DNA of 64,000 nucleotides, taken from the NCBI GenBank assembly GCA_937959275.1, contig CALGLU010000091.1, forward strand, positions 1 through 64,000, given 5' to 3'. The stretch is from an uncultured Saprospiraceae bacterium. GTDB lineage: Bacteria > Bacteroidota > Bacteroidia > Chitinophagales > Saprospiraceae. Positions 1-64,000 of the stretch are shown here, one piece after another. The notes beneath the pieces are model-generated. The model did no database searches, was not told the origin of the DNA, and saw only the letters and a program-made list of their open reading frames with translations. The position numbers and the translations under genes were made by a program. Positions within the stretch are counted from its first letter, which is position 1. Each line of letters begins with the position of its first letter.

Positions 1-80
1 CAGGTAGTCTATTGAAACATTAATTTGTCACGATTTTTACAAAAAAATCTCGCCAAATTAGCCTCATTTAATATAATAAT

Positions 81-128
81 GCACGGCACTTTGTGCCGTG
101 CAACCAATATTTGACACCTATGGTGTCA
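81..128. repeat. Two adjacent palindromes in the 1-266 gene-free stretch
   Basis: Positions 81-101 form a perfect 9-bp stem (GCACGGCAC, loop TTT, GTGCCGTGC). Positions 112-128 form a second stem (TGACACC, loop TAT, GGTGTCA). They lie downstream of the minus-strand cutC gene. Neither is followed by a clear T-run, so a REP-like palindrome is as likely as a terminator. I see no coding potential in the rest of positions 1-266. Confidence 0.5.
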
Positions 129-266
129 TGATATCCTTAACTAAATGACATTGCATTGGGTCAGGACCGATTGACATTGTTTAAGGAATGAATGCATCAT
201 GAACGATTAGAGAAAGCTTTGAGATTTTGGTTGCATGTATTTTCAAGAGTGCAAATTGTATATTAG

Positions 267-923
267 TTAGCCAGTAACAATTCTTCTACCGTGGAAGGAA
301 TTAGTATTAAGCAGTCGCTGGTGTTCAGACAAATTGTTTTTTGTTATGCTTCCTGCAGCTATAATATCTAACTTTTGTTCGGTGCGCTTAATCATTGTAT
401 TAAGTGTAGGAATTCCGTCTTTTGCAGTAGGCTTGCCTCCTGAACTTAGGATCGCATCAACCGAGCTGATATTGGAGATTATAGTGACGGATTCCAAAAT
501 ATTGGAGGAGTAATCTATTGCTTTATGAAAGGTAACATGAAGAGGTTTGGCAACTTCTGCAAGACTTGCTGTATTAATGAAATCCACCCCACGATATTTA
601 TTTAATAGTCCAAATACGACTCCATGGACACCGAGATCTTTCATCGAATAAATGGATGCTGTCATTTTTAGAATTTCCTGAGTTGTATATTGGAAATTAC
701 CTTGACGAGGCCGTATCATAACTTTGACTGGAATATTTACTTCACTCAAAACTTGTCTAACGAGCTCAAGCGAAGGTGTTAAGCCATCGACCTCTAAATG
801 GCTACATAATTCCAATTGAGTAGCGCCTAGCTGCTCGGCCTTTATCGCTTCTTGTAGGGTTTCAACACATGCTTCAATCGTCACAGTATCAGTTACTTTT
901 CCAGTGTATTGTATTTTCATCAT
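267..923 (-). CDS. cutC: CutC family protein
   Basis: TIM-barrel protein of the CutC family, historically linked to copper homeostasis; the biochemical role of the family is still unsettled. Family landmarks are visible: the ELCSHLEVDGLTPS segment near the N-terminus, VMIRPRQGNF, GVVFGLL, VTFHKAID and ILSSGGKPTA, followed by IIAAGSIT. The product is about 218 aa, close to or slightly short of the family norm. I place the start at the ATG at 921-923, preceded by AAGG. An upstream ATG at 953 would add ten basic residues that do not look like family sequence. The 5' end overlaps the tail of the upstream secreted-protein gene (stop at 889-891) by about 35 bp, so the two are probably translationally coupled or at least co-transcribed. 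Identification is firm; function is not. Confidence 0.85.
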   Translation of the reverse strand: MMKIQYTGKVTDTVTIEACVETLQEAIKAEQLGATQLELCSHLEVDGLTPSLELVRQVLSEVNIPVKVMIRPRQGNFQYTTQEILKMTASIYSMKDLGVHGVVFGLLNKYRGVDFINTASLAEVAKPLHVTFHKAIDYSSNILESVTIISNISSVDAILSSGGKPTAKDGIPTLNTMIKRTEQKLDIIAAGSITKNNLSEHQRLLNTNSFHGRRIVTG

Positions 924-2934
924 TGCCTTGAAGGTTAATCGGCGTATCCTCACATTCGATATTCCCTTTTTTTATCCCTGTGATGTTTAGAGTACTTGGG
1001 AGCGTTGACAGATTAAATGTTTCGCAAGTATTGAGTTCGCCATTAATCATAAATACCCAAGATGGATTGTTTGAATAAGCTTCGTTTTTGCCTATTAATA
1101 CATTAATCATTTGGACCAAGTCGACAGAACTGACACTTCCGGATTCATCCACATCAGCAGCAATCACATTGACAGGGCAAGGATCAACAAGTCCTAAGAC
1201 GATCCGCAAACCTCTCACGACATCTACCGATGAAAGCTCATCAATTGCTGGGGTGTTCAGGCTGACACAAACTTGTATTTGATCTTCGCTCGTCTCTAAT
1301 GCTTCTAATGCATATTGACCAAATGCCATTTGGCTAATTGTTGTTTCGCCATCACTAGATGTCACGACAAGATCAGCCATTGGCAAATCATTACCTTGAC
1401 TATCTTGGATGTCAAAGCTGATATTTTTAGTTATCATTTGAGCTTGCATCATTCCTCCACCATCTGTAAGAGTTTTATTGGTGATATACATAACCCTTCC
1501 ATTTGCAGTTGCTCCAGCTTCTGCTCTATATGTTGAGAAATGAAAATAGCCTTCATCATCAATATCCATGGATGTTTGATTTCTTAAAGTCATTGATTGC
1601 GCTTTGGCATCAAGCACTGTTTCTACATCCCAATTGTCACCATTCGCCGTCGCCAGCTTAAGGACGTCTGAGTCTGAATACGCAATATAAGTCCCACTAG
1701 AATTTCTCAATAACTCCACTACGTCACGCGCATTACCTGAATCATGATTTTTTAAGGTGTCGACAATTGAAAATTCCCAACCCACTGTTCCACGATGTGC
1801 CACTTCCACATATCCAGAAACAGCATTGATTCGTTTATAGTAGGCAACTAAAATATCGCCTGATTCATCAACAGATAGGGAAGGGTATCTACCTCCTTCA
1901 GTGACAATCTCTGTGGACCATGTATTATTTTCTCTTGTACTCATGACAAGGTTTCCAGTTGTTTGAGACTGGTAGGCGACAGCATAGACAACATCATCAT
2001 TAACGGCCAAATCAACTGCCCACTTATACGTTATACCATCAATTCCAACATCTTCGACTTGCCAACTGCCATTATTTTCAAAGGCATACTCTACCTCTCC
2101 GCTTCCTGAATCGGTAGACAGCACATGTATGGCGTCATCTGCCTCAACTACAATTTTATTATCCCATCCATCATGACCAGTGGAGGCAATAAACTCTATT
2201 TCAAAATTGTCAGTTGCTAATTCTCTGGCAAGAGCAAATTCTCCGCCTGCTTCGTCATGATCATGGTAAGCAATAAGTGCTCTGTTAGCATTGTTGAACG
2301 CCAAGTCAAGTGGACCATAGAAGTAGCCTTCTGACACGAGTTCAGAAGAAAAACTGTTACCATCTAGTTCTGCAATTCTTGTCCAACCACTAGTAGTAGA
2401 TTCATTCATATAAGCTATATGAGGAATACCATTTTTGTCGCATTGGAGTGTAGGCTTTTCACCTTCATCAACGTCAACCATAGTCCAGGTATTTGTAGAC
2501 ATGTTAGTATCAAGACTACTTAATTCTGCATAGCCCCATAAAGTGCTAGCAGTTGTACATTGGACAATGACATAGTCATATGTAGCGATATCAACTTCGG
2601 GTGGCACGACAAAGGAGCGCGGTCCAGTAATGGCAATTCCCATTGCTACTCCCATCCCGATTGGATCATCTGAAATTTTAAAATCATCCGCAGCATCATA
2701 ATCAGCATCAGTTGATAAAAACACTTCTAAGGTGATGCCTTGAATCGTCGCAAAATCATTTTTAAAATTGACGGTTTGAGTCCCATCTTCTTCTTTAACA
2801 AATTCTACTGAACCAGTAATGGGGTAGACTGTAGCATTATTAGCGATGAAGTTTGCTGTTCGTATTTGTTGTTGACTGAGTAGAATACTTGAAGTGCTTA
2901 GTATAAGCAGTAGGAGTGTTAAGCGTGAGAGCAT
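889..2934 (-). CDS. Secreted protein: DM13 domain, beta-propeller-like middle, dockerin-like C-terminus
   Basis: 681-aa exported protein with an N-terminal signal peptide (hydrophobic residues 3-20). Residues ~35-142 resemble the DM13 electron-transfer/adhesion domain: ITGSVEFVKEEDGTQTVNF leads into VFLSTDADY, then a GPRSF...VPPEVD...YDYVIVQC pattern. Residues ~145-490 carry repeated aromatic- and Asp-rich blades (for example NGIPHIAYMNEST and SGDILVAYYKR) that suggest a sialidase-like beta-propeller. Residues ~560-630 form a dockerin-like pair of helices (SSVDVVRGLRIVLG, then ADVDESGSVSSVDLVQMI). The same module occurs in the 1775-aa protein at 43423-48750. No T9SS sorting tail follows, so the surface attachment route is unclear. 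It has its own promoter-like box at 2958-2965. The domain assignments are inferred by eye; substrate and partner are unknown. Confidence 0.7.
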   Translation of the reverse strand: MLSRLTLLLLILSTSSILLSQQQIRTANFIANNATVYPITGSVEFVKEEDGTQTVNFKNDFATIQGITLEVFLSTDADYDAADDFKISDDPIGMGVAMGIAITGPRSFVVPPEVDIATYDYVIVQCTTASTLWGYAELSSLDTNMSTNTWTMVDVDEGEKPTLQCDKNGIPHIAYMNESTTSGWTRIAELDGNSFSSELVSEGYFYGPLDLAFNNANRALIAYHDHDEAGGEFALARELATDNFEIEFIASTGHDGWDNKIVVEADDAIHVLSTDSGSGEVEYAFENNGSWQVEDVGIDGITYKWAVDLAVNDDVVYAVAYQSQTTGNLVMSTRENNTWSTEIVTEGGRYPSLSVDESGDILVAYYKRINAVSGYVEVAHRGTVGWEFSIVDTLKNHDSGNARDVVELLRNSSGTYIAYSDSDVLKLATANGDNWDVETVLDAKAQSMTLRNQTSMDIDDEGYFHFSTYRAEAGATANGRVMYITNKTLTDGGGMMQAQMITKNISFDIQDSQGNDLPMADLVVTSSDGETTISQMAFGQYALEALETSEDQIQVCVSLNTPAIDELSSVDVVRGLRIVLGLVDPCPVNVIAADVDESGSVSSVDLVQMINVLIGKNEAYSNNPSWVFMINGELNTCETFNLSTLPSTLNITGIKKGNIECEDTPINLQGNDENTIHWKSN

Positions 2935-2957
2935 GTTACAGTTTTAAAAGTCAAGTG

Positions 2958-2965
2958 CAAATGTA
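2958..2965 (-). promoter_or_regulatory. Bacteroidota-type -7 box for the DM13/dockerin protein
   Basis: Read on the minus strand this is TACATTTG, a perfect match to the Bacteroidota -7 consensus TAnnTTTG, 24 bp upstream of the ATG at 2934. No good -33 TTG is visible at the expected distance. Confidence 0.45.
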
Positions 2966-3012
2966 TCTAATTATAACGATGTATGCTATGACTACCATGT
3001 GTCTAAAACAAC

Positions 3013-3041
3013 AAAAGCCAACTTTTTAAGGGTTGGCTTTT
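3013..3041 (-). terminator. Rho-independent terminator after the aquaporin gene
   Basis: A 10-bp perfect stem (AAAAGCCAAC / GTTGGCTTTT) has a 9-nt loop and A/T-rich flanks that give a T-run on the minus strand. It lies 25 bp past the aquaporin stop codon and separates that gene from the secreted-protein gene downstream. Confidence 0.8.
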
Positions 3042-3065
3042 GCTCTTTATTTAGTTCGTCTAATA

Positions 3066-3704
3066 TTAGTCGTCTAAGTGATAGCAAACTTTGAACATAA
3101 TAGCAGCTAATGCACCACCTGCTAAACAAGCAACTGCAAATACCCATATGTTAGCCCAGTCTGTCATTCCTGCAACTGATACGCCTAATCCAACAGCTGG
3201 ATTGAAAGCTCCACCAGAAATACCACCAAGACCATAAGCCATAGCTGTTACAGTAAAACCAATTGCTAAACCATAAAATGAATTACCTTCATTTGATTTT
3301 GTCGTAGCTGTATTTAATACAACCCAAGCTAGAGCAAATGTACCTAGGAGCTCAGCAACAAATGCAGCTGCAACACCAGGTCCGCCAGCAGCACCAAAAG
3401 CACCAGCCGCTTCATGGCTAATACCTAATACGGATGTAGCTACAAGCGCAGCGACTGCTCCACCTGCCAATTGAGCAATAATGTAAGGAACAAAATCAGC
3501 TGCAGACATAGCACCTCTTATAAGAACTGCCAAAGAAACTGCAGGATTAAAGTGTCCACCAGAAATGTGACCTCCGGCGAAAATCATGACCATTAACGCA
3601 GAGCCAATAGCCACAGGAGCCATCACTCCACCTTTGGCAACAGCCACTACAACAGTTAGCACCAAGAAAAAGGTACCGATAAATTCAACAATATACTTTC
3701 CCAT
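3066..3704 (-). CDS. MIP-family aquaporin / glycerol channel
   Basis: 212-aa integral membrane channel of the major intrinsic protein family, expected to move water or small neutral solutes across the inner membrane. Both half-repeats are visible, each with an Asn-Pro-Ala box: SGGHFNPAVSLAV (NPA at residues 53-55) and SGGAFNPAVGLGV (NPA at 168-170). Six hydrophobic spans fit the length, which is slightly short for the family. The second NPA is followed by Val, where most aquaporins have the Arg of the aromatic/arginine filter, so selectivity may differ from AqpZ. It is transcribed alone, with a strong terminator at 3013-3041. The start MGKYIVEFIGTFFLV is typical of the family. No substrate can be assigned from context. 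Confidence 0.9.
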   Translation of the reverse strand: MGKYIVEFIGTFFLVLTVVVAVAKGGVMAPVAIGSALMVMIFAGGHISGGHFNPAVSLAVLIRGAMSAADFVPYIIAQLAGGAVAALVATSVLGISHEAAGAFGAAGGPGVAAAFVAELLGTFALAWVVLNTATTKSNEGNSFYGLAIGFTVTAMAYGLGGISGGAFNPAVGLGVSVAGMTDWANIWVFAVACLAGGALAAIMFKVCYHLDD

Positions 3705-3820
3705 AATTTTTAATTAGTTAGTTTAAAATGCGTTTTAAATATATGATAAATATTTATGTATAAGCTTATAATAGTCAATTATTTCGAGAGCCACTTTTGG
3801 AAGAGTGTCTCGGTTGAGAC

Positions 3821-3864
3821 GTCATTTTTACTTAAATGACACATTATTTTAACAAAATAATGTG
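3821..3864. terminator. Tandem hairpins between the aquaporin gene and the MITE-like element
   Basis: Two abutting palindromes are present. GTCATTT/AAATGAC has a 6-nt loop (3821-3840). ACATTATTTT/AAAATAATGT has a 3-nt loop (3841-3863), plus a flanking C-G pair. They sit downstream of the minus-strand CHAP gene and upstream of the aquaporin, so they could end CHAP transcription or act in aquaporin regulation. The second is A/T-only in its stem and therefore a weak terminator. Confidence 0.4.
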
Positions 3865-3871
3865 AATTAAT

Positions 3872-4047
3872 TAGTGGTCTGTCAAGTATATATTGACTAG
3901 TTGAATTTTGATAGTAGTTTGTGCATGAACTAGGCGCAGGTTCGGTCTGATAGCCTTAGGTAAAAGCTATCAAGGCCGGTTCTGTAACGACGTGCATGTG
4001 CAAAATACGCCAAAAGCACTAGTCAGTTATCTCTTGACAGAGCACTA
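3872..4047. mobile_element. MITE-like element, possibly IS630/Tc1-mariner derived
   Basis: A 176-bp segment is bounded by imperfect terminal inverted repeats of about 28 bp. The left end begins TAGTGGTCTGTCAAG (3872). The right end, read inward from 4047, begins TAGTGCTCTGTCAAG. Both ends begin with TA, consistent with TA-target insertion. The interior has a further stem (TGATAGC 3948-3954 / GCTATCA 3966-3972) and no coding capacity. The last three bases supply the TAG stop codon of the neighbouring CHAP gene. The family assignment is inferred from the end sequence and the TA boundary. No transposase is present in the window. Confidence 0.6.
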
Positions 4048-4590
4048 GGGCATTCTGAGCCAACCCAAGATCTGGTAATCGGCAATGGTGTAGATTCCAT
4101 TATAAACGGAGAGAGTCAGTGTATCTCTAGATTTCTTACCATAATTCTGTTGCATCAGCTCAACTTCAGTATCCGTGACTCTCGAAATGATACCAGTATG
4201 ACCATAGGGATTACTAGATGTCCCATCATAGACTAACATATCACCTGCTTGAGGCTTTTCATGCCTTACATTCCTAAATTGCAGTAATGCTCGTTTTTTG
4301 TTAAATGCGACATCATCTAGATTTTTATCAAATAAATCCTTTGCATGACCATACGAATCAGGCATTTTATGGTCATAAACTTGAAAGTAATATCGTTTGA
4401 CATATTCTACACATTGCCATTTTAAACCCAGATTATAACCATCAGGTGTCTTATGTCGACCGTGTGTATCATTGATTTTACCATTAAAAAATACAGGTAC
4501 TCCATTGTGCATATCCATAACTTCACCAGGTTGGTGATCGGATTTGATTAGCATGAATACTGAAAGCAGCAGGAAAAGCTTAAATGACAC
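4045..4590 (-). CDS. CHAP-domain amidase/peptidase, exported
   Basis: 181-aa protein with an N-terminal hydrophobic export signal (SFKLFLLLSVFMLIKS) followed by a CHAP domain, a Cys/His-dependent amidohydrolase that usually cleaves peptidoglycan peptides or related amides. The nucleophile is in WQCVEYVKRYY (Cys60), the catalytic His in PYGHTGII (His131), and the polar QQNYG motif follows. The WQCVEYVKR pattern recalls glutathionylspermidine-amidase-type CHAP proteins. The start is GTG at 4590; the next ATG (4554) would remove half the signal. The stop codon is contributed by the end of the adjacent MITE-like element, so the ancestral C-terminus may have been different. It is transcribed away from the radical SAM gene. 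Periplasmic wall remodelling is inferred. Confidence 0.8.
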   Translation of the reverse strand: MSFKLFLLLSVFMLIKSDHQPGEVMDMHNGVPVFFNGKINDTHGRHKTPDGYNLGLKWQCVEYVKRYYFQVYDHKMPDSYGHAKDLFDKNLDDVAFNKKRALLQFRNVRHEKPQAGDMLVYDGTSSNPYGHTGIISRVTDTEVELMQQNYGKKSRDTLTLSVYNGIYTIADYQILGWLRMP

Positions 4591-4698
4591 TTAATAATAT
4601 TTAGAATCGCCAATTTAGTCAGAATAGAGAGCTATTTTTAATTCTGAATACATTTTGTCAAAATCTTATGAAATCACTATTTTATCTAAACTCTTGCC

Positions 4699-6867
4699 TT
4701 GAATCATAAGATTTTACTGATTACACCACCATTTACACAACTGAATACACCATATCCAGCGACTGCTTATATCAAAGGATTTCTGAATACTATAGGTGTT
4801 GATAGTGTACAAATGGATTTAGGCATCGAGACCATACTTCAACTTTTTTCCTCAAATGGGCTCAAACAAGTTTTTGAAAAAGCATCAATTGCCATAGGAA
4901 ATGGTAGCGCTAACAGTCAACGGATTCACGCTCTTCAAAAAAGTTATATCGGATCGATTGATCCTGTTATCCATTTTCTACAAGATCAAGATCCCACCTT
5001 AGCGCATCTGATTTGCGAACGACAATTTCTACCTGAAGCATCTCGATTCGATCAACTGGAAGATTTGGAATGGGCATTTGGTACGATGGGTATAAGGGAC
5101 CAAGCTCGTCACATTGCAACCTTATACTTAGAAGATTTAAGTGATTTTATTATTGAAATGATCGATCCTCATTTTGGCTTCAGTCGATATGCTGAACGCT
5201 TAAGTATAGCTGCCCATAGCTTTGATGATCTTTATGCAGAGTTGAATCAGACTCCGAGTTTGATCACTCAGTTGATGTTAGATTTACTCATTGCAAAAAT
5301 AGAGAGCAGTCAAGCGAATATGATCTGCCTCTCTGTTCCCTTTCCGGGAAATTTATTTGCTGCGTTGACTTGTGGTAGATGGCTTAAGCAGAACTATCCA
5401 GAGCTAGCCGTTGTGATGGGAGGAGGCTATCCGAACACTGAGCTGCGTTCGTTGAGTGATCCTCGTGTGTTTGAGTTTGTAGATTATATCACGCTAGATG
5501 ATGGCGAAGCACCACTTATGACATTGCTGTCTTACCTAGATGGGACTATTGATACATCGATGCTTAAGCGGACGTTCAGTCTAGAGTCGAATGGAGTCAT
5601 GTATCACAATGGGAGTCTTATGCCCGATGTCAAGCAAGAGAAGGTCGGTACACCAGATTACAAAGGACTTGCATTAAAAAGCTACCTGTCGGTCATTCAA
5701 TTGACGAACCCGATGCATCGTCTATGGAGCGATGGTCGTTGGAATAAATTAACAATGGCGCACGGGTGTTATTGGGGCAAGTGTACATTTTGTGATATCT
5801 CCTTAGATTATATCAAAAACTATGAAGCGTCCTCTGCAGCTATGATTGTAGACAGGATGGAAGAGCTGGTTGAACAAACAGGTGAGACGGGCTTTCATTT
5901 TGTGGATGAAGCAGCTCCGCCTTCGCTGATGAAAGCGGTTGCTTTAGAACTATTGAAGCGTGGCTTAGTCGTCAATTGGTGGACAAATATTCGCTTTGAG
6001 AAAAGTTTCAATGGCGATCTATGTCGCTTGCTTGCAGCCTCTGGATGCATAGCCGTTTCAGGTGGCTTGGAGGTCGCTTCAGATAGACTTCTTAAGTTAA
6101 TTGCAAAGGGAGTTACTGTTGAGCAGGTCACTCAAGTCAATGACAACTTTAACCAAGCGGGGATTATGGTACACGCCTATTTGATGTATGGCTTTCCGAC
6201 ACAGACTGCGCAGGAAACGATTGATTCGCTTGAGGTCGTTAGACAGTTATTTGCTTCTGGAGTTTTGCAGTCTGCATTTTGGCATCGCTTTGCTATGACC
6301 GCTCACAGTCCAGTTGGTTTGATTCCTGAAAAATTTATGGTTCAGACACTAACGAAAGGAATAGGGACATTTGCCAACAATGATCTAGAACATGCCGATC
6401 CCACTGGAGGCGATCATGATTTATTTGCAGAAGGCTTGCGCAAATCCCTTTATAATTTCATGCATGGATTTTGTTTGGATCATCCTTTGGATAACTGGTT
6501 TGATCATCCTGTTCCTAAAACATCTTTGCCTCCTTCTCTTATTAAAAATTATCTTGATAAGCCTCGTGTAAGGGATATGAAGGATGATTACAAGCTAGTT
6601 TGGATTGGTGGCCCTATAGTATATCTGGCTCATGAGTCTGGCTTACAAATTTTCTCAAAACAATCTTCGTCATTTATTTCTGTAGCAGAAAACCTTGGGC
6701 AATGGCTTGTAAGATTACTCACTGACATCACATCTGACACAGGACTTCAGATATCCTATAAACAAGTGAAAGAAAATTATCTGGAGTCTGGTTTTGATGA
6801 GTGGGGATTGTTTTGGTATGGCGAGGTGATGGAAGAGCTTAAGGGGCTTGGGCTCTTGGTTGTCTAG
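4699..6867 (+). CDS. Radical SAM protein with cobalamin-binding-type N-terminal domain
   Basis: 722-aa iron-sulfur enzyme. The N-terminal half has a Rossmann-like B12-binding architecture: ILLITPPF at the start, then PELAVVMGGGYPNTELRSL and YITLDDGEAPLMTLLSYL. I do not see the DxHxxG base-off motif. The radical SAM core begins near residue 350 with a cluster motif of spacing CX4CX2C (GCYWGKCTFCD, residues ~355-366), a variant known in this superfamily. HFVDEAAPP and an AVSGGLEVAS strand follow, as expected for the barrel. The last ~200 residues are unassigned. TTG at 4699 is the only canonical start, because an in-frame stop lies at 4687-4689. It is flanked by unrelated genes, so the substrate cannot be inferred. 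No peptide precursor gene is visible nearby. Confidence 0.8.
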   Translation: MNHKILLITPPFTQLNTPYPATAYIKGFLNTIGVDSVQMDLGIETILQLFSSNGLKQVFEKASIAIGNGSANSQRIHALQKSYIGSIDPVIHFLQDQDPTLAHLICERQFLPEASRFDQLEDLEWAFGTMGIRDQARHIATLYLEDLSDFIIEMIDPHFGFSRYAERLSIAAHSFDDLYAELNQTPSLITQLMLDLLIAKIESSQANMICLSVPFPGNLFAALTCGRWLKQNYPELAVVMGGGYPNTELRSLSDPRVFEFVDYITLDDGEAPLMTLLSYLDGTIDTSMLKRTFSLESNGVMYHNGSLMPDVKQEKVGTPDYKGLALKSYLSVIQLTNPMHRLWSDGRWNKLTMAHGCYWGKCTFCDISLDYIKNYEASSAAMIVDRMEELVEQTGETGFHFVDEAAPPSLMKAVALELLKRGLVVNWWTNIRFEKSFNGDLCRLLAASGCIAVSGGLEVASDRLLKLIAKGVTVEQVTQVNDNFNQAGIMVHAYLMYGFPTQTAQETIDSLEVVRQLFASGVLQSAFWHRFAMTAHSPVGLIPEKFMVQTLTKGIGTFANNDLEHADPTGGDHDLFAEGLRKSLYNFMHGFCLDHPLDNWFDHPVPKTSLPPSLIKNYLDKPRVRDMKDDYKLVWIGGPIVYLAHESGLQIFSKQSSSFISVAENLGQWLVRLLTDITSDTGLQISYKQVKENYLESGFDEWGLFWYGEVMEELKGLGLLVV

Positions 6868-6896
6868 TAGGTGTGCTATGCGATTTAATGTAAGCA

Positions 6897-8351
6897 TTAA
6901 TGATTATCCTTTGGTCGCTCAAACCGATTTGGATGGTTTTCGTCATATGTCTTGTTAGACCGCAAGCCAAGAAAAGCCGGTTCTTTCATTTGTTCTAGCC
7001 AAGCATTCGTTTTGGCTTGCAAAGCATTAGACAAATCTTGTTTGCGAGTGATTTGATTATTTGATTCACTTTTGTCGACATTCAAATCATAGAGATGTAG
7101 CTCTGAATCTATGTTAGCAAATTTAGTATTGCCTTGACGAATCGCCACTTCATCTTGGTCATGTTTTCTCCAGTAAAGTTCTTGGTGTGGCAGGCCCGTT
7201 TTTTGATTGGTGATATAGGGAATAAGATTCACGCCATCAATCGGATTTTGTAACTGCACAGGGGATTTCTGTTGCGCGATGATACTTCCAAAAATATCTA
7301 AGGACAATACAGGGGACTCATATGTTATTCCAGCTTCAATTTGTTTCGGCCAGCGCATCGCAAAAGGCACTCGAATACCACCTTCAAACAAGCTACCTTT
7401 TGCTCCTCTTAGTGGACCATTGTCTGAATAGTTTTTTGTTTCTGGTCCTCCATTGTCAGATAGAAAAACGACGATTGTATTCTCTGCCAATCCCAATGAT
7501 GTCAATTGATCTAGGATACGCCCGACACCATCATCTACTGCACTGACCATCGCAGCATATGTTCTCCGTTTCGGATGTTCGATATGTTGAAATCGATCGA
7601 GATATTTTTGTGTTGCTTGGAGTGGACCATGAGGCGCATTATAGGCGACATATATAAAAAAAGGATCGTCTTTGTATTGTTCTAAATAGTTTACGGCTTC
7701 TCTCGATAGAGCATCTGTGAGGTATTCTGTTTCTTCTACACGTTCTGTATTACGCAAGAGCTTGGTATGATAAGCATCAAACTGAGAAGTCACTTCATAT
7801 TCGTCAGCTCTTATCCAGTCTTCAGGAAAGTATTTGTGACCGCCGGTTAAGAATCCATAAAAATCTGTGAAGCCTCTCTGGAGTGGACGTTGACTCGGAT
7901 GAGCTCCAAGGTGCCATTTGCCTAAAATAGCAGATTGATAATCATGCTGACCTAAGACTTCAGCAAGAGTTTGTTCACTAAGCGGTAATCCCATATTGGG
8001 ATCATTCGGTGCAAATAGTGGATTACGACTAAAGCCAAAGCGATCCTGATAGCGACCTGTGATGAGCCCTGCTCGACTTGGACCACACGCAGCCCAAGTC
8101 ACATAGCCATTTGTGAATGTCACGCCTTCTTGCGCAATTCTGTCTATGTTCGGTGTTGGAATTTCGAGACTACCATTAAAGCCTACATCACCATAACCCA
8201 AATCGTCTGCGAGGATTAAGACTAAATTTGGTGGTTGATTGGTTGTTGATGCTAGCTCAGGTTGGATTGACTTGCAATTCAACATGCTCAAGACTAAGAT
8301 CCCAATAGCTAGATGTAATCGCATGGTCGTCATTGTATTTAAGATTATCAT
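6897..8351 (-). CDS. Lipoprotein sulfatase, arylsulfatase type (formylglycine-dependent)
   Basis: 484-aa sulfatase of the alkaline-phosphatase superfamily, predicted to hydrolyse sulfate esters on sugars or aromatics at the cell envelope. The signature WAACGPSRAGLITGRY carries the Cys (residue 89) that a maturase converts to formylglycine. Metal ligands are seen in LILADDLGYGD (Asp49/Asp50) and VVFLSDNGG. GKWHLG is the usual substrate-pocket strand. The lipobox LSMLNC (Cys26) suggests a lipoprotein. Three candidate ATGs (8351, 8333, 8324) precede the signal; the signal fits best from 8324, and the longest reading is given. It follows the second sulfatase gene in the same direction after 84 bp that contain a G-rich heptad repeat. 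No sulfatase-maturase gene is in the window. The sulfatase subfamily was not assigned. Confidence 0.9.
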   Translation of the reverse strand: MIILNTMTTMRLHLAIGILVLSMLNCKSIQPELASTTNQPPNLVLILADDLGYGDVGFNGSLEIPTPNIDRIAQEGVTFTNGYVTWAACGPSRAGLITGRYQDRFGFSRNPLFAPNDPNMGLPLSEQTLAEVLGQHDYQSAILGKWHLGAHPSQRPLQRGFTDFYGFLTGGHKYFPEDWIRADEYEVTSQFDAYHTKLLRNTERVEETEYLTDALSREAVNYLEQYKDDPFFIYVAYNAPHGPLQATQKYLDRFQHIEHPKRRTYAAMVSAVDDGVGRILDQLTSLGLAENTIVVFLSDNGGPETKNYSDNGPLRGAKGSLFEGGIRVPFAMRWPKQIEAGITYESPVLSLDIFGSIIAQQKSPVQLQNPIDGVNLIPYITNQKTGLPHQELYWRKHDQDEVAIRQGNTKFANIDSELHLYDLNVDKSESNNQITRKQDLSNALQAKTNAWLEQMKEPAFLGLRSNKTYDENHPNRFERPKDNH

Positions 8352-8386
8352 TTATATGTAGCTTTTTACGTCCAACTTTTTTCCTT

Positions 8387-8428
8387 CCCAACTCCAAACT
8401 CCCAACTCCCAACTCCCAACTCCCAACT
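8387..8428 (-). repeat. Heptanucleotide tandem repeat (AGTTGGG)n, G-quadruplex-capable
   Basis: Six head-to-tail seven-base units; on the plus strand five are CCCAACT and one is the variant CCAAACT. On the minus (transcribed) strand four GGG runs are evenly spaced by AGTT, which meets the G3N4 quadruplex pattern. It starts 7 bp after the stop of the upstream sulfatase gene and precedes the next sulfatase. Confidence 0.85.
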
Positions 8429-8435
8429 TCATCCT

Positions 8436-9965
8436 TCAATCCTCCCGAATCAATGCTGGCTTCAACTTTTTATTCATCTCTTCAAATCTTTGTTTAGCAG
8501 GCAGTAAGTCTGGTTTGTCTTTGTCAACGACATTATGGAGTGCTTTGCCTTGTATGACTAATGGTGCTTCGGACGTGGGCAGCCATTGAGCTAAATCAGT
8601 TTTTATGTTTTGGTATTCCGGCTGAGTGGCAAGATTATACCATTCATGCGGATCCGTTGAATGATTGTATAATTCTTCTGAGTTATCGAAATAGTGATTG
8701 TATCTCCACTGTCTTGTCCTGATGCTATGATTGCCTCTTCCCCAAGTGATCAAAGCAGGTGTTGTCTTTTGTAAGCTTGGATTTTTCAACCAGGGTACTA
8801 GTGATTCACCGACCACATAGCTTGGCTTGGTTAGTCCTGTCATTTCTGTAAGTGTCGGATAAATATCCAGTAACGAAACGGCTTCTTGACAATGACCTTG
8901 ATACTTGTGTCTTGGATCTATAATGATAAAGGGCACCTTAGTTGATTCTTCCCACAAAGAAAATTTTCTAAAACTGCGTTTTTCTCCTTGGTGATAGCCA
9001 TGGTCTGACCACAAGACGATGATCGTATTATCCTTGTAAGCGCTGTTGTCAAGTGCATCGATCACTAAGCCAATATTTGCGTCCGTCCAAGAGTTGCAAG
9101 CTAGATACGCACGATGCACTTTTTGCCATTTGTCATCTTGTCTGAATTTAAAATCGTCACTTAATTTAGCATTGCTCCGCGCAGGCCAGGGGCAATCCTC
9201 CAGATCATCAGCTTTGATCTGTGGAGGTGTGATTGGGTCTGGGTATAAGTCAAAATAGTCTTGAGGACATACAAAAGGTAAGTGGGGTTTGACAAAACCT
9301 AAGGCTAAGAAAAATGGTTGGTCATGATTTCTTTCTAAAACATCAACGCCGTATTCAGCAGTGTTGTAATCAGGATGGTGGCCTTTGGGAGATGTTGTCG
9401 GACAGAAGGCCATCTTTCTACCCTTACCAAATCCTGCATCATAATCGTAAATTAAATCGGGCAAAGCCTGTAAGGCTAATTCATTATTTTCTGTCCATTC
9501 TCTTTTGCCATTGTCCTTTATATAAGACCATTCTCGTCCGTGATGTATTTTACCAGAACCATACGTTGCATAGCCACTCTCTTTAAATAATTGAGGAATA
9601 CTTACGTATGTGTTTAACACAGCCGGCTCCATATTCATTTGATTGTAAAACGGGTACAAGCCAGATTGATGTGGTGGAACACCAAATAATAAGGCACTTC
9701 GACTAGGCCCACACGCAGGTGCTACACAATGTGCATTGGTGAAATTAATGCCTCGCTTTGCTAATTGATCCATATGCGGAGTGATCGCTTGTGGATGGCC
9801 ATCTAAAAACCCAACCCAATCATTCATGTCGTCAATAGCGATGAATAACACATTTGGTTTTTGGTCGATCTGATGAGTGCCAGAAATTGGATGTGAAGGA
9901 GTACATGAAATAATAGTACAAAGGGAGACTATGCAAAATAAGGATTTAATAAGTTGACGATTCAT
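8436..9965 (-). CDS. Lipoprotein sulfatase, iduronate-2-sulfatase-like
   Basis: 509-aa formylglycine sulfatase. KPNVLFIAIDDMNDW (metal Asp45/Asp46) and NAHCVAPACGPSRSALLFG (modifiable Cys85) match the iduronate-2-sulfatase/choline-sulfatase-like branch common in marine Bacteroidota and Planctomycetes. GSGKIHHG and VLWSDHGYHQGEKRSF provide further active-site residues. The N-terminus has a lipobox (TIISC, Cys21). It probably acts on sulfated polysaccharides or glycosaminoglycan-like material at the cell surface or in the periplasm; the exact ester cannot be told. It is the promoter-proximal gene of a two-sulfatase pair. SusC/SusD genes, typical of a complete polysaccharide utilization locus, are absent nearby. 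The divergent beta-helix protein at 10370 could be a functional partner, but that is only a guess. Confidence 0.9.
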   Translation of the reverse strand: MNRQLIKSLFCIVSLCTIISCTPSHPISGTHQIDQKPNVLFIAIDDMNDWVGFLDGHPQAITPHMDQLAKRGINFTNAHCVAPACGPSRSALLFGVPPHQSGLYPFYNQMNMEPAVLNTYVSIPQLFKESGYATYGSGKIHHGREWSYIKDNGKREWTENNELALQALPDLIYDYDAGFGKGRKMAFCPTTSPKGHHPDYNTAEYGVDVLERNHDQPFFLALGFVKPHLPFVCPQDYFDLYPDPITPPQIKADDLEDCPWPARSNAKLSDDFKFRQDDKWQKVHRAYLACNSWTDANIGLVIDALDNSAYKDNTIIVLWSDHGYHQGEKRSFRKFSLWEESTKVPFIIIDPRHKYQGHCQEAVSLLDIYPTLTEMTGLTKPSYVVGESLVPWLKNPSLQKTTPALITWGRGNHSIRTRQWRYNHYFDNSEELYNHSTDPHEWYNLATQPEYQNIKTDLAQWLPTSEAPLVIQGKALHNVVDKDKPDLLPAKQRFEEMNKKLKPALIRED

Positions 9966-9986
9966 TTTACGTTTTCTGATGTTTAT

Positions 9987-10236
9987 ATACCCAATGCACT
10001 TGAATTTGACTTATTTACTGCTGCCTATTTTTTCAAATTCTGCGTTACAAAGTCTCGTAATAGCACCACTACATGATACCCAACGAACTTGAATTTGAAC
10101 TATGTACTACTGCCTATTTTAACAACTTCTTCGTTGCAAAGCCTCGTATTAGCACCGTTATTCCTATGTATTGCGCCTTGATTTTGAAAAAAATATCCTC
10201 ATATTAAAAAGTTCAATCCCAAATGCGTTGGGTATA
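9987..10236. mobile_element. Palindromic repeat element with TATACCCAA ends, internal duplication
   Basis: The 9966-10369 gene-free stretch is mostly this element. It begins TATACCCAATGCACTTGAAT (9987). Its right end (10211-10236) is the inverted counterpart, reading TATACCCAACGCATTTGGG inward. Inside, an ~88-bp unit is directly repeated (9988-10075 and from 10076). Both copies share ACCCAA-GAATTTGA, CTGCCTATTTT, GTT-CAAAG-CTCGTA and TAGCACC blocks. There is no ORF. It looks like a non-autonomous mobile or MITE-like repeat that picked up a tandem duplication. Positions 10237-10369 hold only the leader of the next gene. Confidence 0.6.
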
Positions 10237-10369
10237 GTTTCTGCAGATGTCAGATTAAACATGAATCCTTAGCAAATAAAAATGAGGAGTTGTTTTAAAT
10301 GACAGTTTCAAAGAGACATATCTTGTATTTTAGGAATTCTTATTCACTTCTAAAATAGAGAAAAATCGA

Positions 10370-11716
10370 ATGGGTTGTACTACAGGAAAAAGAATTTTGC
10401 TATACATCATATTATTTACTTGCTTTGGCTACTCTACATTCGCAGCCACTTATCAAGTTGGTTCGACTCGAGTTTATCCCACGCCGCATGCGCTTTATCT
10501 AGCCAATGTACTAGACGATGGTGATGTCATTGAAATCGATGCAGAAGTTTATACTGGACAGGATGCGCTGGCTGCATGGACTCAAAATCAATTGGTGATT
10601 AGAGGTGTGGGCGGGCAAGCTCATCTTCAGGCGAACGGAGCATACATCTGGGGCAAAGCCATTTGGGTATTGGCTGGCGATGATATAACGGTAGAGAATA
10701 TCGAGTTTTCGGGTGCTGCAGTACCAGACCAAAATGGAGCTGGCATTCGCTTGGATGGGAATGGGATGACGATTAGGTATTGCTATTTTCATAATAATGA
10801 GAATGGTATATTGACAGCAGCTAGTAGTTCGGGAGATATATTAGTAGAACATACTGAGTTTGGATATAACGGGTTTGGAGGTGGACAAACACATAATATT
10901 TATGTCAATCAAACCAATAGTCTCACATTCAGATACAATTATTCTCATCATGCTAATATTGGTCATACATTAAAGTCTAGAGCAAGAGAAAATTACATCT
11001 ACTATAATCGGATCATGGATGAACAGACAGGCAACTCTAGTAGACTCATCGATATCTCAAATGGTGGATTTACAATTATCATGGGTAATCTCTTAATGCA
11101 AGGTGAGAATGCTGAAAATAACAACTTGATCGGTTATGGCTTAGAGGGCTTGAGTAATGCAAATTCAGAACTTCATGTCATTAACAATACCATGGTTAAT
11201 AAGCGTGTGGCCTCCTGTATTTTTGTAGCCATCCAATCAGGTACGCCGATTGCAAATATTCGAAATAATATCTTTGCAGGCAGCGGTACTTTGATTAGTG
11301 GGACAACTACGGCCATTTCCAATAACTATGTCAATCCAACTATATCAAGTCTTAACTTCATTAATGAAGCCAACTATAATTATGAATTATCGTCTAATTC
11401 GCCAGCAATAAATTATGGGACTGTACTACCGTCTGCAAACGGTACTTCGTTAACGCCTAATCAATATTATAATCATCCATTGGATTTTGGAGCAAGAGTT
11501 ATCTCAGATGCAGTTATCGATGCTGGCGCTTACGAATTTGGCAATAACGTGATCCCACCAATAAGCCCCAAAAGTGAAATCACGATTGAATTGGGAGACA
11601 TGACAATTGAAAGTTCGGATTATGGAGTCATCCTGACTGCTCCGAATGGCAACTGCTTTCGATTAAAAGTTGGGAATACTGGTGAGCTGATTACAGAAGC
11701 AGTGATCTGTCCATGA
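10370..11716 (+). CDS. Secreted right-handed parallel beta-helix protein
   Basis: 448-aa exported protein with a signal peptide (ILLYIILFTCFGYSTFA). Residues ~30-330 show the regular coil periodicity and Asn ladders of a parallel beta-helix (ITVENIEFSG, MTIRYCYFHNNENGILT, SLTFRYNYSHHANIG, LHVINNTMVN). Such folds occur in polysaccharide lyases of several families and in surface adhesins. HTLKSRARENYIYYNRI resembles the catalytic-groove strand of lyase-like members, but no catalytic set can be proven by eye. The last ~45 residues (GVILTAPNGNCFRLKVG) form a short C-terminal module that recurs at the ends of Saprospiria surface proteins. It is divergent from the sulfatase pair and separated by the repeat element. 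A role in polysaccharide binding or degradation is inferred. Confidence 0.75.
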   Translation: MGCTTGKRILLYIILFTCFGYSTFAATYQVGSTRVYPTPHALYLANVLDDGDVIEIDAEVYTGQDALAAWTQNQLVIRGVGGQAHLQANGAYIWGKAIWVLAGDDITVENIEFSGAAVPDQNGAGIRLDGNGMTIRYCYFHNNENGILTAASSSGDILVEHTEFGYNGFGGGQTHNIYVNQTNSLTFRYNYSHHANIGHTLKSRARENYIYYNRIMDEQTGNSSRLIDISNGGFTIIMGNLLMQGENAENNNLIGYGLEGLSNANSELHVINNTMVNKRVASCIFVAIQSGTPIANIRNNIFAGSGTLISGTTTAISNNYVNPTISSLNFINEANYNYELSSNSPAINYGTVLPSANGTSLTPNQYYNHPLDFGARVISDAVIDAGAYEFGNNVIPPISPKSEITIELGDMTIESSDYGVILTAPNGNCFRLKVGNTGELITEAVICP

Positions 11717-11918
11717 AAGGATTAGGAGAGAAGCACATAAGACTCGACTCATAAGCTAATGAAGCGTATACAAGGCAGATAAGTAAGAGGGTAGTCTAAA
11801 CAGAGCTCAATTGCTCTAATTAAATCTTGTCCATGATGTATGTCGTATAAACCTGTCCGAGCTCTGGGGAATTTATTCCAGACAATAATCTAAGTCTCGA
11901 ATGGGACTTACAGACCAT

Positions 11919-12320
11919 TCAATCCTCATCGAAATCAAAGTAGTCGAATTTGAATTCTTCAATTTCTCGTCGTTCCTTTTTAGTAGGTCGGCCTGCTCCA
12001 CGCTCTCTGCGCTCTGGTTGTGATTTACCGACATACCAGTTTTCATATTTACGCATCTCCTCCTCAGGTGTGAGGTTTTCATAACAGTCGACAGCGATTT
12101 TTGCACCGACTCTTTTTTCGATGAGTTTAAGAACTTTAAAATCAAAATTGAAACCACCCTTTTTCACTCTTACAGTCTGACCGACTTCGATAAGAGCGGA
12201 GGGCTTTAGTGTCGCTTCATTTATTTTAATTCTCCCTGCTTTACATGCAGTCGTTGAGATCGTGCGAGACTTAAATATTCTAACTGACCATAACCATTTG
12301 TCAACTCTAACCTTATCCAT
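11919..12320 (-). CDS. hslR: Hsp15-type S4-domain RNA-binding protein
   Basis: 133-aa S4-domain protein. The S4 motif is clear from residue 4: VRVDKWLWSVRIFKSRT, then CKAGRIKIN and KPSALIEVGQTVRVKKGG. A basic region (RRERGAGRPTKKERREIEE) and an acidic tail follow. The size and layout match Hsp15 (HslR), which binds stalled 50S subunits carrying a nascent chain and helps recycle them after heat shock. It is the last gene of a minus-strand group DUF58 - PPK2 - hslR, with 30 bp to PPK2. The linkage suggests a stress-related transcription unit, but no heat-shock promoter was recognised. Between 11717 and 11918 I see no gene. Confidence 0.88.
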   Translation of the reverse strand: MDKVRVDKWLWSVRIFKSRTISTTACKAGRIKINEATLKPSALIEVGQTVRVKKGGFNFDFKVLKLIEKRVGAKIAVDCYENLTPEEEMRKYENWYVGKSQPERRERGAGRPTKKERREIEEFKFDYFDFDED

Positions 12321-12350
12321 AAGTCGTATTCAATTTGAGTATGTGCTAGA

Positions 12351-13106
12351 TTAATCTGCTTGTTCTGGGAGAGCAGGGTATTCTAGATTCCATGATTCCA
12401 TCGTTTCTAATACGGTCTTAGCGACTAGGTAACTACGGTACCATCTTTTATCAACAGGGATGATATGCCATGGGATGACATTACATGTATTGAGGACATC
12501 TTCATAACATTCCATATAGCGATCCCAATGCTTACGCTCCTCCCAATCGCCATCATTGTGCTTGAAGTTTTTGTCCCGCTCATCTATTCGTTGTTGTAGT
12601 TCAATTTTTTGTTGATCATAGCTGAGATGCAGATAAAATTTTAATACGGTTGTATTGTTATCAGCTTGCAATAGGTTCTCCCAGTTATTGATGGCATCCA
12701 TACGCATAGCGACCCGGTCTTCATCAATCCATTGATGCACTCTCTGGATTAAGACATCTTCATAATGAGATCTGATAAAGATTTTTGATCTGCCTTTCTG
12801 AGGAGCAATCTTGTGACATCTCCATAAAAAGTCATGTGCAAACTCTTCTTCAGTTGGCTTTTTGAATGAATGTGCACTCATCACAGTGGGAAGGCAATCT
12901 TTAAACACGTCTCGGACTGCTCCATCTTTACCACTCGCATCCATCCCTTGAAAAACGACAAGGAGGCTATGCTTGCCGTCAGCTGCCATCATGGTATGAA
13001 GTTCCCCTATGCGCTCAGCATATTTTCTTGTGATCGATTTATATTCTCCTTTATCCAGATCTTCAGGTGGATAAGTGGGGATGTCAGAAAGTTTGATTTT
13101 TGCCAT
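12351..13106 (-). CDS. ppk2: Polyphosphate kinase 2 family protein
   Basis: 251-aa P-loop kinase of the PPK2 family, which transfers phosphate between polyphosphate and nucleoside mono- or diphosphates. The Walker A loop is FQGMDASGKDG (residues ~54-61). RSHYEDVLIQRVHQW is the Walker B/lid-associated segment, and KFYLHLSYDQQK with a basic RIDERDKNFKHN stretch forms the lid. Length and motifs place it among the short, single-domain PPK2s. Whether it prefers ADP, AMP or both (class I, II or III) cannot be told without alignment. The expected Asn before RSHYEDVL is Ile here. It is cytosolic. The gene sits 43 bp downstream of the DUF58 gene and 30 bp upstream of hslR. Confidence 0.88.
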   Translation of the reverse strand: MAKIKLSDIPTYPPEDLDKGEYKSITRKYAERIGELHTMMAADGKHSLLVVFQGMDASGKDGAVRDVFKDCLPTVMSAHSFKKPTEEEFAHDFLWRCHKIAPQKGRSKIFIRSHYEDVLIQRVHQWIDEDRVAMRMDAINNWENLLQADNNTTVLKFYLHLSYDQQKIELQQRIDERDKNFKHNDGDWEERKHWDRYMECYEDVLNTCNVIPWHIIPVDKRWYRSYLVAKTVLETMESWNLEYPALPEQAD

Positions 13107-13149
13107 GTGTGATTCGGTTTAATTTTATTTTGACAAGAAAAGTAGTCCT

Positions 13150-14076
13150 TTAAATCATTTTACTTCTCTTGACAAGATAGTTTTGCAAGATTTGATTAAA
13201 GCCCTGATTGATGTCTGCTTCGACATAATCGATTTTATATTGAAGGCATTTCTGCTTGAGGTCATTTTTCATGCCCACTAACTTTTCTTTATACATGTCC
13301 TGCACTTGATTGGGTTGTAATCTTAGTTCTTCGCCAGATTCCATATCAACGAATAAGTAGGGTCGATTTTCAAACTCAAAGTCAATTTCTAAAGATTTAT
13401 CAACAACATCAAACAGGATGACCTCGTGCTTGTTGTGCTTTAAGTGCTGTAACGCTGAGAAGAGATCTTCTTGGTCATCGCCGTGATCAAACATGTCGCT
13501 AAATATGATAACTAAGGATCGCTTGTGTATGGCGTCTGCTATTTGGTGAAGCGCTTTAGCCGCTGAGGTTGTCTTTTGTTTCTCTGTATCATTAATGAGC
13601 TTATCTAAATGAGTCAATGACAATTTGTAGTGTGATGTACTTGACTTACATTGAGATTGGATCCTGAGTTCAGAATCAAATATGCTGAGACCAAATGCAT
13701 CTCTCTGCTTCTTCAATAGATTCATTAAGCTAGCTGCAGCGACTGAAGAAAACTGTAGCTTATTGAAATTATGAGTTTTCTCATTAGCTTTTTCAGGAAA
13801 GTACATTGAAGACGAGCTATCAATGACAATCTGACAGCGAAGGTTCGTTTCTTCTTCAAACCGCTTAACAAACATTTTATTGGTTCGAGCATAGACCTTC
13901 CAGTCTATATTTTTAGTTGATTCTCCTTGATTGTATAGCCTGTGTTCAGCAAATTCTACGGAGAATCCATGAAACGGGCTTTTATGGAGTCCTATAATAA
14001 ACCCTTCTACGACCTGCTTCGCCAATAGATCAAGGTTGTTGATATTCTTTAAATTAAACTGGTCGAAAAAACTCAT
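13150..14076 (-). CDS. DUF58 / von Willebrand A-like protein
   Basis: 308-aa protein with the DUF58 signature (YNQGESTKNIDWKVYARTNK followed by VKRFEEE) leading into a von Willebrand factor A-like fold. The metal-site motif DSSSSMYF is at residues ~92-99, with a later SDMFDHGDDQ loop. In Bacteroidota such proteins usually sit beside a MoxR ATPase and Bat proteins and are implicated in complex assembly or stress tolerance. Here no MoxR or Bat gene is adjacent. No signal peptide or transmembrane span is present, so it is cytosolic. It is probably the first gene of a DUF58-ppk2-hslR unit, separated from trxA upstream by a strong terminator. The biochemical function is unknown. Confidence 0.85.
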   Translation of the reverse strand: MSFFDQFNLKNINNLDLLAKQVVEGFIIGLHKSPFHGFSVEFAEHRLYNQGESTKNIDWKVYARTNKMFVKRFEEETNLRCQIVIDSSSSMYFPEKANEKTHNFNKLQFSSVAAASLMNLLKKQRDAFGLSIFDSELRIQSQCKSSTSHYKLSLTHLDKLINDTEKQKTTSAAKALHQIADAIHKRSLVIIFSDMFDHGDDQEDLFSALQHLKHNKHEVILFDVVDKSLEIDFEFENRPYLFVDMESGEELRLQPNQVQDMYKEKLVGMKNDLKQKCLQYKIDYVEADINQGFNQILQNYLVKRSKMI

Positions 14077-14111
14077 TCCTCAAATTTACAATTCATATGC
14101 CTATACATAAC

Positions 14112-14146
14112 AAAAGCCTTTACTCATTTATTGAATAAAGGCTTTT
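14112..14146 (-). terminator. Terminator after trxA
   Basis: An 11-bp perfect stem (AAAAGCCTTTA / TAAAGGCTTTT) with a 13-nt loop lies 23 bp past the trxA stop. The terminal T-run suits minus-strand termination and would also work on the plus strand. Confidence 0.8.
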
Positions 14147-14169
14147 TAAATCATTAATCTCTTGGAATA

Positions 14170-14490
14170 TTAGACCAATAGACCCTCTAATTTACCTTGA
14201 AGGGCTGCTTTTGTGGCAGTACCGACATGTTTGTCGACGACTTCTCCATCTTTAATAAAGAGGATCGTCGGTATGCTGCGAACACCATACTTCATAGAAG
14301 TCTCTGGATTTTCGTCAACATTTACTTTACCAACTAGTGCCTTACCATCAAAGTCTTTTGCAAGATCTTCAATGATTGGGCCGATTAGCCTACATGGTCC
14401 ACACCATTCAGCCCAAAAGTCAACCACAGCAACGTTTCCGCCATCTAGAGCAGTTTCTTTAAAATTTTTATCTGTGAATTCAAATGCCAT
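14170..14490 (-). CDS. trxA: Thioredoxin
   Basis: 106-aa thioredoxin, a cytosolic disulfide reductase working with thioredoxin reductase and NADPH. The active site is FWAEWCGPCR (Cys30/Cys33). The cis-Pro strand GVRSIPTILFIKDG and the buried-Asp strand VAVVDFWAEW are present. The length is exactly that of classical TrxA, and there is no signal peptide. The gene is monocistronic, divergent from the DUF3810 gene and closed by the hairpin at 14112-14146. Confidence is very high for the family and high for the trxA name. Confidence 0.95.
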   Translation of the reverse strand: MAFEFTDKNFKETALDGGNVAVVDFWAEWCGPCRLIGPIIEDLAKDFDGKALVGKVNVDENPETSMKYGVRSIPTILFIKDGEVVDKHVGTATKAALQGKLEGLLV

Positions 14491-14611
14491 TTTTGTATAT
14501 TTTTTTTACCGTTATTGTAACATTGTATCTTTTGAAAAAGTTGCAAGGTATTAGATATTAATCTTTCCTTAGCAAAAAACCAACGATAAAAGATTTGCAT
14601 TTGTTTTATGT

Positions 14612-15712
14612 ATGAGTAATAAGTATCGCAAAAGAACGAGTATTCTTGTTTTGGGAGCCGCAATAACCTTGCTGTTAAGCAGATTCTTTGGTCAAGGATC
14701 TGATTTTATTGAGCAGTTTTACTACAGAGGTATTTTTCAAGCATTTCGGATTGGGTATGATTATACGTTTGGTTTGCTACCCATTCCAATGATTTATGTT
14801 TTTATCATCATCATTATTTATATACTTTATGTTTTGGTCAGGACATTTTTAAAAAAGGATCAGACTTGGCGTCATAGGTTGTTAGGAAGTGGGCACTTAG
14901 TTGTACAAACGATTTCTGCTTTGCTCATCATTTTCTATTGGTTTTGGGGCTTTAACTATAACCGAGTATCCATAGAGTCCCATCTTAATATGGACTATGC
15001 GGACATGGATACGACAGATTTACTCCAATTATATACAGAAACGAATGATAGGTTGATAGAACTAAGAACGCTTTTCTCACTTCAGGAAAAAATGAAAGCA
15101 ATCGAATCGAATCCCACTGCCTATGAAGATGAATGTCGACAAAGTCTAACAGCAGCACTCGATGCCATGAACTACCCGACAAATGGACGAGTCAGAATTA
15201 GACGGATTAGACCACAAGGTTCACTGCTTAGGATCAGCACTGCTGGAGTGTATTGGCCCTTTGTCTTTGAAGGACACATCGATCCTGGCCTGCATCCCAT
15301 GACCTGGCCATTCACGATGTCTCACGAGATGGGTCATGGCTATGGCTTTACCGATGAAGGCACCTGTAATTTTCTAGGTTGGCTTGCTTGTACAACTCAT
15401 GAAGATCCATTCATTCAGTATTCAGGTTGGATAGGATACTACAGATACTTATTGACGAATCTGAGGAGAAGTATTTCACCAAAACAGTATCAAGAGATTT
15501 ATAAGTCTATTCCTCAAGTGATTGTAGATGACTTAACAGAGATTAGAAAATATGCTATGCGCTATCCCGATGTCATGCCAGCCGTCAGGGATGTTGTCTA
15601 TGACAATTATTTAAAGACGCATGGCGTGAAGGGTGGCTTGATCAATTATAGTAAGATTATTAAGTTGGTGTATGCATTTGAAAAGCAAAAGCAAGAAGGA
15701 GTCGATAATTGA
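14612..15712 (+). CDS. DUF3810 membrane protein with HExxH zinc-peptidase motif
   Basis: 366-aa membrane protein of the DUF3810 family. Three hydrophobic spans lie within the first ~115 residues (ILVLGAAITLLLSRFF, LPIPMIYVFIIIIIYILYVL, VQTISALLIIFYWFWGFNY). A soluble domain follows, with a gluzincin-like motif SHEMGHGYGFTDEGTCNF (His238, Glu239, His242; a second Glu sits in the DEGTCNF segment). The family is uncharacterised; the motif argues for a membrane-anchored zinc peptidase facing the periplasm. ATG at 14612 is preferred because it runs straight into the first membrane span. It is divergent from trxA and followed immediately by simple tandem repeats. The substrate is unknown. Confidence 0.82.
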   Translation: MSNKYRKRTSILVLGAAITLLLSRFFGQGSDFIEQFYYRGIFQAFRIGYDYTFGLLPIPMIYVFIIIIIYILYVLVRTFLKKDQTWRHRLLGSGHLVVQTISALLIIFYWFWGFNYNRVSIESHLNMDYADMDTTDLLQLYTETNDRLIELRTLFSLQEKMKAIESNPTAYEDECRQSLTAALDAMNYPTNGRVRIRRIRPQGSLLRISTAGVYWPFVFEGHIDPGLHPMTWPFTMSHEMGHGYGFTDEGTCNFLGWLACTTHEDPFIQYSGWIGYYRYLLTNLRRSISPKQYQEIYKSIPQVIVDDLTEIRKYAMRYPDVMPAVRDVVYDNYLKTHGVKGGLINYSKIIKLVYAFEKQKQEGVDN

Positions 15713-15719
15713 TAGATTT

Positions 15720-15855
15720 TCAAAATAAAAATCAAAATAAAAATCAAAATAAAAAGCAATAGCAATAGCAATAGCAATTTTAATGTGAATAAATCAGACT
15801 CACTAGCACACTGTCCACTGTCCACTATCCAACTATCCACTATCAACTATCCACT
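15720..15855 (+). repeat. Composite simple tandem repeats after the DUF3810 stop codon
   Basis: Three blocks are present. TCAAAATAAAAA occurs three times (15720-15755). AGCAAT occurs four times (15755-15778). A degenerate seven-base series of TCCACTA/TCCACTG type covers about 15811-15855. The first begins 7 bp after the stop at 15712. The third shares its heptad (TAGTGGA on the other strand) with the repeat after acs at 54389. Confidence 0.8.
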
Positions 15856-15873
15856 AAAAATTCACGAGTATTG

Positions 15874-15881
15874 TATCTTTG
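15874..15881 (+). promoter_or_regulatory. -7 box for the arsC-like/hemF pair
   Basis: TATCTTTG is a perfect TAnnTTTG Bacteroidota -7 box, 40 bp upstream of the ATG at 15922. No convincing -33 TTG is seen. Confidence 0.55.
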
Positions 15882-15921
15882 CATAAAAGCCTGTAATTCT
15901 TAAATAATACACCACATCACA

Positions 15922-16275
15922 ATGAAGAAAATATATCACTTAAGTAACTGTGGCACCTGCCAGCGCATCATTCAAGAAGTAGGAGATACCTCTGATTTTG
16001 AGTCCATCAATATTAAGGAAAACAATATCTCGGAAAAAGATTTGGATTTTGCGGCGGAGCAGTTGGGTGGCTATGAAGCGGTGTTTAGCAAGCGAGCAAT
16101 GAAGTACAGATCAATGGGATTGAATGAGATGAGTCTAACAGAAGCCGACTATAAAAAATATATCCTTGAAGAATACACCTTTCTAAAACGGCCAGTCTTT
16201 ATCATTGGGGATAGAGCGTTTGCTGGTAATAGTAAGAAAGTTGTAGCAGCTATCAAAGAAGAGATCGGATCATGA
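15922..16275 (+). CDS. ArsC/Spx-family thioredoxin-fold protein
   Basis: 117-aa thioredoxin-fold protein of the arsenate reductase (ArsC)/Spx/YffB family. It has NCGTCQRI (Cys10/Cys13) at the N-terminus, KENNISEKDLDF in the helical insert and FLKRPVFIIGDRAFAGNS at the C-terminus. The CxxC arrangement differs from the single-Cys ArsC of plasmid arsenic operons, and no arsenic genes are nearby, so an arsenate reductase role is not supported by context. A redox or regulatory role is possible. The stop overlaps the hemF start (ATGA), implying co-translation, and a -7 box lies at 15874. It is cytosolic. The family is secure; the function is open. Confidence 0.82.
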   Translation: MKKIYHLSNCGTCQRIIQEVGDTSDFESINIKENNISEKDLDFAAEQLGGYEAVFSKRAMKYRSMGLNEMSLTEADYKKYILEEYTFLKRPVFIIGDRAFAGNSKKVVAAIKEEIGS

Positions 16276-17168
16276 GCCCAGCATCAACTGAAATCATTTC
16301 ATTTTTCAAAAGCTTGCAGGATGACATTTGTCAACAGATAGAAGCCATTGATCAAGGGCATTCCTTCCGTGAGGATAAGTGGGAGAGAGAAGGTGGCGGC
16401 GGCGGACGGACTCGGATTTTTAAGGGAGGCATCATTGAGAAGGGAGGTGTTAATTTCTCAGCAGTGTCAGGGGCAATGCCTGCGAAGATCGCGGCCTCAT
16501 TAGATCTACCGGAGAATGAGTTTTTAGCTACGGGCGTCTCTATTGTCCTACATCCGCACAATCCATTTGTACCTATTATCCATATGAATGTGCGCTATTT
16601 TGAAACCTCTGTTGGTAAATGGTGGTTTGGAGGCGGGATAGATTTGACTCCACATTATGTCATTGATAGAGATGCGCAGTTTTTTCATAGTATGCTCAAT
16701 TCTGCATGTGATAGGCATCATAGCAACTTCTATCCCAAGTTTAAGACGTGGGCTGATGATTATTTCTTCGTCAAGCACCGAGATGAAACAAGGGGAATTG
16801 GAGGGATATTTTTTGATCAATTAAAAGGGGAGGAGTCGGAGCGAATGGATCTGTTTGCCTTTGTCAAAGATGTCGGGAATCAGTTTATGCCCATCTATCA
16901 AGAATTGATTTCACGCAACAAAGACACCTCATTTACAGAGGATCATCAGCGTTGGCAGCGGCTGCGAAGAGGACGTTATGTTGAATTTAACTTGGTTTGG
17001 GATCGAGGAACAAAGTTTGGTTTGGATACGAATGGTCGTACTGAATCGATCTTGATGAGTTTGCCGCCATTGGCATCTTGGGAGTATGATGTTCAGGTAG
17101 AGAAGGGGTCTGAGGAGGAGAGGACCTTGAGTTCGTTGAAAAAGGGAGTAGATTGGCTTAAAGCTTAA
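16272..17168 (+). CDS. hemF: Oxygen-dependent coproporphyrinogen III oxidase
   Basis: 298-aa HemF enzyme. It oxidatively decarboxylates coproporphyrinogen III to protoporphyrinogen IX in heme synthesis, using O2. Signature stretches are EREGGGGGRTRIFKGG, GVNFSAVSGAMP, SIVLHPHNPFVPIIHMNVRYF, WWFGGGIDLTPHY, DYFFVKHRDETRGIGGIFFD and RRGRYVEFNLVWDRGTKFGL. All are intact and the length is full. Its presence indicates aerobic heme synthesis. It is translationally coupled to the preceding ArsC/Spx-like gene by an ATGA overlap. Downstream, at 21 kb, the window also carries ccmBCD for heme export to cytochrome c, though the two loci are not contiguous. Confidence 0.95.
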   Translation: MSPASTEIISFFKSLQDDICQQIEAIDQGHSFREDKWEREGGGGGRTRIFKGGIIEKGGVNFSAVSGAMPAKIAASLDLPENEFLATGVSIVLHPHNPFVPIIHMNVRYFETSVGKWWFGGGIDLTPHYVIDRDAQFFHSMLNSACDRHHSNFYPKFKTWADDYFFVKHRDETRGIGGIFFDQLKGEESERMDLFAFVKDVGNQFMPIYQELISRNKDTSFTEDHQRWQRLRRGRYVEFNLVWDRGTKFGLDTNGRTESILMSLPPLASWEYDVQVEKGSEEERTLSSLKKGVDWLKA

Positions 17169-17258
17169 GTTTAAAGTATGGTTATGTTAGTAGGAATAGC
17201 CAAGGTGTAGTTGCTTTTTCTGAAATTCAATTGTAACTTGAAGAAAAGCGTAGCTATC

Positions 17259-17714
17259 ATGAAGGACATAACACCCAACAGATTTTACGAATTACGAAAG
17301 CTGATGGAGCAAGCGTTTAGTAAAGGTAATCTTGAAAATGCGGAATCATTGGCAAAAGAATATTTAGAGTCATCCAAATCATTTGAAACAAATTGGAATT
17401 ATGGAAATGCTATTCATCATGCCAACCTTATCTTGGGCAGAATCGCTTTAGAGAATGGTGATACAGAAAGAGCTAAGCTTCATCTAATCGAAGCTGGTCA
17501 AACTAAAGGGTCGCCACAATTGAATTCTTTTGGCCCTAATATGCACTTAGCTAAAGATTTACTTGAGTTAGGCGAACGAGACATTGTTATCCAATATATC
17601 AACTTAACTAAGAGGTTTTGGTGGAAGATTTTTTCATGGCGTAAGCGTCGACATTGGATAAAAGAAATCCACAATGGAGCTATACCAATGTTTGGCCCCA
17701 ATCTAAACTATTAA
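17259..17714 (+). CDS. Small TPR-like hypothetical protein
   Basis: 151-aa predicted soluble protein of amphipathic helices. RFYELRKLMEQAFSKGNLEN and NAIHHANLILGRIALENGD followed by AKLHLIEAGQT look like degenerate tetratricopeptide helices. The C-terminal segment (FWWKIFSWRKRRHWIKEI, then MFGPNLNY) is conserved in similar short proteins I have seen described only as hypothetical. I chose ATG at 17259; an upstream ATG at 17211 would add a Lys/Phe-rich leader without a clear purpose. It has no operonic partner and no signal peptide. The function is unknown; a scaffolding or protein-binding role would fit TPR helices. Confidence 0.65.
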   Translation: MKDITPNRFYELRKLMEQAFSKGNLENAESLAKEYLESSKSFETNWNYGNAIHHANLILGRIALENGDTERAKLHLIEAGQTKGSPQLNSFGPNMHLAKDLLELGERDIVIQYINLTKRFWWKIFSWRKRRHWIKEIHNGAIPMFGPNLNY

Positions 17715-17813
17715 TTCATAAGTATATAATCAGTCGTGAATAGTTCAATTCTCATATAGGCTTTTATGTAATATGATGGTTATTATAAGTAACTTCGCAC
17801 AAATATGTAAAAT

Positions 17814-18035
17814 ATGATCATCCAACTCAATTCGTGTTCAGCAGCTAGACCAGATAGACGAGCATTAGCAAGTATGATTGTTGAAATTGCTGACGACATG
17901 GATCAAAGTGTAGCAAATGAATCCGTTGATATCTTACTAGATGGGGATCCAGTTGAAGTCGAAGTTAGTTTTAATGAGAGCACAGCGTTTAGGAAATTGA
18001 GAAAATTGGATGTTGATTATACGATTTTGGACTAA
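17814..18035 (+). CDS. Short hypothetical protein, 73 aa
   Basis: A small acidic ORF (DDMDQSVANESVDILLDGD, then STAFRKLRKLDVDYTILD) with protein-like composition, an ATG start and about 100 bp of A/T-rich leader before it. It has no recognised domain. The alternating hydrophobic pattern in the C-terminal half (VEVEVSFN, DVDYTIL) suggests a small alpha/beta fold. It sits alone between a TPR-like gene and a convergent lipoprotein gene. It could be a spurious ORF, though the base use resembles its neighbours. Confidence 0.5.
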   Translation: MIIQLNSCSAARPDRRALASMIVEIADDMDQSVANESVDILLDGDPVEVEVSFNESTAFRKLRKLDVDYTILD

Positions 18036-18112
18036 TCAGCTCATCACGTATTCATCTTCCTTACGGTACAATTCGGTGCTAGATTTCGCTTTACTTAACA
18101 TGTGCCTCTTAC

Positions 18113-18607
18113 TCAATCACAAAACAAAATGATCGGCGTCGTCGTGATGCGATTACTAAAATTGTCTGCTCTATCCTTCATATAGATGTCAAGCGTAAGG
18201 GTATCAGTAGGGTATTGTGGAGGTGATTCGCAAGGCGGTATATTATCAGGAAAGAGGCAGCAAGTCGTGAAGAGTCTCAATGTTACATCTCCGCTAATCC
18301 CTTTAGAGGCGCCTTGCTCAGGAATGACGGGTGCTTTAAAGGCATCGTATCGGTCTCCTGTCCGATTATCAATGATGAATATATTTTGATCGAAAACATC
18401 GGACTCAAAGCCAAGGTCGCCATCACCGTCTGTGAAAGAGAAGCGAACAAAAATAGAATCTGCATTGAGAGAATTTTGGACCATAGACTGTTCAGAAAAG
18501 CCAATAAACTCAATTTCGGGGATATCTGAAAAGCCTGGTGATTTGACACAAGCACAAATGGATAGAGTGACTACGAAAAGGAGTAATATATTTGTATAGC
18601 GATTCAA
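18113..18607 (-). CDS. Conserved lipoprotein with DGDGDLG motif
   Basis: 164-aa predicted lipoprotein. The signal peptide ILLLFVVTLSICAC ends in a lipobox Cys. The mature part is a beta-rich domain with SFTDGDGDLGFESD, VTLRLFTTCCLFPDN and DTLTLDIYMKDRADNFSN, a pattern common in uncharacterised Bacteroidota outer-membrane lipoproteins and possibly Ig-like with Ca2+ binding at the DGDGD turn. TTG at 18605-18607 is the only usable start; no in-frame ATG lies upstream of or within the signal region. It is divergent from the LuxE-like gene, with start codons about 22 bp apart. The function is unknown. Confidence 0.7.
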   Translation of the reverse strand: MNRYTNILLLFVVTLSICACVKSPGFSDIPEIEFIGFSEQSMVQNSLNADSIFVRFSFTDGDGDLGFESDVFDQNIFIIDNRTGDRYDAFKAPVIPEQGASKGISGDVTLRLFTTCCLFPDNIPPCESPPQYPTDTLTLDIYMKDRADNFSNRITTTPIILFCD

Positions 18608-18629
18608 AAAATGTCGTTTATTGATTTCA

Positions 18630-19640
18630 ATGATTGCAGCACTTCAGAGATCTAAGCTTATTACTGCGTTTAACGTTTTACAAGATAACGAATTTGACTT
18701 TAATTCGCTTGCTCTAGACATCTATGAGTACCAAAAAAGTCATAATCCCATCTATAAAGTTTATTTGGAGACAATTGGACGAGCGAATCAATCCATTACA
18801 CACTATAGCGAGATTCCTGGTTTGCCCATTCAGTTTTTCAAAAGCCACGATGTGCGGACAGGTGAGGGGTGGAAGCCTGAGGATGTGTTTTTGAGTAGCG
18901 GGACAGGTGGTGTTCGATCACGGCATCTGGTTCGGGATATTGGCTTTTACCGAGCAAATGCGGAGAGATTATTTGAAGAGAGCGTCGGAGCTGCGAGTGA
19001 ATTTTGCTTTTTGGGCTTATTACCTGGTTATTTAGAGCGAGAGGGGTCTTCATTGATTGAGATGGTCAATCATTTTATGTCTCTTTCGTCATTTGAGCAA
19101 AACGGCTTCTATTTGGATGACTTTGATCGATTGGAGATGAAGCTGAGAGAATTGAGTCGGGAGAATATACCAACAGTTTTGTTTGGGGTAAGCTTTGCTT
19201 TGTTAGACTTCTTTGAGAAGCATGACGTGCAAATACCCAACATTACGATTATAGAAACGGGTGGCATGAAGGGGCGAGGCCAGACGTTATCGAAACGGGA
19301 GATTTTAAGTCGATTACAAACGACTTCAAAGGCCCTCCATATTTATTCGGAGTATGGGATGACAGAATTATTGTCACAGGCTTATGCTTTGGATGGCCTA
19401 AGATTCGATGAATGCAGGACTTTAAAGGTGCAGCTGACTGATATTAATGATCCCTTTTTACTTGCAGTAGAGGGTAAGTCAGGGCAGGTGACTGCGATTG
19501 ATTTGGCTAATATTGATACGTGTTCGTTTATACAGACTCAGGATTTGGGACGGCGGATAGGGCAGGGACAATTTGAGATTTTGGGACGTTTGGCCTTGAG
19601 TGATTTGAGAGGATGTAATCTGTTGCTCGGGGATATATAG
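18630..19640 (+). CDS. LuxE-like acyl-protein synthetase (ANL superfamily)
   Basis: ~336-aa protein resembling the LuxE acyl-protein synthetase domain, an adenylate-forming enzyme that activates fatty acids. Visible motifs are VFLSSGTGGVRSRHL (phosphate-binding loop, in place of SSGTTG), LLPGYLEREGSSLIEMV, LFGVSFALLDFF, TIIETGGMKGRGQTLSK and YSEYGMTELLSQAY (adenylate motif). LuxC (reductase) and luxAB are absent here, so bioluminescence is not implied. In Bacteroidota such proteins occur alone and may activate an acyl group for lipid or surface-polymer modification. The start is ATG 18630 (TTG 18621 is possible in the same frame). A C-rich repeat lies 30 bp after the stop. Confidence 0.75.
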   Translation: MIAALQRSKLITAFNVLQDNEFDFNSLALDIYEYQKSHNPIYKVYLETIGRANQSITHYSEIPGLPIQFFKSHDVRTGEGWKPEDVFLSSGTGGVRSRHLVRDIGFYRANAERLFEESVGAASEFCFLGLLPGYLEREGSSLIEMVNHFMSLSSFEQNGFYLDDFDRLEMKLRELSRENIPTVLFGVSFALLDFFEKHDVQIPNITIIETGGMKGRGQTLSKREILSRLQTTSKALHIYSEYGMTELLSQAYALDGLRFDECRTLKVQLTDINDPFLLAVEGKSGQVTAIDLANIDTCSFIQTQDLGRRIGQGQFEILGRLALSDLRGCNLLLGDI

Positions 19641-19670
19641 CTTTTTAAAGCATCACTTTGTTCAAAAGAA

Positions 19671-19698
19671 CCCCCCCTTAATCCCCTTGAAAAATGGG
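19671..19698. repeat. C-rich dispersed-repeat-like segment after the LuxE-like gene
   Basis: A run of seven C is followed by TTAATCCCCTTGAAAAATGGG, giving a short imperfect inverted repeat (CCCC/GGG). Similar CCCCCTTAATCCCC segments are familiar as dispersed intergenic repeats in other bacterial genomes. Only one copy is in this window, so the repeat status is inferred. Confidence 0.3.
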
Positions 19699-19728
19699 AC
19701 ACGAAGGTGTTGGAATAACTAAACAGCT

Positions 19729-20982
19729 TTATTTCTCGATTACACCTTCAAATATCCAATTAGCTAGAGCTTGTCTATTTTCTTGTCGGAGCAAGCGCTG
19801 GTGATCGTCTTTGTTTTTGATGTTAGCTAGTTCGATGTAAACAGCGGAGGGCAGCGTGTTGCGCAACATATACAGACCTCGATCCTTTACAAAGCCCTTA
19901 TAGCCTCGGTTTTTCTGGTATTTATCATATTTGGCTTTGAATGTGGCCTGCAGTTTTTTAGCTAATGAAGCACTGCTTTTACTATTCTTATAATGGTAGA
20001 AATACACATCCTGCCGTTTGCTCTTGCTTTGAGAATCGACGTGTATCATAATGGCCTTTTGATTCTTAAATCCTTTTTTCTTGTAGGCGTAATAGAGGTC
20101 ATTGATAATTTTGGTGCGATCCGCAAGACGTGTGAGTTGTATCCTTGATATCTTTTTGTTGCCTTGATATTTTTCATCATGGTCACAGATTAAGATTCTA
20201 TCGTCACGGATACCATCATTCTTGTCTTGAACAATGATTTCTACTTTTGCTCCGTGCTGCATTAGATTACGAGCTACGCGCAAGACGACATCGTAGGCAT
20301 ATTCATCTTCGCATATCCTCGAACTGTAGCCTTGGTAACTTGTGCCTGGATCTGGTCCACCATGACCACTCACAAGATAAAATACCTGGTCTTTCAAGGA
20401 TTCATCGACAACCTTAACTTCTTTGTAAGTGTCTCCAAATAGATCAACCGACTTAGATGATTTTTTGAAGGCTACTTTTTCTTTTGTCTCTTCTTTTGCT
20501 GTTGATTCCGACTTCGATTTAGAAGTTGATGATTCAGCTCGTGTCGTTGGTGATGCAGACGCTTCATCCGCACAATGCAATTCATGGTGCGGGACCCATA
20601 ACAACTTGCTATCTAGAAAATTAGTTTGGCGCAGTTTTTCTGAATGCAGATTCTCATTGTATTCTTTTATTCTAATCGCTTTTTCCCAATTGTCTATACC
20701 AATGGTTGATCGTATGCTGATTCCATTATAATTGTATATGTAGACAGGGATTTTGTACGACACACCTTCTTTTAGATAAGAAGCTGAGCTTAAATTGTTA
20801 ACCTTGTAAAATTGAGTGATATTGCATGGATAATCCGCAAGCTTATACCGTCTTAGTAATGAAAATACACCATCGCCCGATTTGGCCTTGACTTCATAAA
20901 GATTGACAGTATTATTGGCCGGGACTGAAGGTGAAACTAAAACAAAAAGTAAGTTTGCAAGAATATAGAGACTTGAAAACAT
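19729..20982 (-). CDS. N-acetylmuramoyl-L-alanine amidase (Amidase_3 type) with N-terminal LysM-like region
   Basis: 417-aa exported cell-wall hydrolase. A signal peptide (LYILANLLFVLVSPSVPA) is followed by a LysM-like segment (YEVKAKSGDGVFSLLRRYKL, then YKVNNLSSASYLKEGVSYKIPV). A Ser/Lys/Glu-rich linker covers residues ~140-175. The catalytic Amidase_3 domain has zinc ligands in YLVSGHGGPDPG (His207), ICEDEYAYDVVLRVA (Glu) and MIHVDSQS (His). The catalytic Glu is probably in VYIELANIKNKDD. It cleaves the amide between N-acetylmuramic acid and L-Ala in peptidoglycan. A perfect -7 box lies at 21001-21008. The gene is monocistronic, convergent with the LuxE-like gene and divergent from ccmB. 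Confidence 0.85.
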   Translation of the reverse strand: MFSSLYILANLLFVLVSPSVPANNTVNLYEVKAKSGDGVFSLLRRYKLADYPCNITQFYKVNNLSSASYLKEGVSYKIPVYIYNYNGISIRSTIGIDNWEKAIRIKEYNENLHSEKLRQTNFLDSKLLWVPHHELHCADEASASPTTRAESSTSKSKSESTAKEETKEKVAFKKSSKSVDLFGDTYKEVKVVDESLKDQVFYLVSGHGGPDPGTSYQGYSSRICEDEYAYDVVLRVARNLMQHGAKVEIIVQDKNDGIRDDRILICDHDEKYQGNKKISRIQLTRLADRTKIINDLYYAYKKKGFKNQKAIMIHVDSQSKSKRQDVYFYHYKNSKSSASLAKKLQATFKAKYDKYQKNRGYKGFVKDRGLYMLRNTLPSAVYIELANIKNKDDHQRLLRQENRQALANWIFEGVIEK

Positions 20983-21000
20983 TTAAATCGATTTTAAGTA

Positions 21001-21008
21001 CAAATATA
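21001..21008 (-). promoter_or_regulatory. -7 box for the amidase gene
   Basis: Read on the minus strand this is TATATTTG, a perfect TAnnTTTG, 18 bp upstream of the ATG at 20982, which implies a very short leader. Confidence 0.5.
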
Positions 21009-21058
21009 CATTAAAAATAATAATAATATATAATTAAATAGTAGTCAATTACTTAGTT

Positions 21059-21721
21059 CTGAAATCAGTTATTTTTAATATTATACATTTATTAAAGCAT
21101 CAGCTAAAACTGGAGTTCAAAAGCCCTTATATTCTGGGGGCAAATCTCCTCTATGTTATAACTACAGTATTCATAACGTATAAGATCTTTAATAAAATAT
21201 CTGCACCGACTTGGTCAGCACTATTTTGGGTGATTTACATGTTTATAGCCTTAAATATTACGGTTCATAGCTTTACGAGAGAACAAAGTAAATCTGTGCT
21301 TTTCTATTATAGTATCCTTCATCCGATTGAATTATTCATAACTCGCTTACTCTTCAATTTTCTGTTTTTAATTGGTACAGCCGTATTGCTCATACTATCA
21401 ATGACAGTTCTTTTAGAAAATCCCATTCAAGATCTGGGCTTATTTATGTTGGTATTGTCTCTGTCATCCCTTGCATTTTCAATTATATTCAGTTTTACTT
21501 CAGCGATAGCTGTGCACACGGGCATGAAGAATACAATGATGACTGTCATGAGTCTGCCCTTAGTCATTCCAGTGATCCTGACGGCAGTAAAATTGACACT
21601 TGTATCAGCTAATGTGATAATGGAAGATGGAACTGATTCTGATATCATGATTTTATCATCGATTAACCTCATTTATTTGGGTATTGCAGTAATATTATTC
21701 CCATATTTGTGGCGATCCTAA
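21059..21721 (+). CDS. ccmB: Heme exporter protein B, start codon uncertain
   Basis: CcmB is the membrane subunit of the CcmAB heme/cytochrome c maturation transporter. The frame encodes KHQLKLEFKSPYILGANL, then TYKIFNKISAPTWSALFWV, ALNITVHSFTREQSKSVLFYY, a run of hydrophobic spans and LPLVIPVILTAVK. The family-typical N-terminal part lies upstream of the first in-frame ATG (21230), so that ATG cannot be the real start. The frame is open from 21038 but offers no ATG, GTG or TTG; candidates are CTG (21059) or ATT (21071). Either gives ~216-220 aa, the normal length. ccmC follows after 9 bp. The CcmA ATPase gene is not adjacent. The family is sure; the start is not. Confidence 0.82.
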   Translation: MKSVIFNIIHLLKHQLKLEFKSPYILGANLLYVITTVFITYKIFNKISAPTWSALFWVIYMFIALNITVHSFTREQSKSVLFYYSILHPIELFITRLLFNFLFLIGTAVLLILSMTVLLENPIQDLGLFMLVLSLSSLAFSIIFSFTSAIAVHTGMKNTMMTVMSLPLVIPVILTAVKLTLVSANVIMEDGTDSDIMILSSINLIYLGIAVILFPYLWRS

Positions 21722-21730
21722 TGCATCTAT

Positions 21731-22771
21731 ATGAGCTGGTGGAAACTGCTTAGTGTTATACTTCTGTTGTATGTCTTAATTGCTGGATTTTTGGTACCGC
21801 TCAAACCAGGAATTATCAATCTGACTCCCTTTAATATTAAATCGAGTACAACCACAAAGCTTTCCATACAAGGCTATAACACCCATTTCAAAACTGGCGA
21901 AACGACTCTGCAGGCTTGGCTGAAAATTGATTCTGTCAACGGCTATAAAGCGACTAATATTCAAGTACTGGATGAAACTCACCTAACTGCTGACTTCGCT
22001 ATTGGGGATATCACCGGTGAGTCAAGAGATGCAGCATTACTCGTCACTAACGATGTAGATCAAACGGCGTTGTTGCCTTCTGCAGTCAGGATTTCAAAAG
22101 ATGAAACAGCTCAGGTTGGTACCAATTTGAGACTTCAAAAATTACCTTACAGTGAGTTTGGGACAAAAAAAGGTTTTCTTTTTCCATTTAGATCTATCTT
22201 ATATGAAACAGTGAGAAATACATTTTTTCATGTGTCTATCTGGATGTCGATGTTCGCCTTGTTATTAGTTGGTCTATTTTATAGTATCAAGTATTTAATA
22301 AAGCCTGACATCCATTCAGATATTACTGCTTCTTCATTTAATTTGATTGCAATTGTATACGGGATGATCGGTCTGGCAACTGGATCTGTCTGGGCTAAAT
22401 TTACATGGGGAACCTGGTGGACGACGGATATTAAGTTGAATATGGCCGCTGTGAGTATGTTAATCTATCTCGCTTATACACTTTTGCGTGCGGCTATTGA
22501 TGATGTTGACAAACGAGCCAAACTGTCATCGATCTACAGCATATTTGCCTTTGTGGCTATGATCCCATTATTGTTTGTATTGCCTCGAATGACGAGTAGT
22601 CTACATCCAGGCAATGGTGGTAATCCAGCTTTAGGTGGAGAGGATTTAGATAATACCTTACGGATGGTCTTCTATCCAGCCATCATTGGTTTATTTTTAT
22701 TTGGTATGTGGATAGCCACCATTCGCATGCGCATAGAAACATTATTTTATAAAAAATCTATTCAATCATAA
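21731..22771 (+). CDS. ccmC: CcmC-type heme handling / cytochrome c assembly protein
   Basis: 346-aa inner-membrane protein of the CcmC/CcsA family. The Trp-rich heme-binding motif is WAKFTWGTWWTTD (residues ~221-233), flanked by candidate heme-ligand histidines in RNTFFHVSIWMSMF and TSSLHPGNGG. After one N-terminal membrane span (LLSVILLLYVLIAGFLVPL) there is a soluble region of ~120 residues (residues ~25-140) absent from E. coli CcmC; five further spans follow. It takes heme from the membrane and presents it for transfer to CcmE in the periplasm. The stop overlaps the ccmD-like start (TAATG). ccmE and ccmF were not found in the window. Confidence 0.85.
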   Translation: MSWWKLLSVILLLYVLIAGFLVPLKPGIINLTPFNIKSSTTTKLSIQGYNTHFKTGETTLQAWLKIDSVNGYKATNIQVLDETHLTADFAIGDITGESRDAALLVTNDVDQTALLPSAVRISKDETAQVGTNLRLQKLPYSEFGTKKGFLFPFRSILYETVRNTFFHVSIWMSMFALLLVGLFYSIKYLIKPDIHSDITASSFNLIAIVYGMIGLATGSVWAKFTWGTWWTTDIKLNMAAVSMLIYLAYTLLRAAIDDVDKRAKLSSIYSIFAFVAMIPLLFVLPRMTSSLHPGNGGNPALGGEDLDNTLRMVFYPAIIGLFLFGMWIATIRMRIETLFYKKSIQS

Positions 22772-22968
22772 TGACTCGATATCTCATTCTGCTCATGTGT
22801 TGTCTTTTACCAATACTATGTAGCGCACAAGAATCCATAGATTTCTTGAGAAGCACAGGTAAAATCTATTCAGTTGTGTTTACTGTCGTTGTCTTGTTTT
22901 TAGGTATCGTGTTGTATGTCTGGCGATTAGATAGAAGAGTGGCGCGAATGGAAAAAGAAAACCAGTGA
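22771..22968 (+). CDS. ccmD: CcmD-like small membrane protein
   Basis: 65-aa protein with a cleavable or anchoring N-terminal hydrophobic stretch (YLILLMCCLLPILCSA) and a second span (IYSVVFTVVVLFLGIVLYVW) ending in a basic, then acidic tail (RLDRRVARMEKENQ). The size, topology and position directly after ccmC fit CcmD, which helps release holo-CcmE from CcmC. The start overlaps the ccmC stop by one base, implying coupling. Sequence identity in this family is low, so the call leans on context. Confidence 0.75.
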   Translation: MTRYLILLMCCLLPILCSAQESIDFLRSTGKIYSVVFTVVVLFLGIVLYVWRLDRRVARMEKENQ

Positions 22969-23063
22969 AGGTGTTATTGATTATATCTTAAAGAATAGAT
23001 ACAGCTCTGTTTTAAGATGTCATTTTATACATATTGAAATCTAACCAAAACTAATAGCTACAT

Positions 23064-24485
23064 ATGAAAAAATTAGTTGAGCCGAATTTTTACGAGAGCG
23101 TCATGCAAAACTTTGACAAAGCTGCAGCGCTCACAAATCACGCAAAAGGACTACTTGATCAAATCAGGGAATGCAATAGCATCTATCAAATGAATTTTCC
23201 TGTCAAGTTTGGAAATCAGTACGAAGTGATAGAAGCTTACCGTATACAGCATAGTCATCATCGGGCTCCGACAAAAGGGGGGATTCGTTTTTCTGAGCAT
23301 GTGAGTCAGGAAGAAGTGATGGCTTTGGCTGCGTTGATGACGTTTAAATGTGCACTGGTAGATGTACCATTTGGAGGTGCGAAGGGTGGCGTAAAAATCA
23401 ACCATAAAAAATATAGTGTAGATCAACTAGAAAAAATAACCCGTCGATATACTGTTGAGTTAATTCGAAAGGGATTTATTGGACCTAGTGTAGATGTACC
23501 TGCTCCAGATTATGGGACAGGATCTAGAGAGATGGCGTGGATATTAGATACCTATCGCACATTTGCCAAAGATGAGATCGATGCCGTTGGATGTGTCACT
23601 GGTAAACCGGTAGCTCAAAACGGTATCCGAGGGCGAACAGAAGCAACTGGAAGAGGTGTCTATTATGGTATCCGTGAATTGCTGAAACAAGAAGACGAGA
23701 TGAAGGCCATTGGTTTGACGCCCGGGATTGCTGGCAAAACGATGGTGATACAAGGTCTGGGGAATGTGGGCTCTTATACAGCTAGCATTTCAAAGGAAGA
23801 GGGAGATGCTAAGATAATTGGTATCGCAGAATATGATGGAACGATCTATAATCCAGATGGAATTAACGTCCAGAAATTAATCAGCTATAAAAAATCGAAC
23901 GGTAAAGTGTCTGGTTTCCCCGGCGGTAAATTATTGAAAGGAAAAGATGACTGGTTATCAATCAAATGCGATATCCTCGTACCTGCTGCTCTTGAAAGCA
24001 CAATCCATATTGGAAATGCTAAAAAAGTAAAAGCTAAGATTATAGCTGAAGCGGCGAATGGGCCAGTGACGGCAAAAGCTGAAGAACTTTTACTCAAGAA
24101 GGGCATCATCATTTTACCTGATATGTATTTGAATGCAGGTGGTGTCACTGTATCTTATTTTGAGTGGTTGAAGAATCTATCTCACATGCGCTTTGGTAGA
24201 ATGGACAAACGATTTAATGAAAATACGAACCTGAACCTTGTCAATTTAGTAGAGAAAATGACAGGAAAGAAAGTGTCAAAAGCGAATAAAAAGCTTTTAA
24301 CAAAAGGTGGAGACGAGATCGATTTAGTCAGAAGTGGGCTAGAGGAGACAATGCTTAATGCTTTTCATAATATCCGTGAAGTTAAAAATAGAAGAAAGAA
24401 AGTGAATGATTACCGAGCTGCTGCTTTTATTAATGCCATAGATAAGGTAGCAGGGGATTATATGATGATGGGGATTTTCCCTTAA
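23064..24485 (+). CDS. Glutamate dehydrogenase (Glu/Leu/Phe/Val dehydrogenase family)
   Basis: 473-aa NAD(P)-dependent dehydrogenase interconverting glutamate and 2-oxoglutarate plus ammonia. Catalytic-domain motifs are HHRAPTKGGIRFSEHVSQEE, FKCALVDVPFGGAKGGVK (catalytic Lys region) and VPAPDYGTGSREMAW. The Rossmann glycine motif is VIQGLGNVGSYTA. AEAANGPVTAKAEELL and LPDMYLNAGGVTVSYFEW complete the family pattern. The enzyme is cytosolic and normally hexameric. Cofactor preference cannot be read reliably. It is a single gene with its own terminator (24516-24548); 95 bp separate it from ccmD. The length is slightly above the usual ~420-450, with an N-terminal extension of about 20 residues. 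Confidence 0.92.
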   Translation: MKKLVEPNFYESVMQNFDKAAALTNHAKGLLDQIRECNSIYQMNFPVKFGNQYEVIEAYRIQHSHHRAPTKGGIRFSEHVSQEEVMALAALMTFKCALVDVPFGGAKGGVKINHKKYSVDQLEKITRRYTVELIRKGFIGPSVDVPAPDYGTGSREMAWILDTYRTFAKDEIDAVGCVTGKPVAQNGIRGRTEATGRGVYYGIRELLKQEDEMKAIGLTPGIAGKTMVIQGLGNVGSYTASISKEEGDAKIIGIAEYDGTIYNPDGINVQKLISYKKSNGKVSGFPGGKLLKGKDDWLSIKCDILVPAALESTIHIGNAKKVKAKIIAEAANGPVTAKAEELLLKKGIIILPDMYLNAGGVTVSYFEWLKNLSHMRFGRMDKRFNENTNLNLVNLVEKMTGKKVSKANKKLLTKGGDEIDLVRSGLEETMLNAFHNIREVKNRRKKVNDYRAAAFINAIDKVAGDYMMMGIFP

Positions 24486-24515
24486 TTGATATCCCTCGGG
24501 TCCCGAATAAAAGTG

Positions 24516-24548
24516 AGGCATTGATTCTATAGAGTCAATGCCTTTTTT
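24516..24548. terminator. Bidirectional terminator between gdh and the Stealth gene
   Basis: The stem AGGCATTGA / TCAATGCCT surrounds a partly self-complementary loop (TTCTATAGAG). A TTTTTT run for the plus-strand gdh gene follows. The minus-strand Stealth gene ends at 24547, inside the T-run, so the same hairpin can serve both convergent genes. Confidence 0.8.
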
Positions 24549-26319
24549 AATTGAACGTCTGAAATAAAAGCTTAAAGTTTTGTTTGCTGTATTCGTTTTC
24601 CAAATTATTGATACAATAATATTTTGGTTTGATTGTCTGGATATAATCTAAGTTTTCTTCTGTAAACCCAAAGTGAAAGGCCACTGTATCAAGAACTTCA
24701 TTGTAGTCTTCATTCAGCTTTTGGTATCCATGGAGAATGGAAATCCAACTAATGAGTGTCAATGTATGTACCGTTTGTTTACCACGAACATGTTCTCGGT
24801 AAAAATTGTTTTTCCACTCCTCATGGTACAATTCAAGACAAATCTTAAATGCACCTTTGTTCATGATCATGGCTTGATGTGGGAAGGTTAAATTGGGCTC
24901 AGCGCCATAGGTGGATAGGAACAGTTGCCGTGCATTTTCGACATACATAACAGGGATTGCTTTGCCGGCATGTGCTGATGAAACGACTGAGATATTATTA
25001 TTCTTTGTTAAATCTCGATGTAACATGTTGATTTTAGGAACGCCGTCATCATGAAATATATCAGTTGGTAGAATAATGTTGCCTAAAAAATAATCATCAC
25101 AGAAATAGAAAAATGTCTCACTTAGATCTGGAATCAAATGAATGAACGTTTCAATAATGGTCGAGTTGAAGACTTTGCCAACCAAGAAGGGAGGTAAAAT
25201 ATCATCCTGATTAATAAAGCGGATTTTCTTTTGAAAAGGCTCGGTAAAAATATGTAATGGAAAATCTTGATTCGGTGTAACGATAAAGATATGCCTTACA
25301 TCAGTAAAATATTTTTCAACAGACAGAAGGGATAGCAAAATTTCACCATTGGAGATGTGCCGCGATATATTCTGTTGTTCGTTTGTTGATGTCAGAGGAT
25401 CTATTCCAGTCGTATTTGTAAAGTGGGTTTTCAGTGAGTCCTCATTCATGTCTGCCCATGTATAGACAATATCGACTTGCTTGGTCTGGTCAATGCGGTA
25501 TGAATGATTGCTGCTAAGCACAGTGCGCTCATGCTCAGTTGACTTCTCATCTATCAATGAAAGAATGGTAGGCTTATATTGATCTGCAAAATCAGCAATT
25601 TGAAAAAGCTGCTTTTTATAAGTCTTAATTTTATCAGGCTCAAGGCTCAGTTCGTTTAGGATGGCGTTGATTCGGTTTTCGTTTTCACGTGTGATGATGT
25701 ACAGCTTGAGTTGTTGTATTTTCCACCAGAGTGTATCAGCATCTTCCTCTATACCTTTCTTGCACAGATTGAGCATAGATGTATAGCCGTGAAACATAGT
25801 TTGAAGCCGGTACTGTTGCCGCTTGCTTATGTTGTTCGTATAGTTGTCATCATTGTGTAAGGGTAAAAGTAGTCTCTTTGATCGAACGTTAAAGAGAAGT
25901 CTCAGCTGGACGATGTCTTCCTGCATCCAATGCGTTTCTAAAACTTTTAAAGATTGGTTAGCGCGGTCCCAATTTTGAAAATGAACATTCATCATCACTG
26001 AGCGATGTAGTAAATTCTTATTGGTCGGATGATTGACGAGCCCCTCACCTAAGTATTTGAATGCCTCATTAAAGCGATTATCAGTTAATAGCAGATGTAT
26101 GATCTTAATATATGGTAGCGGTCGTGTTGGAAAGTCCACGACGTTTTTATTGGCAATAAATAGCTTGTCTTGAAAGTCCAAAATATCAACTGTTTCATCT
26201 AGCAATCGCTTTCTTTTGGTAAAATCAGTCGCATTGAGATCTATGTATTCAAGGATTTGCTCCACTGCAGGTTTATACCCAACATGTTTGATCAATTTTT
26301 TTAACTGAGCTTTGTCCAT
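24547..26319 (-). CDS. Stealth-family sugar-phosphate transferase with N-terminal helical repeats
   Basis: 590-aa protein. The C-terminal half has conserved blocks of Stealth hexose-1-phosphate transferases. CR1 is KQVDIVYTWADMNE (residues ~281-293). CR2 runs from residue ~319 to 420: ISNGEILLSLLSVEKYFTDV, HIFIVTPNQDFPLHI, NQDDILPP, FNSTIIETFIHLIPDLSE and YFCDDYFLG. Such enzymes build phosphodiester-linked capsule or surface glycans and include the GlcNAc-1-phosphotransferase family. Residues 1-275 look like a TPR-type helical solenoid (YIKIIHLLLTDNRFNEAFKY, then WDRANQSLKVLETHW), an unusual fusion that may hold a carrier or partner. There are no other capsule genes beside it. The N-terminal assignment is tentative. 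Confidence 0.75.
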   Translation of the reverse strand: MDKAQLKKLIKHVGYKPAVEQILEYIDLNATDFTKRKRLLDETVDILDFQDKLFIANKNVVDFPTRPLPYIKIIHLLLTDNRFNEAFKYLGEGLVNHPTNKNLLHRSVMMNVHFQNWDRANQSLKVLETHWMQEDIVQLRLLFNVRSKRLLLPLHNDDNYTNNISKRQQYRLQTMFHGYTSMLNLCKKGIEEDADTLWWKIQQLKLYIITRENENRINAILNELSLEPDKIKTYKKQLFQIADFADQYKPTILSLIDEKSTEHERTVLSSNHSYRIDQTKQVDIVYTWADMNEDSLKTHFTNTTGIDPLTSTNEQQNISRHISNGEILLSLLSVEKYFTDVRHIFIVTPNQDFPLHIFTEPFQKKIRFINQDDILPPFLVGKVFNSTIIETFIHLIPDLSETFFYFCDDYFLGNIILPTDIFHDDGVPKINMLHRDLTKNNNISVVSSAHAGKAIPVMYVENARQLFLSTYGAEPNLTFPHQAMIMNKGAFKICLELYHEEWKNNFYREHVRGKQTVHTLTLISWISILHGYQKLNEDYNEVLDTVAFHFGFTEENLDYIQTIKPKYYCINNLENEYSKQNFKLLFQTFN

Positions 26320-26434
26320 GAAGACGGATCTAGGATTTTATTTATACGAGTGTTTACGATAATGATAGTTAAGGATGAACACCAAGCGGCTCGCTAAATA
26401 TAGGAAGAATATTAAAAGCTAGGATCTGAGAAAT

Positions 26435-26887
26435 ATGAAATCCCTTGAGTCAATGCCTGAACCTACCATTTTTATGCATTTCTTGGTCTTGTTTTTGTAC
26501 TTAATCGAGTATAAAACCATCCTGATCGTGAAAACTGCCAAAGCCAAAAGTTCACATCATATTTATGTTGTTGAATTGAGCAAAAGAGTATGGACAGAAA
26601 GCTGGCGCTTTAGAGCGGCAAATCCTCAATACAATGGGGTTTCTGAATGTCTTTACGTCGGCATTACAAGCCACACTCCCAAAGTCCGCTTTCAAAAACA
26701 CAAAGCAGGTGCTCGCTCAAAGAAGGGACACAAAATTTCATCCTGGTATGTCGAAAAATATGGTCTCTACCTCAGACCGAGTCTCTACGACCAACACAAT
26801 CCTATGTCGAGAGTGAAGGCTCAACGAATGGAAAAAGATTTATCAGAAAGACTTCGTCGTAAAGGCTATGCTGTTTGGTGGAATTGA
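26435..26887 (+). CDS. GIY-YIG-like nuclease-domain protein
   Basis: 150-aa ORF. From about residue 42 it carries HIYVVELSKRVW, then CLYVGITSHTPKVRFQKHKA and WYVEKYGLYLRPSLYDQ, and ends ERLRRKGYAVWW. This matches short GIY-YIG-like proteins of unknown function, sometimes mislabelled as ribose-5-phosphate isomerase in databases. Equivalents of the two GIY/YIG strands are IYVV and YVGI; a catalytic Arg/Glu set cannot be confirmed by eye. The first 40 residues are hydrophobic and unlike the family, so the true start may be GTG at 26528, giving ~119 aa. It is an orphan gene, followed by a weak hairpin (26960-26982). Confidence 0.65.
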   Translation: MKSLESMPEPTIFMHFLVLFLYLIEYKTILIVKTAKAKSSHHIYVVELSKRVWTESWRFRAANPQYNGVSECLYVGITSHTPKVRFQKHKAGARSKKGHKISSWYVEKYGLYLRPSLYDQHNPMSRVKAQRMEKDLSERLRRKGYAVWWN

Positions 26888-27069
26888 AATTTTAAATGCA
26901 CAAATTTTTGTTTTGCTGATTAGGCTAAACTTCATTATAATCTGTCAGATTGTGAGGTACAGTAGACTGCGGCTGCCTACTGTTTAACAAGGCTTATTAC
27001 CGTTTTTTAAAATGTTCTTCTCAAATATTCGTTATTAACTTATGTTGTCCAATTAATTCAGTACACGAC

Positions 27070-28134
27070 ATGGAAGTCAGTAGAGAATTACTCTTTTTTT
27101 TTAGCGCTTTAGGTGCCTTCAATGGCTTACTGATGTCATTGTATTTTATATTCATTGCCAAACCGAAACACATCTCGAATGTTTTCTTAGGCCTGTTTTT
27201 GTTGATGCTAAGCATTCGAATCGGTAAGTCAGTATTTTTCTATTTCAACCCAGACTTAGCTTTTAGTTTTTTACAGTTTGGTTTGACTGGATGTTTGTTT
27301 ATTGGCCCTTTCTTGTACTTCTATGTGAAATCGGTTGTGTCGAAATCAGATTCACTATTGGTGAAATGGAAGTACCACATTGGTGTTTTATTGCCCTTGA
27401 GTTTGATTGTTAATATCGCAGTTCCATTTGAGCACAATATTGATATATGGAGGCCTTACATTATTAACGGGATCTATTTTATTTGGTTAGCCTATACACT
27501 ATTGGCTGCCTATGAAATGAGAGACGTATTTAAGCAAGTATTCAAAAGACAATCATCGACTCGAAAAGTAGATATATGGCTGATTAGTATACTGATCGGG
27601 AATTTTGCGATTTGGTTTGCCTATTCTTTCGCAGGAATGACCTCATACATTTTAGGTGCCTTGCTGTTCTCGTTTATGTTGTATCTCTTGGTCCTATTTG
27701 TCATATTCAATAGAAATAAGGATTTTGTAGAAACAAAAACGACCGAACCGTATAAAGATAAAAAGATAGATACTGATATCGCCGAGACATTGATTAATCA
27801 GCTCACTTACGTCATGAATGAGGAGAAGCTGTTTCAAAATTCCAATCTCAAAATCCAACAAGTTGCTGATAAAATGAAAATCTCTAAACACACCTTGTCT
27901 CAGCTGATCAATGACAATTTGGGCAAGGGGTTTCCTCAGTTTTTGAATGAATACAGGATCAATGAAGCGATAAAGCTGATGGCTTCAAAACCTGAATTCA
28001 CCTTAGAGTCTATCGGGTACGAATGTGGATTTAATTCAAAATCAACATTTTATGCTACATTTAAAAAGGTGACCGCAACAACACCCGCTCAATATCAAAA
28101 AAGCATGCTCAATGGACAAATTCTTAAGTCCTAA
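27070..28134 (+). CDS. AraC-family transcriptional regulator with membrane N-terminus
   Basis: 354-aa regulator. Residues ~5-220 contain about seven hydrophobic spans (LLFFFSALGAFNGLLMSLYF, FLGLFLLMLSIRIG, LLFSFMLYLLVLFVIF among them). Residues ~245-350 form an AraC/XylS double helix-turn-helix: LKIQQVADKMKISKHTLSQL, then YRINEAIKLMASKP and SIGYECGFNSKSTFYATFKK. This membrane-AraC layout is common in Bacteroidota and suggests direct sensing at the inner membrane with DNA binding in the cytosol. It lies 88 bp upstream of the DJ-1-like and beta-lactamase-fold genes on the same strand, which are its most likely targets or partners. The inducer is unknown. Confidence 0.85.
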   Translation: MEVSRELLFFFSALGAFNGLLMSLYFIFIAKPKHISNVFLGLFLLMLSIRIGKSVFFYFNPDLAFSFLQFGLTGCLFIGPFLYFYVKSVVSKSDSLLVKWKYHIGVLLPLSLIVNIAVPFEHNIDIWRPYIINGIYFIWLAYTLLAAYEMRDVFKQVFKRQSSTRKVDIWLISILIGNFAIWFAYSFAGMTSYILGALLFSFMLYLLVLFVIFNRNKDFVETKTTEPYKDKKIDTDIAETLINQLTYVMNEEKLFQNSNLKIQQVADKMKISKHTLSQLINDNLGKGFPQFLNEYRINEAIKLMASKPEFTLESIGYECGFNSKSTFYATFKKVTATTPAQYQKSMLNGQILKS

Positions 28135-28222
28135 TTTATAAATCCGTATTCCTGATTTACCAAATTAGGCCTAACTAAGCCCAATCTCACTACATATTTG
28201 CAACATACTAATCGCATAGGCT

Positions 28223-28984
28223 ATGAATTGCAAATTGTATCTAGTTATCTGTTTTACACTACTTTATTCTTGCAGTTACTCTCAATCCGAGAATAGGAAT
28301 ACCTTGAAAGGTAAGATATTATTCGTTTTATCGAATCAGACGGTGTACGGTACATCCGACATTCCAACTGCGAATCACTTTGAAGAGATTGTCGTGCCAT
28401 ATGACGAATTCACTAGTGCGGGTTATGCGGTTGATTTTGTTAGTCCAATGGGAGGGGAAGTTCCGCTCGGTTATATCAATACGTCCTTTCCAATCATCTC
28501 TAAATACATTTTCGATTGCACATTTATGGATAGGCTAAAAGCTACAACCAAGCCAGAAGACATCAACTCGTCTGCGATTTTCTTTTCTGGGGGTGGCGCT
28601 GCTATGTTTGGTGTCCCAGAGAATATACTGATCCAAAAATTAGCTGCTGAAATTTATGAAAAAGAAGACGGGATTGTTTCAGCGATTTGTCACGGCACAG
28701 CGGGATTGGCAAATATCAAAACGGCAGATGGCAATTATTTGGTTTCAGGCAAACAAGTGAACGGTTTTCCAGATGCTTTTGAGAACACAACTGCTGCTTA
28801 TTATCAAGAATTTCCATTTTCTATCCAGCATAAGATGGAAGAACGCGGAGCCACGTTTTCATATTCAGAAGAAGGATGGGATGGATATGTGATTACAGAT
28901 GATCGATTGATCACAGGGCAATATCCAAGTAGTGCGCGCAAGCTTGCCAAAGCAATTATTCAAAGACTACAACAATTCAAATAA
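28223..28984 (+). CDS. DJ-1/PfpI-superfamily protein, exported
   Basis: 253-aa class I glutamine-amidotransferase-like protein of the DJ-1/PfpI/Hsp31 group. It has an export signal with a possible lipobox (FTLLYSCSYS). The nucleophile elbow is VSAICHGTAGL (Cys156, His157), and the preceding strand ends FFSGGGAAMFG. The Glu partner may lie in NHFEEIVVPYDEF. The length and the C-terminal GWDGYVITDDRLITGQYPSS match Hsp31-like members, which act as glyoxalases or protein/nucleotide deglycases. Export to the periplasm or outer membrane is less usual for the family. It is followed after 19 bp by the beta-lactamase-fold gene and probably co-transcribed with it. The reaction catalysed is not certain. 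Confidence 0.8.
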   Translation: MNCKLYLVICFTLLYSCSYSQSENRNTLKGKILFVLSNQTVYGTSDIPTANHFEEIVVPYDEFTSAGYAVDFVSPMGGEVPLGYINTSFPIISKYIFDCTFMDRLKATTKPEDINSSAIFFSGGGAAMFGVPENILIQKLAAEIYEKEDGIVSAICHGTAGLANIKTADGNYLVSGKQVNGFPDAFENTTAAYYQEFPFSIQHKMEERGATFSYSEEGWDGYVITDDRLITGQYPSSARKLAKAIIQRLQQFK

Positions 28985-29003
28985 TACTTCAAAAACAATA
29001 ATT

Positions 29004-30710
29004 ATGATTTTTTTTAGATTCAGTATGTCTATTCTTACAATTGTATTGACTTTTCAAAGTCTATGTTTTAGTCAAGTAGATATGAAATCCAATGTGACCG
29101 TATCTCAAATTGATAGTTTATTTTCCTCATGGGACGATCCTGCAAAGCCAGGTATAGCCGTTGGAGTTGTTGTTAATGGAGAAATACAACATTTGCGAGG
29201 GTATGGAAGCGCCAATTTAGAACATAATATTCCGATTACGGAAAATACTAAGTTTCAATATGTTGGTATGTCTGACCAAATCATCGCGTTTTGTGTGTTG
29301 CTGTTACAAGTACGCGGTTCACTTGATTTGAATGATAAGATTCGACTCCATTTGCCTTCACTTCCTATTTCCATGGATGACATTAAACTACATCATTTAG
29401 TTAACCATACGAGTGGACTGCATGATTTCTCAGTGTTGAGACAATTTGCTGGGTGGCAAGCAACAGATGTATTTACGACTGAACACAAAGAGCACATGAT
29501 AAGTCATGTCAACAACTTAGAGGCTAAGTCTGGCAAAAAGTACTTGTCAACTAAAATGGAAACAAGGCTCTTACAGGATATTATTGAAACGGTGACTGAG
29601 CTGACTCTCAATGAATTTGCTACCGAAGCTATCTTTAATCCCTTAGGTATGAGTAATTCTTTGTTTACAGATTCTGCAGTTCAGTTGGTTGAGAATAGAG
29701 CTCAAGGGTATGTAGAGCTTAATGATAAATATGAGATTGCGCAGATTGTAGAAGATGCTGGGCAGAGTGATCTGTTTTATACCACGATTGAGGATATGTC
29801 TAAATGGGCACAAAATTTATCAACGTTCAGCGTAGGCTCAGCAGCATTAATTCGACAATTCGAAACCTTTGTAACTGTAGATGGCGCTCCTGTAGACATA
29901 ATTAACTCATCTCAATACATTGGCCAACATCGATATTGGAATTTTAAAGGGACAAAAAAATTATACCTCATCGGGATGCAGGCTGGCTATGCTTGTAAGC
30001 TCGTTCGCTTTCCTGACCAAGATTTAAGCATAGTCGTGATGGGGAATGCAGGAAGTTACAATGGACATTGGTCTAGCTTTGTTGCCGATTTATATTTGCA
30101 GAAGTATTATGTAAAGGCAGAAGAAGCTGTGACTAAGCAGCATGAAGCATTTACATTGACAGTTGGTGAAATGGAGAACTATGTTGGTAGCTATTGGAAT
30201 GATGACGAATTATATTCAACACAAGTCAGCTTAGATCAAGATACCCTGCGTTATTTTGAGGAAGAATTTAATTGGAGAATGGATTTGATTCCTGTAAGAG
30301 AAAACGTTTTTCGGACTTCACAAGGGCATACGATCAAGTTTGATAACACAAAGAGACTTGCCCAATTAGAACTGATCATGCCAAGTGGCGCATCTTCGAC
30401 GTCGATTCAATATCAAACGCCTCGTGAGTTAAATCAAACAATCGAAGGTTTTGTAGGGTCCTATTCTAACAAGTCTATCGGTGCAGATTTTAAAGTTGAA
30501 AAGCAGGGCGGAGAGCTAGTTTTATCTCATTTTAAATTGGGAAAACACACCTTAATACCTGTTGGTAAACATACATTTAAAACAAATCAGCGCTTACTGA
30601 AACAGATAAGATTTAGTACAAATGTGGATGGAAATCAACAGATGGGAATTACGAATTCCACAGTCAAACATTTTCCATTCGTGAAAGACTCGGTTAAAGT
30701 ACTTGAATGA
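29004..30710 (+). CDS. Beta-lactamase-fold protein (class C/AmpH-like), catalytic residues missing
   Basis: 568-aa exported protein with the class C beta-lactamase/penicillin-binding fold: KPGIAVGVVVNGEIQHLRGY, HLVNHTSGLHDF, ATEAIFNPLGMSNSLF and YTTIEDMSKWAQNL. Where active members read GSxSKQ, this one reads VGMSDQ (residues ~87-92): the nucleophilic Ser is Gly and the Lys is Asp. The Tyr-x-Asn site reads YLS and the HxG site reads MQAG. All three catalytic motifs are therefore degenerate while the scaffold is intact, so it is probably a binding or regulatory pseudoenzyme. A C-terminal domain of ~180 residues matches the lipocalin-like tails of this family. ATG at 29004 follows the DJ-1-like stop (28984); an upstream in-frame ATG at 28932 would overlap that gene. 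Confidence 0.8.
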   Translation: MIFFRFSMSILTIVLTFQSLCFSQVDMKSNVTVSQIDSLFSSWDDPAKPGIAVGVVVNGEIQHLRGYGSANLEHNIPITENTKFQYVGMSDQIIAFCVLLLQVRGSLDLNDKIRLHLPSLPISMDDIKLHHLVNHTSGLHDFSVLRQFAGWQATDVFTTEHKEHMISHVNNLEAKSGKKYLSTKMETRLLQDIIETVTELTLNEFATEAIFNPLGMSNSLFTDSAVQLVENRAQGYVELNDKYEIAQIVEDAGQSDLFYTTIEDMSKWAQNLSTFSVGSAALIRQFETFVTVDGAPVDIINSSQYIGQHRYWNFKGTKKLYLIGMQAGYACKLVRFPDQDLSIVVMGNAGSYNGHWSSFVADLYLQKYYVKAEEAVTKQHEAFTLTVGEMENYVGSYWNDDELYSTQVSLDQDTLRYFEEEFNWRMDLIPVRENVFRTSQGHTIKFDNTKRLAQLELIMPSGASSTSIQYQTPRELNQTIEGFVGSYSNKSIGADFKVEKQGGELVLSHFKLGKHTLIPVGKHTFKTNQRLLKQIRFSTNVDGNQQMGITNSTVKHFPFVKDSVKVLE

Positions 30711-30831
30711 TAAGTCAATTAGAATATTAATATTTCGGATTCTTTTAATATGTAACATAAGCCACCTTAAGATTATATAGAAAATAAACACATATAAATC
30801 ATTCTTGATGTGTCAATATCTGATCTAGAGC

Positions 30832-31401
30832 TTAGTTATGTATTAAAAGAGAATCAACGAATGCGTTAATCGTAAATGAGGGGTCGACATGCGCAAACTT
30901 GACTTGTTGGTTTTCATCAATAATGTAGGTAGCTGGGATGAAAGAAAAGTCTTTGCTGCCGTACGAATGATTTGCTCTTACATATTCTTCTGGCGCGTCA
31001 CTTATGATACCAAAACTACGCATGATCGATAGATCTTGGTCAACAACAATTGACACATCAGGATCAGTTTCTTGTCTAGAGTTTGGACTACCAGTAAATG
31101 GAGTAGGGGTGATGGCTATCGTGTGGCCGCCTTTCTGCGTAATCTTAGAGAGCTCTTCTCTAAAATGACTCAATGATTTGTGACAGCCCTCGCACCAAAA
31201 GCCTTGGTAGAATAGTAACACAATGTTGCCGGTTTTCACCATCGATCCCAAATGGACTTCCTTTCCTGATATAGTTCTTGCCGTAAAGTCTGGTGCATAG
31301 TCTCCTTTTGCCAAGCCTATAGGACTTTGCGTAGGTGGCATAAATGCACCCGATATAGATATACATAAAAGAGCTAGTCCTAAGAAAATGAATGGTCGCA
31401 T
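30832..31401 (-). CDS. Exported peroxiredoxin/AhpC-TSA family protein
   Basis: 189-aa thioredoxin-fold redox protein with an N-terminal signal (PFIFLGLALLCISISGAF). It has GDYAPDFTARTISGKEVHLG, LFYQGFWCEGCHKSLSHF (Cys70/Cys73) and FIPATYIIDENQQV. The WCxxC in place of the peroxiredoxin PxxxTxxC makes it closer to the redoxin/alkyl-hydroperoxide-reductase-like group. A thiol reductase or peroxidase role in the periplasm is inferred. Its start overlaps the acyl-CoA dehydrogenase stop by one base (TAATG), so it is probably the last gene of the catabolic unit, perhaps handling oxidative by-products. It is convergent with the beta-lactamase-fold gene. Confidence 0.8.
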   Translation of the reverse strand: MRPFIFLGLALLCISISGAFMPPTQSPIGLAKGDYAPDFTARTISGKEVHLGSMVKTGNIVLLFYQGFWCEGCHKSLSHFREELSKITQKGGHTIAITPTPFTGSPNSRQETDPDVSIVVDQDLSIMRSFGIISDAPEEYVRANHSYGSKDFSFIPATYIIDENQQVKFAHVDPSFTINAFVDSLLIHN

Positions 31402-32948
31402 TAAGCTAAGAGACTTTGAAGTTTCATTGCCACGCCCATATCACCGACTATTTTAATTTTCCCAAACATCACCGCTCCCATTGCATCCATTTGTCCTGCC
31501 ACTATTTTTTCGAAATCTTCCATCGACACATTCAATGTACAATCAGCTTCTTTGTTTTCACCAGTCACTGTATTGTCAATACCCGTACCATCAATATGGA
31601 TTTGTTGTTCGCCAAAGTCAAATTTTAAACTCTTGCCCAACGCGTCTGCCTTTGCAGCCTTTGCACGTATGCCTTCAAGAATGTCTTCGAAGGAACTGCC
31701 TGTTGTCGCTGCCTGTGCTGCCGTAGCCGTTTGTCCATTCGATTTTCCATTTGCTTTTGCGTTTGTATTCCCTTGATGAGGAGACTTAGGTTGCTCATAA
31801 GATTGATCCTCTATAATCATCTTGGCTATAATGTTTCTCATGATCTCTGACGAACCTCCGCCAATCGTACCCACACGCACATCTCTATACATTCGTGCCA
31901 TGGGATACTCTTCCATAAAACCATAGCCTCCAAAAAATTGTAAACATTGTGTGGCTACTTTTTCACATAGTTCGGTAGCTAACAATTTTGCCATGCTACA
32001 CAATTTGACATCATAGATGCCTTCAGAATACATCTTACAACAGTGATAAGAAAAGGCTTTTAAGGCCTCAACCTCAGAAGCTAACTGTGCCACTCTGTGC
32101 CGTAACACCTGAAATTTATTGATTGATCGACCAAATGCTTCACGTTCTGCCATATATTTCAGCGAGACTTCGATGGCTTTTTCACAGCCGGTCACAGCCG
32201 CAGGCACGGCACAAAGACGTTCTAGTTGGAGCCCATTCATTAAATAATAAAATCCCCTTCCTTCTTCTCCAATCAAATTCTCCTTGGGCACTTTTACATT
32301 GTCAAAACTTAACTCTGCCGTGTCAGAACTATGCCAACCTAGTTTTTTTAACTTCCGCGCTGACACGCCTTCCATGCTTTGCTCAATGACCAAAAGGCTG
32401 ACACCTGCCGAACCAGCAGATGGATCGGTCTTAACGACAGTGATGATAAAATCTCCATACACACCATTGGTAATGAAGGTTTTTGATCCATTGACCAAAT
32501 AGTGATCTCCTTTATCTTCGGCTCTTGTCTGAATGTTTTGAGCATCAGATCCTGCTCCTGGTTCTGTAATCCCAATAGAAGAGATTAAATCTCCTGAAAT
32601 AATGCCTGGTAAGTATTTCTTCTTCAATTGGTCTGAACCAAATTTTAGGATATAGGGGCCTGACATGTATTGGACCACTTGCTGCGTAATCGCAAAGCCT
32701 CCAGAATTACATCTACCTAGCTCTTCATTGAATACTACATCGTAAAAGAAATCCAGATTTGAACCTCCATATTCTTCAGGGTAGGATAGACCTAGAAAGC
32801 CCATGTCACCCATCTTCTTCCAAATATCTCTAGGTGTTTTACGATCTTCTTCCCATTGATCAATATGTGGAATCGCCTCCTTATCTAAAAACTGCCTAAG
32901 GCTTTGTCTGAATAATTCGTGCTCTTCTGTGAAATGTTGCGTACTCAT
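31401..32948 (-). CDS. Acyl-CoA dehydrogenase fused to an SCP2 sterol-carrier domain
   Basis: 515-aa fusion. Residues ~1-385 form a complete flavin acyl-CoA dehydrogenase: SIGITEPGAGSDAQNIQT, NGSKTFITNGVYGDFIITV, QVLRHRVAQLASEVEALKAF, CLQFFGGYGFMEEYPMAR and VGTIGGGSSEIMRNIIAKM. A low-complexity linker rich in Asn/Gln/Ala/Thr follows (~390-420). Residues ~425-515 are an SCP2-like lipid-binding domain (IHIDGTGIDNTVTGE, then ADCTLNVSMEDFEKIVAGQM and GKIKIVGDMGVAMKLQ). The enzyme should introduce the alpha-beta double bond into an acyl-CoA, and the SCP2 domain suggests a bulky hydrophobic substrate. It lies downstream of the SDR gene at 33019 and overlaps the peroxiredoxin start. The fusion itself is directly visible; the substrate is inferred. 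Confidence 0.88.
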   Translation of the reverse strand: MSTQHFTEEHELFRQSLRQFLDKEAIPHIDQWEEDRKTPRDIWKKMGDMGFLGLSYPEEYGGSNLDFFYDVVFNEELGRCNSGGFAITQQVVQYMSGPYILKFGSDQLKKKYLPGIISGDLISSIGITEPGAGSDAQNIQTRAEDKGDHYLVNGSKTFITNGVYGDFIITVVKTDPSAGSAGVSLLVIEQSMEGVSARKLKKLGWHSSDTAELSFDNVKVPKENLIGEEGRGFYYLMNGLQLERLCAVPAAVTGCEKAIEVSLKYMAEREAFGRSINKFQVLRHRVAQLASEVEALKAFSYHCCKMYSEGIYDVKLCSMAKLLATELCEKVATQCLQFFGGYGFMEEYPMARMYRDVRVGTIGGGSSEIMRNIIAKMIIEDQSYEQPKSPHQGNTNAKANGKSNGQTATAAQAATTGSSFEDILEGIRAKAAKADALGKSLKFDFGEQQIHIDGTGIDNTVTGENKEADCTLNVSMEDFEKIVAGQMDAMGAVMFGKIKIVGDMGVAMKLQSLLA

Positions 32949-33018
32949 AAGTATTTGCTTTCGGATTTGAAAATAGTGTTTGTTAGTTTAATAGGCCCTA
33001 AACCTTTGTTAAGTTCAT

Positions 33019-33837
33019 TTATTCAACAAATAAATCTTTCATTAAGGTTTTGCTTGGATTGACAGCGTAATGATCAAAATCATCTACACCTGTTTCTTTT
33101 AATACATCTTCATCTATAAAGAAATTGCCACTGCAAGTGTCGCTTGGGCGGGACAGGATTTCGTAGGCGGCATCTGCCATAATAGACGGATGGCGGCTAG
33201 CTTGGATCATGTCTTCACCGCCTAATAGATTGCGGACTGCTGCTGTAGCAATGGTGGTTTGAGGCCATAAGGCATTGACGGCTATATTATCTTTCTTGAG
33301 TTCTTCTGCTAAGCCGAGTACCGTCATGCTCATACCGAACTTACTTATTGTATAGCCTAGATAGGCACCAAACCATTCTGGTTTTAATTGTAAGGGTGGC
33401 GATAGAGTTAAGATGTGAGGGTTGGTGCTTTTGCGAAGATGAGGGATGCAATATTTTGACACCATAAATGTACCCCTCACATTGATGGAGTGCATCAGAT
33501 CAAAGCGCTTCATCTGCAATTGCTCAGTCTGACTCAAGTTAATCGCACTTGCATTATTGATAAGTATATCTATTCCTCCAAATTTTGCAATTGTATCATC
33601 AATGGCCTGCAAAACCGTTTCTTCTGATCGAATGTCTACGACTACAGGTAAGGCCTGACCACCTGCCTTCTCCAGCTCGTCTGCCGCTGTAAAGATGGTG
33701 CCCTTTAATTTTGGGTGTGGCTCAGTCGTCTTTGCTGCCACCACAATATTTGCTCCTTCAGCTGCTAAACGCATCGCGATCGCCTTGCCAATGCCTCGGC
33801 TCGCACCTGTAATAAATGCCGTTTTACCTTTGAACAT
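33019..33837 (-). CDS. Short-chain dehydrogenase, HSDL2-like
   Basis: 272-aa Rossmann-fold NAD(P)-dependent oxidoreductase. It has KTAFITGASRGIGKAIAMRL (cofactor loop), ILINNASAINL, the catalytic pocket HILTLSPPLQ with YLGYTISKFGMS (Tyr/Lys), and VNALWPQTTIATAA. The sequence order TTEPHPKLKGTIFTAADEL and LWPQTTI is characteristic of the hydroxysteroid-dehydrogenase-like 2 (HSDL2) subgroup. Animal HSDL2 carries a C-terminal SCP2 domain; here that domain is on the neighbouring acyl-CoA dehydrogenase instead. The start is ATG 33837; the upstream TTG at 33846 is less likely. It is separated from the ACAD gene by ~70 bp. It probably oxidises a hydroxyacyl intermediate or a sterol-like alcohol. Confidence 0.88.
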   Translation of the reverse strand: MFKGKTAFITGASRGIGKAIAMRLAAEGANIVVAAKTTEPHPKLKGTIFTAADELEKAGGQALPVVVDIRSEETVLQAIDDTIAKFGGIDILINNASAINLSQTEQLQMKRFDLMHSINVRGTFMVSKYCIPHLRKSTNPHILTLSPPLQLKPEWFGAYLGYTISKFGMSMTVLGLAEELKKDNIAVNALWPQTTIATAAVRNLLGGEDMIQASRHPSIMADAAYEILSRPSDTCSGNFFIDEDVLKETGVDDFDHYAVNPSKTLMKDLFVE

Positions 33838-33886
33838 TAAACTCAATATTTTATATAAAAAAATAAATGTTTTCTGTATTTAAATA

Positions 33887-33963
33887 CCACACCATGTATT
33901 GCGTGGCTACAATACCACGCAATACATTGCGTGGCTACGTATACCACGCAATACATTGCGTGG
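33887..33963. repeat. Triple REP-like palindrome
   Basis: Three 20-bp palindromes occur at 33887-33906, 33915-33934 and 33944-33963. The last two are identical (CCACGCAATACATTGCGTGG) and the first is degenerate (CCACACCATGTATTGCGTGG). They are spaced ~29 bp apart by GCTAC-type linkers. They fill the gap between two SDR genes of the catabolic cluster and may stabilise or end transcripts. Confidence 0.85.
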
Positions 33964-34003
33964 CTGCTTATTTTTAATTAATAATTGATTTTGGTAACAA
34001 AAT

Positions 34004-34753
34004 CTACGCCTTCTGCCCACCATCTACTCTAATTTCTTGTCCATTCACAAAACTGCTACTCTTACTAGACAACCAGGCAATGACTTCCGCCACTTCTTCT
34101 GATTCTCCAAATCGCTTCATAGGAATACTATATTTCATTCGGGTTGCAAGTTCTTCATTGGTACTCAATAAAGATTGTCCCATGGGCGTATCGATAACGG
34201 TTGGACACACGGCATTTACGCGGATATTGAACTTGCCGTATTCTGCTGCAGCTGTTTTAGTTAAGCCAATAACAGCATGTTTACTTGCTGCGTAAGCACT
34301 CATCATCGGCGCTGCTCCAATGCCCGCAAGAGAAGAGACATTCACAATTGTGCCGCCATCTCTCTGCTCCTTCATAATGAGCAATGCCTGCTTCATGCAA
34401 TACCAGACACCTGTTTGATTGACAGCGATCACTTTATCATACAGATCATCTTCATATTGATGTGTAAAGGCAAAGACACCACCGACACCAGCATTATTGA
34501 CAACAGCATCGATTGATCCATGTGTTGACTTTGTTGTCTTGAATAAGTCAGCAACCTGATCTTTCTCCGATACGTCGCACATGTGTACATGAGCTGTACC
34601 ACCTGCTGATCTGATTATGTCATCTGTTTCCATCATGCCATCTTCGTTAATGTCAGAGACAATAACGGTAAATTTTTTCTTGGCTAACAGCAGCGCTGTC
34701 GCTCTACCAATTCCTGATCCCGAACCGGTGACAATTGCAATTTTATGTTTCAT
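34004..34753 (-). CDS. Short-chain dehydrogenase/reductase, FabG-like
   Basis: 249-aa classical SDR. The cofactor loop is IAIVTGSGSGIGRATALLLA, with Asp after it (VIVSDINE) suggesting NAD(H). AVVNNAGVGG, the catalytic NVSSLAGIGAAPMMSAYAASK (Ser, Tyr, Lys), RVNAVCPTVIDTPM and FVNGQEIRVDGGQ follow. A 3-hydroxyacyl-CoA dehydrogenase or alcohol dehydrogenase role fits the acyl-CoA cluster. The gene overlaps the end of the carboxyltransferase gene by 11 bp, so it is co-translated with it. A REP-like array follows. Substrate specificity cannot be read from sequence. Confidence 0.9.
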   Translation of the reverse strand: MKHKIAIVTGSGSGIGRATALLLAKKKFTVIVSDINEDGMMETDDIIRSAGGTAHVHMCDVSEKDQVADLFKTTKSTHGSIDAVVNNAGVGGVFAFTHQYEDDLYDKVIAVNQTGVWYCMKQALLIMKEQRDGGTIVNVSSLAGIGAAPMMSAYAASKHAVIGLTKTAAAEYGKFNIRVNAVCPTVIDTPMGQSLLSTNEELATRMKYSIPMKRFGESEEVAEVIAWLSSKSSSFVNGQEIRVDGGQKA

Positions 34754-36539
34754 GTTTTATTGTTGATTGGTAGGCAGATATAATTCTATGTCTCGTTTGT
34801 GCTGGATCAATGACATCATCAATCTCAAACATTGTCGCCATGCTCAATGCCTTTCCACGTTCGTAGGCCTGCTCGACCATGTTGTTATATACAGTTTCTC
34901 TTTCTATCGGATCTTGTATGGCTTCTAGTTCTTTGCGAAAGCCAAGTTTTACTGCGCCTTCTAATCCCATCGCTCCAAACTCACCTGTCGGCCACGCCAA
35001 CAATAAATTGGGCACTCGCATACTGCCACCAACCATCGCCATCGCACCTAATCCATAGGCTCTTCTAACGACGATTCCAAAAAGAGGAACAGTCAGTTTG
35101 GCACCCGTTACAAAGAGTCGAGAGGCATGCTTTACATTACCTGTTTTTTCAGAATCAACGCCAACCATGATGCCTGGTGTGTCAACCAATGAGATAATGG
35201 GGAGTTGATGCGTATTGCACAAGTTTAAAAACTCGGCTGCTTTGATGGCATTTTCAGCGGTGATTGCGCCAGCCTCAAAGGAGGGATTATTTGCAATTAA
35301 ACCAAAGGCATGACCGCCGATTCTGACGAGGCAACTGATGATGCCTTTGCCGTAATGTTCTCGTAATTCTAGGACACTGTCTTTATCACAAAGTGTTGCT
35401 ATCAAGGCACGCATCTCATAGACGCGCTTTCGATTTTCTGGGATGATATCTCTTAGTGATTGCTGAGTATGTGAGTTGATTTCGTGAGCTGGACCTTGGA
35501 AGTAGGAGAGGTATCGTTTACAAACGACTATGGCTTCATCTTCATTCTCGACTAAGACATCAATAACGCCGTTTTCTAAATGGACCTCATATGGACCTAC
35601 TTCTTTAGGATGTACTTTACCTAATCCGCCACCCTCGATCATTGCAGGACCACCCATGCCCAATGATAGACTCTTCGTACCAATAATAATATCTGAGCTG
35701 CCTGCCAATGCGGCATTGCCAGCAAAGCAATAACCGTTTACAATTGACACGACGGGTACCGTACCGTTCAATCTTGCAAACTCAGTAAAGGTAGAGATGT
35801 GTAATCCTGCAATCGTTTGCTGATCTACATCTCCAGGTCGGCCACCACCGCCTTCTGCGAATAGAATGACAGGTAGTTTGTTTTTGTGCGCGATGCTGAG
35901 CATGCGATCCATCTTCATATGATTCATCGTGCCTTGCGTCCCTGCTAGCACACTGTAGTCATAGATGAATACTGCACATTCTGTATTCTTCGTAAACGAT
36001 TCGCTATTGATTGTACAGGTGCCTGTGATCAAGCCATCAGCTGGTGTATGCTCAATCAGATCTTTAAGTGTTCGCCGACTCAGTTGAGCAGCGACAATTA
36101 AACTTCCGATTTCGTTAAAACTAGTTGGATCAACTAATTTTTGTAAATTTTCTCTTGCGGTATTATGTCCTCTTGCTTTACGTTTCTCAACAGCTGCAGT
36201 GCGGTTTTCGTCAAGCAACCATTGCTGCCTGTTTTGTAATTCTGCCAAATGACTTGTTTGGCCTTTTTCTTTGTTTATTGTAGCCGGAGCTTGCGTTTGA
36301 TTTTGATTGTCTTCTCCTATAGTGATATACTTGAACAATAGATCTCCTTTTTGGATGATCTGACCTTGCTCAACGGCAATGGACTCAATACGTATTTGAT
36401 CTGGTGCACAAATAGCTGTCTCCATTTTCATAGCTTCTATGATCACGAGTTCTTTTCCTTTCTTGACTTCATCACCCTGATTGCATTCGACTGAATGGAT
36501 AACGCCTGGCATAGGAGACAGAAATGTCTGTTGGCTCAT
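34743..36539 (-). CDS. Biotin carrier domain fused to acyl-CoA carboxyltransferase
   Basis: 598-aa fusion. Residues 1-70 are a biotinyl domain with VIIEAMKMETAI (biotin-accepting Lys38) and Pro/Gly turns (SPMPGVIHSV, QGDEVKKGK). After a Gln-rich linker (~75-95), residues ~100-598 are a carboxyltransferase of the propionyl/methylcrotonyl/geranyl-CoA carboxylase beta type: RKARGHNTARENLQKLVDP, IYDYSVLAGTQGTMNHMKMD, GRPGDVDQQTI, IVNGYCFAGNAALAGSSD, LVDTPGIMVGVDSEKTG and AYGLGAMAMVGGS. It should transfer CO2 from biotin to an acyl-CoA, with biotin carboxylase supplied from elsewhere; no such gene is in the window. The carrier is more often fused to biotin carboxylase than to this subunit. It lies 3 bp downstream of the molybdopterin oxidoreductase gene and overlaps the SDR gene. 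Confidence 0.88.
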   Translation of the reverse strand: MSQQTFLSPMPGVIHSVECNQGDEVKKGKELVIIEAMKMETAICAPDQIRIESIAVEQGQIIQKGDLLFKYITIGEDNQNQTQAPATINKEKGQTSHLAELQNRQQWLLDENRTAAVEKRKARGHNTARENLQKLVDPTSFNEIGSLIVAAQLSRRTLKDLIEHTPADGLITGTCTINSESFTKNTECAVFIYDYSVLAGTQGTMNHMKMDRMLSIAHKNKLPVILFAEGGGGRPGDVDQQTIAGLHISTFTEFARLNGTVPVVSIVNGYCFAGNAALAGSSDIIIGTKSLSLGMGGPAMIEGGGLGKVHPKEVGPYEVHLENGVIDVLVENEDEAIVVCKRYLSYFQGPAHEINSHTQQSLRDIIPENRKRVYEMRALIATLCDKDSVLELREHYGKGIISCLVRIGGHAFGLIANNPSFEAGAITAENAIKAAEFLNLCNTHQLPIISLVDTPGIMVGVDSEKTGNVKHASRLFVTGAKLTVPLFGIVVRRAYGLGAMAMVGGSMRVPNLLLAWPTGEFGAMGLEGAVKLGFRKELEAIQDPIERETVYNNMVEQAYERGKALSMATMFEIDDVIDPAQTRHRIISAYQSTIKHET

Positions 36540-36542
36540 AGA

Positions 36543-38654
36543 TTAGGAGTTGAGTTTTTTAACTTGTATTGGAATCGCATTGATGACAGAGACACCACTC
36601 AATTCGTCGACTAATTTTTCGTCCGCCAGATCATTAAAACTGACACCTGCATGTTCTTGTGCGATGGACATTCTAATACCTGATCGATTGTGTCCCCAGC
36701 CATGCGGGATGCTAATCGTGCCTGGCATAATTTCTTCGCTGACTTCTGCCTCGATCTGGACCTGTCCAACATCAGAAGATACTTCGATAATTTCTCCTGT
36801 TGAGATTTGAAGTCGGCTAGCATCTGTTGGATGGATGAGCGCAGTGCAGGTGTTCGGACCTTTTACCATCCGATGTAGATTATGCATCCAGCTGTTATTA
36901 CTTCTTAAATTGCGCCTTCCGATTAATAAGAATCCATCATCATCCTGACTAGATTTTCTTAATGTCTCTATGGACTCTTGGTAAATATCAGGGAATACAT
37001 GAATCTGTTGATTGTCTGTCAGTAAACGTCCTGGTAACTGAGAGGTCAAAGGCCCTATGTCAATACCGTGTGGATGCTTTTTTAGTGTCTCTAAGTTGAG
37101 CTTGTGTGGCCCAAAACTGAGTAGCATATCCAGTTTTTGTTCAAGGGTGTATTCTGGTTTATCAGGAATTGCTTCACCTGTCTGTTGGAATTGATAAGCA
37201 GCGCATGCTTTACCAAGCTCGCTGAATATTTCCCAATCAAACTTAGCTCCTTCTGATTTTTCGACAGCAGGTTCTGAATATTTGGCTGAGTTGTGCACAG
37301 CTAGATTATGAAAGGCGATGGCGTAGTGTGGCGTCTCCAATCCAGTTGCTGGAGGCAGTATCACATCGGCATGTTTTGTTGTTTCATTTAGATAAATATC
37401 AATACATACCATAAAGTCCAGCGACTCAAATGCGCTATCCATTTTTGTACCGTTGGGCACAGATAGGACTGGATTGCCACATGAAGTAATCATTGCTTTG
37501 ATTTGGCCTTCACCTGGAGTTAAGATGTCTTCTGCTAAAGTCGAGGAGGGGAGTTCTCCTCCGTATTCTGGTAGTCCACGCACTCGACTTGACCAACGCT
37601 TGAAGCGTTTAGTTTTTGATTTTCTTGAACTGACATTGACGGCTGGATTCGTAAACATTGCTCCACCGGCCTTGTCAAAATTGCCTGATAGGATGTTGAT
37701 TGTATTAATTGCCCAATGAGACAGTCCTCCATACTTCGAGGCAGAAACGCCTAGTCGTCCATAACAGACAGCAGATTTTGCGCTGAGGAATGAGTCTGTT
37801 AATCCTTGAATGTCAACAGCAGGGATTCCCGTTTTTTCTTCTGCTAATTCTGGAGTAAACTGAGCGACTGCAGCTTTGATCGCAGTAATCTCATCTGCGT
37901 CAATGCAATTCTCCAAATGCTTCAATTCCATTTTGTCATTAAACAGGATAATATGAATCATGCTTAATAAAAGATAGATGTCACTACCAGGTCTGATAAA
38001 CAAATGCTGGTCTGCTTTTTCCGCAGTCTCCGTAAAGCGTGGATCTATCACAACCACCTGACCACCTCTATCTTGAATGTCTCTTAATTTCCCTCTGATA
38101 TCTGGAGCTGTCATCATACTACCATTCGAGACCATAGGATTCCCACCAAGGATTAACCAAAAATCTGTCCGATTGATATCAGGCACAGGTATGAATAATT
38201 GATTGCCAAACATGTATTCAGCAGCTAAGTGATGTGCAAGCTGATCTACCGAAGTTGCTGAATATCTGTTTTTAGTTTTGAGTGAGCGCACAAAGTCTGG
38301 TGAAAATAAACTTGTTCCCAAATTGTGAACGCTTGGATTGCCTTGATATATACCGACTGCATCCTTTCCATATTTGATCTGTGTGTCAATGATTCCCTTT
38401 GCTGCTAGTGCATAAGCTTCTTGCCAAGATACATCTATCCATTTACCATCTCGCTTTACCAATGGGGTCTTTAACCGGTCAGGGTCTTCGTGTAAGTCTT
38501 TCATCCCAACTGCCTTTGGACAAATATGACCCTTACTAAACACATCTTGTTCATCACCACGAATGGATAAAACAGTATTGTTTTCCACTTTTACCTCCAA
38601 CCCGCATATGGCTTCGCAGAGATTACAGGTCCTGTATTTTGTTTCTATTGACAT
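36543..38654 (-). CDS. Molybdopterin oxidoreductase with N-terminal 4Fe-4S cluster
   Basis: 703-aa enzyme of the DMSO-reductase superfamily. The N-terminal cluster motif is CNLCEAIC...GHICPK (Cys10, Cys13, Cys17, Cys45). GVYQGNPSVHN-like and ILGGNPMVSNGSMMTAPD strands bind the bis-MGD cofactor. VVVIDPRFTETAEKADQHLFIRPG is split by the usual loops, and the C-terminal barrel has SWMHNLHRMVKGPN and GTISIPHGWGHNRSGI. There is no Tat signal, so it is cytosolic and single-subunit; electron partners are not encoded beside it. It clusters tightly with the carboxyltransferase (3 bp). In a lipid/acyl-CoA cluster it could perform a hydroxylation, dehydrogenation or formate-type oxidation, but no substrate is supported. 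The residue coordinating Mo was not identified. Confidence 0.85.
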   Translation of the reverse strand: MSIETKYRTCNLCEAICGLEVKVENNTVLSIRGDEQDVFSKGHICPKAVGMKDLHEDPDRLKTPLVKRDGKWIDVSWQEAYALAAKGIIDTQIKYGKDAVGIYQGNPSVHNLGTSLFSPDFVRSLKTKNRYSATSVDQLAHHLAAEYMFGNQLFIPVPDINRTDFWLILGGNPMVSNGSMMTAPDIRGKLRDIQDRGGQVVVIDPRFTETAEKADQHLFIRPGSDIYLLLSMIHIILFNDKMELKHLENCIDADEITAIKAAVAQFTPELAEEKTGIPAVDIQGLTDSFLSAKSAVCYGRLGVSASKYGGLSHWAINTINILSGNFDKAGGAMFTNPAVNVSSRKSKTKRFKRWSSRVRGLPEYGGELPSSTLAEDILTPGEGQIKAMITSCGNPVLSVPNGTKMDSAFESLDFMVCIDIYLNETTKHADVILPPATGLETPHYAIAFHNLAVHNSAKYSEPAVEKSEGAKFDWEIFSELGKACAAYQFQQTGEAIPDKPEYTLEQKLDMLLSFGPHKLNLETLKKHPHGIDIGPLTSQLPGRLLTDNQQIHVFPDIYQESIETLRKSSQDDDGFLLIGRRNLRSNNSWMHNLHRMVKGPNTCTALIHPTDASRLQISTGEIIEVSSDVGQVQIEAEVSEEIMPGTISIPHGWGHNRSGIRMSIAQEHAGVSFNDLADEKLVDELSGVSVINAIPIQVKKLNS

Positions 38655-38700
38655 GTTTTTTGCGTTGATTTTTATTTAATAAGTCTACGTCGTGTAGTAC

Positions 38701-38870
38701 TTTACCTGTTTACCTATTTACCTATTTTACCAAGTCCATCCTGAACTTGGTGTACCGTCATCCTGAACTTGATTCAGGATCTAATCTCGCTCTACACAAT
38801 TCAGATTCCGAATCGAGTTCGGAATGACGCTCTCACTTTTTTTACTTTTCAAATCACAAATCACAAATCA
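38701..38870. repeat. Mosaic of intergenic repeats in the catabolic cluster
   Basis: In order: an eight-base TTTACCTA series (38701-38731); palindrome TCCTGAACTTGATTCAGGA (38761-38779); palindrome ATTCCGAATCGAGTTCGGAAT without its last base (38805-38825); and three AAATCAC heptads (38851-38871) touching the enoyl-CoA hydratase stop codon. No gene lies between 38655 and 38870. The palindromes resemble dispersed repeats common in bacterial intergenic DNA. Confidence 0.75.
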
Positions 38871-39689
38871 CTAACTCCCTCCCCAAACAGCCTCCCTCTT
38901 TTCCCGAAATGCCTTCAGCCCTTCAATGCCATCAGCGCTTGTAATCGTTTTCTGCAACATGTCAAATAAGTATTTATGCTCGGCCGCACTGGGTTGTATT
39001 TTTTGGTATGCCTCTAATCCATATTTAATCGCAGAAGGACTATTTTTCTTTAATTCGTTTGTTAGGGCAGTGACTCTGTTGTCTATGTTTTCAGCGGTAC
39101 AGACTTCTGTGACTAGTCCGAATCGCTCAGCTTCTTCGACTGGCAGGTTGTAACCACGTATGCACCAGTCGATAACTTTGCGAGCAGGCATGACTTGCAG
39201 GAGCGCTTGCATAACTTGAAATGGATAAAGACCCCGTTTAACTTCAGGCAAACCGAATTTGATCGCATCTAGCGCTAATACAATAGTTGAGCCGGCCAAA
39301 AAGAAAAAGCCTCCAGCATACACATCGCCTGTTACTTTTGCAATCGTTGGTTTGTGAACTTGGTTAAATAATTCGCCGATTAATATATCTCCATTCGGTT
39401 GTGGAATACTTGAGTCATTTTCTTCAATTATGCCAGCCATCGCTTTGAGATCTGCACCTGCACAAAACACATTTCCTCTTGCTTGGACGACGATCATCCA
39501 GATCGCATTCGTAAGATGTGCATACTGAAATGCGTAAGCTATCTCGTTGACCATTTGCGGGTGAAGAGCGTTTTTTTTCTGTTCTCGATTCAAGGTTATT
39601 GTCAATACGTGATCCGATTCTTCAACAATGAGATAGGCGAATGTTTCATTGTGTATGGATTCTACTTGATCTTGCGTATAAATATTCAT
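38871..39689 (-). CDS. Enoyl-CoA hydratase/isomerase family protein
   Basis: 272-aa crotonase-fold protein. It has VLTITLNREQKKNALHPQMV, the oxyanion-hole segment ARGNVFCAGADLKAM, VYAGGFFFLAGSTIVLALD, FGLPEVKRGLYPFQVM and AERFGLVTEVC. The hydratase Glu pair is partly visible: Glu in LPEVKRG is present, while the first site (GDVYAGGFFF) lacks the usual Gly-Gly-Gly-x-Glu, so isomerase or hydrolase activity is possible. It is the second gene after the TetR regulator, 49 bp downstream of it, and is separated from the molybdopterin enzyme by a 216-bp repeat-rich gap. It belongs to the acyl-CoA catabolic cluster. The product class is sure; the exact reaction is not. Confidence 0.88.
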   Translation of the reverse strand: MNIYTQDQVESIHNETFAYLIVEESDHVLTITLNREQKKNALHPQMVNEIAYAFQYAHLTNAIWMIVVQARGNVFCAGADLKAMAGIIEENDSSIPQPNGDILIGELFNQVHKPTIAKVTGDVYAGGFFFLAGSTIVLALDAIKFGLPEVKRGLYPFQVMQALLQVMPARKVIDWCIRGYNLPVEEAERFGLVTEVCTAENIDNRVTALTNELKKNSPSAIKYGLEAYQKIQPSAAEHKYLFDMLQKTITSADGIEGLKAFREKREAVWGGS

Positions 39690-39738
39690 GATGTTAATCT
39701 TTGAATTTGTATTTAATGTTTTGGAATAACCATCGTGC

Positions 39739-40398
39739 TTAAAATGAAATCAGTGATTCAATATCTATGTCAAAAGGATCTCCTAAGGAATTCAAATAGC
39801 CTTCACCAAAATATTTTTTGAAATTATATAAACCTTTCTCAGTCATATGCGGTAGTAAAACACTCCAAATTAACTTTTCACCGTCTTCTTGTTTTTTCTC
39901 GCCTCTGATAATCTGCTGTGGTAGCCAGAAGAAGGTAAGCATCCAAGCAATAAAGGATAAGTTATTATAAAGACCTGGAAACGCCTCAGGTTTCATATTG
40001 CCAACACCAATTGAAAATGCAATGATTTCCTTATTTTCTTTTATGGATTGAGCAGTGATCTCTCTAAATTGCTTTTTTATCTGAGGATGATTTAATACAT
40101 GTGGATCTAGAAAGATAAAGGCATATTCTTTTTGGTACTTATAGTATAATTGAACTTCATTGTGCAGATTCTTAAAGGACGGGAGTTTAATTGATTTCTG
40201 ACGCTCTGCTTCTAATTTGCTCCACATCTCATTCGAGATCATTGTGAGGAGTTCATCTTTATCTCCAAAGTGATAGGTTAAGTTTCCTCTGCTGATGTTC
40301 ATGTTTTGAGCTATTTCAAAGAGACTAATAGCTCCATATCCATGCTTGTTAAACATCAGCTTGGCCGTAGACATGATTTTAACTTTCGTTTCCGACAT
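39739..40398 (-). CDS. TetR-family transcriptional regulator
   Basis: 219-aa repressor-type protein. The N-terminal helix-turn-helix is KIMSTAKLMFNKHGYGAISL, then FEIAQNMNISRGNLTYHFGDKDEL (residues ~7-52). The C-terminal ligand domain is all-helical and Trp/Phe-rich. It heads the minus-strand acyl-CoA cluster, so an acyl-CoA or related intermediate is the likely inducer, as for FadR-like and AtuR-like TetR proteins. An 8-bp-arm perfect palindrome sits at 40424-40443, touching a -7-like box, so autoregulation is likely. The start MSETKVKIM follows the operator region by ~25 bp. It is divergent from the 847-aa surface protein. Confidence 0.9.
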   Translation of the reverse strand: MSETKVKIMSTAKLMFNKHGYGAISLFEIAQNMNISRGNLTYHFGDKDELLTMISNEMWSKLEAERQKSIKLPSFKNLHNEVQLYYKYQKEYAFIFLDPHVLNHPQIKKQFREITAQSIKENKEIIAFSIGVGNMKPEAFPGLYNNLSFIAWMLTFFWLPQQIIRGEKKQEDGEKLIWSVLLPHMTEKGLYNFKKYFGEGYLNSLGDPFDIDIESLISF

Positions 40399-40416
40399 AC
40401 GGCAAGTTAATATTAT

Positions 40417-40443
40417 TAAAGATATTAGTCACTATTGACTAAT
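40417..40443 (-). promoter_or_regulatory. TetR operator palindrome with adjoining -7 box
   Basis: The palindrome ATTAGTCACTATTGACTAAT (40424-40443) has perfect 8-bp arms around CTAT, a typical TetR-family operator size. On the minus strand TATCTTTA (40417-40424), one mismatch from TAnnTTTG, abuts it on the gene side. Bound repressor would cover the core promoter of the regulator gene 19 bp away. Confidence 0.65.
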
Positions 40444-40663
40444 CAATAAGTTGTCATTTCTTTTGACTCTATTGAAAAAAAATATAGTTTTTTCATCTAT
40501 AAGCAACTTTTAAAACATATCGTTTGTTGACACAATAGATTAATAATTTTTCCATATGTTTGTGGCATAATATTGCTTCAGACTCCAATCAAAGTTAATT
40601 CCCTTTAGGCTGCAAAAATTGTTCATTAGATAAACAACTGCTTTATCTTGTAAATTATTTCTG

Positions 40664-43207
40664 TTGAGAAAGGGGACCTCATTTATTAGTATTTTACTAC
40701 TTGTATTCAGTGTACAACTAGTCATAGGACAAGACATCATTGTACCGTTTAATTCCATTTCATCATATAATGATAATGCACAACTGCCTTCTGCGCAAGG
40801 AAGCTTGCAATGGTACTCTAATGCCTATAATTCAACTAGTTGGCCAGTAGGCCCTGGACAAATTGGCTATGGAGATAATGATGAGGCGACTGTTATTAAT
40901 CCTGTGAGGACAGCTTACTTTCGAAAATCATTCAGCTTACCTGACTTGTGCACATATGATAATGTGAAGGTGAGCATAAAAATGGACGATGGGGCGATCA
41001 TCTATGTTAATGGAGTAGAAGTTAGTCGTTTTAGAATGCCATCAGGTAGTGTGAATTACTCCACTTTTGCATCTACGACCAGTTCAGACAATGAACTTAA
41101 TAGTGTAACCTTGAATACGAATTTGTTTGTACCAGGTACAAATGTAGTTGCTGTTGAAGTTCACCAACGATCAAGTACAAGCAGTGATTTAACCTACGAT
41201 TTAGAAGTCGAAGGTAATATTAGTTCAACGCCATGTACTTGTGTTAATGGTGAAATTCTTGATGTGGACAACGATGGTATTTGTGATGATTTTGATAGTT
41301 GTATCGGATCTAATTGTGAACTGGATCTTAATCAATTTTCATTCTGTACTAAAAGAAACATCAATCAAATAGCAAATGACTTATCAGGCGTTGCCTTTAA
41401 TTTTGATAGTAATCGTCTTGTAATTGTCGAAAACGGTACTCCTCAAGCAATGGAACTTGATTTAAACGGTACTTATATTAGAACCATATCATTAAATAAT
41501 TTTGAAGATACAGAGGGTATTACCTATGCTGGTAACAATAAATACTTTGTTACGGAGGAGCGTAAACGAGATCTTGTATTGATAACTATACCTGTAGGAA
41601 ATTCAAATATCACTGTTAATCATCCAGGAAATAACTCTAGAATAGACTTAGGTTCAACTGGTGGCAATGATGGATTAGAAGGTGTGACATATGATATAGC
41701 AAATGATATACTATATACAGTAAAAGAAAAAACTTCGATGGCTATTTATAAAGTCACCAATGCTATGTCTCGTTTAGGTACGAGTTATTCGCCACCAACA
41801 GCATTTAATATTAATTCAACTCAATCTTCTTATCCTGGCTCATTCACGGACTTGGCAGGTTGTGCATTTACACCATTTGGGACATTGCTCTTATTAACCG
41901 AAGAGGGACAATGGGTTGTAGAAGTAGACCCTAACACTGGAGCATATATAAGTGATATGAGTTTATCCGCAGCAATTACGCCTCAACCAGAAGGCCTAAC
42001 TGTACTCAGTAGCGGAGAAATAATCGTTGTCGGAGAGGCTAACGAATTCATGGAATATAATAAGGTCGGAGGAACTTGTAATGACGGTAATTCATGTACA
42101 ATTAATGATGTGATTGATTCAAATTGTAATTGCACAGGTACGAATCAAGATGCAGATAATGATGGTATTTGTGATGGGAATGACAGTTGTCCTAATCTAA
42201 ATAATAATTTGATCGGTAGCTCATGTTCAGATAATGATCCGTGCACGATCAATGACGTTTGGCAAAGTACATGTGATTGTGTGGGTCAACTGTCAGATGG
42301 TGACAATGACGGAGTATGTGATGGTCAGGATACCTGTCCTAATTTTAATAATGGTCTTATTGGCACCGCCTGTAATGATGGAGATCCGTGTACCGTTGGC
42401 GAGACATGGCAATCGAATTGTCAATGTCAAGGATTTCAGCTCACAGACTCAGATAATGATGGAGTATGTGACTCACAAGATGCATGCCCTTCCTTAGATA
42501 ATTCGTTAATTGGCACTGCATGTAACGATGGTGATATATGTACGATAGGAGATATTTGGCAATCTAATTGTCTTTGCCAGGGAACTATCACATCTGATAC
42601 TGATGGAGACGGAATTTGTGATTCACAAGATAGTTGCCCAAGTCTAAACAATAATCTAATCGGTACTGCTTGTAACGATGGGAACAATTGTACAGTTTCA
42701 GATACATGGCAAACGAATTGCTTATGCAGTGGAGTTCAACTTCCAGATTCAGATAATGATGGCATATGTGATATATCTGATAGCTGCCCCCAATTGAATA
42801 ACATCTTAATAGGTACTGCATGTAATGACAATGATCCATGTACATCAAATGATCGCTGGCTTGCTTCGTGTAACTGCGCAGGTATCCCTCGAATAGACTC
42901 AGATGGAGATGGGGTTTGCAATGCTTTTGATAACTGTTTATTTGTTGCCAATCCTAATCAGTTAGATTCTAATAATGATGGTATAGGTGATGCATGCCAA
43001 CCGACTTGTGACAATATGATCATTGAAACAGATAATGGTAGTATGCTCTTGGGTACGACTAAAGCTATTGTGGAAGTGTCGACCAATAGAGTATTAAATG
43101 CTCCATTTAGTGCAATCTATAGAGCAGGACAATGTATCAATATGACGAGTGGATTTGAAGTCAAAAAGGGTGCAATTTTTACAGCTAGAATTGAAGCATG
43201 TCAATAG
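40664..43207 (+). CDS. Secreted surface protein: propeller domain plus TSP3/Cys-rich tandem repeats
   Basis: 847-aa exported protein. The signal is FISILLLVFSVQLVIG. Residues ~25-190 form a beta-sandwich with RTAYFRKSFSLP, IKMDDGAIIYVNGVEVSRFR and TNVVAVEVHQRSS. Residues ~225-465 resemble the SdiA-regulated/phytase-like beta-propeller (LSGVAFNFDSNRLVIVENG, FEDTEGITYAGNNKYFVTEE, GLEGVTYD, PQPEGLTVLSSGEIIVVGE). Residues ~468-770 hold five units of about 54 residues alternating a calcium-binding thrombospondin-3 motif (DSDNDGVCDSQDACP) with a CNDGDPCT...CxCxG Cys motif. The last ~65 residues (IYRAGQCINMTSGFEVKKGA) are a C-terminal module typical of Saprospiria surface proteins. TTG at 40664 is the only common start after the in-frame stop at 40631 (CTG 40661 is also open). 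The function is unknown, possibly Ca2+-dependent adhesion or esterase-like. Confidence 0.75.
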   Translation: MRKGTSFISILLLVFSVQLVIGQDIIVPFNSISSYNDNAQLPSAQGSLQWYSNAYNSTSWPVGPGQIGYGDNDEATVINPVRTAYFRKSFSLPDLCTYDNVKVSIKMDDGAIIYVNGVEVSRFRMPSGSVNYSTFASTTSSDNELNSVTLNTNLFVPGTNVVAVEVHQRSSTSSDLTYDLEVEGNISSTPCTCVNGEILDVDNDGICDDFDSCIGSNCELDLNQFSFCTKRNINQIANDLSGVAFNFDSNRLVIVENGTPQAMELDLNGTYIRTISLNNFEDTEGITYAGNNKYFVTEERKRDLVLITIPVGNSNITVNHPGNNSRIDLGSTGGNDGLEGVTYDIANDILYTVKEKTSMAIYKVTNAMSRLGTSYSPPTAFNINSTQSSYPGSFTDLAGCAFTPFGTLLLLTEEGQWVVEVDPNTGAYISDMSLSAAITPQPEGLTVLSSGEIIVVGEANEFMEYNKVGGTCNDGNSCTINDVIDSNCNCTGTNQDADNDGICDGNDSCPNLNNNLIGSSCSDNDPCTINDVWQSTCDCVGQLSDGDNDGVCDGQDTCPNFNNGLIGTACNDGDPCTVGETWQSNCQCQGFQLTDSDNDGVCDSQDACPSLDNSLIGTACNDGDICTIGDIWQSNCLCQGTITSDTDGDGICDSQDSCPSLNNNLIGTACNDGNNCTVSDTWQTNCLCSGVQLPDSDNDGICDISDSCPQLNNILIGTACNDNDPCTSNDRWLASCNCAGIPRIDSDGDGVCNAFDNCLFVANPNQLDSNNDGIGDACQPTCDNMIIETDNGSMLLGTTKAIVEVSTNRVLNAPFSAIYRAGQCINMTSGFEVKKGAIFTARIEACQ

Positions 43208-43422
43208 ACTTATTCGCTTAAATAAGTGATCGTATTGCTTTATTCGCCATGCGTTAGATGTTAGTTGTTAGTGCATTACAGTTTGTTAAAATATATATAT
43301 CAAATATATAGTTCCATGGTCTATTTAATCACTTTATTATTATGAAATTGAGCTAACAGGTCCTAATAACTGCAAGAGTTAAGTATTATCCCATTATTAT
43401 TCGAATCTAGAATTTAAAAAGC

Positions 43423-46400
43423 TTGAGAAATTTAAATGTAATAAACAGGAAACTGCAATACGTGCTTAAAATACAGCTATGTATTGTATTAATTTTTTGT
43501 TTTTCTTCTGTAATCAATAGTCAAAATTCGGGACTGGTTTGTGATTGTCCCTCTAGTAATGATCTTTCCTCATCAGTAACTGTTCAGAGTGAACTATCTG
43601 ATAATCTCCCGATTGAGAAGTTGTTTGGTGGCTTGTTGGATTTTAATGCTACGCTTGGAGAAGCTGGTTTGCCATTTGAAATATTTGCGTTTCAAAATAG
43701 TGAGACTGGAGCCTTTGGACTAAACCTTTTGTCAGGTAAGTCAGGAATAGTGGCGTCTCCCAATGTTGCCTCGTATGATTTTAACTCAGCGATATCCATA
43801 CAGGACCTTCATTTTACGCTTAGTAATCTTGATGTTTTTGACCAAGTAGAGATTATGTCCTACCTAGATGGCAGTTTGTTGCCATTGGAATCGATAACAA
43901 TAGAATCATTGAGTGATCAGGTGTTGGTTAATGGGAATACAATATCAGGAATCAATACAAGTGTTGGGGCAGATTCTAATAATTTTTCGGTCGAAGTATC
44001 AATCAATAGTCCTTTAGATAGATTTATTCTTATTGCAGGGAAATCCGTAGATATTAATGATCTATCAGTTGACTTCACACTTGACAATTTGTGTTTTTGT
44101 CCTGGTGTTGAATGTTTTACAGGTGATGAAGAAAATAATGATATATGTGCTTTCTTAGACTCTAATCCCAATGCTGCACTAGCAAGTGCTGATTGTGATG
44201 GAGGTGGAACCAACAATGGTTTTGAGTGTTTGAATGGAGGAAACCCATTTGTAGCAGATGATGATCCTTTCGTGTCTTCATGCGAAGAATTAATTTGTAA
44301 TGGAAATCTACAAATTAGTCTCAATACTGGATGTGAATTAAAATTGACATATGACGATCTACTCGAAGCTGCTCAACCAGATAATTATCAAATAAAGATT
44401 TTTAGTCAAGATGGTACATTTTTAAGAGATGATTACCTTCTTGAAGAGGATGCTGGTCAAACCATAAAGTATGAAATTAGTTGTGGGGGTAATTCTTGTT
44501 GGGGTGAAATTATAGTAGAAGCGAATCAACTGCCATTCATTGACTTTCCATGTGGCGTGCGAGAAGATGGGATTGTCCCTTCTGAATGTAGAATCTTGTG
44601 CCAACCAATCGGTAATGTAATTGGTGCATTTGTGACACCAGAAGAAATACTTGAGATCTACTCGGGATGTGGACCAGAAATTCTTGGTGACATCAAAGTA
44701 ACAGAAGAGACTATCGGAGACATATGTGACCCCTTTGGCCAAATCGTAGAAGTCGGCTATTCATTTAAAGTTTTGACTCATGGTAAAATTTCAATTGTTG
44801 AATTACCAAAACAAAGATTCACCACGATTAGATTGAATGTAGATGATGATACAATTCTATTTCCTGAGGATATTTCTTTGAATTGTGATTATCTCGATGA
44901 TATTGACTTTCCAGAAGATGCACCAGAAGAAGCTTTTGTCTTCGGCAGTCCAGAGTCTATTTCCTTGGCTTCAGGTGTTCCTCAAACAGCTTACTTGTCA
45001 TACGAGGACATACTAGATACGGTGCTACAGACGGTCAAGGTTTTTGATACCTTGCTTGTCGTCGTGAATAAAATCCCTCGCGATACTATGGTTAAGGAAA
45101 TCGTAGGTGGCATTGAATTGTGGGTGTTAAAAACTATTTTGGAGCCAGTCTATGAAGAGCAAATTTTTGAACGCTTTGATACGATAGGCATAACTAATTT
45201 GATCATTCCGATAGAGAATGCAGCATGTAATGTCATTGTACAACATGCAGATGTTTACTTTGATGCCTGTGGCGGTCAAAGAATACTTAGAGAGTGGTTA
45301 GCCATTGACTGGTGTAATCAAGAACTCAATTCTGGAAGAAGACAAACTATAGATATAAAAGATAATTCTCCACCTCGAGCTGTCGAATATGTTGATGGGC
45401 AGCAAGTTATTATCGATAGACTTGACGATGTATTTATTGGACTCGAACCCTGGAGCTGTACTGGTACCTTTAAGTTACCAGAATTTACAATCGTTGATGA
45501 TTGTAATCAAACAAATTCGACAACAATTTGGGATGGTGAAGAAGGTATTGTTAAAGATGGCTATCTAACGAACCTAAGGATTAGTAGTGAACCGATTCAA
45601 GTCATCGCAAGAATAGAAGATGAATGTGGCAATTTTTCTACAGTTAATTTTAATGTCTTTGTCAGAGATGAAACACCGCCAATCTCGATTTGTGAATCAG
45701 GATTAACTGTTTCCTTAACAGGTAATTCGATCAGTAGCTCTACTAAGGTGTATGCTATGGATCTTAGTGAAGGAAGCCATGATAATGGTTGTGGTAAAGT
45801 CACCGTATCTGCTATCCGTCTCAACGATAAACGAGATGTGGTCAGAGATTGTGCGGGTAACTTGCTCGGCTATGCGCCTTCTGATTGTACAGCTTTCACA
45901 AAAGAAATCAAGATCTCAGCATCCGGAGCAAAAGACGACTGCACGACTGAAGATCAAGTGTATCTCGTGTCAGCGTTTGGAGAATACATTACTGTTTGTT
46001 GTGCAGACATTGGACAATTAGTACCAATACTTATTCAGACCGTCGATAAATCAGGAAATAGCAGTGAATGTATAGTTGAAGTGTTTGTTACTGACTTCAC
46101 CATTCCAAGCTTTGTATGTGAAGACAAAACGATTAGCCATGAGGACATTGGCTTGACGATTCAGCCTGAACTTTCCACAAGCCAGTGTGCACGAGAAGTT
46201 AGCTACGAAGCGACATTACTTTCGTCTATTGGTAATTTTAAATGTCCTGGCGATGTTCAGATTAATGAGTGGTACATTGATGTTGATGGTAGTGGTGATT
46301 TCTCTACCGGAGATCCAATTTGTCAACAACGCTTAAGAATAGATACCGCTCTTCTATTTGATCCATACACGATTCATTGGCCGGCACATGTAGACGGCAG

Positions 46401-48750
46401 TGCTACGGTTGGTTTGAATCTAGAGTGCATTGATGACGGCACGATAAAAACGATACAGGATTATACGATCCAAATGGAAGGCCCTTATGAATGTGTTGTA
46501 ATGAATGAAAGTAATACAGAACCATTTTGGTGTGTCCCAGATTGTGGACTCGTAGGGACGACTGTCGCAATTGATACGATCAAAGCATCAGATGTTTGTT
46601 TTAAGTTGATTAAAAGATGGACGGTGGTTGATTGGTGTGTCTATGATGCTAATGAGAATGATCAAGATGATTCTAGAGACCTCTATGAAGCTGTCGAAGA
46701 TTGGACCTTGAATGATTGTGATGACTGTTCTTACGAAGGGGCAGAGCCTATTTATTTTAGATATAACCAAGTCAGAGTTGATGGCTACTACACGTATGAT
46801 CAAATAATAAAAGTCGTAGATGCTGAGAACCCAGTGATTCAAGTTGAAGATCTTGTTGTCGTCAGTGTGACGGGAGAGAATACCAAAGGAGATGACTATT
46901 TAGCTTGTTCTGGAGAATCTGTGGTTACAGCTTCGGGTGGTGATTTTTGTAATGATGGAACCTTAAACGCTGCTAATTTGAGATGGACAATTACAGTTAT
47001 AGCTAACGGGAGTACGATAGCTCAAAAAACAGTGCATGGTACTGAGGCATCTATGAATACACAGGCAGGGTCAACAGGAAGTCAATATGAGATCATTTGG
47101 AATGCAAAAGATCTGTGTGGTAACGTAGCGAGTGCACGAACAATCGTTTCGTTTGTAGAAGATAGTGCGCCAACGCCAATTTGTGTTTCTGGAATAACAA
47201 CAGCATTTTATGACGAAACAGGTTCAGTTGAAGTTTGGGCGAAAGATTTTGATTTTGGGAGTTTTGATAATTGCACAGCATCTGATGACCTAGTGTTTTC
47301 TTTAGTCAGAGAAGGTGAAGAGGCTTTGCAGCCAACTGATTTCGGATTTGGAGATCAACAATATCTTCAGTTTAATTGTGCACGTGATACTCCTGAACAA
47401 ACCTTGGATGTGTATGTTTGGGATGAGCAAGGGAACGGAGATTTTTGCCAAATCCGACTCTCTATCAATGCAGACCATGATTGTGATGAAGAGACTGTTC
47501 AAGGTTCAGCATTAGCTCAGATTTCAGGTTTTGTCGTTACTCAACGCAATCAAATGATTGATGGGGTTGATGTGCAAATCCAATCGGGAGCATCTCTTGA
47601 ATATCCTAAGACAAGTCAAACAACAGCATCAGGGGATTTTCTTTTTGGCAATAATCCAATGAATTTCAATTATGAACTTTCAGCAGAGAAAGTAGATGAT
47701 TATATTAATGGTCTATCTACTCTTGATCTAGTTTTGATAAGTCGACACATCATAGGACTTGAAAATTTAACAAGTCCATATGATCTGATTGCTTCTGATG
47801 TGAATGGTGATAATCAAATATCAGCTTCAGATTTAGTATCCATGCGTCGATTGATACTTGGTGTGACGAGTGAATTGCCAATTGGTAAATCATGGATATT
47901 TATTGATGGAAATCAGCAGTTTATTGATGAAACGTCTCCTTGGCCATTTCAAGAATCCATATCTATACTTAATTTGTCAGGGGATATGTTTGATGTAGAC
48001 TTTATGGGTATCAAATTAGGCGATATAACTGGTGATGTTGTGCTTAACACAGAATCCGCAAGGACGAGGTCAAACGAAAGTCAGCCTTTACTGGTATCTG
48101 ACAGATTCGTCGAAGTGGGTGATAAAGTGGACATTTCTTTTAACGCACCATTTCTTGGTGAATATTTTGGAGGGCAGTTTACTTTAGAACATCAAGGATT
48201 AGTATTTGAGTCATTAGCAAGTGATCCATTTAAGCTTGATAAGAGCAATGTCCATACAATAAAAGATGCATTGTCATTTAGTTGGCATTCACCGACGATG
48301 GTTAAGTTGAACGACAAGGAATCACTATTCACATTGTCTTTTACAGCAATGCAGTCAGGATTACTGAGTGAAATGATTCAGATGAATTCAACAATGACAA
48401 CAGCAGAAGTTTATATGGGCTCTGAGTTAAGGACAGTCATCCCGTATTTAGACTTTAAAGCACGTCAAGATTCTGATCAAGAAGTCGTACTTCACCAAAA
48501 TTACCCAAACCCATTTAACATCTCTACGACCATAGAATTTGATTTACCATCAACTCTGAACGTAGATCCTGTTTTGACAATATTCGATGTGGATGGTAAG
48601 GTCGTAATGACTATGCGGGATCAATTTCATCCAGGTAAAAATAGTATAGCTATCGATGCTACAAGTTTAGCTGGTTCAGGATCTTATTTTTATTCCATAG
48701 ATTACGGAGCTCAATCTGTTGCACGACAATTGATAAGTTCAGACAGATAG
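43423..48750 (+). CDS. Giant T9SS-secreted Cys-rich surface protein with dockerin- and cohesin-like modules
   Basis: 1775-aa exported protein. A signal peptide (residues ~15-33) is followed by ~1350 residues of repeated, Cys-rich Ig/HYR-like segments (examples: REWLAIDWCNQELNSG, ARIEDECGNFSTVNFNVFVR, TVVDWCVYDANENDQDD). Residues ~1425-1500 are a dockerin-like double helix (NGLSTLDLVLISRHIIG, then SDVNGDNQISASDLVSMRRL). Residues ~1560-1680 form a beta-sandwich that looks cohesin-like (VEVGDKVDISFNAPF, GGQFTLEHQGLVFESLA). Residues ~1686-1775 are a type A T9SS sorting tail (HQNYPNPFNISTTIEFDLP, LTIFDVDGKVVMT). It should be exported through the T9SS and anchored at the surface, perhaps for adhesion or gliding. 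TTG 43423 is forced by an in-frame stop at 43408. Domain names within the middle are tentative. Confidence 0.78.
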   Translation: MRNLNVINRKLQYVLKIQLCIVLIFCFSSVINSQNSGLVCDCPSSNDLSSSVTVQSELSDNLPIEKLFGGLLDFNATLGEAGLPFEIFAFQNSETGAFGLNLLSGKSGIVASPNVASYDFNSAISIQDLHFTLSNLDVFDQVEIMSYLDGSLLPLESITIESLSDQVLVNGNTISGINTSVGADSNNFSVEVSINSPLDRFILIAGKSVDINDLSVDFTLDNLCFCPGVECFTGDEENNDICAFLDSNPNAALASADCDGGGTNNGFECLNGGNPFVADDDPFVSSCEELICNGNLQISLNTGCELKLTYDDLLEAAQPDNYQIKIFSQDGTFLRDDYLLEEDAGQTIKYEISCGGNSCWGEIIVEANQLPFIDFPCGVREDGIVPSECRILCQPIGNVIGAFVTPEEILEIYSGCGPEILGDIKVTEETIGDICDPFGQIVEVGYSFKVLTHGKISIVELPKQRFTTIRLNVDDDTILFPEDISLNCDYLDDIDFPEDAPEEAFVFGSPESISLASGVPQTAYLSYEDILDTVLQTVKVFDTLLVVVNKIPRDTMVKEIVGGIELWVLKTILEPVYEEQIFERFDTIGITNLIIPIENAACNVIVQHADVYFDACGGQRILREWLAIDWCNQELNSGRRQTIDIKDNSPPRAVEYVDGQQVIIDRLDDVFIGLEPWSCTGTFKLPEFTIVDDCNQTNSTTIWDGEEGIVKDGYLTNLRISSEPIQVIARIEDECGNFSTVNFNVFVRDETPPISICESGLTVSLTGNSISSSTKVYAMDLSEGSHDNGCGKVTVSAIRLNDKRDVVRDCAGNLLGYAPSDCTAFTKEIKISASGAKDDCTTEDQVYLVSAFGEYITVCCADIGQLVPILIQTVDKSGNSSECIVEVFVTDFTIPSFVCEDKTISHEDIGLTIQPELSTSQCAREVSYEATLLSSIGNFKCPGDVQINEWYIDVDGSGDFSTGDPICQQRLRIDTALLFDPYTIHWPAHVDGSATVGLNLECIDDGTIKTIQDYTIQMEGPYECVVMNESNTEPFWCVPDCGLVGTTVAIDTIKASDVCFKLIKRWTVVDWCVYDANENDQDDSRDLYEAVEDWTLNDCDDCSYEGAEPIYFRYNQVRVDGYYTYDQIIKVVDAENPVIQVEDLVVVSVTGENTKGDDYLACSGESVVTASGGDFCNDGTLNAANLRWTITVIANGSTIAQKTVHGTEASMNTQAGSTGSQYEIIWNAKDLCGNVASARTIVSFVEDSAPTPICVSGITTAFYDETGSVEVWAKDFDFGSFDNCTASDDLVFSLVREGEEALQPTDFGFGDQQYLQFNCARDTPEQTLDVYVWDEQGNGDFCQIRLSINADHDCDEETVQGSALAQISGFVVTQRNQMIDGVDVQIQSGASLEYPKTSQTTASGDFLFGNNPMNFNYELSAEKVDDYINGLSTLDLVLISRHIIGLENLTSPYDLIASDVNGDNQISASDLVSMRRLILGVTSELPIGKSWIFIDGNQQFIDETSPWPFQESISILNLSGDMFDVDFMGIKLGDITGDVVLNTESARTRSNESQPLLVSDRFVEVGDKVDISFNAPFLGEYFGGQFTLEHQGLVFESLASDPFKLDKSNVHTIKDALSFSWHSPTMVKLNDKESLFTLSFTAMQSGLLSEMIQMNSTMTTAEVYMGSELRTVIPYLDFKARQDSDQEVVLHQNYPNPFNISTTIEFDLPSTLNVDPVLTIFDVDGKVVMTMRDQFHPGKNSIAIDATSLAGSGSYFYSIDYGAQSVARQLISSDR

Positions 48751-48902
48751 GATACTAAGCATGTCATCCATTCTGCTTAAGTTGTTTTCTTATTTATGTA
48801 GATGAATCGTATTATTGAATATGGTATGTGATGTTTACAAATCAGCTATGTGCTTATGGGAAAAACTGGTAAATTAAAATAAAATTAAAAAAAAGGATCA
48901 GC

Positions 48903-49604
48903 ATGTTTAGCAAAGAAAAATTTGACGATTACAAAGGGAAATATAAACGATTTTTAAAGACGTCAATCAAACTTGATGAGGGGTATAAGTGGGAGGCCTT
49001 AGGGGCATTTGAGGATAATTGGAATATAGGAGCGACAGATATGGCCACGATGATCGGTCAAGCATTTCAGCAAGGGGATGGAGAGCATTTGTGGATTGAA
49101 AAAGGTGATTCGGCAAAATCAGTGATGGTCGAATTTGCCAAGATGAGTCCCGATATTACCAGAGATATGTTTGAAGATCTGTATCGCGAATCGAGCGATG
49201 TGGTGTTGCGTACAGATCGATTTATACATCACTGTGATCAGATGCTGTCGGATTTACAAGCCATTAGACCATCGGCAAACTATCATTACCATGATGATTT
49301 ACAGATGATTTCCTTTTATTTGGCAGTTAAGTTTCCAGAGCTATACACCTTCTACAATTACAATGATTTTAAAAGCTTACTCACAAAGTTAGGTGCAAAA
49401 TCATCTCCCGGATTAAAGGAGGTAGAGCGCTTTTTTAAAGTGATGCGAGTCTTTCAAAAATTCTTAACCGAGGATGAAGAGTTGCTAGAGATTTATAAAA
49501 AACGCTTAGAAGATTCAGGGACAACGCCAGATGTGAATTTGTTTTTTGCCCATGACTTTATGAGCTGTTGTACGAATAGTGCGTATCAGTTGGATAGGTA
49601 CTAG
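48903..49604 (+). CDS. Orphan protein resembling the N-terminal domain of McrB-type restriction ATPases
   Basis: 233-aa soluble protein without signal peptide. The pattern KWEALGAFEDNWNIGATDMATMI, then VMVEFAKMSPDITRDMFEDL, YHYHDDLQMISFYLAVKFPELYTFYNYNDF and a helical tail resembles the substrate-recognition or specificity half that precedes the AAA+ domain in some McrB-like proteins (my reading of similarity, not a search). Here the ATPase part is missing, and the gene is followed by repeats rather than by an AAA+ or McrC gene. It could be a stand-alone sensor, a remnant, or a family with an unrelated role. The start ATG at 48903 is preceded by an A-rich leader with AAGGATC. The stop TAG runs directly into a seven-base-type repeat. 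Confidence 0.5.
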   Translation: MFSKEKFDDYKGKYKRFLKTSIKLDEGYKWEALGAFEDNWNIGATDMATMIGQAFQQGDGEHLWIEKGDSAKSVMVEFAKMSPDITRDMFEDLYRESSDVVLRTDRFIHHCDQMLSDLQAIRPSANYHYHDDLQMISFYLAVKFPELYTFYNYNDFKSLLTKLGAKSSPGLKEVERFFKVMRVFQKFLTEDEELLEIYKKRLEDSGTTPDVNLFFAHDFMSCCTNSAYQLDRY

Positions 49605-49705
49605 GTAGTAAATAGTGATTAGTAAATAGTGACTAGTAAATAGTGACTAGTAGGTAGTTGGAGCGAAGCGGAAATCCTCGCACTGAGCAGAGCGAACGTC
49701 GGGAT
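49605..49705 (+). repeat. Seven-base-type tandem repeat plus 46-bp dispersed core, copy A
   Basis: Directly after the stop codon comes a series of TAGTAAA/TAGTGAC-type units (49605-49659). Then comes a 46-bp core (49660-49705) beginning GGAGCGAAGCGGAAATCC and ending GCGAACGTCGGGAT. The core matches 54415-54460 at 43 of 46 positions. The rest of the gene-poor stretch to 50102 holds one small ORF (49875-49985) and its hairpin. Confidence 0.85.
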
Positions 49706-49874
49706 AGATAGTACAAAACTGGAGTGTAATCCAAGGTACTTTAGTGCCTTGTGTCATAATGCAAAAAAAAGGGGGTAATTACAGTGAAACGGGAAATAAC
49801 ACATCTAATAAAATCCGAGGGCTAATTCTTGAACTGTGTCTAAGCTGACAAAAAGATAATAAGCTCAAAATACA

Positions 49875-49985
49875 ATGGGAGAGAAAAAAACAAAGAACTG
49901 GCTAAATTTTGCTTTTGGAATAATTATCGGAATCATTTTATATAAAGTGATTTTCGATGTAATATGGCCTATGGTTTTCGGATAA
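49875..49985 (+). CDS. 36-residue single-span membrane peptide
   Basis: A very short ORF encodes MGEKKTKNWLNFAFGIIIG and then a hydrophobic span (IILYKVIFDVIWPMVF). The basic, amphipathic N-terminus followed by one membrane helix is typical of real small membrane proteins. It starts with ATG and is followed 9 bp later by a hairpin with a T-rich tail. It lies between repeat copy A and the convergent feoB gene. Its proximity to feoAB might hint at a small accessory subunit, but it is on the opposite strand. The function is unknown. Confidence 0.55.
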   Translation: MGEKKTKNWLNFAFGIIIGIILYKVIFDVIWPMVFG

Positions 49986-49994
49986 ACTCTATTG

Positions 49995-50023
49995 TGCCGC
50001 TGTTGGACTTCGATCCAACGGCA
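49995..50023 (+). terminator. Hairpin after the small membrane ORF
   Basis: The stem TGCC/GGCA plus GTTGGA/TCCAAC has a 3-nt bulge and a CTTCGA loop, and TTTATAT follows. It is 9 bp past the small ORF stop and upstream of the convergent feoB 3' end. Confidence 0.55.
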
Positions 50024-50102
50024 TTTATATTCTCAAAGCAAATTCTTTTAGATTAACCAGCTGGATAGTCACAAGTATATCGATCATTAAATCAACCAAA
50101 CT

Positions 50103-52073
50103 TTAATTCAACAACACAAAGCCAAGCCACGCAAAGCCATACGCCAAGGCAAGCATAAATAAAAACTGATAAATCGCATATTTCCACTGACCAGTTTCCT
50201 TTCTTACAATCGCCATCGTGCTCGCGCACTGCATCGCAAATACGTAAAAGAGAAGTAAGGAAACAGATACAGCTATCGTGAATGTTGGTCGTCCTGTATT
50301 GCGATTTATTTCTGTCTTTAGTTTGTTGATGATCGTACCTTCTTCTTCTGATCCGATACTATAGATTGTGGATAAGGTCCCTACAAATACTTCTCTTGCC
50401 GCAAAGGAGGTCAATAAGGCAATACCAATTTTCCAATCATAACCCAATGGTCGAATCACAGGCTCGATGAATTTTCCTGCATAACCAATGTAAGAGTATT
50501 CAAGATCAAAGGACTCTCTTGATAAGGGAATCTCATTATCTTGCTCTTGGTAGTCTGCAAACTGCTGCTCTACGTAGGCCTCACTTTTAGGACTAAAGCT
50601 TGCCAATACCCAAAGCAAAATTGAAATGATAAAAATCACCTTTCCTGCCTCTACAATAAATGACTTGGTCTTCATGTATACCGTCGTGAAAACATTTCTC
50701 CAATTTGGCATTCTATAAATGGGTAAATCAAGTGTCCATAAACTATTACCTGGCGTCGTTGATCGCCTTGTAATAAACCAAGCGACCACTAGCGTCGCAA
50801 TCACACCGAGTAAATATAAGGCCAATAATGAGATGCCCTGCACATTAATAAATGAGCCCGATGGCTCTGGAAACATAACTGCAATCAATATCGTATAAAC
50901 AGGAAGCCGAGCGCTACAGGTCATCAGCGGAGACGCCATGATCACTGCCATGCGTTCTCTCGGATCATCGATAACTCGCGTACTCATAATCGCAGGTATG
51001 GCACACGCCCAGCTAGACATCAATGGAATTATACTTTTGCCGCTCAATCCAAATTTTCTAAGAAACGCATCTGAGATATATGAAATCCGGGACATATAAC
51101 CTGTGTGCTCAAGGACACTCAAGAGAAAGAACAAGATGGCTATCTGAGGAATAAAAATGAGCACACCACCTATACCAGGTATGATACCGTTTGTAATCAA
51201 ATCATTAAGCCAAGCAATACCAATATTATTTTCTGACAAGGAAGACAAATACGCAAACCCGCCATCAATCAAATCCATCGGATAACTAGCAAATGTAAAG
51301 ACGGCCTGAAATAAGACAAGCATCACAAATAGAAATATCGCCAGTCCCCAAATTGGATGCAGTAATAACCTGTCCCATTTTTTAGACGCCTTTAGATAAT
51401 TGTCTTCTGATAGATAGTTGACAGTCGATCTAACAATAGAGCTCACTGTCTTTTGACGTTTCAGATAGTCCTGCTGATTGGCATCCCAGTTCTCATCAAT
51501 GGACAATTGGACCTTTTGACTATAACTGTTACGAATTGTATCTTCTTCTATGACATCATACAGGCTTCTACAAATCGAATGTGGCGTTTTAAATCGATTT
51601 TTTTGGATAATAAGTCGCAATTGATCAAGCCCATCACCATTTCTAGAATTGATCAAGACCACAGGACAGCCAACAATATCCTCTAGCTCCTCTGTCTGAA
51701 TGGAGATTTGATTTTTGGACATTTCATCTTTAAAGTTGATGACCAATGCCATCGGAGCTTGTAGGTCTGCAACCTCTGAGAATAAGATTAAGTTGTCCAC
51801 TAACTGCATTCCACTAGCCACGAAAATGAGCGGGGTCTCACCTTGAGATAATTCAAGAATTTTAGATTTTGCGATTTTTTCTTCAGGAGAGGTGATTCGA
51901 AGTGAATTGAGTCCAGGTAAATCAATAATCTCTGTGTCTTTGAATTTACCTGCCTTCATCTCGACTGTCACACCTGCATAATTACCAGTTTTTTGGTTTA
52001 GCCCCGTCAATAGATTGAATAAGCTACTTTTACCGCTATTGGGTTTGCCAATTAATGCAATTGTCTGGTTCAT
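50103..52073 (-). CDS. feoB: Ferrous iron transporter B
   Basis: 656-aa Fe2+ transporter with an N-terminal G domain: G1 IGKPNSGKSSLFN, G3 DLPGLNSL, G4 NFKD (in place of NxxD/NKxD) and G5-like INSRNGDG. The C-terminal membrane part has gate motifs SWACAIPAIMSTRVIDDPRE, SPLMTCSARLPVYT and FAAREVFVGTLSTIY. The terminal CASTMAIVRKETGQWKYA is followed by the last span. It imports ferrous iron across the inner membrane. It is translationally coupled to feoA by an ATGA overlap, which supports the start at 52073 over the ATG at 52085. feoC is absent, as usual in this phylum. Length is near the lower end for the family. Confidence 0.93.
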   Translation of the reverse strand: MNQTIALIGKPNSGKSSLFNLLTGLNQKTGNYAGVTVEMKAGKFKDTEIIDLPGLNSLRITSPEEKIAKSKILELSQGETPLIFVASGMQLVDNLILFSEVADLQAPMALVINFKDEMSKNQISIQTEELEDIVGCPVVLINSRNGDGLDQLRLIIQKNRFKTPHSICRSLYDVIEEDTIRNSYSQKVQLSIDENWDANQQDYLKRQKTVSSIVRSTVNYLSEDNYLKASKKWDRLLLHPIWGLAIFLFVMLVLFQAVFTFASYPMDLIDGGFAYLSSLSENNIGIAWLNDLITNGIIPGIGGVLIFIPQIAILFFLLSVLEHTGYMSRISYISDAFLRKFGLSGKSIIPLMSSWACAIPAIMSTRVIDDPRERMAVIMASPLMTCSARLPVYTILIAVMFPEPSGSFINVQGISLLALYLLGVIATLVVAWFITRRSTTPGNSLWTLDLPIYRMPNWRNVFTTVYMKTKSFIVEAGKVIFIISILLWVLASFSPKSEAYVEQQFADYQEQDNEIPLSRESFDLEYSYIGYAGKFIEPVIRPLGYDWKIGIALLTSFAAREVFVGTLSTIYSIGSEEEGTIINKLKTEINRNTGRPTFTIAVSVSLLLFYVFAMQCASTMAIVRKETGQWKYAIYQFLFMLALAYGFAWLGFVLLN

Positions 52074-52291
52074 ATGCGTGTCCAATCCATCTTCTGAAAA
52101 TCATTATTGCGTAGACTTATCATCTTACCGCCTACGGTCAGATTAATTAAGCCCGAGTAAGTTGGACTATAGTTCATGACGAATACGGTGCCGACTGTAA
52201 ACCCGTGGATTAATAAATATTGCTTCAGTTCAGGTCTCCCATTTAACTGAATGACAATCGCACGCTCATCTACCTGTAGTCGATCCATCAT
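52070..52291 (-). CDS. feoA: FeoA-type ferrous iron transport accessory protein
   Basis: 73-aa SH3-like protein. ERAIVIQLNGRPELKQYLLI, then HGFTVGTVFVMNYSPTYSG and LINLTVGGKMISLRNNDFQKM fit FeoA, a small cytosolic protein that works with FeoB in Fe2+ uptake. I place the start at the paired ATGs (52291/52288). A longer reading would need a TTG at 52315. The stop overlaps the feoB ATG. No Fur box was recognised in the 200 bp upstream, so iron regulation is likely but not shown. Confidence 0.88.
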   Translation of the reverse strand: MMDRLQVDERAIVIQLNGRPELKQYLLIHGFTVGTVFVMNYSPTYSGLINLTVGGKMISLRNNDFQKMDWTRI

Positions 52292-52495
52292 CTTAATATT
52301 AGCATCAGATTGCAAAGGAACTAATTATTTTGAATTAATCTAAATAAAAATTAGAGAATCAAAAAGTAAATGAAACCAATTGGTTGATAGATCTCAATTT
52401 TCAATCTAATTCTTGACCGATATCTGAAAAGGAACCGCTTGAGGTGTTGGGTTTGGATACGAATTTGTTATTTTAACTGTCAGAAAAATACGTTC

Positions 52496-54388
52496 ATGAC
52501 ACATCAAATTACATCATTAGAAGATTATAAAGACACCTATAGAAAAAGTGTAGAGGATCCAGAGGGATTTTGGGCAGAGCAAGCGGATAGCTTTCAGTGG
52601 CATCGCAAATGGGATACAGTCCTAGAATGGAATTTCGAAGAGCCATCTATAAAATGGTTTTCAGGTGGGCAGATGAATATTACAGAGAATTGTCTCGATC
52701 GGCACATTGCTGAGCGAGGCGATCAGACAGCGATCTTATGGGAGCCGAATGACCCTGATGGAGAAGTCAAATCCTTTAGCTATTCAGAATTACTTGCTGA
52801 AGTCTCTAAGTGTGCGAATGCCTTAAAAGCTAATGGTGTTTCAAAGGGCGATCGGGTTGTTTTTTACATGCCCATGGTGCCTGAATTAGCGATTGGTGTA
52901 TTAGCCTGTGCACGGATAGGTGCAGTACACTCTGTGGTGTTTGCTGGGTTTTCGGCACAAGCGCTGGCTGATCGAGTGAATGACGCCCAAGCCAAAATGA
53001 TTATCTGTTCAGATTACAATCAACGAGGAGCTAAACATATACCGGTAAAGGAAGTCGTGGATAATGCCTTACAAATTGGATGTCCATCGATTGAGACGGT
53101 ATTGACACATCGGAATACAGGAGGTGATGTCAGCATGGGTGACAGAGATAAGTGGTGGCATGAGGAGGTAGACCATCAATCTCCTGAGTGTAAAGCTGAA
53201 ATCATGGAGGCAGAAGATATGCTGTTTATCCTGTATACCTCTGGTTCAACTGGTAAACCAAAAGGTGTCGTTCATACCTGTGGCGGTTATATGGTGTACA
53301 CGTGTTATACCTTTCGCAATGCCTTTCAGTATAAGGATGGTGATATTTACTGGTGTACGGCTGATATTGGTTGGATTACTGGCCACTCTTATATTGTATA
53401 TGGACCATTGTTGGCAGGTGCGACGAGTATGATGTTTGAGGGTGTACCAACATATCCAGATGCAGGACGATTCTGGCAAATTTGCGAAAAACATAAAGTC
53501 AACCAATTCTATACAGCGCCGACGGCAATTCGCGCGTTGATGGCCAAAGGAGATGATATTCCTGGAACGTATGATCTATCTTCTATCAAGCTGTTGGGTT
53601 CAGTCGGTGAGCCAATCAATGAAGAAGCTTGGCATTGGTATGATAAACATATCGGTAAGCACAAATCGCCCATCATCGATACTTGGTGGCAAACGGAGAC
53701 AGGTGGTATCATGATTACACCATTACCGGGAATTACAGATACCAAACCGACCTACGCGTCCTATCCCATGCCAGGCATCCAATTACTACTCGTCGATAAC
53801 GAAGGCAGTGTCATTGAAGGAAATGATGTGGAAGGCCTATTATGTGTGATCTTTCCTTGGCCGAGCATGCTGCGCACGACTTATGGTGATCATGAGCGAT
53901 GTCGACAAACATATTTTTCGTCTTTCCCAGGCAAGTATTTTACAGGTGATGGTGTACGCCGAGATGAAGATGGTCGTATCAGAGTCATCGGTAGAGTAGA
54001 TGACGTACTTAACGTATCAGGCCATAGAATGGGCACAGCCGAAGTCGAGAATGCAATCAATGAACATGAAGGAGTGATTGAATCTGCAGTCGTAGGCTAT
54101 CCACACGACATCAAAGGGCAAGGCATTTATGCGTATGTGATTACAGATGGAGTAGAGATGGGTGACGAACTCATCAAGGGTATAAAGGCCACGGTGACAA
54201 AAGAAATCGGTCCGATCGCAAAACCTGATAAAATACAAGTTGTCCCAGGCTTACCCAAGACTAGGTCTGGAAAGATAATGCGTCGTATCCTTCGTAAAAT
54301 TGCATCTAAGGATACAAGCAATTTGGGTGATACATCCACCTTGTTAAATCCGGAAATTGTAGAGTCGATTATTGAAGGGGCGGTTTAA
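52496..54388 (+). CDS. acs: Acetyl-CoA synthetase
   Basis: 630-aa AMP-forming acetyl-CoA synthetase. It activates acetate via acetyl-AMP to acetyl-CoA in the cytosol. Motifs are IKWFSGGQMNITENCLDRH, LFILYTSGSTGKPKGVVHT (ATP loop), YWCTADIGWITGHSYIVYGP, DTWWQTETGGIMITPLPG, YFTGDGVRRDEDGRIRV and RTRSGKIMRRILRK-like LPKTRSGKIMRRILRKIA with the Lys that is acetylated in Acs. I chose ATG 52496, which gives the family N-terminus (SLEDYKDTY); an upstream TTG reading adds a Cys/Trp-rich leader with no family match. The stop codon is followed at once by seven-base repeats and the 46-bp core copy B. Confidence 0.95.
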   Translation: MTHQITSLEDYKDTYRKSVEDPEGFWAEQADSFQWHRKWDTVLEWNFEEPSIKWFSGGQMNITENCLDRHIAERGDQTAILWEPNDPDGEVKSFSYSELLAEVSKCANALKANGVSKGDRVVFYMPMVPELAIGVLACARIGAVHSVVFAGFSAQALADRVNDAQAKMIICSDYNQRGAKHIPVKEVVDNALQIGCPSIETVLTHRNTGGDVSMGDRDKWWHEEVDHQSPECKAEIMEAEDMLFILYTSGSTGKPKGVVHTCGGYMVYTCYTFRNAFQYKDGDIYWCTADIGWITGHSYIVYGPLLAGATSMMFEGVPTYPDAGRFWQICEKHKVNQFYTAPTAIRALMAKGDDIPGTYDLSSIKLLGSVGEPINEEAWHWYDKHIGKHKSPIIDTWWQTETGGIMITPLPGITDTKPTYASYPMPGIQLLLVDNEGSVIEGNDVEGLLCVIFPWPSMLRTTYGDHERCRQTYFSSFPGKYFTGDGVRRDEDGRIRVIGRVDDVLNVSGHRMGTAEVENAINEHEGVIESAVVGYPHDIKGQGIYAYVITDGVEMGDELIKGIKATVTKEIGPIAKPDKIQVVPGLPKTRSGKIMRRILRKIASKDTSNLGDTSTLLNPEIVESIIEGAV

Positions 54389-54460
54389 TAGTGGATAGTG
54401 GATAGTAAATAGTAGGAGCGAAGCTGAAATCTTCGCACTGAGCAAAGCGAACGTCGGGAT
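54389..54460 (+). repeat. Heptad tandem repeat plus 46-bp dispersed core, copy B
   Basis: TAGTGGA TAGTGGA TAGTAAA-type heptads (54389-54414) start at the acs stop codon. They are followed by the 46-bp core (54415-54460), which differs from copy A (49660-49705) at three positions. Confidence 0.85.
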
Positions 54461-54501
54461 GACAAGATCAATCTAAGATAAAGTTAGATGCTTAAATGGT
54501 G

Positions 54502-54509
54502 TATATTTG
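54502..54509 (+). promoter_or_regulatory. -7 box for the toxin-antitoxin pair
   Basis: TATATTTG is a perfect TAnnTTTG, 15 bp before the antitoxin ATG at 54525. No palindromic operator was recognised around it. Confidence 0.5.
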
Positions 54510-54524
54510 CATCAAATAAAATAC

Positions 54525-54770
54525 ATGCCAATGAATAGACAAAGCATAACATTTACGAAGCCAAATGATGAATGGCTTAAAGAAATGGTATCAATGCAAG
54601 AATATTCCAGTAAAAGTGAACTTGTGAATGATTTAATTCGTCAAGCTAGAAAGCAACAAATTCAAATTGATTGGATCAATAGAAAGTTAGAAAAGGCTGA
54701 ACAGGGTGGATTTACAGAATTAAATAAAGCAGAAATCCTCGTAGAGTCAAAGTCTCGTTTAAATGGCTAA
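54525..54770 (+). CDS. parD: ParD-type antitoxin (ribbon-helix-helix)
   Basis: 81-aa antitoxin. The ribbon-helix-helix head is MNRQSITFTKPNDEWLKEMV, then SSKSELVNDLIRQARKQ (typical of the CC2985/ParD group). It is followed by a toxin-binding helix (IDWINRKLEKAEQGGFTELN). The head should bind its own promoter and the tail should neutralise the ParE toxin. ATGs at 54525 and 54531 are both possible; the second matches the family start exactly. The 3' end overlaps the toxin start by 8 bp. A -7 box lies just upstream. Confidence 0.88.
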   Translation: MPMNRQSITFTKPNDEWLKEMVSMQEYSSKSELVNDLIRQARKQQIQIDWINRKLEKAEQGGFTELNKAEILVESKSRLNG

Positions 54771-55050
54771 TTTTAAATTAAGTGAGTCAGCTAAAGAAGA
54801 CTTGATTAGAATTCATCATTTCGGAGTTGAAAAATTTGGGTCTAAACAAGCTGACAAATATTTTAATTCATTGTTTGACTATTTTGAAATGATTACAAAA
54901 AACCCATTTTCATTTCAGGCTGTTGATCATATTAGAGTTGGATATCGTCGGTGTCCTATTGGTCCAGATTCAATTTATTTTATAGTAAATAACAATGTTG
55001 TAGAAATTATGGCAATCGTAGGAAAGCAGGATTTTGATACTTTACTTTGA
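54763..55050 (+). CDS. parE: ParE/RelE-superfamily toxin
   Basis: 95-aa toxin. It has FKLSESAKEDLIRIHHFGVE, FGSKQADKYFNSLFDYFEMI, RVGYRRCPIGPDSIYFIV and IMAIVGKQDFDTLL, all at the positions expected for ParE. ParE proteins poison DNA gyrase, while RelE relatives cut mRNA on the ribosome; the ParD partner argues for ParE. The conserved C-terminal strand and Arg-rich loop are intact, so the toxin looks functional. It overlaps the antitoxin gene and is probably translated from the same message. The locus is next to a dispersed repeat, consistent with acquisition at a repeat-rich spot. Confidence 0.88.
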   Translation: MANFKLSESAKEDLIRIHHFGVEKFGSKQADKYFNSLFDYFEMITKNPFSFQAVDHIRVGYRRCPIGPDSIYFIVNNNVVEIMAIVGKQDFDTLL

Positions 55051-55169
55051 TAAGTAGAATGACGATTCCAACATTGACCTTATCTAATAGTTAATTAATG
55101 AATTGCCAAGCTTATATGTTCATTAAACATTTTTGATTTTGATTTTAATTCTCATTTTGATTTAAAGTT

Positions 55170-55667
55170 ATGAAACAAGTCATCTTAGTCAGACATGCCA
55201 AATCCTCTTGGAAAGATATGAGTCTACGAGATCATGATAGACCCTTAAATGGGAGAGGGAAGCGAGATGCTCCGTTTATGGCACAACAACTGTTGGAAAA
55301 AATGGAAACTGCTGACGCCATTGTTGCGAGTTCGGCAGTAAGAGCTCAACAAACGGCAAAGCACTTTCAGCTTGCTTTTGAGGACAGCCTTGAAGAGTTT
55401 ATAACAGCTTCAGATCTATACCATGCCTCTCCAGAAGAGATATTATCAGTGATTCAAGGTGTGAATAATCAATATAACCGGATTCTCGTTTTTGGACATA
55501 ATCCTGGATTTACTCAAATGGCGAATCTGTTTAGTCAAGCTTATATTGATAATGTACCAACTTGTGGTATTGTGAGTATAGATTTTAGCGTTACAACTTG
55601 GGACAAAGTAAATGCTCAATCTGGAAAACTAAAGACGATGATATATCCTAAAATGTGGCTTACATGA
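55170..55667 (+). CDS. sixA: SixA-like histidine phosphatase
   Basis: 165-aa histidine-phosphatase-superfamily protein. It has VILVRHAKSSWKDM (phosphate-accepting His in the RHG/RHA motif), RDHDRPLNGRGKRDAPFM, DAIVASSAVRAQQTAKHF and the second catalytic His in RILVFGHNPGFTQMA. SixA removes phosphate from His of phosphorelay proteins in E. coli; relatives may act on other phosphates. Here it leads a plus-strand run of genes with a response regulator and a sensor kinase, which makes a link to phosphorelay control plausible. The stop overlaps the ATG of the following DUF4296 gene (ATGA). Confidence 0.88.
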   Translation: MKQVILVRHAKSSWKDMSLRDHDRPLNGRGKRDAPFMAQQLLEKMETADAIVASSAVRAQQTAKHFQLAFEDSLEEFITASDLYHASPEEILSVIQGVNNQYNRILVFGHNPGFTQMANLFSQAYIDNVPTCGIVSIDFSVTTWDKVNAQSGKLKTMIYPKMWLT

Positions 55668-56014
55668 CTTTAAATAAATGTCTATTGTATGTATTGCTGT
55701 CGCTGCTGCTGATGATAATGGCTTGCTCTGAATTAAAGCCCCATATGGCCATTTTGGATGACCAAGACAAAGTCGTGGATGTTATAGTGGATATGTATAT
55801 TGCAGAAGCCACGATCAATAAACAGCCAATAACTGTTAGAGATAGCCTAAGAGGTAGTTATAGAGATAACATTATCTTAATACATGATTTGTCAGATGTC
55901 GAGTTTGATAGTCTATTTTTATACATTCAAACGGATTCAGAATCTTATAGTGAGATCCACAAACGAGCTGTTGCAAAATTGAATGAACTAAATTCGTCGA
56001 AGGATAAAGATTAA
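55664..56014 (+). CDS. DUF4296 lipoprotein
   Basis: 116-aa predicted lipoprotein of the DUF4296 family, a Bacteroidota-specific group of unknown function. The signal LLYVLLSLLLMIMACSE contains a lipobox ending in Cys. The mature part has VVDVIVDMYIAEATINKQP, then LIHDLSDVEFDSLFLYIQ, a helical pattern typical of the family. The start at ATG 55664 overlaps the sixA stop; a GTG at 55655 is also in frame. The stop is 2 bp before the response regulator ATG, so the three genes are tightly coupled. It is probably in the outer or inner membrane facing the periplasm. Confidence 0.8.
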   Translation: MTLNKCLLYVLLSLLLMIMACSELKPHMAILDDQDKVVDVIVDMYIAEATINKQPITVRDSLRGSYRDNIILIHDLSDVEFDSLFLYIQTDSESYSEIHKRAVAKLNELNSSKDKD

Positions 56015-56016
56015 TT

Positions 56017-56706
56017 ATGGATACAAATGCCAAAATACTTCTTGTAGATGATGAGGAAGATATACTGGAGTTTTTAAGGTACAACCTCAAGAAGGATGAC
56101 TACATAATAGAGGTAGCAATGGATGGGAAAGAAGCCATTGAGAAAGCATATGAGTTCAAGCCTGATCTCATTATCCTAGACGTGATGATGCCTGATATGG
56201 ATGGGATAGAGGTTTGTAATCGACTTCGAGAAGATGAGCAATTCAATGATACACTCATTACATTCCTTACTGCAAAAAGTGAATCTTTTACTCAGATCGC
56301 AGCTCTTGATACGGGTGGTGATGATTACATAACAAAGCCAATCAAACCCAATGTGTTCAAAAGTCGAGTCAAAGCATTATTGCGGAGACATAAGAAAAAT
56401 CAAAATCAAGAATTCGATTCAGCTGAACTTGTCTTTGGGGATTTGAAAATTAATAAAGAAGAATATTCAGTCTATAAAGGCGAAAAGAAAATTGTCTTAG
56501 CGAAGAAGGAATTCAATTTACTCGTTTTACTGACATCAAAACCTGGAAAAGTGTTTAAGCGAGAGGAGATTCTATCAGAAGTTTGGGGTAAAGACGTAAT
56601 TGTTGGAGACAGAACCATCGATGTTCATATCCGTAAACTTCGCGAGAAATTAGGTAAAAAGTATATTCAAACCTACAAGGGGATTGGGTATAAATTTGAA
56701 TTTTAA
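56017..56706 (+). CDS. OmpR/PhoB-type response regulator
   Basis: 229-aa two-component regulator. The receiver domain has ILLVDDEEDILEFLRYNLKK (acidic pair), PDLIILDVMMPDMDG (phosphoryl-accepting Asp), ITFLTAKSESFTQI (Thr) and DDYITKPIKP (Lys). The winged-helix output domain follows: LVFGDLKINKEEYSVY, LAKKEFNLLVLLTSKPGKVF, RTIDVHIRKLREKLGKKYIQ. It binds DNA as a phosphorylated dimer. The partner kinase lies 177 bp downstream. The pairing and sequence are close to PhoP/PhoB-like regulators of phosphate or envelope stress, but no target box was identified. Confidence 0.93.
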   Translation: MDTNAKILLVDDEEDILEFLRYNLKKDDYIIEVAMDGKEAIEKAYEFKPDLIILDVMMPDMDGIEVCNRLREDEQFNDTLITFLTAKSESFTQIAALDTGGDDYITKPIKPNVFKSRVKALLRRHKKNQNQEFDSAELVFGDLKINKEEYSVYKGEKKIVLAKKEFNLLVLLTSKPGKVFKREEILSEVWGKDVIVGDRTIDVHIRKLREKLGKKYIQTYKGIGYKFEF

Positions 56707-56883
56707 TTAAGCATTATCACAAAACTGAGCCGTCGACCATAACTTGATTCAGAATCTCAAAATGGCAGAATACGTATCAAGTTCGTTATACCGGATTTAT
56801 GAGCTTAACCCAACGAATGAAAATGTTTTTCACATATGAATTAAGAACGCGTCATTGTAAAGCTACAAAGCTAATGTTCAAAT

Positions 56884-57924
56884 ATGTTTAAAAATCTTAC
56901 TACGAAACAGGTAGCAATTTACCTGTCAATTGTCATATCGGTCTTTGCTGCACTTTTAGTATTGGTTATTATGACGATGACGCGAGCGAGCCAACCAATT
57001 TATGTTTCTGTATTGCTTTTTCTAAGCTTTGTTTTGATCACATACTTCAGTACTAACTTTATCATTCAGAAATTTGTATTTCGGAAAATTAAGTTGATTT
57101 ATAAAATTATCTCGAAGAAGAAATACTCTGAAACATCCGATTTGGCCATTGATAGTAACTTTGATAAGGTAAATAGAGAGGTCGCTCGTTGGGCAGCAGA
57201 TACAGAAAAAGAAATTAAAACTTTAAAATCTTTAGAAGATTATAGAAGGCAATTTGTTGGGAATGTGTCACATGAACTCAAAACTCCGATTTTTGCGATC
57301 CAAGGGTATCTACACACCTTACTTGATGGAGGACTAGAAGATGAAGCAATCAATAGAAAGTATATTCAAAAGGCAGCAAAGAATGTTGTTCGGCTCCAAA
57401 ATATAGTTGATGATTTAGAAGTCATCACAAGTTTAGAATCTGGAAATGTCGTCCTAGTCTATACTAAGTTTGACATTAAAGCTCTCGTCAATGATGTCTA
57501 TGAAGATTTGCACTTTTTTGCAAAAAAGAAAAACATAACGATGACATTCAAAGAAGGGGCGAGTGATAGTACAATTGTTTATGCGGATAAAGAACGCATT
57601 CGACAAGTGCTCAATAATTTGGTGACGAACTCCATCAAGTATAACGAAACGAACGGGAAGACAGTAACAAGTATTTATGTGTTGGACGATTCAATATTGG
57701 TTGAGATTTCTGATAATGGAATTGGTATAGAAACAAAACATCTCAAACATGTCTTTGATCGGTTTTACAGGATTGATGCCTCGAGATCAAGAGCACAAGG
57801 TGGTTCTGGTTTAGGCTTGTCAATTGTCAAGCACATCGTCGAAAGTCATGATCAGAATGTCTTCGTGAGGAGCACGCCAGATATAGGGTCAACGTTTGGC
57901 TTTACTTTAAAGAAGGCGAATTAG
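56884..57924 (+). CDS. Membrane sensor histidine kinase (PhoR-like)
   Basis: 346-aa HisKA/HATPase kinase. Two membrane spans (VAIYLSIVISVFAALLVLVI; PIYVSVLLFLSFVLITYF) are joined by a very short periplasmic loop. A HAMP-like linker follows. The phosphorylated His is in QFVGNVSHELKTPIFAIQGY. N-box LNNLVTNSIKYNE, G1 ISDNGIGI, F-box FDRFYR and G2 GGSGLGLSIVKHI are intact. The tiny periplasmic segment suggests intramembrane sensing or control by a partner protein rather than ligand binding. It pairs with the response regulator upstream. The gap between them holds a degenerate dispersed repeat (around 56740-56770). Its last 23 bp overlap the convergent M23 peptidase gene. Confidence 0.9.
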   Translation: MFKNLTTKQVAIYLSIVISVFAALLVLVIMTMTRASQPIYVSVLLFLSFVLITYFSTNFIIQKFVFRKIKLIYKIISKKKYSETSDLAIDSNFDKVNREVARWAADTEKEIKTLKSLEDYRRQFVGNVSHELKTPIFAIQGYLHTLLDGGLEDEAINRKYIQKAAKNVVRLQNIVDDLEVITSLESGNVVLVYTKFDIKALVNDVYEDLHFFAKKKNITMTFKEGASDSTIVYADKERIRQVLNNLVTNSIKYNETNGKTVTSIYVLDDSILVEISDNGIGIETKHLKHVFDRFYRIDASRSRAQGGSGLGLSIVKHIVESHDQNVFVRSTPDIGSTFGFTLKKAN

Positions 57925-59230
57925 TCATTGGATTGAACAAGTCAGTACTTGTCAACAATTTACTAGAATGTAAAGTCGTGTCACTTTTCACAGTCTGAAT
58001 AACAGGGTCAGGAATGGTATTAATAATATCTAGTATTTCTTTTTTCTTGCTGAAGAAAGCGGGAAGATCATCTTTGTCCATTGGTTTGGGTGGAGGGAAA
58101 TTCATCCGTGTATGATCTACTTGTTTGCCATTTTTCCAAAAACGAAAACATACATGATAACCTGTAGCCAAACCAGTTTTTCCGACGTAGCCAATCGTTT
58201 CACCTTGTTTCACTCGAGTGCCTCTCTTAATACCTTTGGCAAACTTAGTCATATGTAAATACTGTGTTTGGATTTGACTGTCATGTCTCAGTTTCACATA
58301 GTTGCCATTTGCTTTGGTGTAACTCGCGATCTCTACTGTACCATCAGCAACGGCAGATATAGGAGAGTTTTTTGCTGCGGCATAATCAGTCCCGTAGTGT
58401 GGTCGACGTCTTTTTAGAATTGGATGAAACCGTCTAAGATTGTATCGAGATGATATATAGCTGAATTTAACAGGTGATTTGAGGAAGTCTCGCTTTGTAG
58501 CCCGACCTTCTAAATCATAAAACCCTGAGTATTTTTCATTTTCAAAATGGAGAGCATAGTGCTCTTTATCATTTTTATAGTAAGCACCTTTTAAGTTACC
58601 TACAGCAACAGGCTCCCCATCGATATATTTCATATCATAGACCAACTTAAACTGGTCGCCTTTCTGAGCTCGAGGAAAATCAACACTCCATCCAAGTGCA
58701 TCCTCCATATTACTAATCAATGCCATCGGGAGCGAACTAGCACTCATGGCATCCCATAATGTAGTTTCTAATACACCTGAAAGCGTTTCTTCACAAACGG
58801 TAAATGGTTTTTCGACTTCCTTTACAGTAATCGAATCTCGAAGATCATAGACCACATAGGTAAATTGATTGGGTTCGTAAACCAAACATTCTGCCTTACC
58901 GCAAGGGTCTGACTTAACAATTGTTAAATCCTTGCCCGCTCTAAATCTGCGTATACTATAGGTGTCCTTAGATTTCTGTTCTAATTCGGAAATTGTTTTA
59001 AAATCAATACCATTATAAGGTAAAATGTCACTTAAAAATTGGTTTGGCTTGATCGTCATTGATTCTAAATGAAATTGATCAAGGTTAAAACCAAATTTAT
59101 AGACTGGGGCTGCGGGAGTTTCTGTTTCTGCTATGGGCTGATTGTTGTTCGACTTGAGACTATTGATTCCTAATATGCAAAGAGAAGCTATGATTAAGGA
59201 AAGGATTATATCTGTGAACAAGCTTCTCAT
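57902..59230 (-). CDS. M23-family metallopeptidase, membrane-anchored
   Basis: 442-aa cell-wall peptidase. An N-terminal span (LFTDIILSLIIASLCILGI) anchors or exports it. The middle region (TYSIRRFRAGKDLTIVKSD, then LSGVLETTLWDAMSASSLP) resembles the OapA/LysM-like parts of MepM-type proteins. The catalytic domain has HYGTDYAAAKNSPISAVADG (zinc His and Asp), TQYLHMTKFAKGIKRG and GYHVCFRFWKNGKQVD, where the usual HxH reads HxC. It likely cleaves cross-links or stem peptides of peptidoglycan. The start is ATG 59228-59230; GTG at 59266 is an alternative 12 residues upstream. The 3' end overlaps the kinase gene by 23 bp. Confidence 0.85.
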   Translation of the reverse strand: MRSLFTDIILSLIIASLCILGINSLKSNNNQPIAETETPAAPVYKFGFNLDQFHLESMTIKPNQFLSDILPYNGIDFKTISELEQKSKDTYSIRRFRAGKDLTIVKSDPCGKAECLVYEPNQFTYVVYDLRDSITVKEVEKPFTVCEETLSGVLETTLWDAMSASSLPMALISNMEDALGWSVDFPRAQKGDQFKLVYDMKYIDGEPVAVGNLKGAYYKNDKEHYALHFENEKYSGFYDLEGRATKRDFLKSPVKFSYISSRYNLRRFHPILKRRRPHYGTDYAAAKNSPISAVADGTVEIASYTKANGNYVKLRHDSQIQTQYLHMTKFAKGIKRGTRVKQGETIGYVGKTGLATGYHVCFRFWKNGKQVDHTRMNFPPPKPMDKDDLPAFFSKKKEILDIINTIPDPVIQTVKSDTTLHSSKLLTSTDLFNPMTNSPSLK

Positions 59231-59452
59231 TCTCTCTTTATCGGTTCGGTGTACTCCTTTAGCCACTTAGGAATATTTAAGTATTAATAAAAAATAAAAG
59301 CTTAGGAGGATGGCACGAATATATGATCTTTTAAGAGAAATCAAAGCATAAGCCATGAGATAAAAGCGTTAAAATTGTTTAGCTCGTATAAATCAATTAG
59401 AAAGGTATTATGGAGCAAGTTAATATGAATCACTTAAAGCTATCTTTATAGT

Positions 59453-60283
59453 ATGAACTCCTTAGTAGCGAACGGTAAAATCCTCAATTTGGAAACGGCC
59501 AAAGTCATGGGTATCGTCAATATTACTCCTGACTCGTTTCATAGAGGCAGTCGAGTCAATTCCATCAGTGAAGCCATTGGTCTTATCCAAAATATGAGCG
59601 ATGACGGTGCTAGTATCATTGACATAGGAGGGCAATCCTCTAGACCAAGGGCAGCCCGAATCTCGGCAGATGAAGAATTGTCACGCATCAAGGAGCCGTT
59701 CAAGATGATCAGAAAGGAATTTCCAGATATGATACTCTCGATTGATACATTTCATGCTAAGGTCGCTGAAGAGATGATTGATCTTGGTGTAGATATGATC
59801 AACGATATATCTGCAGGCACTATCGATGCAGATCTTATCCCTATCATAGCAAGTAGTCGTGTGTGTTACGTTCTAATGCATATGCTAGGGACACCTGTCA
59901 CCATGCAAGACAATCCTCAATACGAAGAGCCTGTTTTAGACATTTTGAATTATTTAACGGAGAAAAAACACGAACTCCATACAAAAGGGCTTGACAACCT
60001 TATCATCGATCCTGGTTTTGGCTTTGGGAAAACAGTTGAACAGAACTATGAAATACTGAGAAAATTAGCTGTCTTTAAAATACTCGACACGCCGATTATG
60101 GTTGGCCTTTCTCGTAAATCAATGATATATAAGGTACTCGAATCAGAATCTGATCAGGCGCTCAACGGCACATCAGTCTTGCATATGGTCGCTCTACAAA
60201 ATGGAGCTAAAATTCTTCGAGCCCATGATGTGAAAGAAGCCATAGAAACAATTACCTTGCACGCTAAAGTCGTCGGCGATTGA
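59453..60283 (+). CDS. folP: Dihydropteroate synthase
   Basis: 276-aa TIM-barrel enzyme of folate synthesis, joining 6-hydroxymethyl-dihydropterin pyrophosphate to p-aminobenzoate. Signature motifs are VMGIVNITPDSFHRGSRV, GASIIDIGGQSSRPRAAR, LSIDTFHAKVAEEMI, MINDISAG, YVLMHMLGTPVTMQ, LIIDPGFGFGKTVEQNYEIL and MVGLSRKSMI. All are intact and the length is normal. The enzyme is cytosolic and the target of sulfonamides. It is a single gene with an A/T-rich leader, and is followed 91 bp later by the TamB-like gene on the same strand, which in Bacteroidota often lies close to folP-type housekeeping genes. Confidence 0.95.
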   Translation: MNSLVANGKILNLETAKVMGIVNITPDSFHRGSRVNSISEAIGLIQNMSDDGASIIDIGGQSSRPRAARISADEELSRIKEPFKMIRKEFPDMILSIDTFHAKVAEEMIDLGVDMINDISAGTIDADLIPIIASSRVCYVLMHMLGTPVTMQDNPQYEEPVLDILNYLTEKKHELHTKGLDNLIIDPGFGFGKTVEQNYEILRKLAVFKILDTPIMVGLSRKSMIYKVLESESDQALNGTSVLHMVALQNGAKILRAHDVKEAIETITLHAKVVGD

Positions 60284-60374
60284 TATTCACTTTAAATAAC
60301 TGTTAAAGAGCTGTTTATGAGCTTTATTATGGCACATATTATGTTGTAATTACTATATATTAAATTAAAATTTC

Positions 60375-63300
60375 TTGTCCAAACCAATAGAAGCCACGTC
60401 AAATGAGAAGTCGAAGAAAAAGCGGCAGTGGTGGAAATATGGAATCTATTTAATTTTACTTCTTTTTGTCCTCTTTTTTATCCTATCCGTTCTTATCCAA
60501 CTTCCCGCATTTCAAAATTTTATCGTTGATAAAGTTGCCAATTCAATATCTAAGAAAGTAGATGCTGAAGTACGGATTGATGAGGTCCATTTGTCCCTCA
60601 TAGATGGAGCAATTATAAATGGACTCTACATCGAAGATCAGCAAGGCGATACATTGCTCTACGCTAAGACCTTTTCGACTTCTTTTGGTAGTAGTATGCG
60701 ATCTATTATCAACCGTGATATTTCATTTAATCGGATATATCTTGAAGATGCTACAGTGAATCTCTTGACGAGGAAAGGGGAGGAATCCTCAAATTTGGAA
60801 AAGATGCTTTCACGATTTGGTAAAAGTGGCGAGTCACAAGATCAGAGTGAGCCATTCCTCATGTCTTTTGTTGGTCTTGATATTTTGAATTCTTCGTTTT
60901 ACACAAAAAACGAAAATACTGGAAGTGAAAGTTATTATGGAATTCGCAAAGGGATCATTGATGTTAAGGATATCAACATCAAAAATAAAATGTACGATAT
61001 CGAAAGAATCCTGCTAGAGAGTCCTATCATAAAAATTAAAAGTGCATCCAAAACAGATGTTGAAGACGACGCTATTATCATCGACCAAGAAAAGGAAATT
61101 GACATCTTTCAGTTTTATGTTCAAAGCCTGATTATAAAAGATGGTCAAATCGAAAAAGGTCTTGTTGGCCTTGATGCTTTTGAAAGCGACTATTTTAATA
61201 AGGATAATTTCAAAGTCGAATCTTTAGATATCTCTATCATGGATTCTCAAATATCATCTGATGGATCATTGAGGACCTCTCTCGAAAAAATGTCTGGTAA
61301 AATCAATGAGGCTATATCCATACATGATTTCCATTGTGATTCTTTAGTCATTAATAATAAAGGGATCGAAATGACAAATTTTGGTCTTGAAACGAATCGG
61401 TCTAGTATTTCCCAGCAGTTGTTTGTATCATTTAATCAGTTTAGTGATTTGCAAGACTCTATTGAGAATGTTTCTATTGATGCCAATATTGAACGTATAG
61501 ATTTTGCTGTCAATGATATTTTATATTTCGTGCCGGCACTAAAGGATATCCCAGTCATTCAAAAGAATAAAAATAATGTCATGAAATTGAAAGGGCGATT
61601 GAGCGGTGATATGTCGCATCTCATTGCCTCTAATGTGGAAGTTGAAATTGGTGACAATACATTTTTCTCTGGTAATCTGTCAGCGAAAAATCTAGATGCT
61701 AAAGATAAAGAGCTGATCAATTTATCGATTACACGATTAGAATCCTCAGTGGCTGATTTAAAGCAAATCATACCTGGCTTAGCATTGCCTGAAAATTTTA
61801 ATAAGCTTGGCAAGATAAAATTTGAAGGATTGATAGATGGCTTTATTAAAGATTTTGTTGTGTTCGGATCTATTCATTCAGATATGGGGAGGTCGGATGT
61901 TGATGTCCGTATTGATATGAAGCAAGGCATCGAGCAAGTTAAATATTCTGGATATCTCGATTTGATTGATTTTAATTTAGGTGAATGGACTGATAATCCC
62001 GATTTCAAAACAGTCAATTTGACGGCCTCAGTTAAGGAGGGGAGTGGACTCGTTTTAAATACAGCTAATGCAACATTAGAAACTGATGTTGTCTCCTTTT
62101 GGTATAGAGGCTATGAATACAAAAATATCCTTTTTAATGGCGTCCTTGATAAGAATAAAGTAAATGGAGATCTCTCTGTCGATGATAAAAATATCAGCCT
62201 CAAGTTTGATGGCGTTATCCAAGGATTGGATTCATTGCCACAATACCAATTCAAATCTAGCATTGCCTATATCGATTTAAACGCCCTTAATCTGACAGAT
62301 GATAAAATGCAATTGTCTGGTGAAGTAGAAATGGATATGGAAGGCAAATCATTACGAACAATGATAGGGACTGGACGATTGGACAAGATGTTACTAGTAA
62401 GAAATGACTCGGTCTACTCGGTTGATTCTCTTATCATGGGGTCTACGACATTGGCTGATGGGAATATGCTTTTCAATGTAGAGTCAGATATTCTAGATTT
62501 AGAGGCAAAAGGTGTTTTCGATTTGACAAAGATCCCACAAACATTTCTTCAAATCTTAAAAACGAATTATCCCTATCAAACACGGTCTATAAAATTTGCA
62601 GATAATTCAGACTCCACAGAGGAGTACGATTATACAATGAAAATTGATATCAAAGATTCTAAGAATATTCTTGAATTAGCAGGGGTCAAAAATTTAAGTC
62701 TCAAGGACACTAAAATCAGTAGTTCATTGAACTCAGCGGAAGATAGATTTGACATGGAGATTGAAACTCCAGCGTTTACCTTTAATGACTTGGATTTCAT
62801 GAATATAAAGATGAAGGCTACTAATAGAAAGGATGAAGGCACCTTTGTCATGACGATTGATTCATCGCTGATTCAATCTGTCAAGTTTAATCCGATGCGA
62901 TTCGAAAGTCAAACGAAAGGGGACACGATTAATTTTAGCGTATCGACGGAGCAGATCAGCGACTCCTTACAGAATATCTCTTTGTCAGGACAGCTAATCC
63001 CACACGAGAAGGGCTATCAGATCAATATTGAGAAAAATGAATTGTTCATGCTCGACAAAAGTTGGTTGATACACCCAGATAATAAAATTGTATTTGGGAA
63101 TAATTATCTTGAACTAGATCGATTGATGATATCAGATAGTTATAGAGCCATTGCGCTGGATGATATTGATAATAAGGGCTTGTCAATTGATCTGTATCGA
63201 TTCAATATAGATCTCATCAATCCAATTGTCGATTATGATAAAATGTTGTTTTCGGGAGAAGGCAATACCAATGTCAAGGTGAATTCTATTTTTGGCAATG

Positions 63301-64000
63301 ATCAATTCATCACAGGTTTTATTGAAGTGCCAGACTTTAGAGTCAACGATGATCCATTTGGAGAGTTGTTACTCAAGATTGAAAAGAAGAATGCTGTCAA
63401 TGCGTTGGAAATAGAATTTGCGATTGCAAAAGACACTCAAAATGTATTGGTGGTTGGTGGTTATGATTTGGAGCAGAAAGAGCTGGATGTCACAGTAGAT
63501 ATGGATAATTATCCACTTAATATTTTCGAATATATTATTCCTGAAGGTATTTCTCAAACGAGTGGAGGTGTCGATATTGATGCGCGGATTTATGGGCCTA
63601 TTGATGATTTAAAATTAGATGGTGACGCACTTGTGGAGAACGGTGCATCTAAAATTGATTATCTAGGTACCTACTACACATTTGACCAACAAAGGATTAC
63701 CTTGACCGAGACTTTTATTGATGCCACCGGTTCTGAGCTGACTGATGTTAAAGGCAATACAGCAGTGCTTACTGGTGGATTAAATCATAAGTTCTTCGCA
63801 GACTTTACGATGGACATTAATATCTCTTCGCCTAGATTTATTGGTCTGAATACGACTAAAAAAGATAACCCATTATATTATGGTCTTGGAGAAGGGGATA
63901 TGTCAGTTGATTTCTCTGGCCCTTTTAGCGAGGCCGATATTTCTGTAGATGCGATTACTGCGCCGACGGCAAAGTTATCCTTCCCGATTACAAATGCAAT
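60375..64000 (+). CDS. TamB-like translocation/assembly protein, 5' part (runs off the window)
   Basis: At least 1208 codons remain open to the right edge. The start is MSKPIEATSNEKSKKKRQWW, then an inner-membrane anchor (GIYLILLLFVLFFILSVLI) and the AsmA/TamB entry motif LPAFQNFIVDKVANSISKKV. Long beta-taco repeats follow, such as VRIDEVHLSLIDGAIINGLY, LFNVESDILDLEAKGVFDLT and VDIDARIYGPIDDLKLDGDA. TamB-like proteins span the periplasm and move phospholipids or help outer-membrane proteins assemble. TTG at 60375 is forced: an in-frame stop lies at 60366-60368 and no ATG occurs before the anchor. The expected C-terminal DUF490 domain is beyond position 64000. A TamA/BamA-type partner is not visible in the window. 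Confidence 0.85.
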   Translation, partial: MSKPIEATSNEKSKKKRQWWKYGIYLILLLFVLFFILSVLIQLPAFQNFIVDKVANSISKKVDAEVRIDEVHLSLIDGAIINGLYIEDQQGDTLLYAKTFSTSFGSSMRSIINRDISFNRIYLEDATVNLLTRKGEESSNLEKMLSRFGKSGESQDQSEPFLMSFVGLDILNSSFYTKNENTGSESYYGIRKGIIDVKDINIKNKMYDIERILLESPIIKIKSASKTDVEDDAIIIDQEKEIDIFQFYVQSLIIKDGQIEKGLVGLDAFESDYFNKDNFKVESLDISIMDSQISSDGSLRTSLEKMSGKINEAISIHDFHCDSLVINNKGIEMTNFGLETNRSSISQQLFVSFNQFSDLQDSIENVSIDANIERIDFAVNDILYFVPALKDIPVIQKNKNNVMKLKGRLSGDMSHLIASNVEVEIGDNTFFSGNLSAKNLDAKDKELINLSITRLESSVADLKQIIPGLALPENFNKLGKIKFEGLIDGFIKDFVVFGSIHSDMGRSDVDVRIDMKQGIEQVKYSGYLDLIDFNLGEWTDNPDFKTVNLTASVKEGSGLVLNTANATLETDVVSFWYRGYEYKNILFNGVLDKNKVNGDLSVDDKNISLKFDGVIQGLDSLPQYQFKSSIAYIDLNALNLTDDKMQLSGEVEMDMEGKSLRTMIGTGRLDKMLLVRNDSVYSVDSLIMGSTTLADGNMLFNVESDILDLEAKGVFDLTKIPQTFLQILKTNYPYQTRSIKFADNSDSTEEYDYTMKIDIKDSKNILELAGVKNLSLKDTKISSSLNSAEDRFDMEIETPAFTFNDLDFMNIKMKATNRKDEGTFVMTIDSSLIQSVKFNPMRFESQTKGDTINFSVSTEQISDSLQNISLSGQLIPHEKGYQINIEKNELFMLDKSWLIHPDNKIVFGNNYLELDRLMISDSYRAIALDDIDNKGLSIDLYRFNIDLINPIVDYDKMLFSGEGNTNVKVNSIFGNDQFITGFIEVPDFRVNDDPFGELLLKIEKKNAVNALEIEFAIAKDTQNVLVVGGYDLEQKELDVTVDMDNYPLNIFEYIIPEGISQTSGGVDIDARIYGPIDDLKLDGDALVENGASKIDYLGTYYTFDQQRITLTETFIDATGSELTDVKGNTAVLTGGLNHKFFADFTMDINISSPRFIGLNTTKKDNPLYYGLGEGDMSVDFSGPFSEADISVDAITAPTAKLSFPITNA

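Follow-up and report, generated by a model that had tools for sequence, protein, structure and literature searches.

A candidate regulon of TetR-controlled operons for branched-chain acyl-CoA degradation in an uncultured Saprospiraceae bacterium

The described systems closest to the locus reported here are the acyclic terpene utilization (Atu) pathways of Pseudomonas aeruginosa, P. citronellolis and Thauera linaloolentis, with which it and its partner operons (below) have in common a TetR-type regulator, acyl-CoA synthetase, acyl-CoA dehydrogenase (ACAD), enoyl-CoA hydratase (ECH), short-chain dehydrogenases (SDRs) and a geranyl-type two-subunit carboxylase, here on contig C78. They differ in that the genes here are divided among three or more operons whose TetR proteins are paralogues, in that a β-keto acid cleavage enzyme (BKACE) is present and no AtuA was found, and in the addition of an SCP2 domain, a carboxyltransferase (CT) of the long-chain acyl-CoA carboxylase (LCC) type and a molybdenum enzyme. 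The Atu regulator AtuR also binds inverted repeats, according to the portion of PMC9973270 available to us; the operator here is another sequence, and a predicted one. The closest readable plasmid relatives of the C78 carboxylase (β subunits 51–53% and α subunits 38–42% identical) are in four actinobacterial clusters, from Dietzia, Rhodococcus, Mycolicibacterium and Tsukamurella, which carry genes annotated AtuA and, in the stretches read, no annotated BKACE; all four have TetR, ACAD and ECH genes nearby, three also have a gene for an AMP-binding protein or a fatty acid-CoA ligase, and their other enzymes are distant (22–40%). The ECH, FabG-type SDR, C78 SDR and synthetase are just 22–32% identical to their counterparts in these clusters, which speaks against the Atu-variant reading proposed below, and the HSDL2-type SDR matches them over 95 residues only. 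Beyond such clusters, single-chain LCC enzymes resemble the CT studied here in their C-terminal half or CT domain (584–587 bits); the latter lacks their biotin carboxylase (BC) domain and sits in an acyl-CoA degradation operon. The C78 BKACE matches its family (PF05853) and differs by its neighbourhood with a geranyl-type carboxylase. FdhF- and thiosulfate reductase-type enzymes have Mo-cofactor and Fe4S4 domains in common with the molybdenum enzyme, which scores at most 153 bits against any solved relative, is predicted to bind Mo through Asp where they use (seleno)cysteine, and has no adjacent partner subunit genes.

The window (the whole stretch of 64,000 nucleotides that was analysed) contains a real cluster of eight genes, all on the minus strand at the place where the original prediction put them and with Pfam domains that bear out its gene names. 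In order of transcription they encode a TetR-family regulator (39739..40398, 219 aa; TetR_N and PF13972), an ECH/isomerase family protein (38871..39689, 272 aa; PF00378, conserved-operon family 5), a single-subunit molybdopterin oxidoreductase with an Fe4S4 domain and its [4Fe-4S] cysteines (36543..38654, 703 aa; PF00384, PF01568 and PF04879), an LCC-type fusion of BCCP (Biotin_lipoyl) and CT (Carboxyl_trans) domains without a BC domain (34743..36539, 598 aa; PF00364 and PF01039), a FabG-like SDR (34004..34753, 249 aa; PF13561), an HSDL2-type SDR (33019..33837, about 272 aa, starting at the ATG at 33837; PRK08278), an ACAD with a C-terminal SCP2 domain (31401..32948, 515 aa; PF02771/PF02770/PF00441 and PF02036) and an AhpC/TSA-type redoxin (30832..31401, 189 aa; PF00578) that has a WCEGC motif and what looks like a signal sequence at its N-terminus. 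The several start/stop overlaps claimed for these genes come down to two true ones, of 1 nt between the ACAD and redoxin genes and of 11 nt between the CT and SDR genes, so that the description was slightly generous; the molybdopterin and CT genes are 3 nt apart, and the remaining gaps are 49, 216, 166 and 70 nt. The gap between the two SDR genes holds about three 29-bp palindromic repeats (33883..33965, located by Tandem Repeats Finder and by reading the sequence) that are probably an extragenic repeat element within the operon. A scan for promoters and terminators gave nothing above shuffled sequences.

Among the NCBIfam models listed for the window proteins, a curated cut-off is passed only by the HSDL2-type SDR (PRK08278, 454 bits against a cut-off of 250; the HSDL2 structure 3kvo matches at 325 bits), apart from the generic SDR model PRK07231, which the FabG-like SDR passes with 227 against 215. 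The ECH is below every cut-off among the models listed for it (the best 25 of 70) and is not AtuE-type by NCBIfam (108 bits; the cut-off of the AtuE model NF004227 is 426). The grouping of the window genes is more than chance, because they recur together in two genomes of the same genus, G489 (six of the eight genes) and G392 (seven of eight, over two contigs), and in more distant family members, where the TetR, ECH, HSDL2-type SDR and ACAD genes share one operon. The redoxin gene is at the same position in G392 (49% identity) and was not seen at the G489 locus. An SDR of the FabG-like type also adjoins the same type of CT in G420 and G435, and is near the molybdenum gene in G353.

A perfect palindrome, TTAGTC-N6-GACTAA (40425..40442), lies 26 bp before the tetR start and is predicted to be the TetR operator; at up to one mismatch it is the sole match in the window, where shuffled sequences give an expectation of 0.13. 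The 197 kb of the genome that was read contains three perfect copies, one before each of three operons (in the window and on contigs C78 and C81), and C81 has one further copy with one mismatch elsewhere (L196:3637). The TetR paralogues of C78 and C81 are 51% and 47% identical to the window regulator. At up to one mismatch the operator is upstream of nine of ten such tetR genes, and among 443 control genes four have a perfect and none a one-mismatch copy, counts that include some regions that also served to find the motif; the four control genes face the very same sites from the opposite side. In the genus the site before the cluster is perfect in this genome (G000) and in G392 and has one mismatch in G489. 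Judged by this common predicted operator, the window operon looks like a member of one dispersed regulon of three or more operons, which joins genes found together on no single contig of this genome. C78 contributes the carboxylase β and α subunits (the latter with BC and BCCP domains and a BT match just below cut-off), a TetR, BKACE and an SDR, and C81 a TetR, two ACADs, a thiolase-like-ECH fusion and an acyl-CoA synthetase; synthetase, ACAD and SDRs are thus all present across the three operons. Most of these genes are together in the relatives L165, L163 and L171, in one operon of the order TetR-CT-BC-ECH-BKACE-SDR-(synthetase)-HSDL2-ACAD.

What might such a regulon do? On balance we think that its TetR-controlled operons, at least three in number, degrade β-methyl-branched, probably isoprenoid, carboxylic acids by a variant of the Atu pathway, which would run as follows: the TetR proteins would occupy TTAGTC-N6-GACTAA and come off it once a pathway acyl-CoA builds up; a C81-type acyl-CoA synthetase would activate the acid and ACADs would introduce the 2,3-unsaturation; the geranyl-type carboxylase of C78 would add CO2 to the branch methyl; ECH would hydrate the carboxylated enoyl-CoA; an HMG-CoA-lyase-type enzyme would cleave the product to acetyl-CoA and a free β-keto acid; and BKACE would convert the β-keto acid and acetyl-CoA to acetoacetate and a shortened acyl-CoA, while the SDRs would carry out hydroxyacyl or dienoyl steps. 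The original prediction, which is partly supported overall, held up in its proposal of an Atu-like route for branched or isoprenoid acyl-CoA under TetR control, given the C78 and C81 partners behind the same predicted operator and the geranyl-like carboxylase pocket (below), and in its expectation that at least one carboxylase partner is encoded elsewhere, as C78 carries a BC behind that operator. This interpretation names candidate carboxylase partners and makes a specific prediction, the degradation of terpenoid or other β-methyl-branched acids.

In this scheme one known Atu step seems to pass to another enzyme, BKACE. The C78 protein matches PF05853 almost from end to end (313 bits), is below the cut-offs of all four NCBIfam models that it matched and so belongs to no assigned subfamily, and conserves in ten of ten sequences the motifs HIHARE, ECFD and RVGxEDN, which we take to be metal and catalytic residues. 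BKACE was found in 26 family genomes, all of them among the 35 of 150 with a geranyl-type CT (kinship is not corrected for in the p-values of this and the other co-occurrences). AtuA (PF07287) has no match in this genome, and in the 16 of those 35 genomes covered by the test it was present in all four without BKACE and absent from all twelve with it; five of the nine BKACE-lacking genomes (G364, G365, G418, G448 and G467) lay outside this set. This mutual exclusion suggests that BKACE replaces the AtuA step, a tentative reading that is somewhat less likely than not: AtuA-type routes would split the tertiary-hydroxy intermediate to yield acetate plus a β-ketoacyl-CoA, while BKACE-type routes would release a free β-keto acid by an HMG-CoA-lyase-like cut and then trade it with acetyl-CoA for acetoacetate and the shortened acyl-CoA. 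The variant is not constant inside the genus, as G392 carries AtuA and lacks BKACE. Neither HMG-CoA lyase nor AtuA was found in this genome's assembly, so one step is missing; a gap in the assembly could account for the lack of the lyase (completeness is 97.6%, over 144 contigs, and C78 starts 548 bases before the carboxylase gene). In G392 an HMG-CoA-lyase-type gene is in a tetR-ACAD-lyase operon behind the operator; its protein and that of G405 score 69 bits in Pfam HMGL-like, but the G405 protein, at 191, falls short of the 246 that the NCBIfam lyase model requires. Lyase-type genes occur in 135 of the 150 genomes, so their presence says little. That BKACE replaces HMG-CoA lyase itself is not supported, as most BKACE genomes have lyase-type genes and the exclusivity is with AtuA. 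If true, the replacement of AtuA by BKACE would amount to a new route in the breakdown of terpenoid acids, would give a BKACE subfamily a role and would by exclusion support the proposed lyase role of AtuA, which the available part of PMC9973270 calls speculated; the exclusivity gives a direct handle on AtuA and on this unassigned BKACE subfamily. A literature search, mostly of titles and the beginnings of abstracts, turned up no paper linking BKACE to the breakdown of terpenoids.

The molybdenum enzyme and the BC-less carboxylase half are separate small puzzles. The best solved relative of the former is an FdhF subunit (153 bits). Where FDH-H and thiosulfate reductase have their (seleno)cysteine ligand, or close to that position, the alignment shows an Asp that all 25 of 25 rows share and that is predicted to be the Mo ligand. 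Mo hydrocarbon hydroxylases of the EBDH/S25DH type have an Asp ligand to Mo and consist of a large periplasmic α subunit with β and γ subunits; the window enzyme has 703 aa, an N-terminus in which no signal sequence was seen (MSIETKYRTCNLCEA) and no adjacent subunit genes, and it scores 48 bits against the EbdA model (cut-off 2000). The original prediction of a molybdenum step stands as to the gene's presence, and its link with the pathway is mainly adjacency in one genus, where the gene is in this operon in three of three genomes. The proposed conservation of the CT–molybdenum neighbourhood did not extend beyond that genus (none of 17 other family loci opened has the gene with an LCC-type CT), but the two co-occur in 16 of the 18 genomes with that CT, among the matches listed. 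The family search matched the molybdenum gene in 39 of 150 genomes (four at 28–31% identity were dropped to leave 35, and 20 loci were opened), and at E≤1e-60 the phylum search found it in three of 345, our own included. In the loci opened it stands apart from such pathway genes in G152 and G190 and, of 30 plasmid matches, on one Deinococcus, one Streptomyces and one Sphingobium plasmid; viral contigs gave no match to the protein. Its rarity in the phylum and this separation led us to reject it as a pathway marker.

The window CT is LCC-type, and we rejected it for the Atu (geranyl-CoA) carboxylase role that had been proposed for it: it scores 587 bits against 4rcn (chain residues 503-1068) over its BCCP and CT domains and 584 against 5fif, as against 149 for the geranyl-CoA carboxylase β chain. 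Of 136 matching genomes 18 were kept as having this type (at least 53% identity; the others among the matches listed are 27–32% identical); the phylum search (48 of 345 genomes, E≤1e-60) yielded, beyond our own genome, generic CTs alone (29–34%, from residue 83 on), and a wider contig scan at least 80 loci, at least seven of them LCC-type (44–58%) and the others generic (24–31%). Could the CT and the molybdenum enzyme simply be operon passengers with functions outside the pathway? We regard this as a real possibility, a little short of an even chance. Both genes are in the operon together in one genus only, and the full operons of more distant relatives that were opened have neither the molybdenum gene nor an LCC-type CT; elsewhere the molybdenum gene stands apart or next to synthetase-thiolase-ACAD-thioesterase genes (G384 and G483), and the CT often has other ACADs, a histidine phosphatase or an APH-type kinase for neighbours. 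However, all three same-genus genomes hold both genes in one cluster with the operator in front, and the co-occurrence in 16 of 18 genomes given above also argues against it.

Independently of its pathway, the CT might work without any BC, as a transcarboxylase or decarboxylase that shifts carboxyl groups between CoA esters, which we consider unlikely. By Pfam the 598-aa chain has no BC domain, whereas its full-length relatives are 1065–1335 aa by longest frame; in a tree of excised domains it is nested beside full-length forms, in a clade with 98/98 support beside the full-length G405 protein, which suggests that its BC domain was lost. (Six of the seven LCC-type loci listed by the contig scan entered the tree; Tistrella is absent from it; the genes of G392 and G362 are split over two contigs and their pieces were kept apart, G392 entering as one piece of 534 aa and G362 being left out.) No BC gene adjoins the CT or lies within the window cluster, and after the two LCC-type structures its best solved match is the transcarboxylase 12S subunit (240 bits). 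But outside the family the proteins most closely related to it are full-length carboxylases that include a BC domain, and of the three BC genes elsewhere in the genome (C11, C140 and C78) that of C78, predicted to be co-regulated, could serve it; two further BC matches, on C87, we read as one CarB-type protein.

Returning to the substrate, the regulon might break down not isoprenoids but fatty acids that are methyl-branched or unsaturated, such as DSF-like signals, which we consider improbable. The available part of PMC9973270 describes a Pseudomonas nitroreducens cluster, 79–91% similar to AtuR and AtuA-H, that takes part in degradation of the fatty-acid signal DSF, so that a gene set of Atu type can act on a different substrate. 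For the C78 SDR the nearest model is that of a 2,4-dienoyl-CoA reductase (below cut-off), and the window regulator has a weak PsrA-type match. Against this, a geranyl-type carboxylase is chemically needed for a methyl on the β-carbon, a group that DSF and iso-fatty acids do not carry, an argument that the Pseudomonas case leaves less than watertight.

Less probable still is that we are dealing with the ordinary leucine/isovalerate (Liu) pathway, made up of isovaleryl-CoA dehydrogenase, methylcrotonyl-CoA carboxylase (MCC) and methylglutaconyl-CoA hydratase. The C78 β subunit scores slightly higher against the MCC than against the geranyl-CoA carboxylase (GCC) structure (492 and 479 bits, overall scores that do not tell the two types apart), the best match of the α subunit is the MCC α chain (558 bits, with no geranyl α among the matches listed), and isovaleryl-CoA dehydrogenases are among the solved relatives of the window ACAD. 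However, the C78 pocket, compared with the help of the available part of PMC4673880, is GCC-like in the aligned residues: the three-residue MCC insertion is absent in ten of ten sequences, Gly is at the GCC Gly162 position in nine of ten (Ala in one), and the C78 β subunit also lacks Phe191 of the MCC-type pocket, whereas the genome's other such CT, on C105, has both the MCC-type Phe and the insertion (the gap is placed differently between alignments, which leaves the GCC comparison unchanged and changes the MCC Phe column). These residues and the subunit domains are those of a geranyl-type carboxylase. In addition, the regulon includes an acyl-CoA synthetase, BKACE and SCP2, none of which leucine breakdown needs, the carboxylase is confined to 35 of 150 genomes as against 135 with lyase-type genes, and the HMG-CoA lyase was not found here, possibly through an assembly gap.

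Degradation of a sterol (cholesterol) side chain is very improbable, since we know of no role for a geranyl-type carboxylase there, even though an SCP2 domain and an HSDL2-type SDR are present and EchA19 is the best model for the ECH among those listed (below cut-off). The ACAD-SCP2 protein has no plasmid match at 1e-100; in the family its orthologues (at least 63% identity; seven of 38 genomes at 49–51% were dropped, and some of the remainder lack SCP2 or are in a frame of about 800 aa) occur in 31 genomes, and all 31 have the C78-type carboxylase.

The original prediction of an eight-gene cluster on one strand at 30832-40443 (a TetR regulator, an enoyl-CoA hydratase (ECH), a molybdopterin (molybdenum) enzyme, a biotin carrier-carboxyltransferase fusion (BCCP-CT), two SDRs, an acyl-CoA dehydrogenase (ACAD) with SCP2 and a peroxiredoxin) was borne out: the genes are real, their order is right, all are on the minus strand, and the named domains were found. 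The CT has its biotin carrier domain at the N-terminus and no biotin carboxylase (BC) domain, and the ACAD carries SCP2 at its C-terminal end. One SDR, at 33019-33837, belongs to the HSDL2 type by its match to PRK08278 (454 bits, cut-off 250) and to the HSDL2 structure 3kvo, and the other, FabG-like SDR passes the cut-off of a generic SDR model only. Among the matches listed, the rest of the cluster reached no curated NCBIfam cut-off, so the function of the remaining genes is not readable from a family name. Between the two SDR genes, at 33883-33965, lie about three 29-bp palindromic repeats with a CCACGCAATGTATTGCGTGG core, which resemble an extragenic palindromic repeat that has inserted between operon genes. 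The 216-bp gap between the ECH and molybdenum genes (38655-38870) holds imperfect inverted repeats (CATTCCGAA.. / ..TTCAGGATGACG) and may be an insertion too, since the corresponding gap in G489, a genome of the same genus, is only 38 bp.

A predicted operator, which reads TTAGTC-AATAGT-GACTAA on the minus strand, lies upstream of the window tetR at 40425-40442. This palindrome recurs, around a different 6-base middle, 66 bp before a carboxylase operon on contig C78 of this genome (G000) and 65 bp before tetR on contig C81, and these three are the only perfect copies in the 197 kb of G000 read; one further copy, with one mismatch, is at position 3637 of locus L196. Six perfect copies were found in 1.15 Mb of related loci, compared with 0.15 in simple base shuffles; five of the six stand ahead of genes from the regulon's tetR or ECH families, and the sixth precedes the tetR of a tetR-ACAD-HMG-CoA-lyase-type operon of G392, the third genome of the genus. 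With at most one mismatch the palindrome stands before 9 of the 10 tetR genes of this TetR family (6 perfect), and the tenth is internal to the C78 operon, where the palindrome precedes the first gene. Among 443 other genes used as a control it was perfect in 4 and one-mismatch in none, and all 4, including the window's 847-aa gene, border the same gaps from the opposite side. This count is partly circular, as some of the counted regions also served motif discovery; loci L169, L171, L172, L175 and L225 were outside those regions, or not correctly placed in them. TetR proteins of this family are predicted to bind the palindrome.

The carboxylase encoded by the C78 operon consists of a 531-aa beta subunit and a 656-aa alpha subunit with BC and BCCP domains; the alpha subunit's BT match falls slightly short of the cut-off (28.5 against 31 bits). 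The operon also encodes a TetR that shares 51% identity with that of the window, a beta-keto acid cleavage enzyme (BKACE) and a 2,4-dienoyl-CoA-reductase-like SDR (212 bits, below the cut-off of 318). C81 encodes a TetR (47% identity to the window TetR), two ACADs each 51% identical to the window ACAD, a thiolase-like part fused to an ECH domain, and an acyl-CoA synthetase. In G384 and G483 (loci L165 and L163) a single operon contains TetR, CT, BC-BCCP, ECH, BKACE, SDR, synthetase, HSDL2-type SDR and ACAD-SCP2; G375 (L171) has the same set without the synthetase, and other variants of this operon are found at L172, L170, L175, L173 and L162. Since relatives keep most of these genes in one operon, the window operon is, on gene content, part of their full set with three additions: the molybdenum gene, the BCCP-CT gene and the FabG-type SDR. 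Within the genus the gene order is TetR-ECH-Mo-CT-FabG-ACAD in G489; in G392 the genes lie on two contigs, ordered ECH-SDR-synthetase-HSDL2-Mo-CT and CT-FabG-ACAD-redoxin.

Co-occurrence was counted across 150 genomes of the family, G000 included. The C78-type CT is present in 35, and these include all 26 genomes with BKACE, all 31 with the window ACAD subfamily and 16 of the 18 with a CT like that of the window (long-chain acyl-CoA carboxylase (LCC) type, below). The molybdenum gene also occurs in 35 genomes, 24 of them with the C78-type CT, and accompanies the LCC-type CT in 16 of 18. The Fisher values of these co-occurrences, which ignore kinship, are very small.

What might the C78 carboxylase act on? 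Geranyl-CoA requires a pocket that, according to the published account, is constricted in methylcrotonyl-CoA carboxylase by Phe191 and an insertion of three residues; geranyl-CoA carboxylase has Gly162 in place of Phe191 (PMC4673880). Mapped by alignment, which gives the putative residue numbering, the insertion is absent from all ten CTs compared, that of C78 and nine relatives, and the Gly162 position is Gly in nine and Ala in one; the other CT of this kind in G000, on contig C105, has both Phe and insertion. For the C78 CT, overall scores do not separate the two types (492 bits for methylcrotonyl and 479 for geranyl). The best plasmid matches of the C78 CT are from Actinomycetota (~49-53% identity). 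Four plasmid loci opened (Dietzia, Mycolicibacterium, Rhodococcus and Tsukamurella) have a gene annotated as AtuA, of the acyclic terpene utilization pathway, in or near the cluster, and their CTs lack the insertion and have Gly (three) or Ala (one). A fifth (Sphingomonas, CT 45% identity) has no annotated AtuA, and a sixth (Nocardia) is without annotation. The substrate class and the order of steps of the pathway are inferred.

Among 16 genomes with a geranyl-type CT, AtuA is present in all four that lack BKACE (G392, G434, G353 and G405) and was not found in any of the 12 that contain it, a split to which exact counting gives a chance of 1 in 1820 under independence of the genomes, an assumption that does not hold here; some of the assemblies are also incomplete (G353, for example, is 87%). 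In G405 a single cluster holds CT, AtuA, BC, ACAD, an HMG-CoA-lyase-type gene and a second CT. The pattern suggests that BKACE takes over the AtuA step. The general BKACE reaction uses a free beta-keto acid; HMG-CoA-lyase-type cleavage would supply such a substrate, and AtuA-type cleavage would give a CoA ester usable by thiolase. Two CoA-transferase subunits adjoin BKACE in G489, fitting acetoacetate as a product. Neither AtuA nor an HMG-CoA-lyase-type gene was found in the G000 assembly, so one step is unaccounted for there; C78, with 548 bases ahead of the first gene, may be truncated at that end.

Among solved structures the window CT scores 587 bits against the single-chain LCC 4rcn, matching its C-terminal half (chain residues 503-1068), and 584 bits against 5fif; the beta subunits of geranyl-CoA and methylcrotonyl-CoA carboxylase score much lower, at 149 and 136 bits. 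The published description of LCC enzymes gives C2 to C16 acyl-CoAs as substrates (PMC6491548). Homologues of the window CT at six opened plasmid loci (Deinococcus, Rhodococcus, Pseudomonas, Tistrella, Paracoccus and Pseudosulfitobacter) are annotated as chains of ~1060-1110 aa. In a CT-domain tree the window protein and those of G489, G392, G357 and G424, all without BC, make one group (98/98), which joins first the full-length G405 form (98/97) and next G387 (91/80); because they group with a full-length form, the BC domain was probably lost. Ten further family genomes have the CT domain alone. A 584-aa LCC-type BCCP-CT frame on an Acidimicrobiales contig (L066) likewise yielded no BC motif and is perhaps an independent split. 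In several relatives (loci L152, L153, L155 and L197) an APH-type kinase is near a CT-only LCC-type gene or a C78-like cluster, some also with an ACAD and a histidine phosphatase nearby; these neighbourhoods are reminiscent of ACAD10/11-type degradation of 4-hydroxyacyl-CoAs.

The BCs of G000 are on C78 and two other contigs, C11 and C140. As read from sequence and context, the C11 BC neighbours a propionyl-CoA-carboxylase-type CT, a separate BCCP and apparent methylmalonyl-CoA mutase parts, and the C140 BC is AccC-like and adjoins an AccB-like gene; which of the three would serve the window BCCP-CT is a matter of inference.

The molybdenum enzyme has the [4Fe-4S] cluster cysteines and an Asp invariant in 25/25 alignment rows, which in the alignment appears to fall at, or close to, the residue that binds Mo in FDH-H and thiosulfate reductase. 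No partner subunit genes lie alongside its gene and no signal sequence is visible. In its tree the three genus members group with G362 (99/99), with G384 and G483 next (96/98). Because the gene's neighbours in G384 and G483 are synthetase, thiolase, ACAD and 4HBT-type thioesterase genes, and a FabG-type SDR lies three genes from it in G353, a role of this branch in acyl-CoA metabolism is favoured. Just beyond the window, at ~66058-70800 and on (positions 2058-6768 and beyond of locus L017), the same contig carries a type III-A CRISPR-Cas locus, with Csm1/Cas10 (545 bits), Csm2, Csm3 and Csm4 above their NCBIfam cut-offs.
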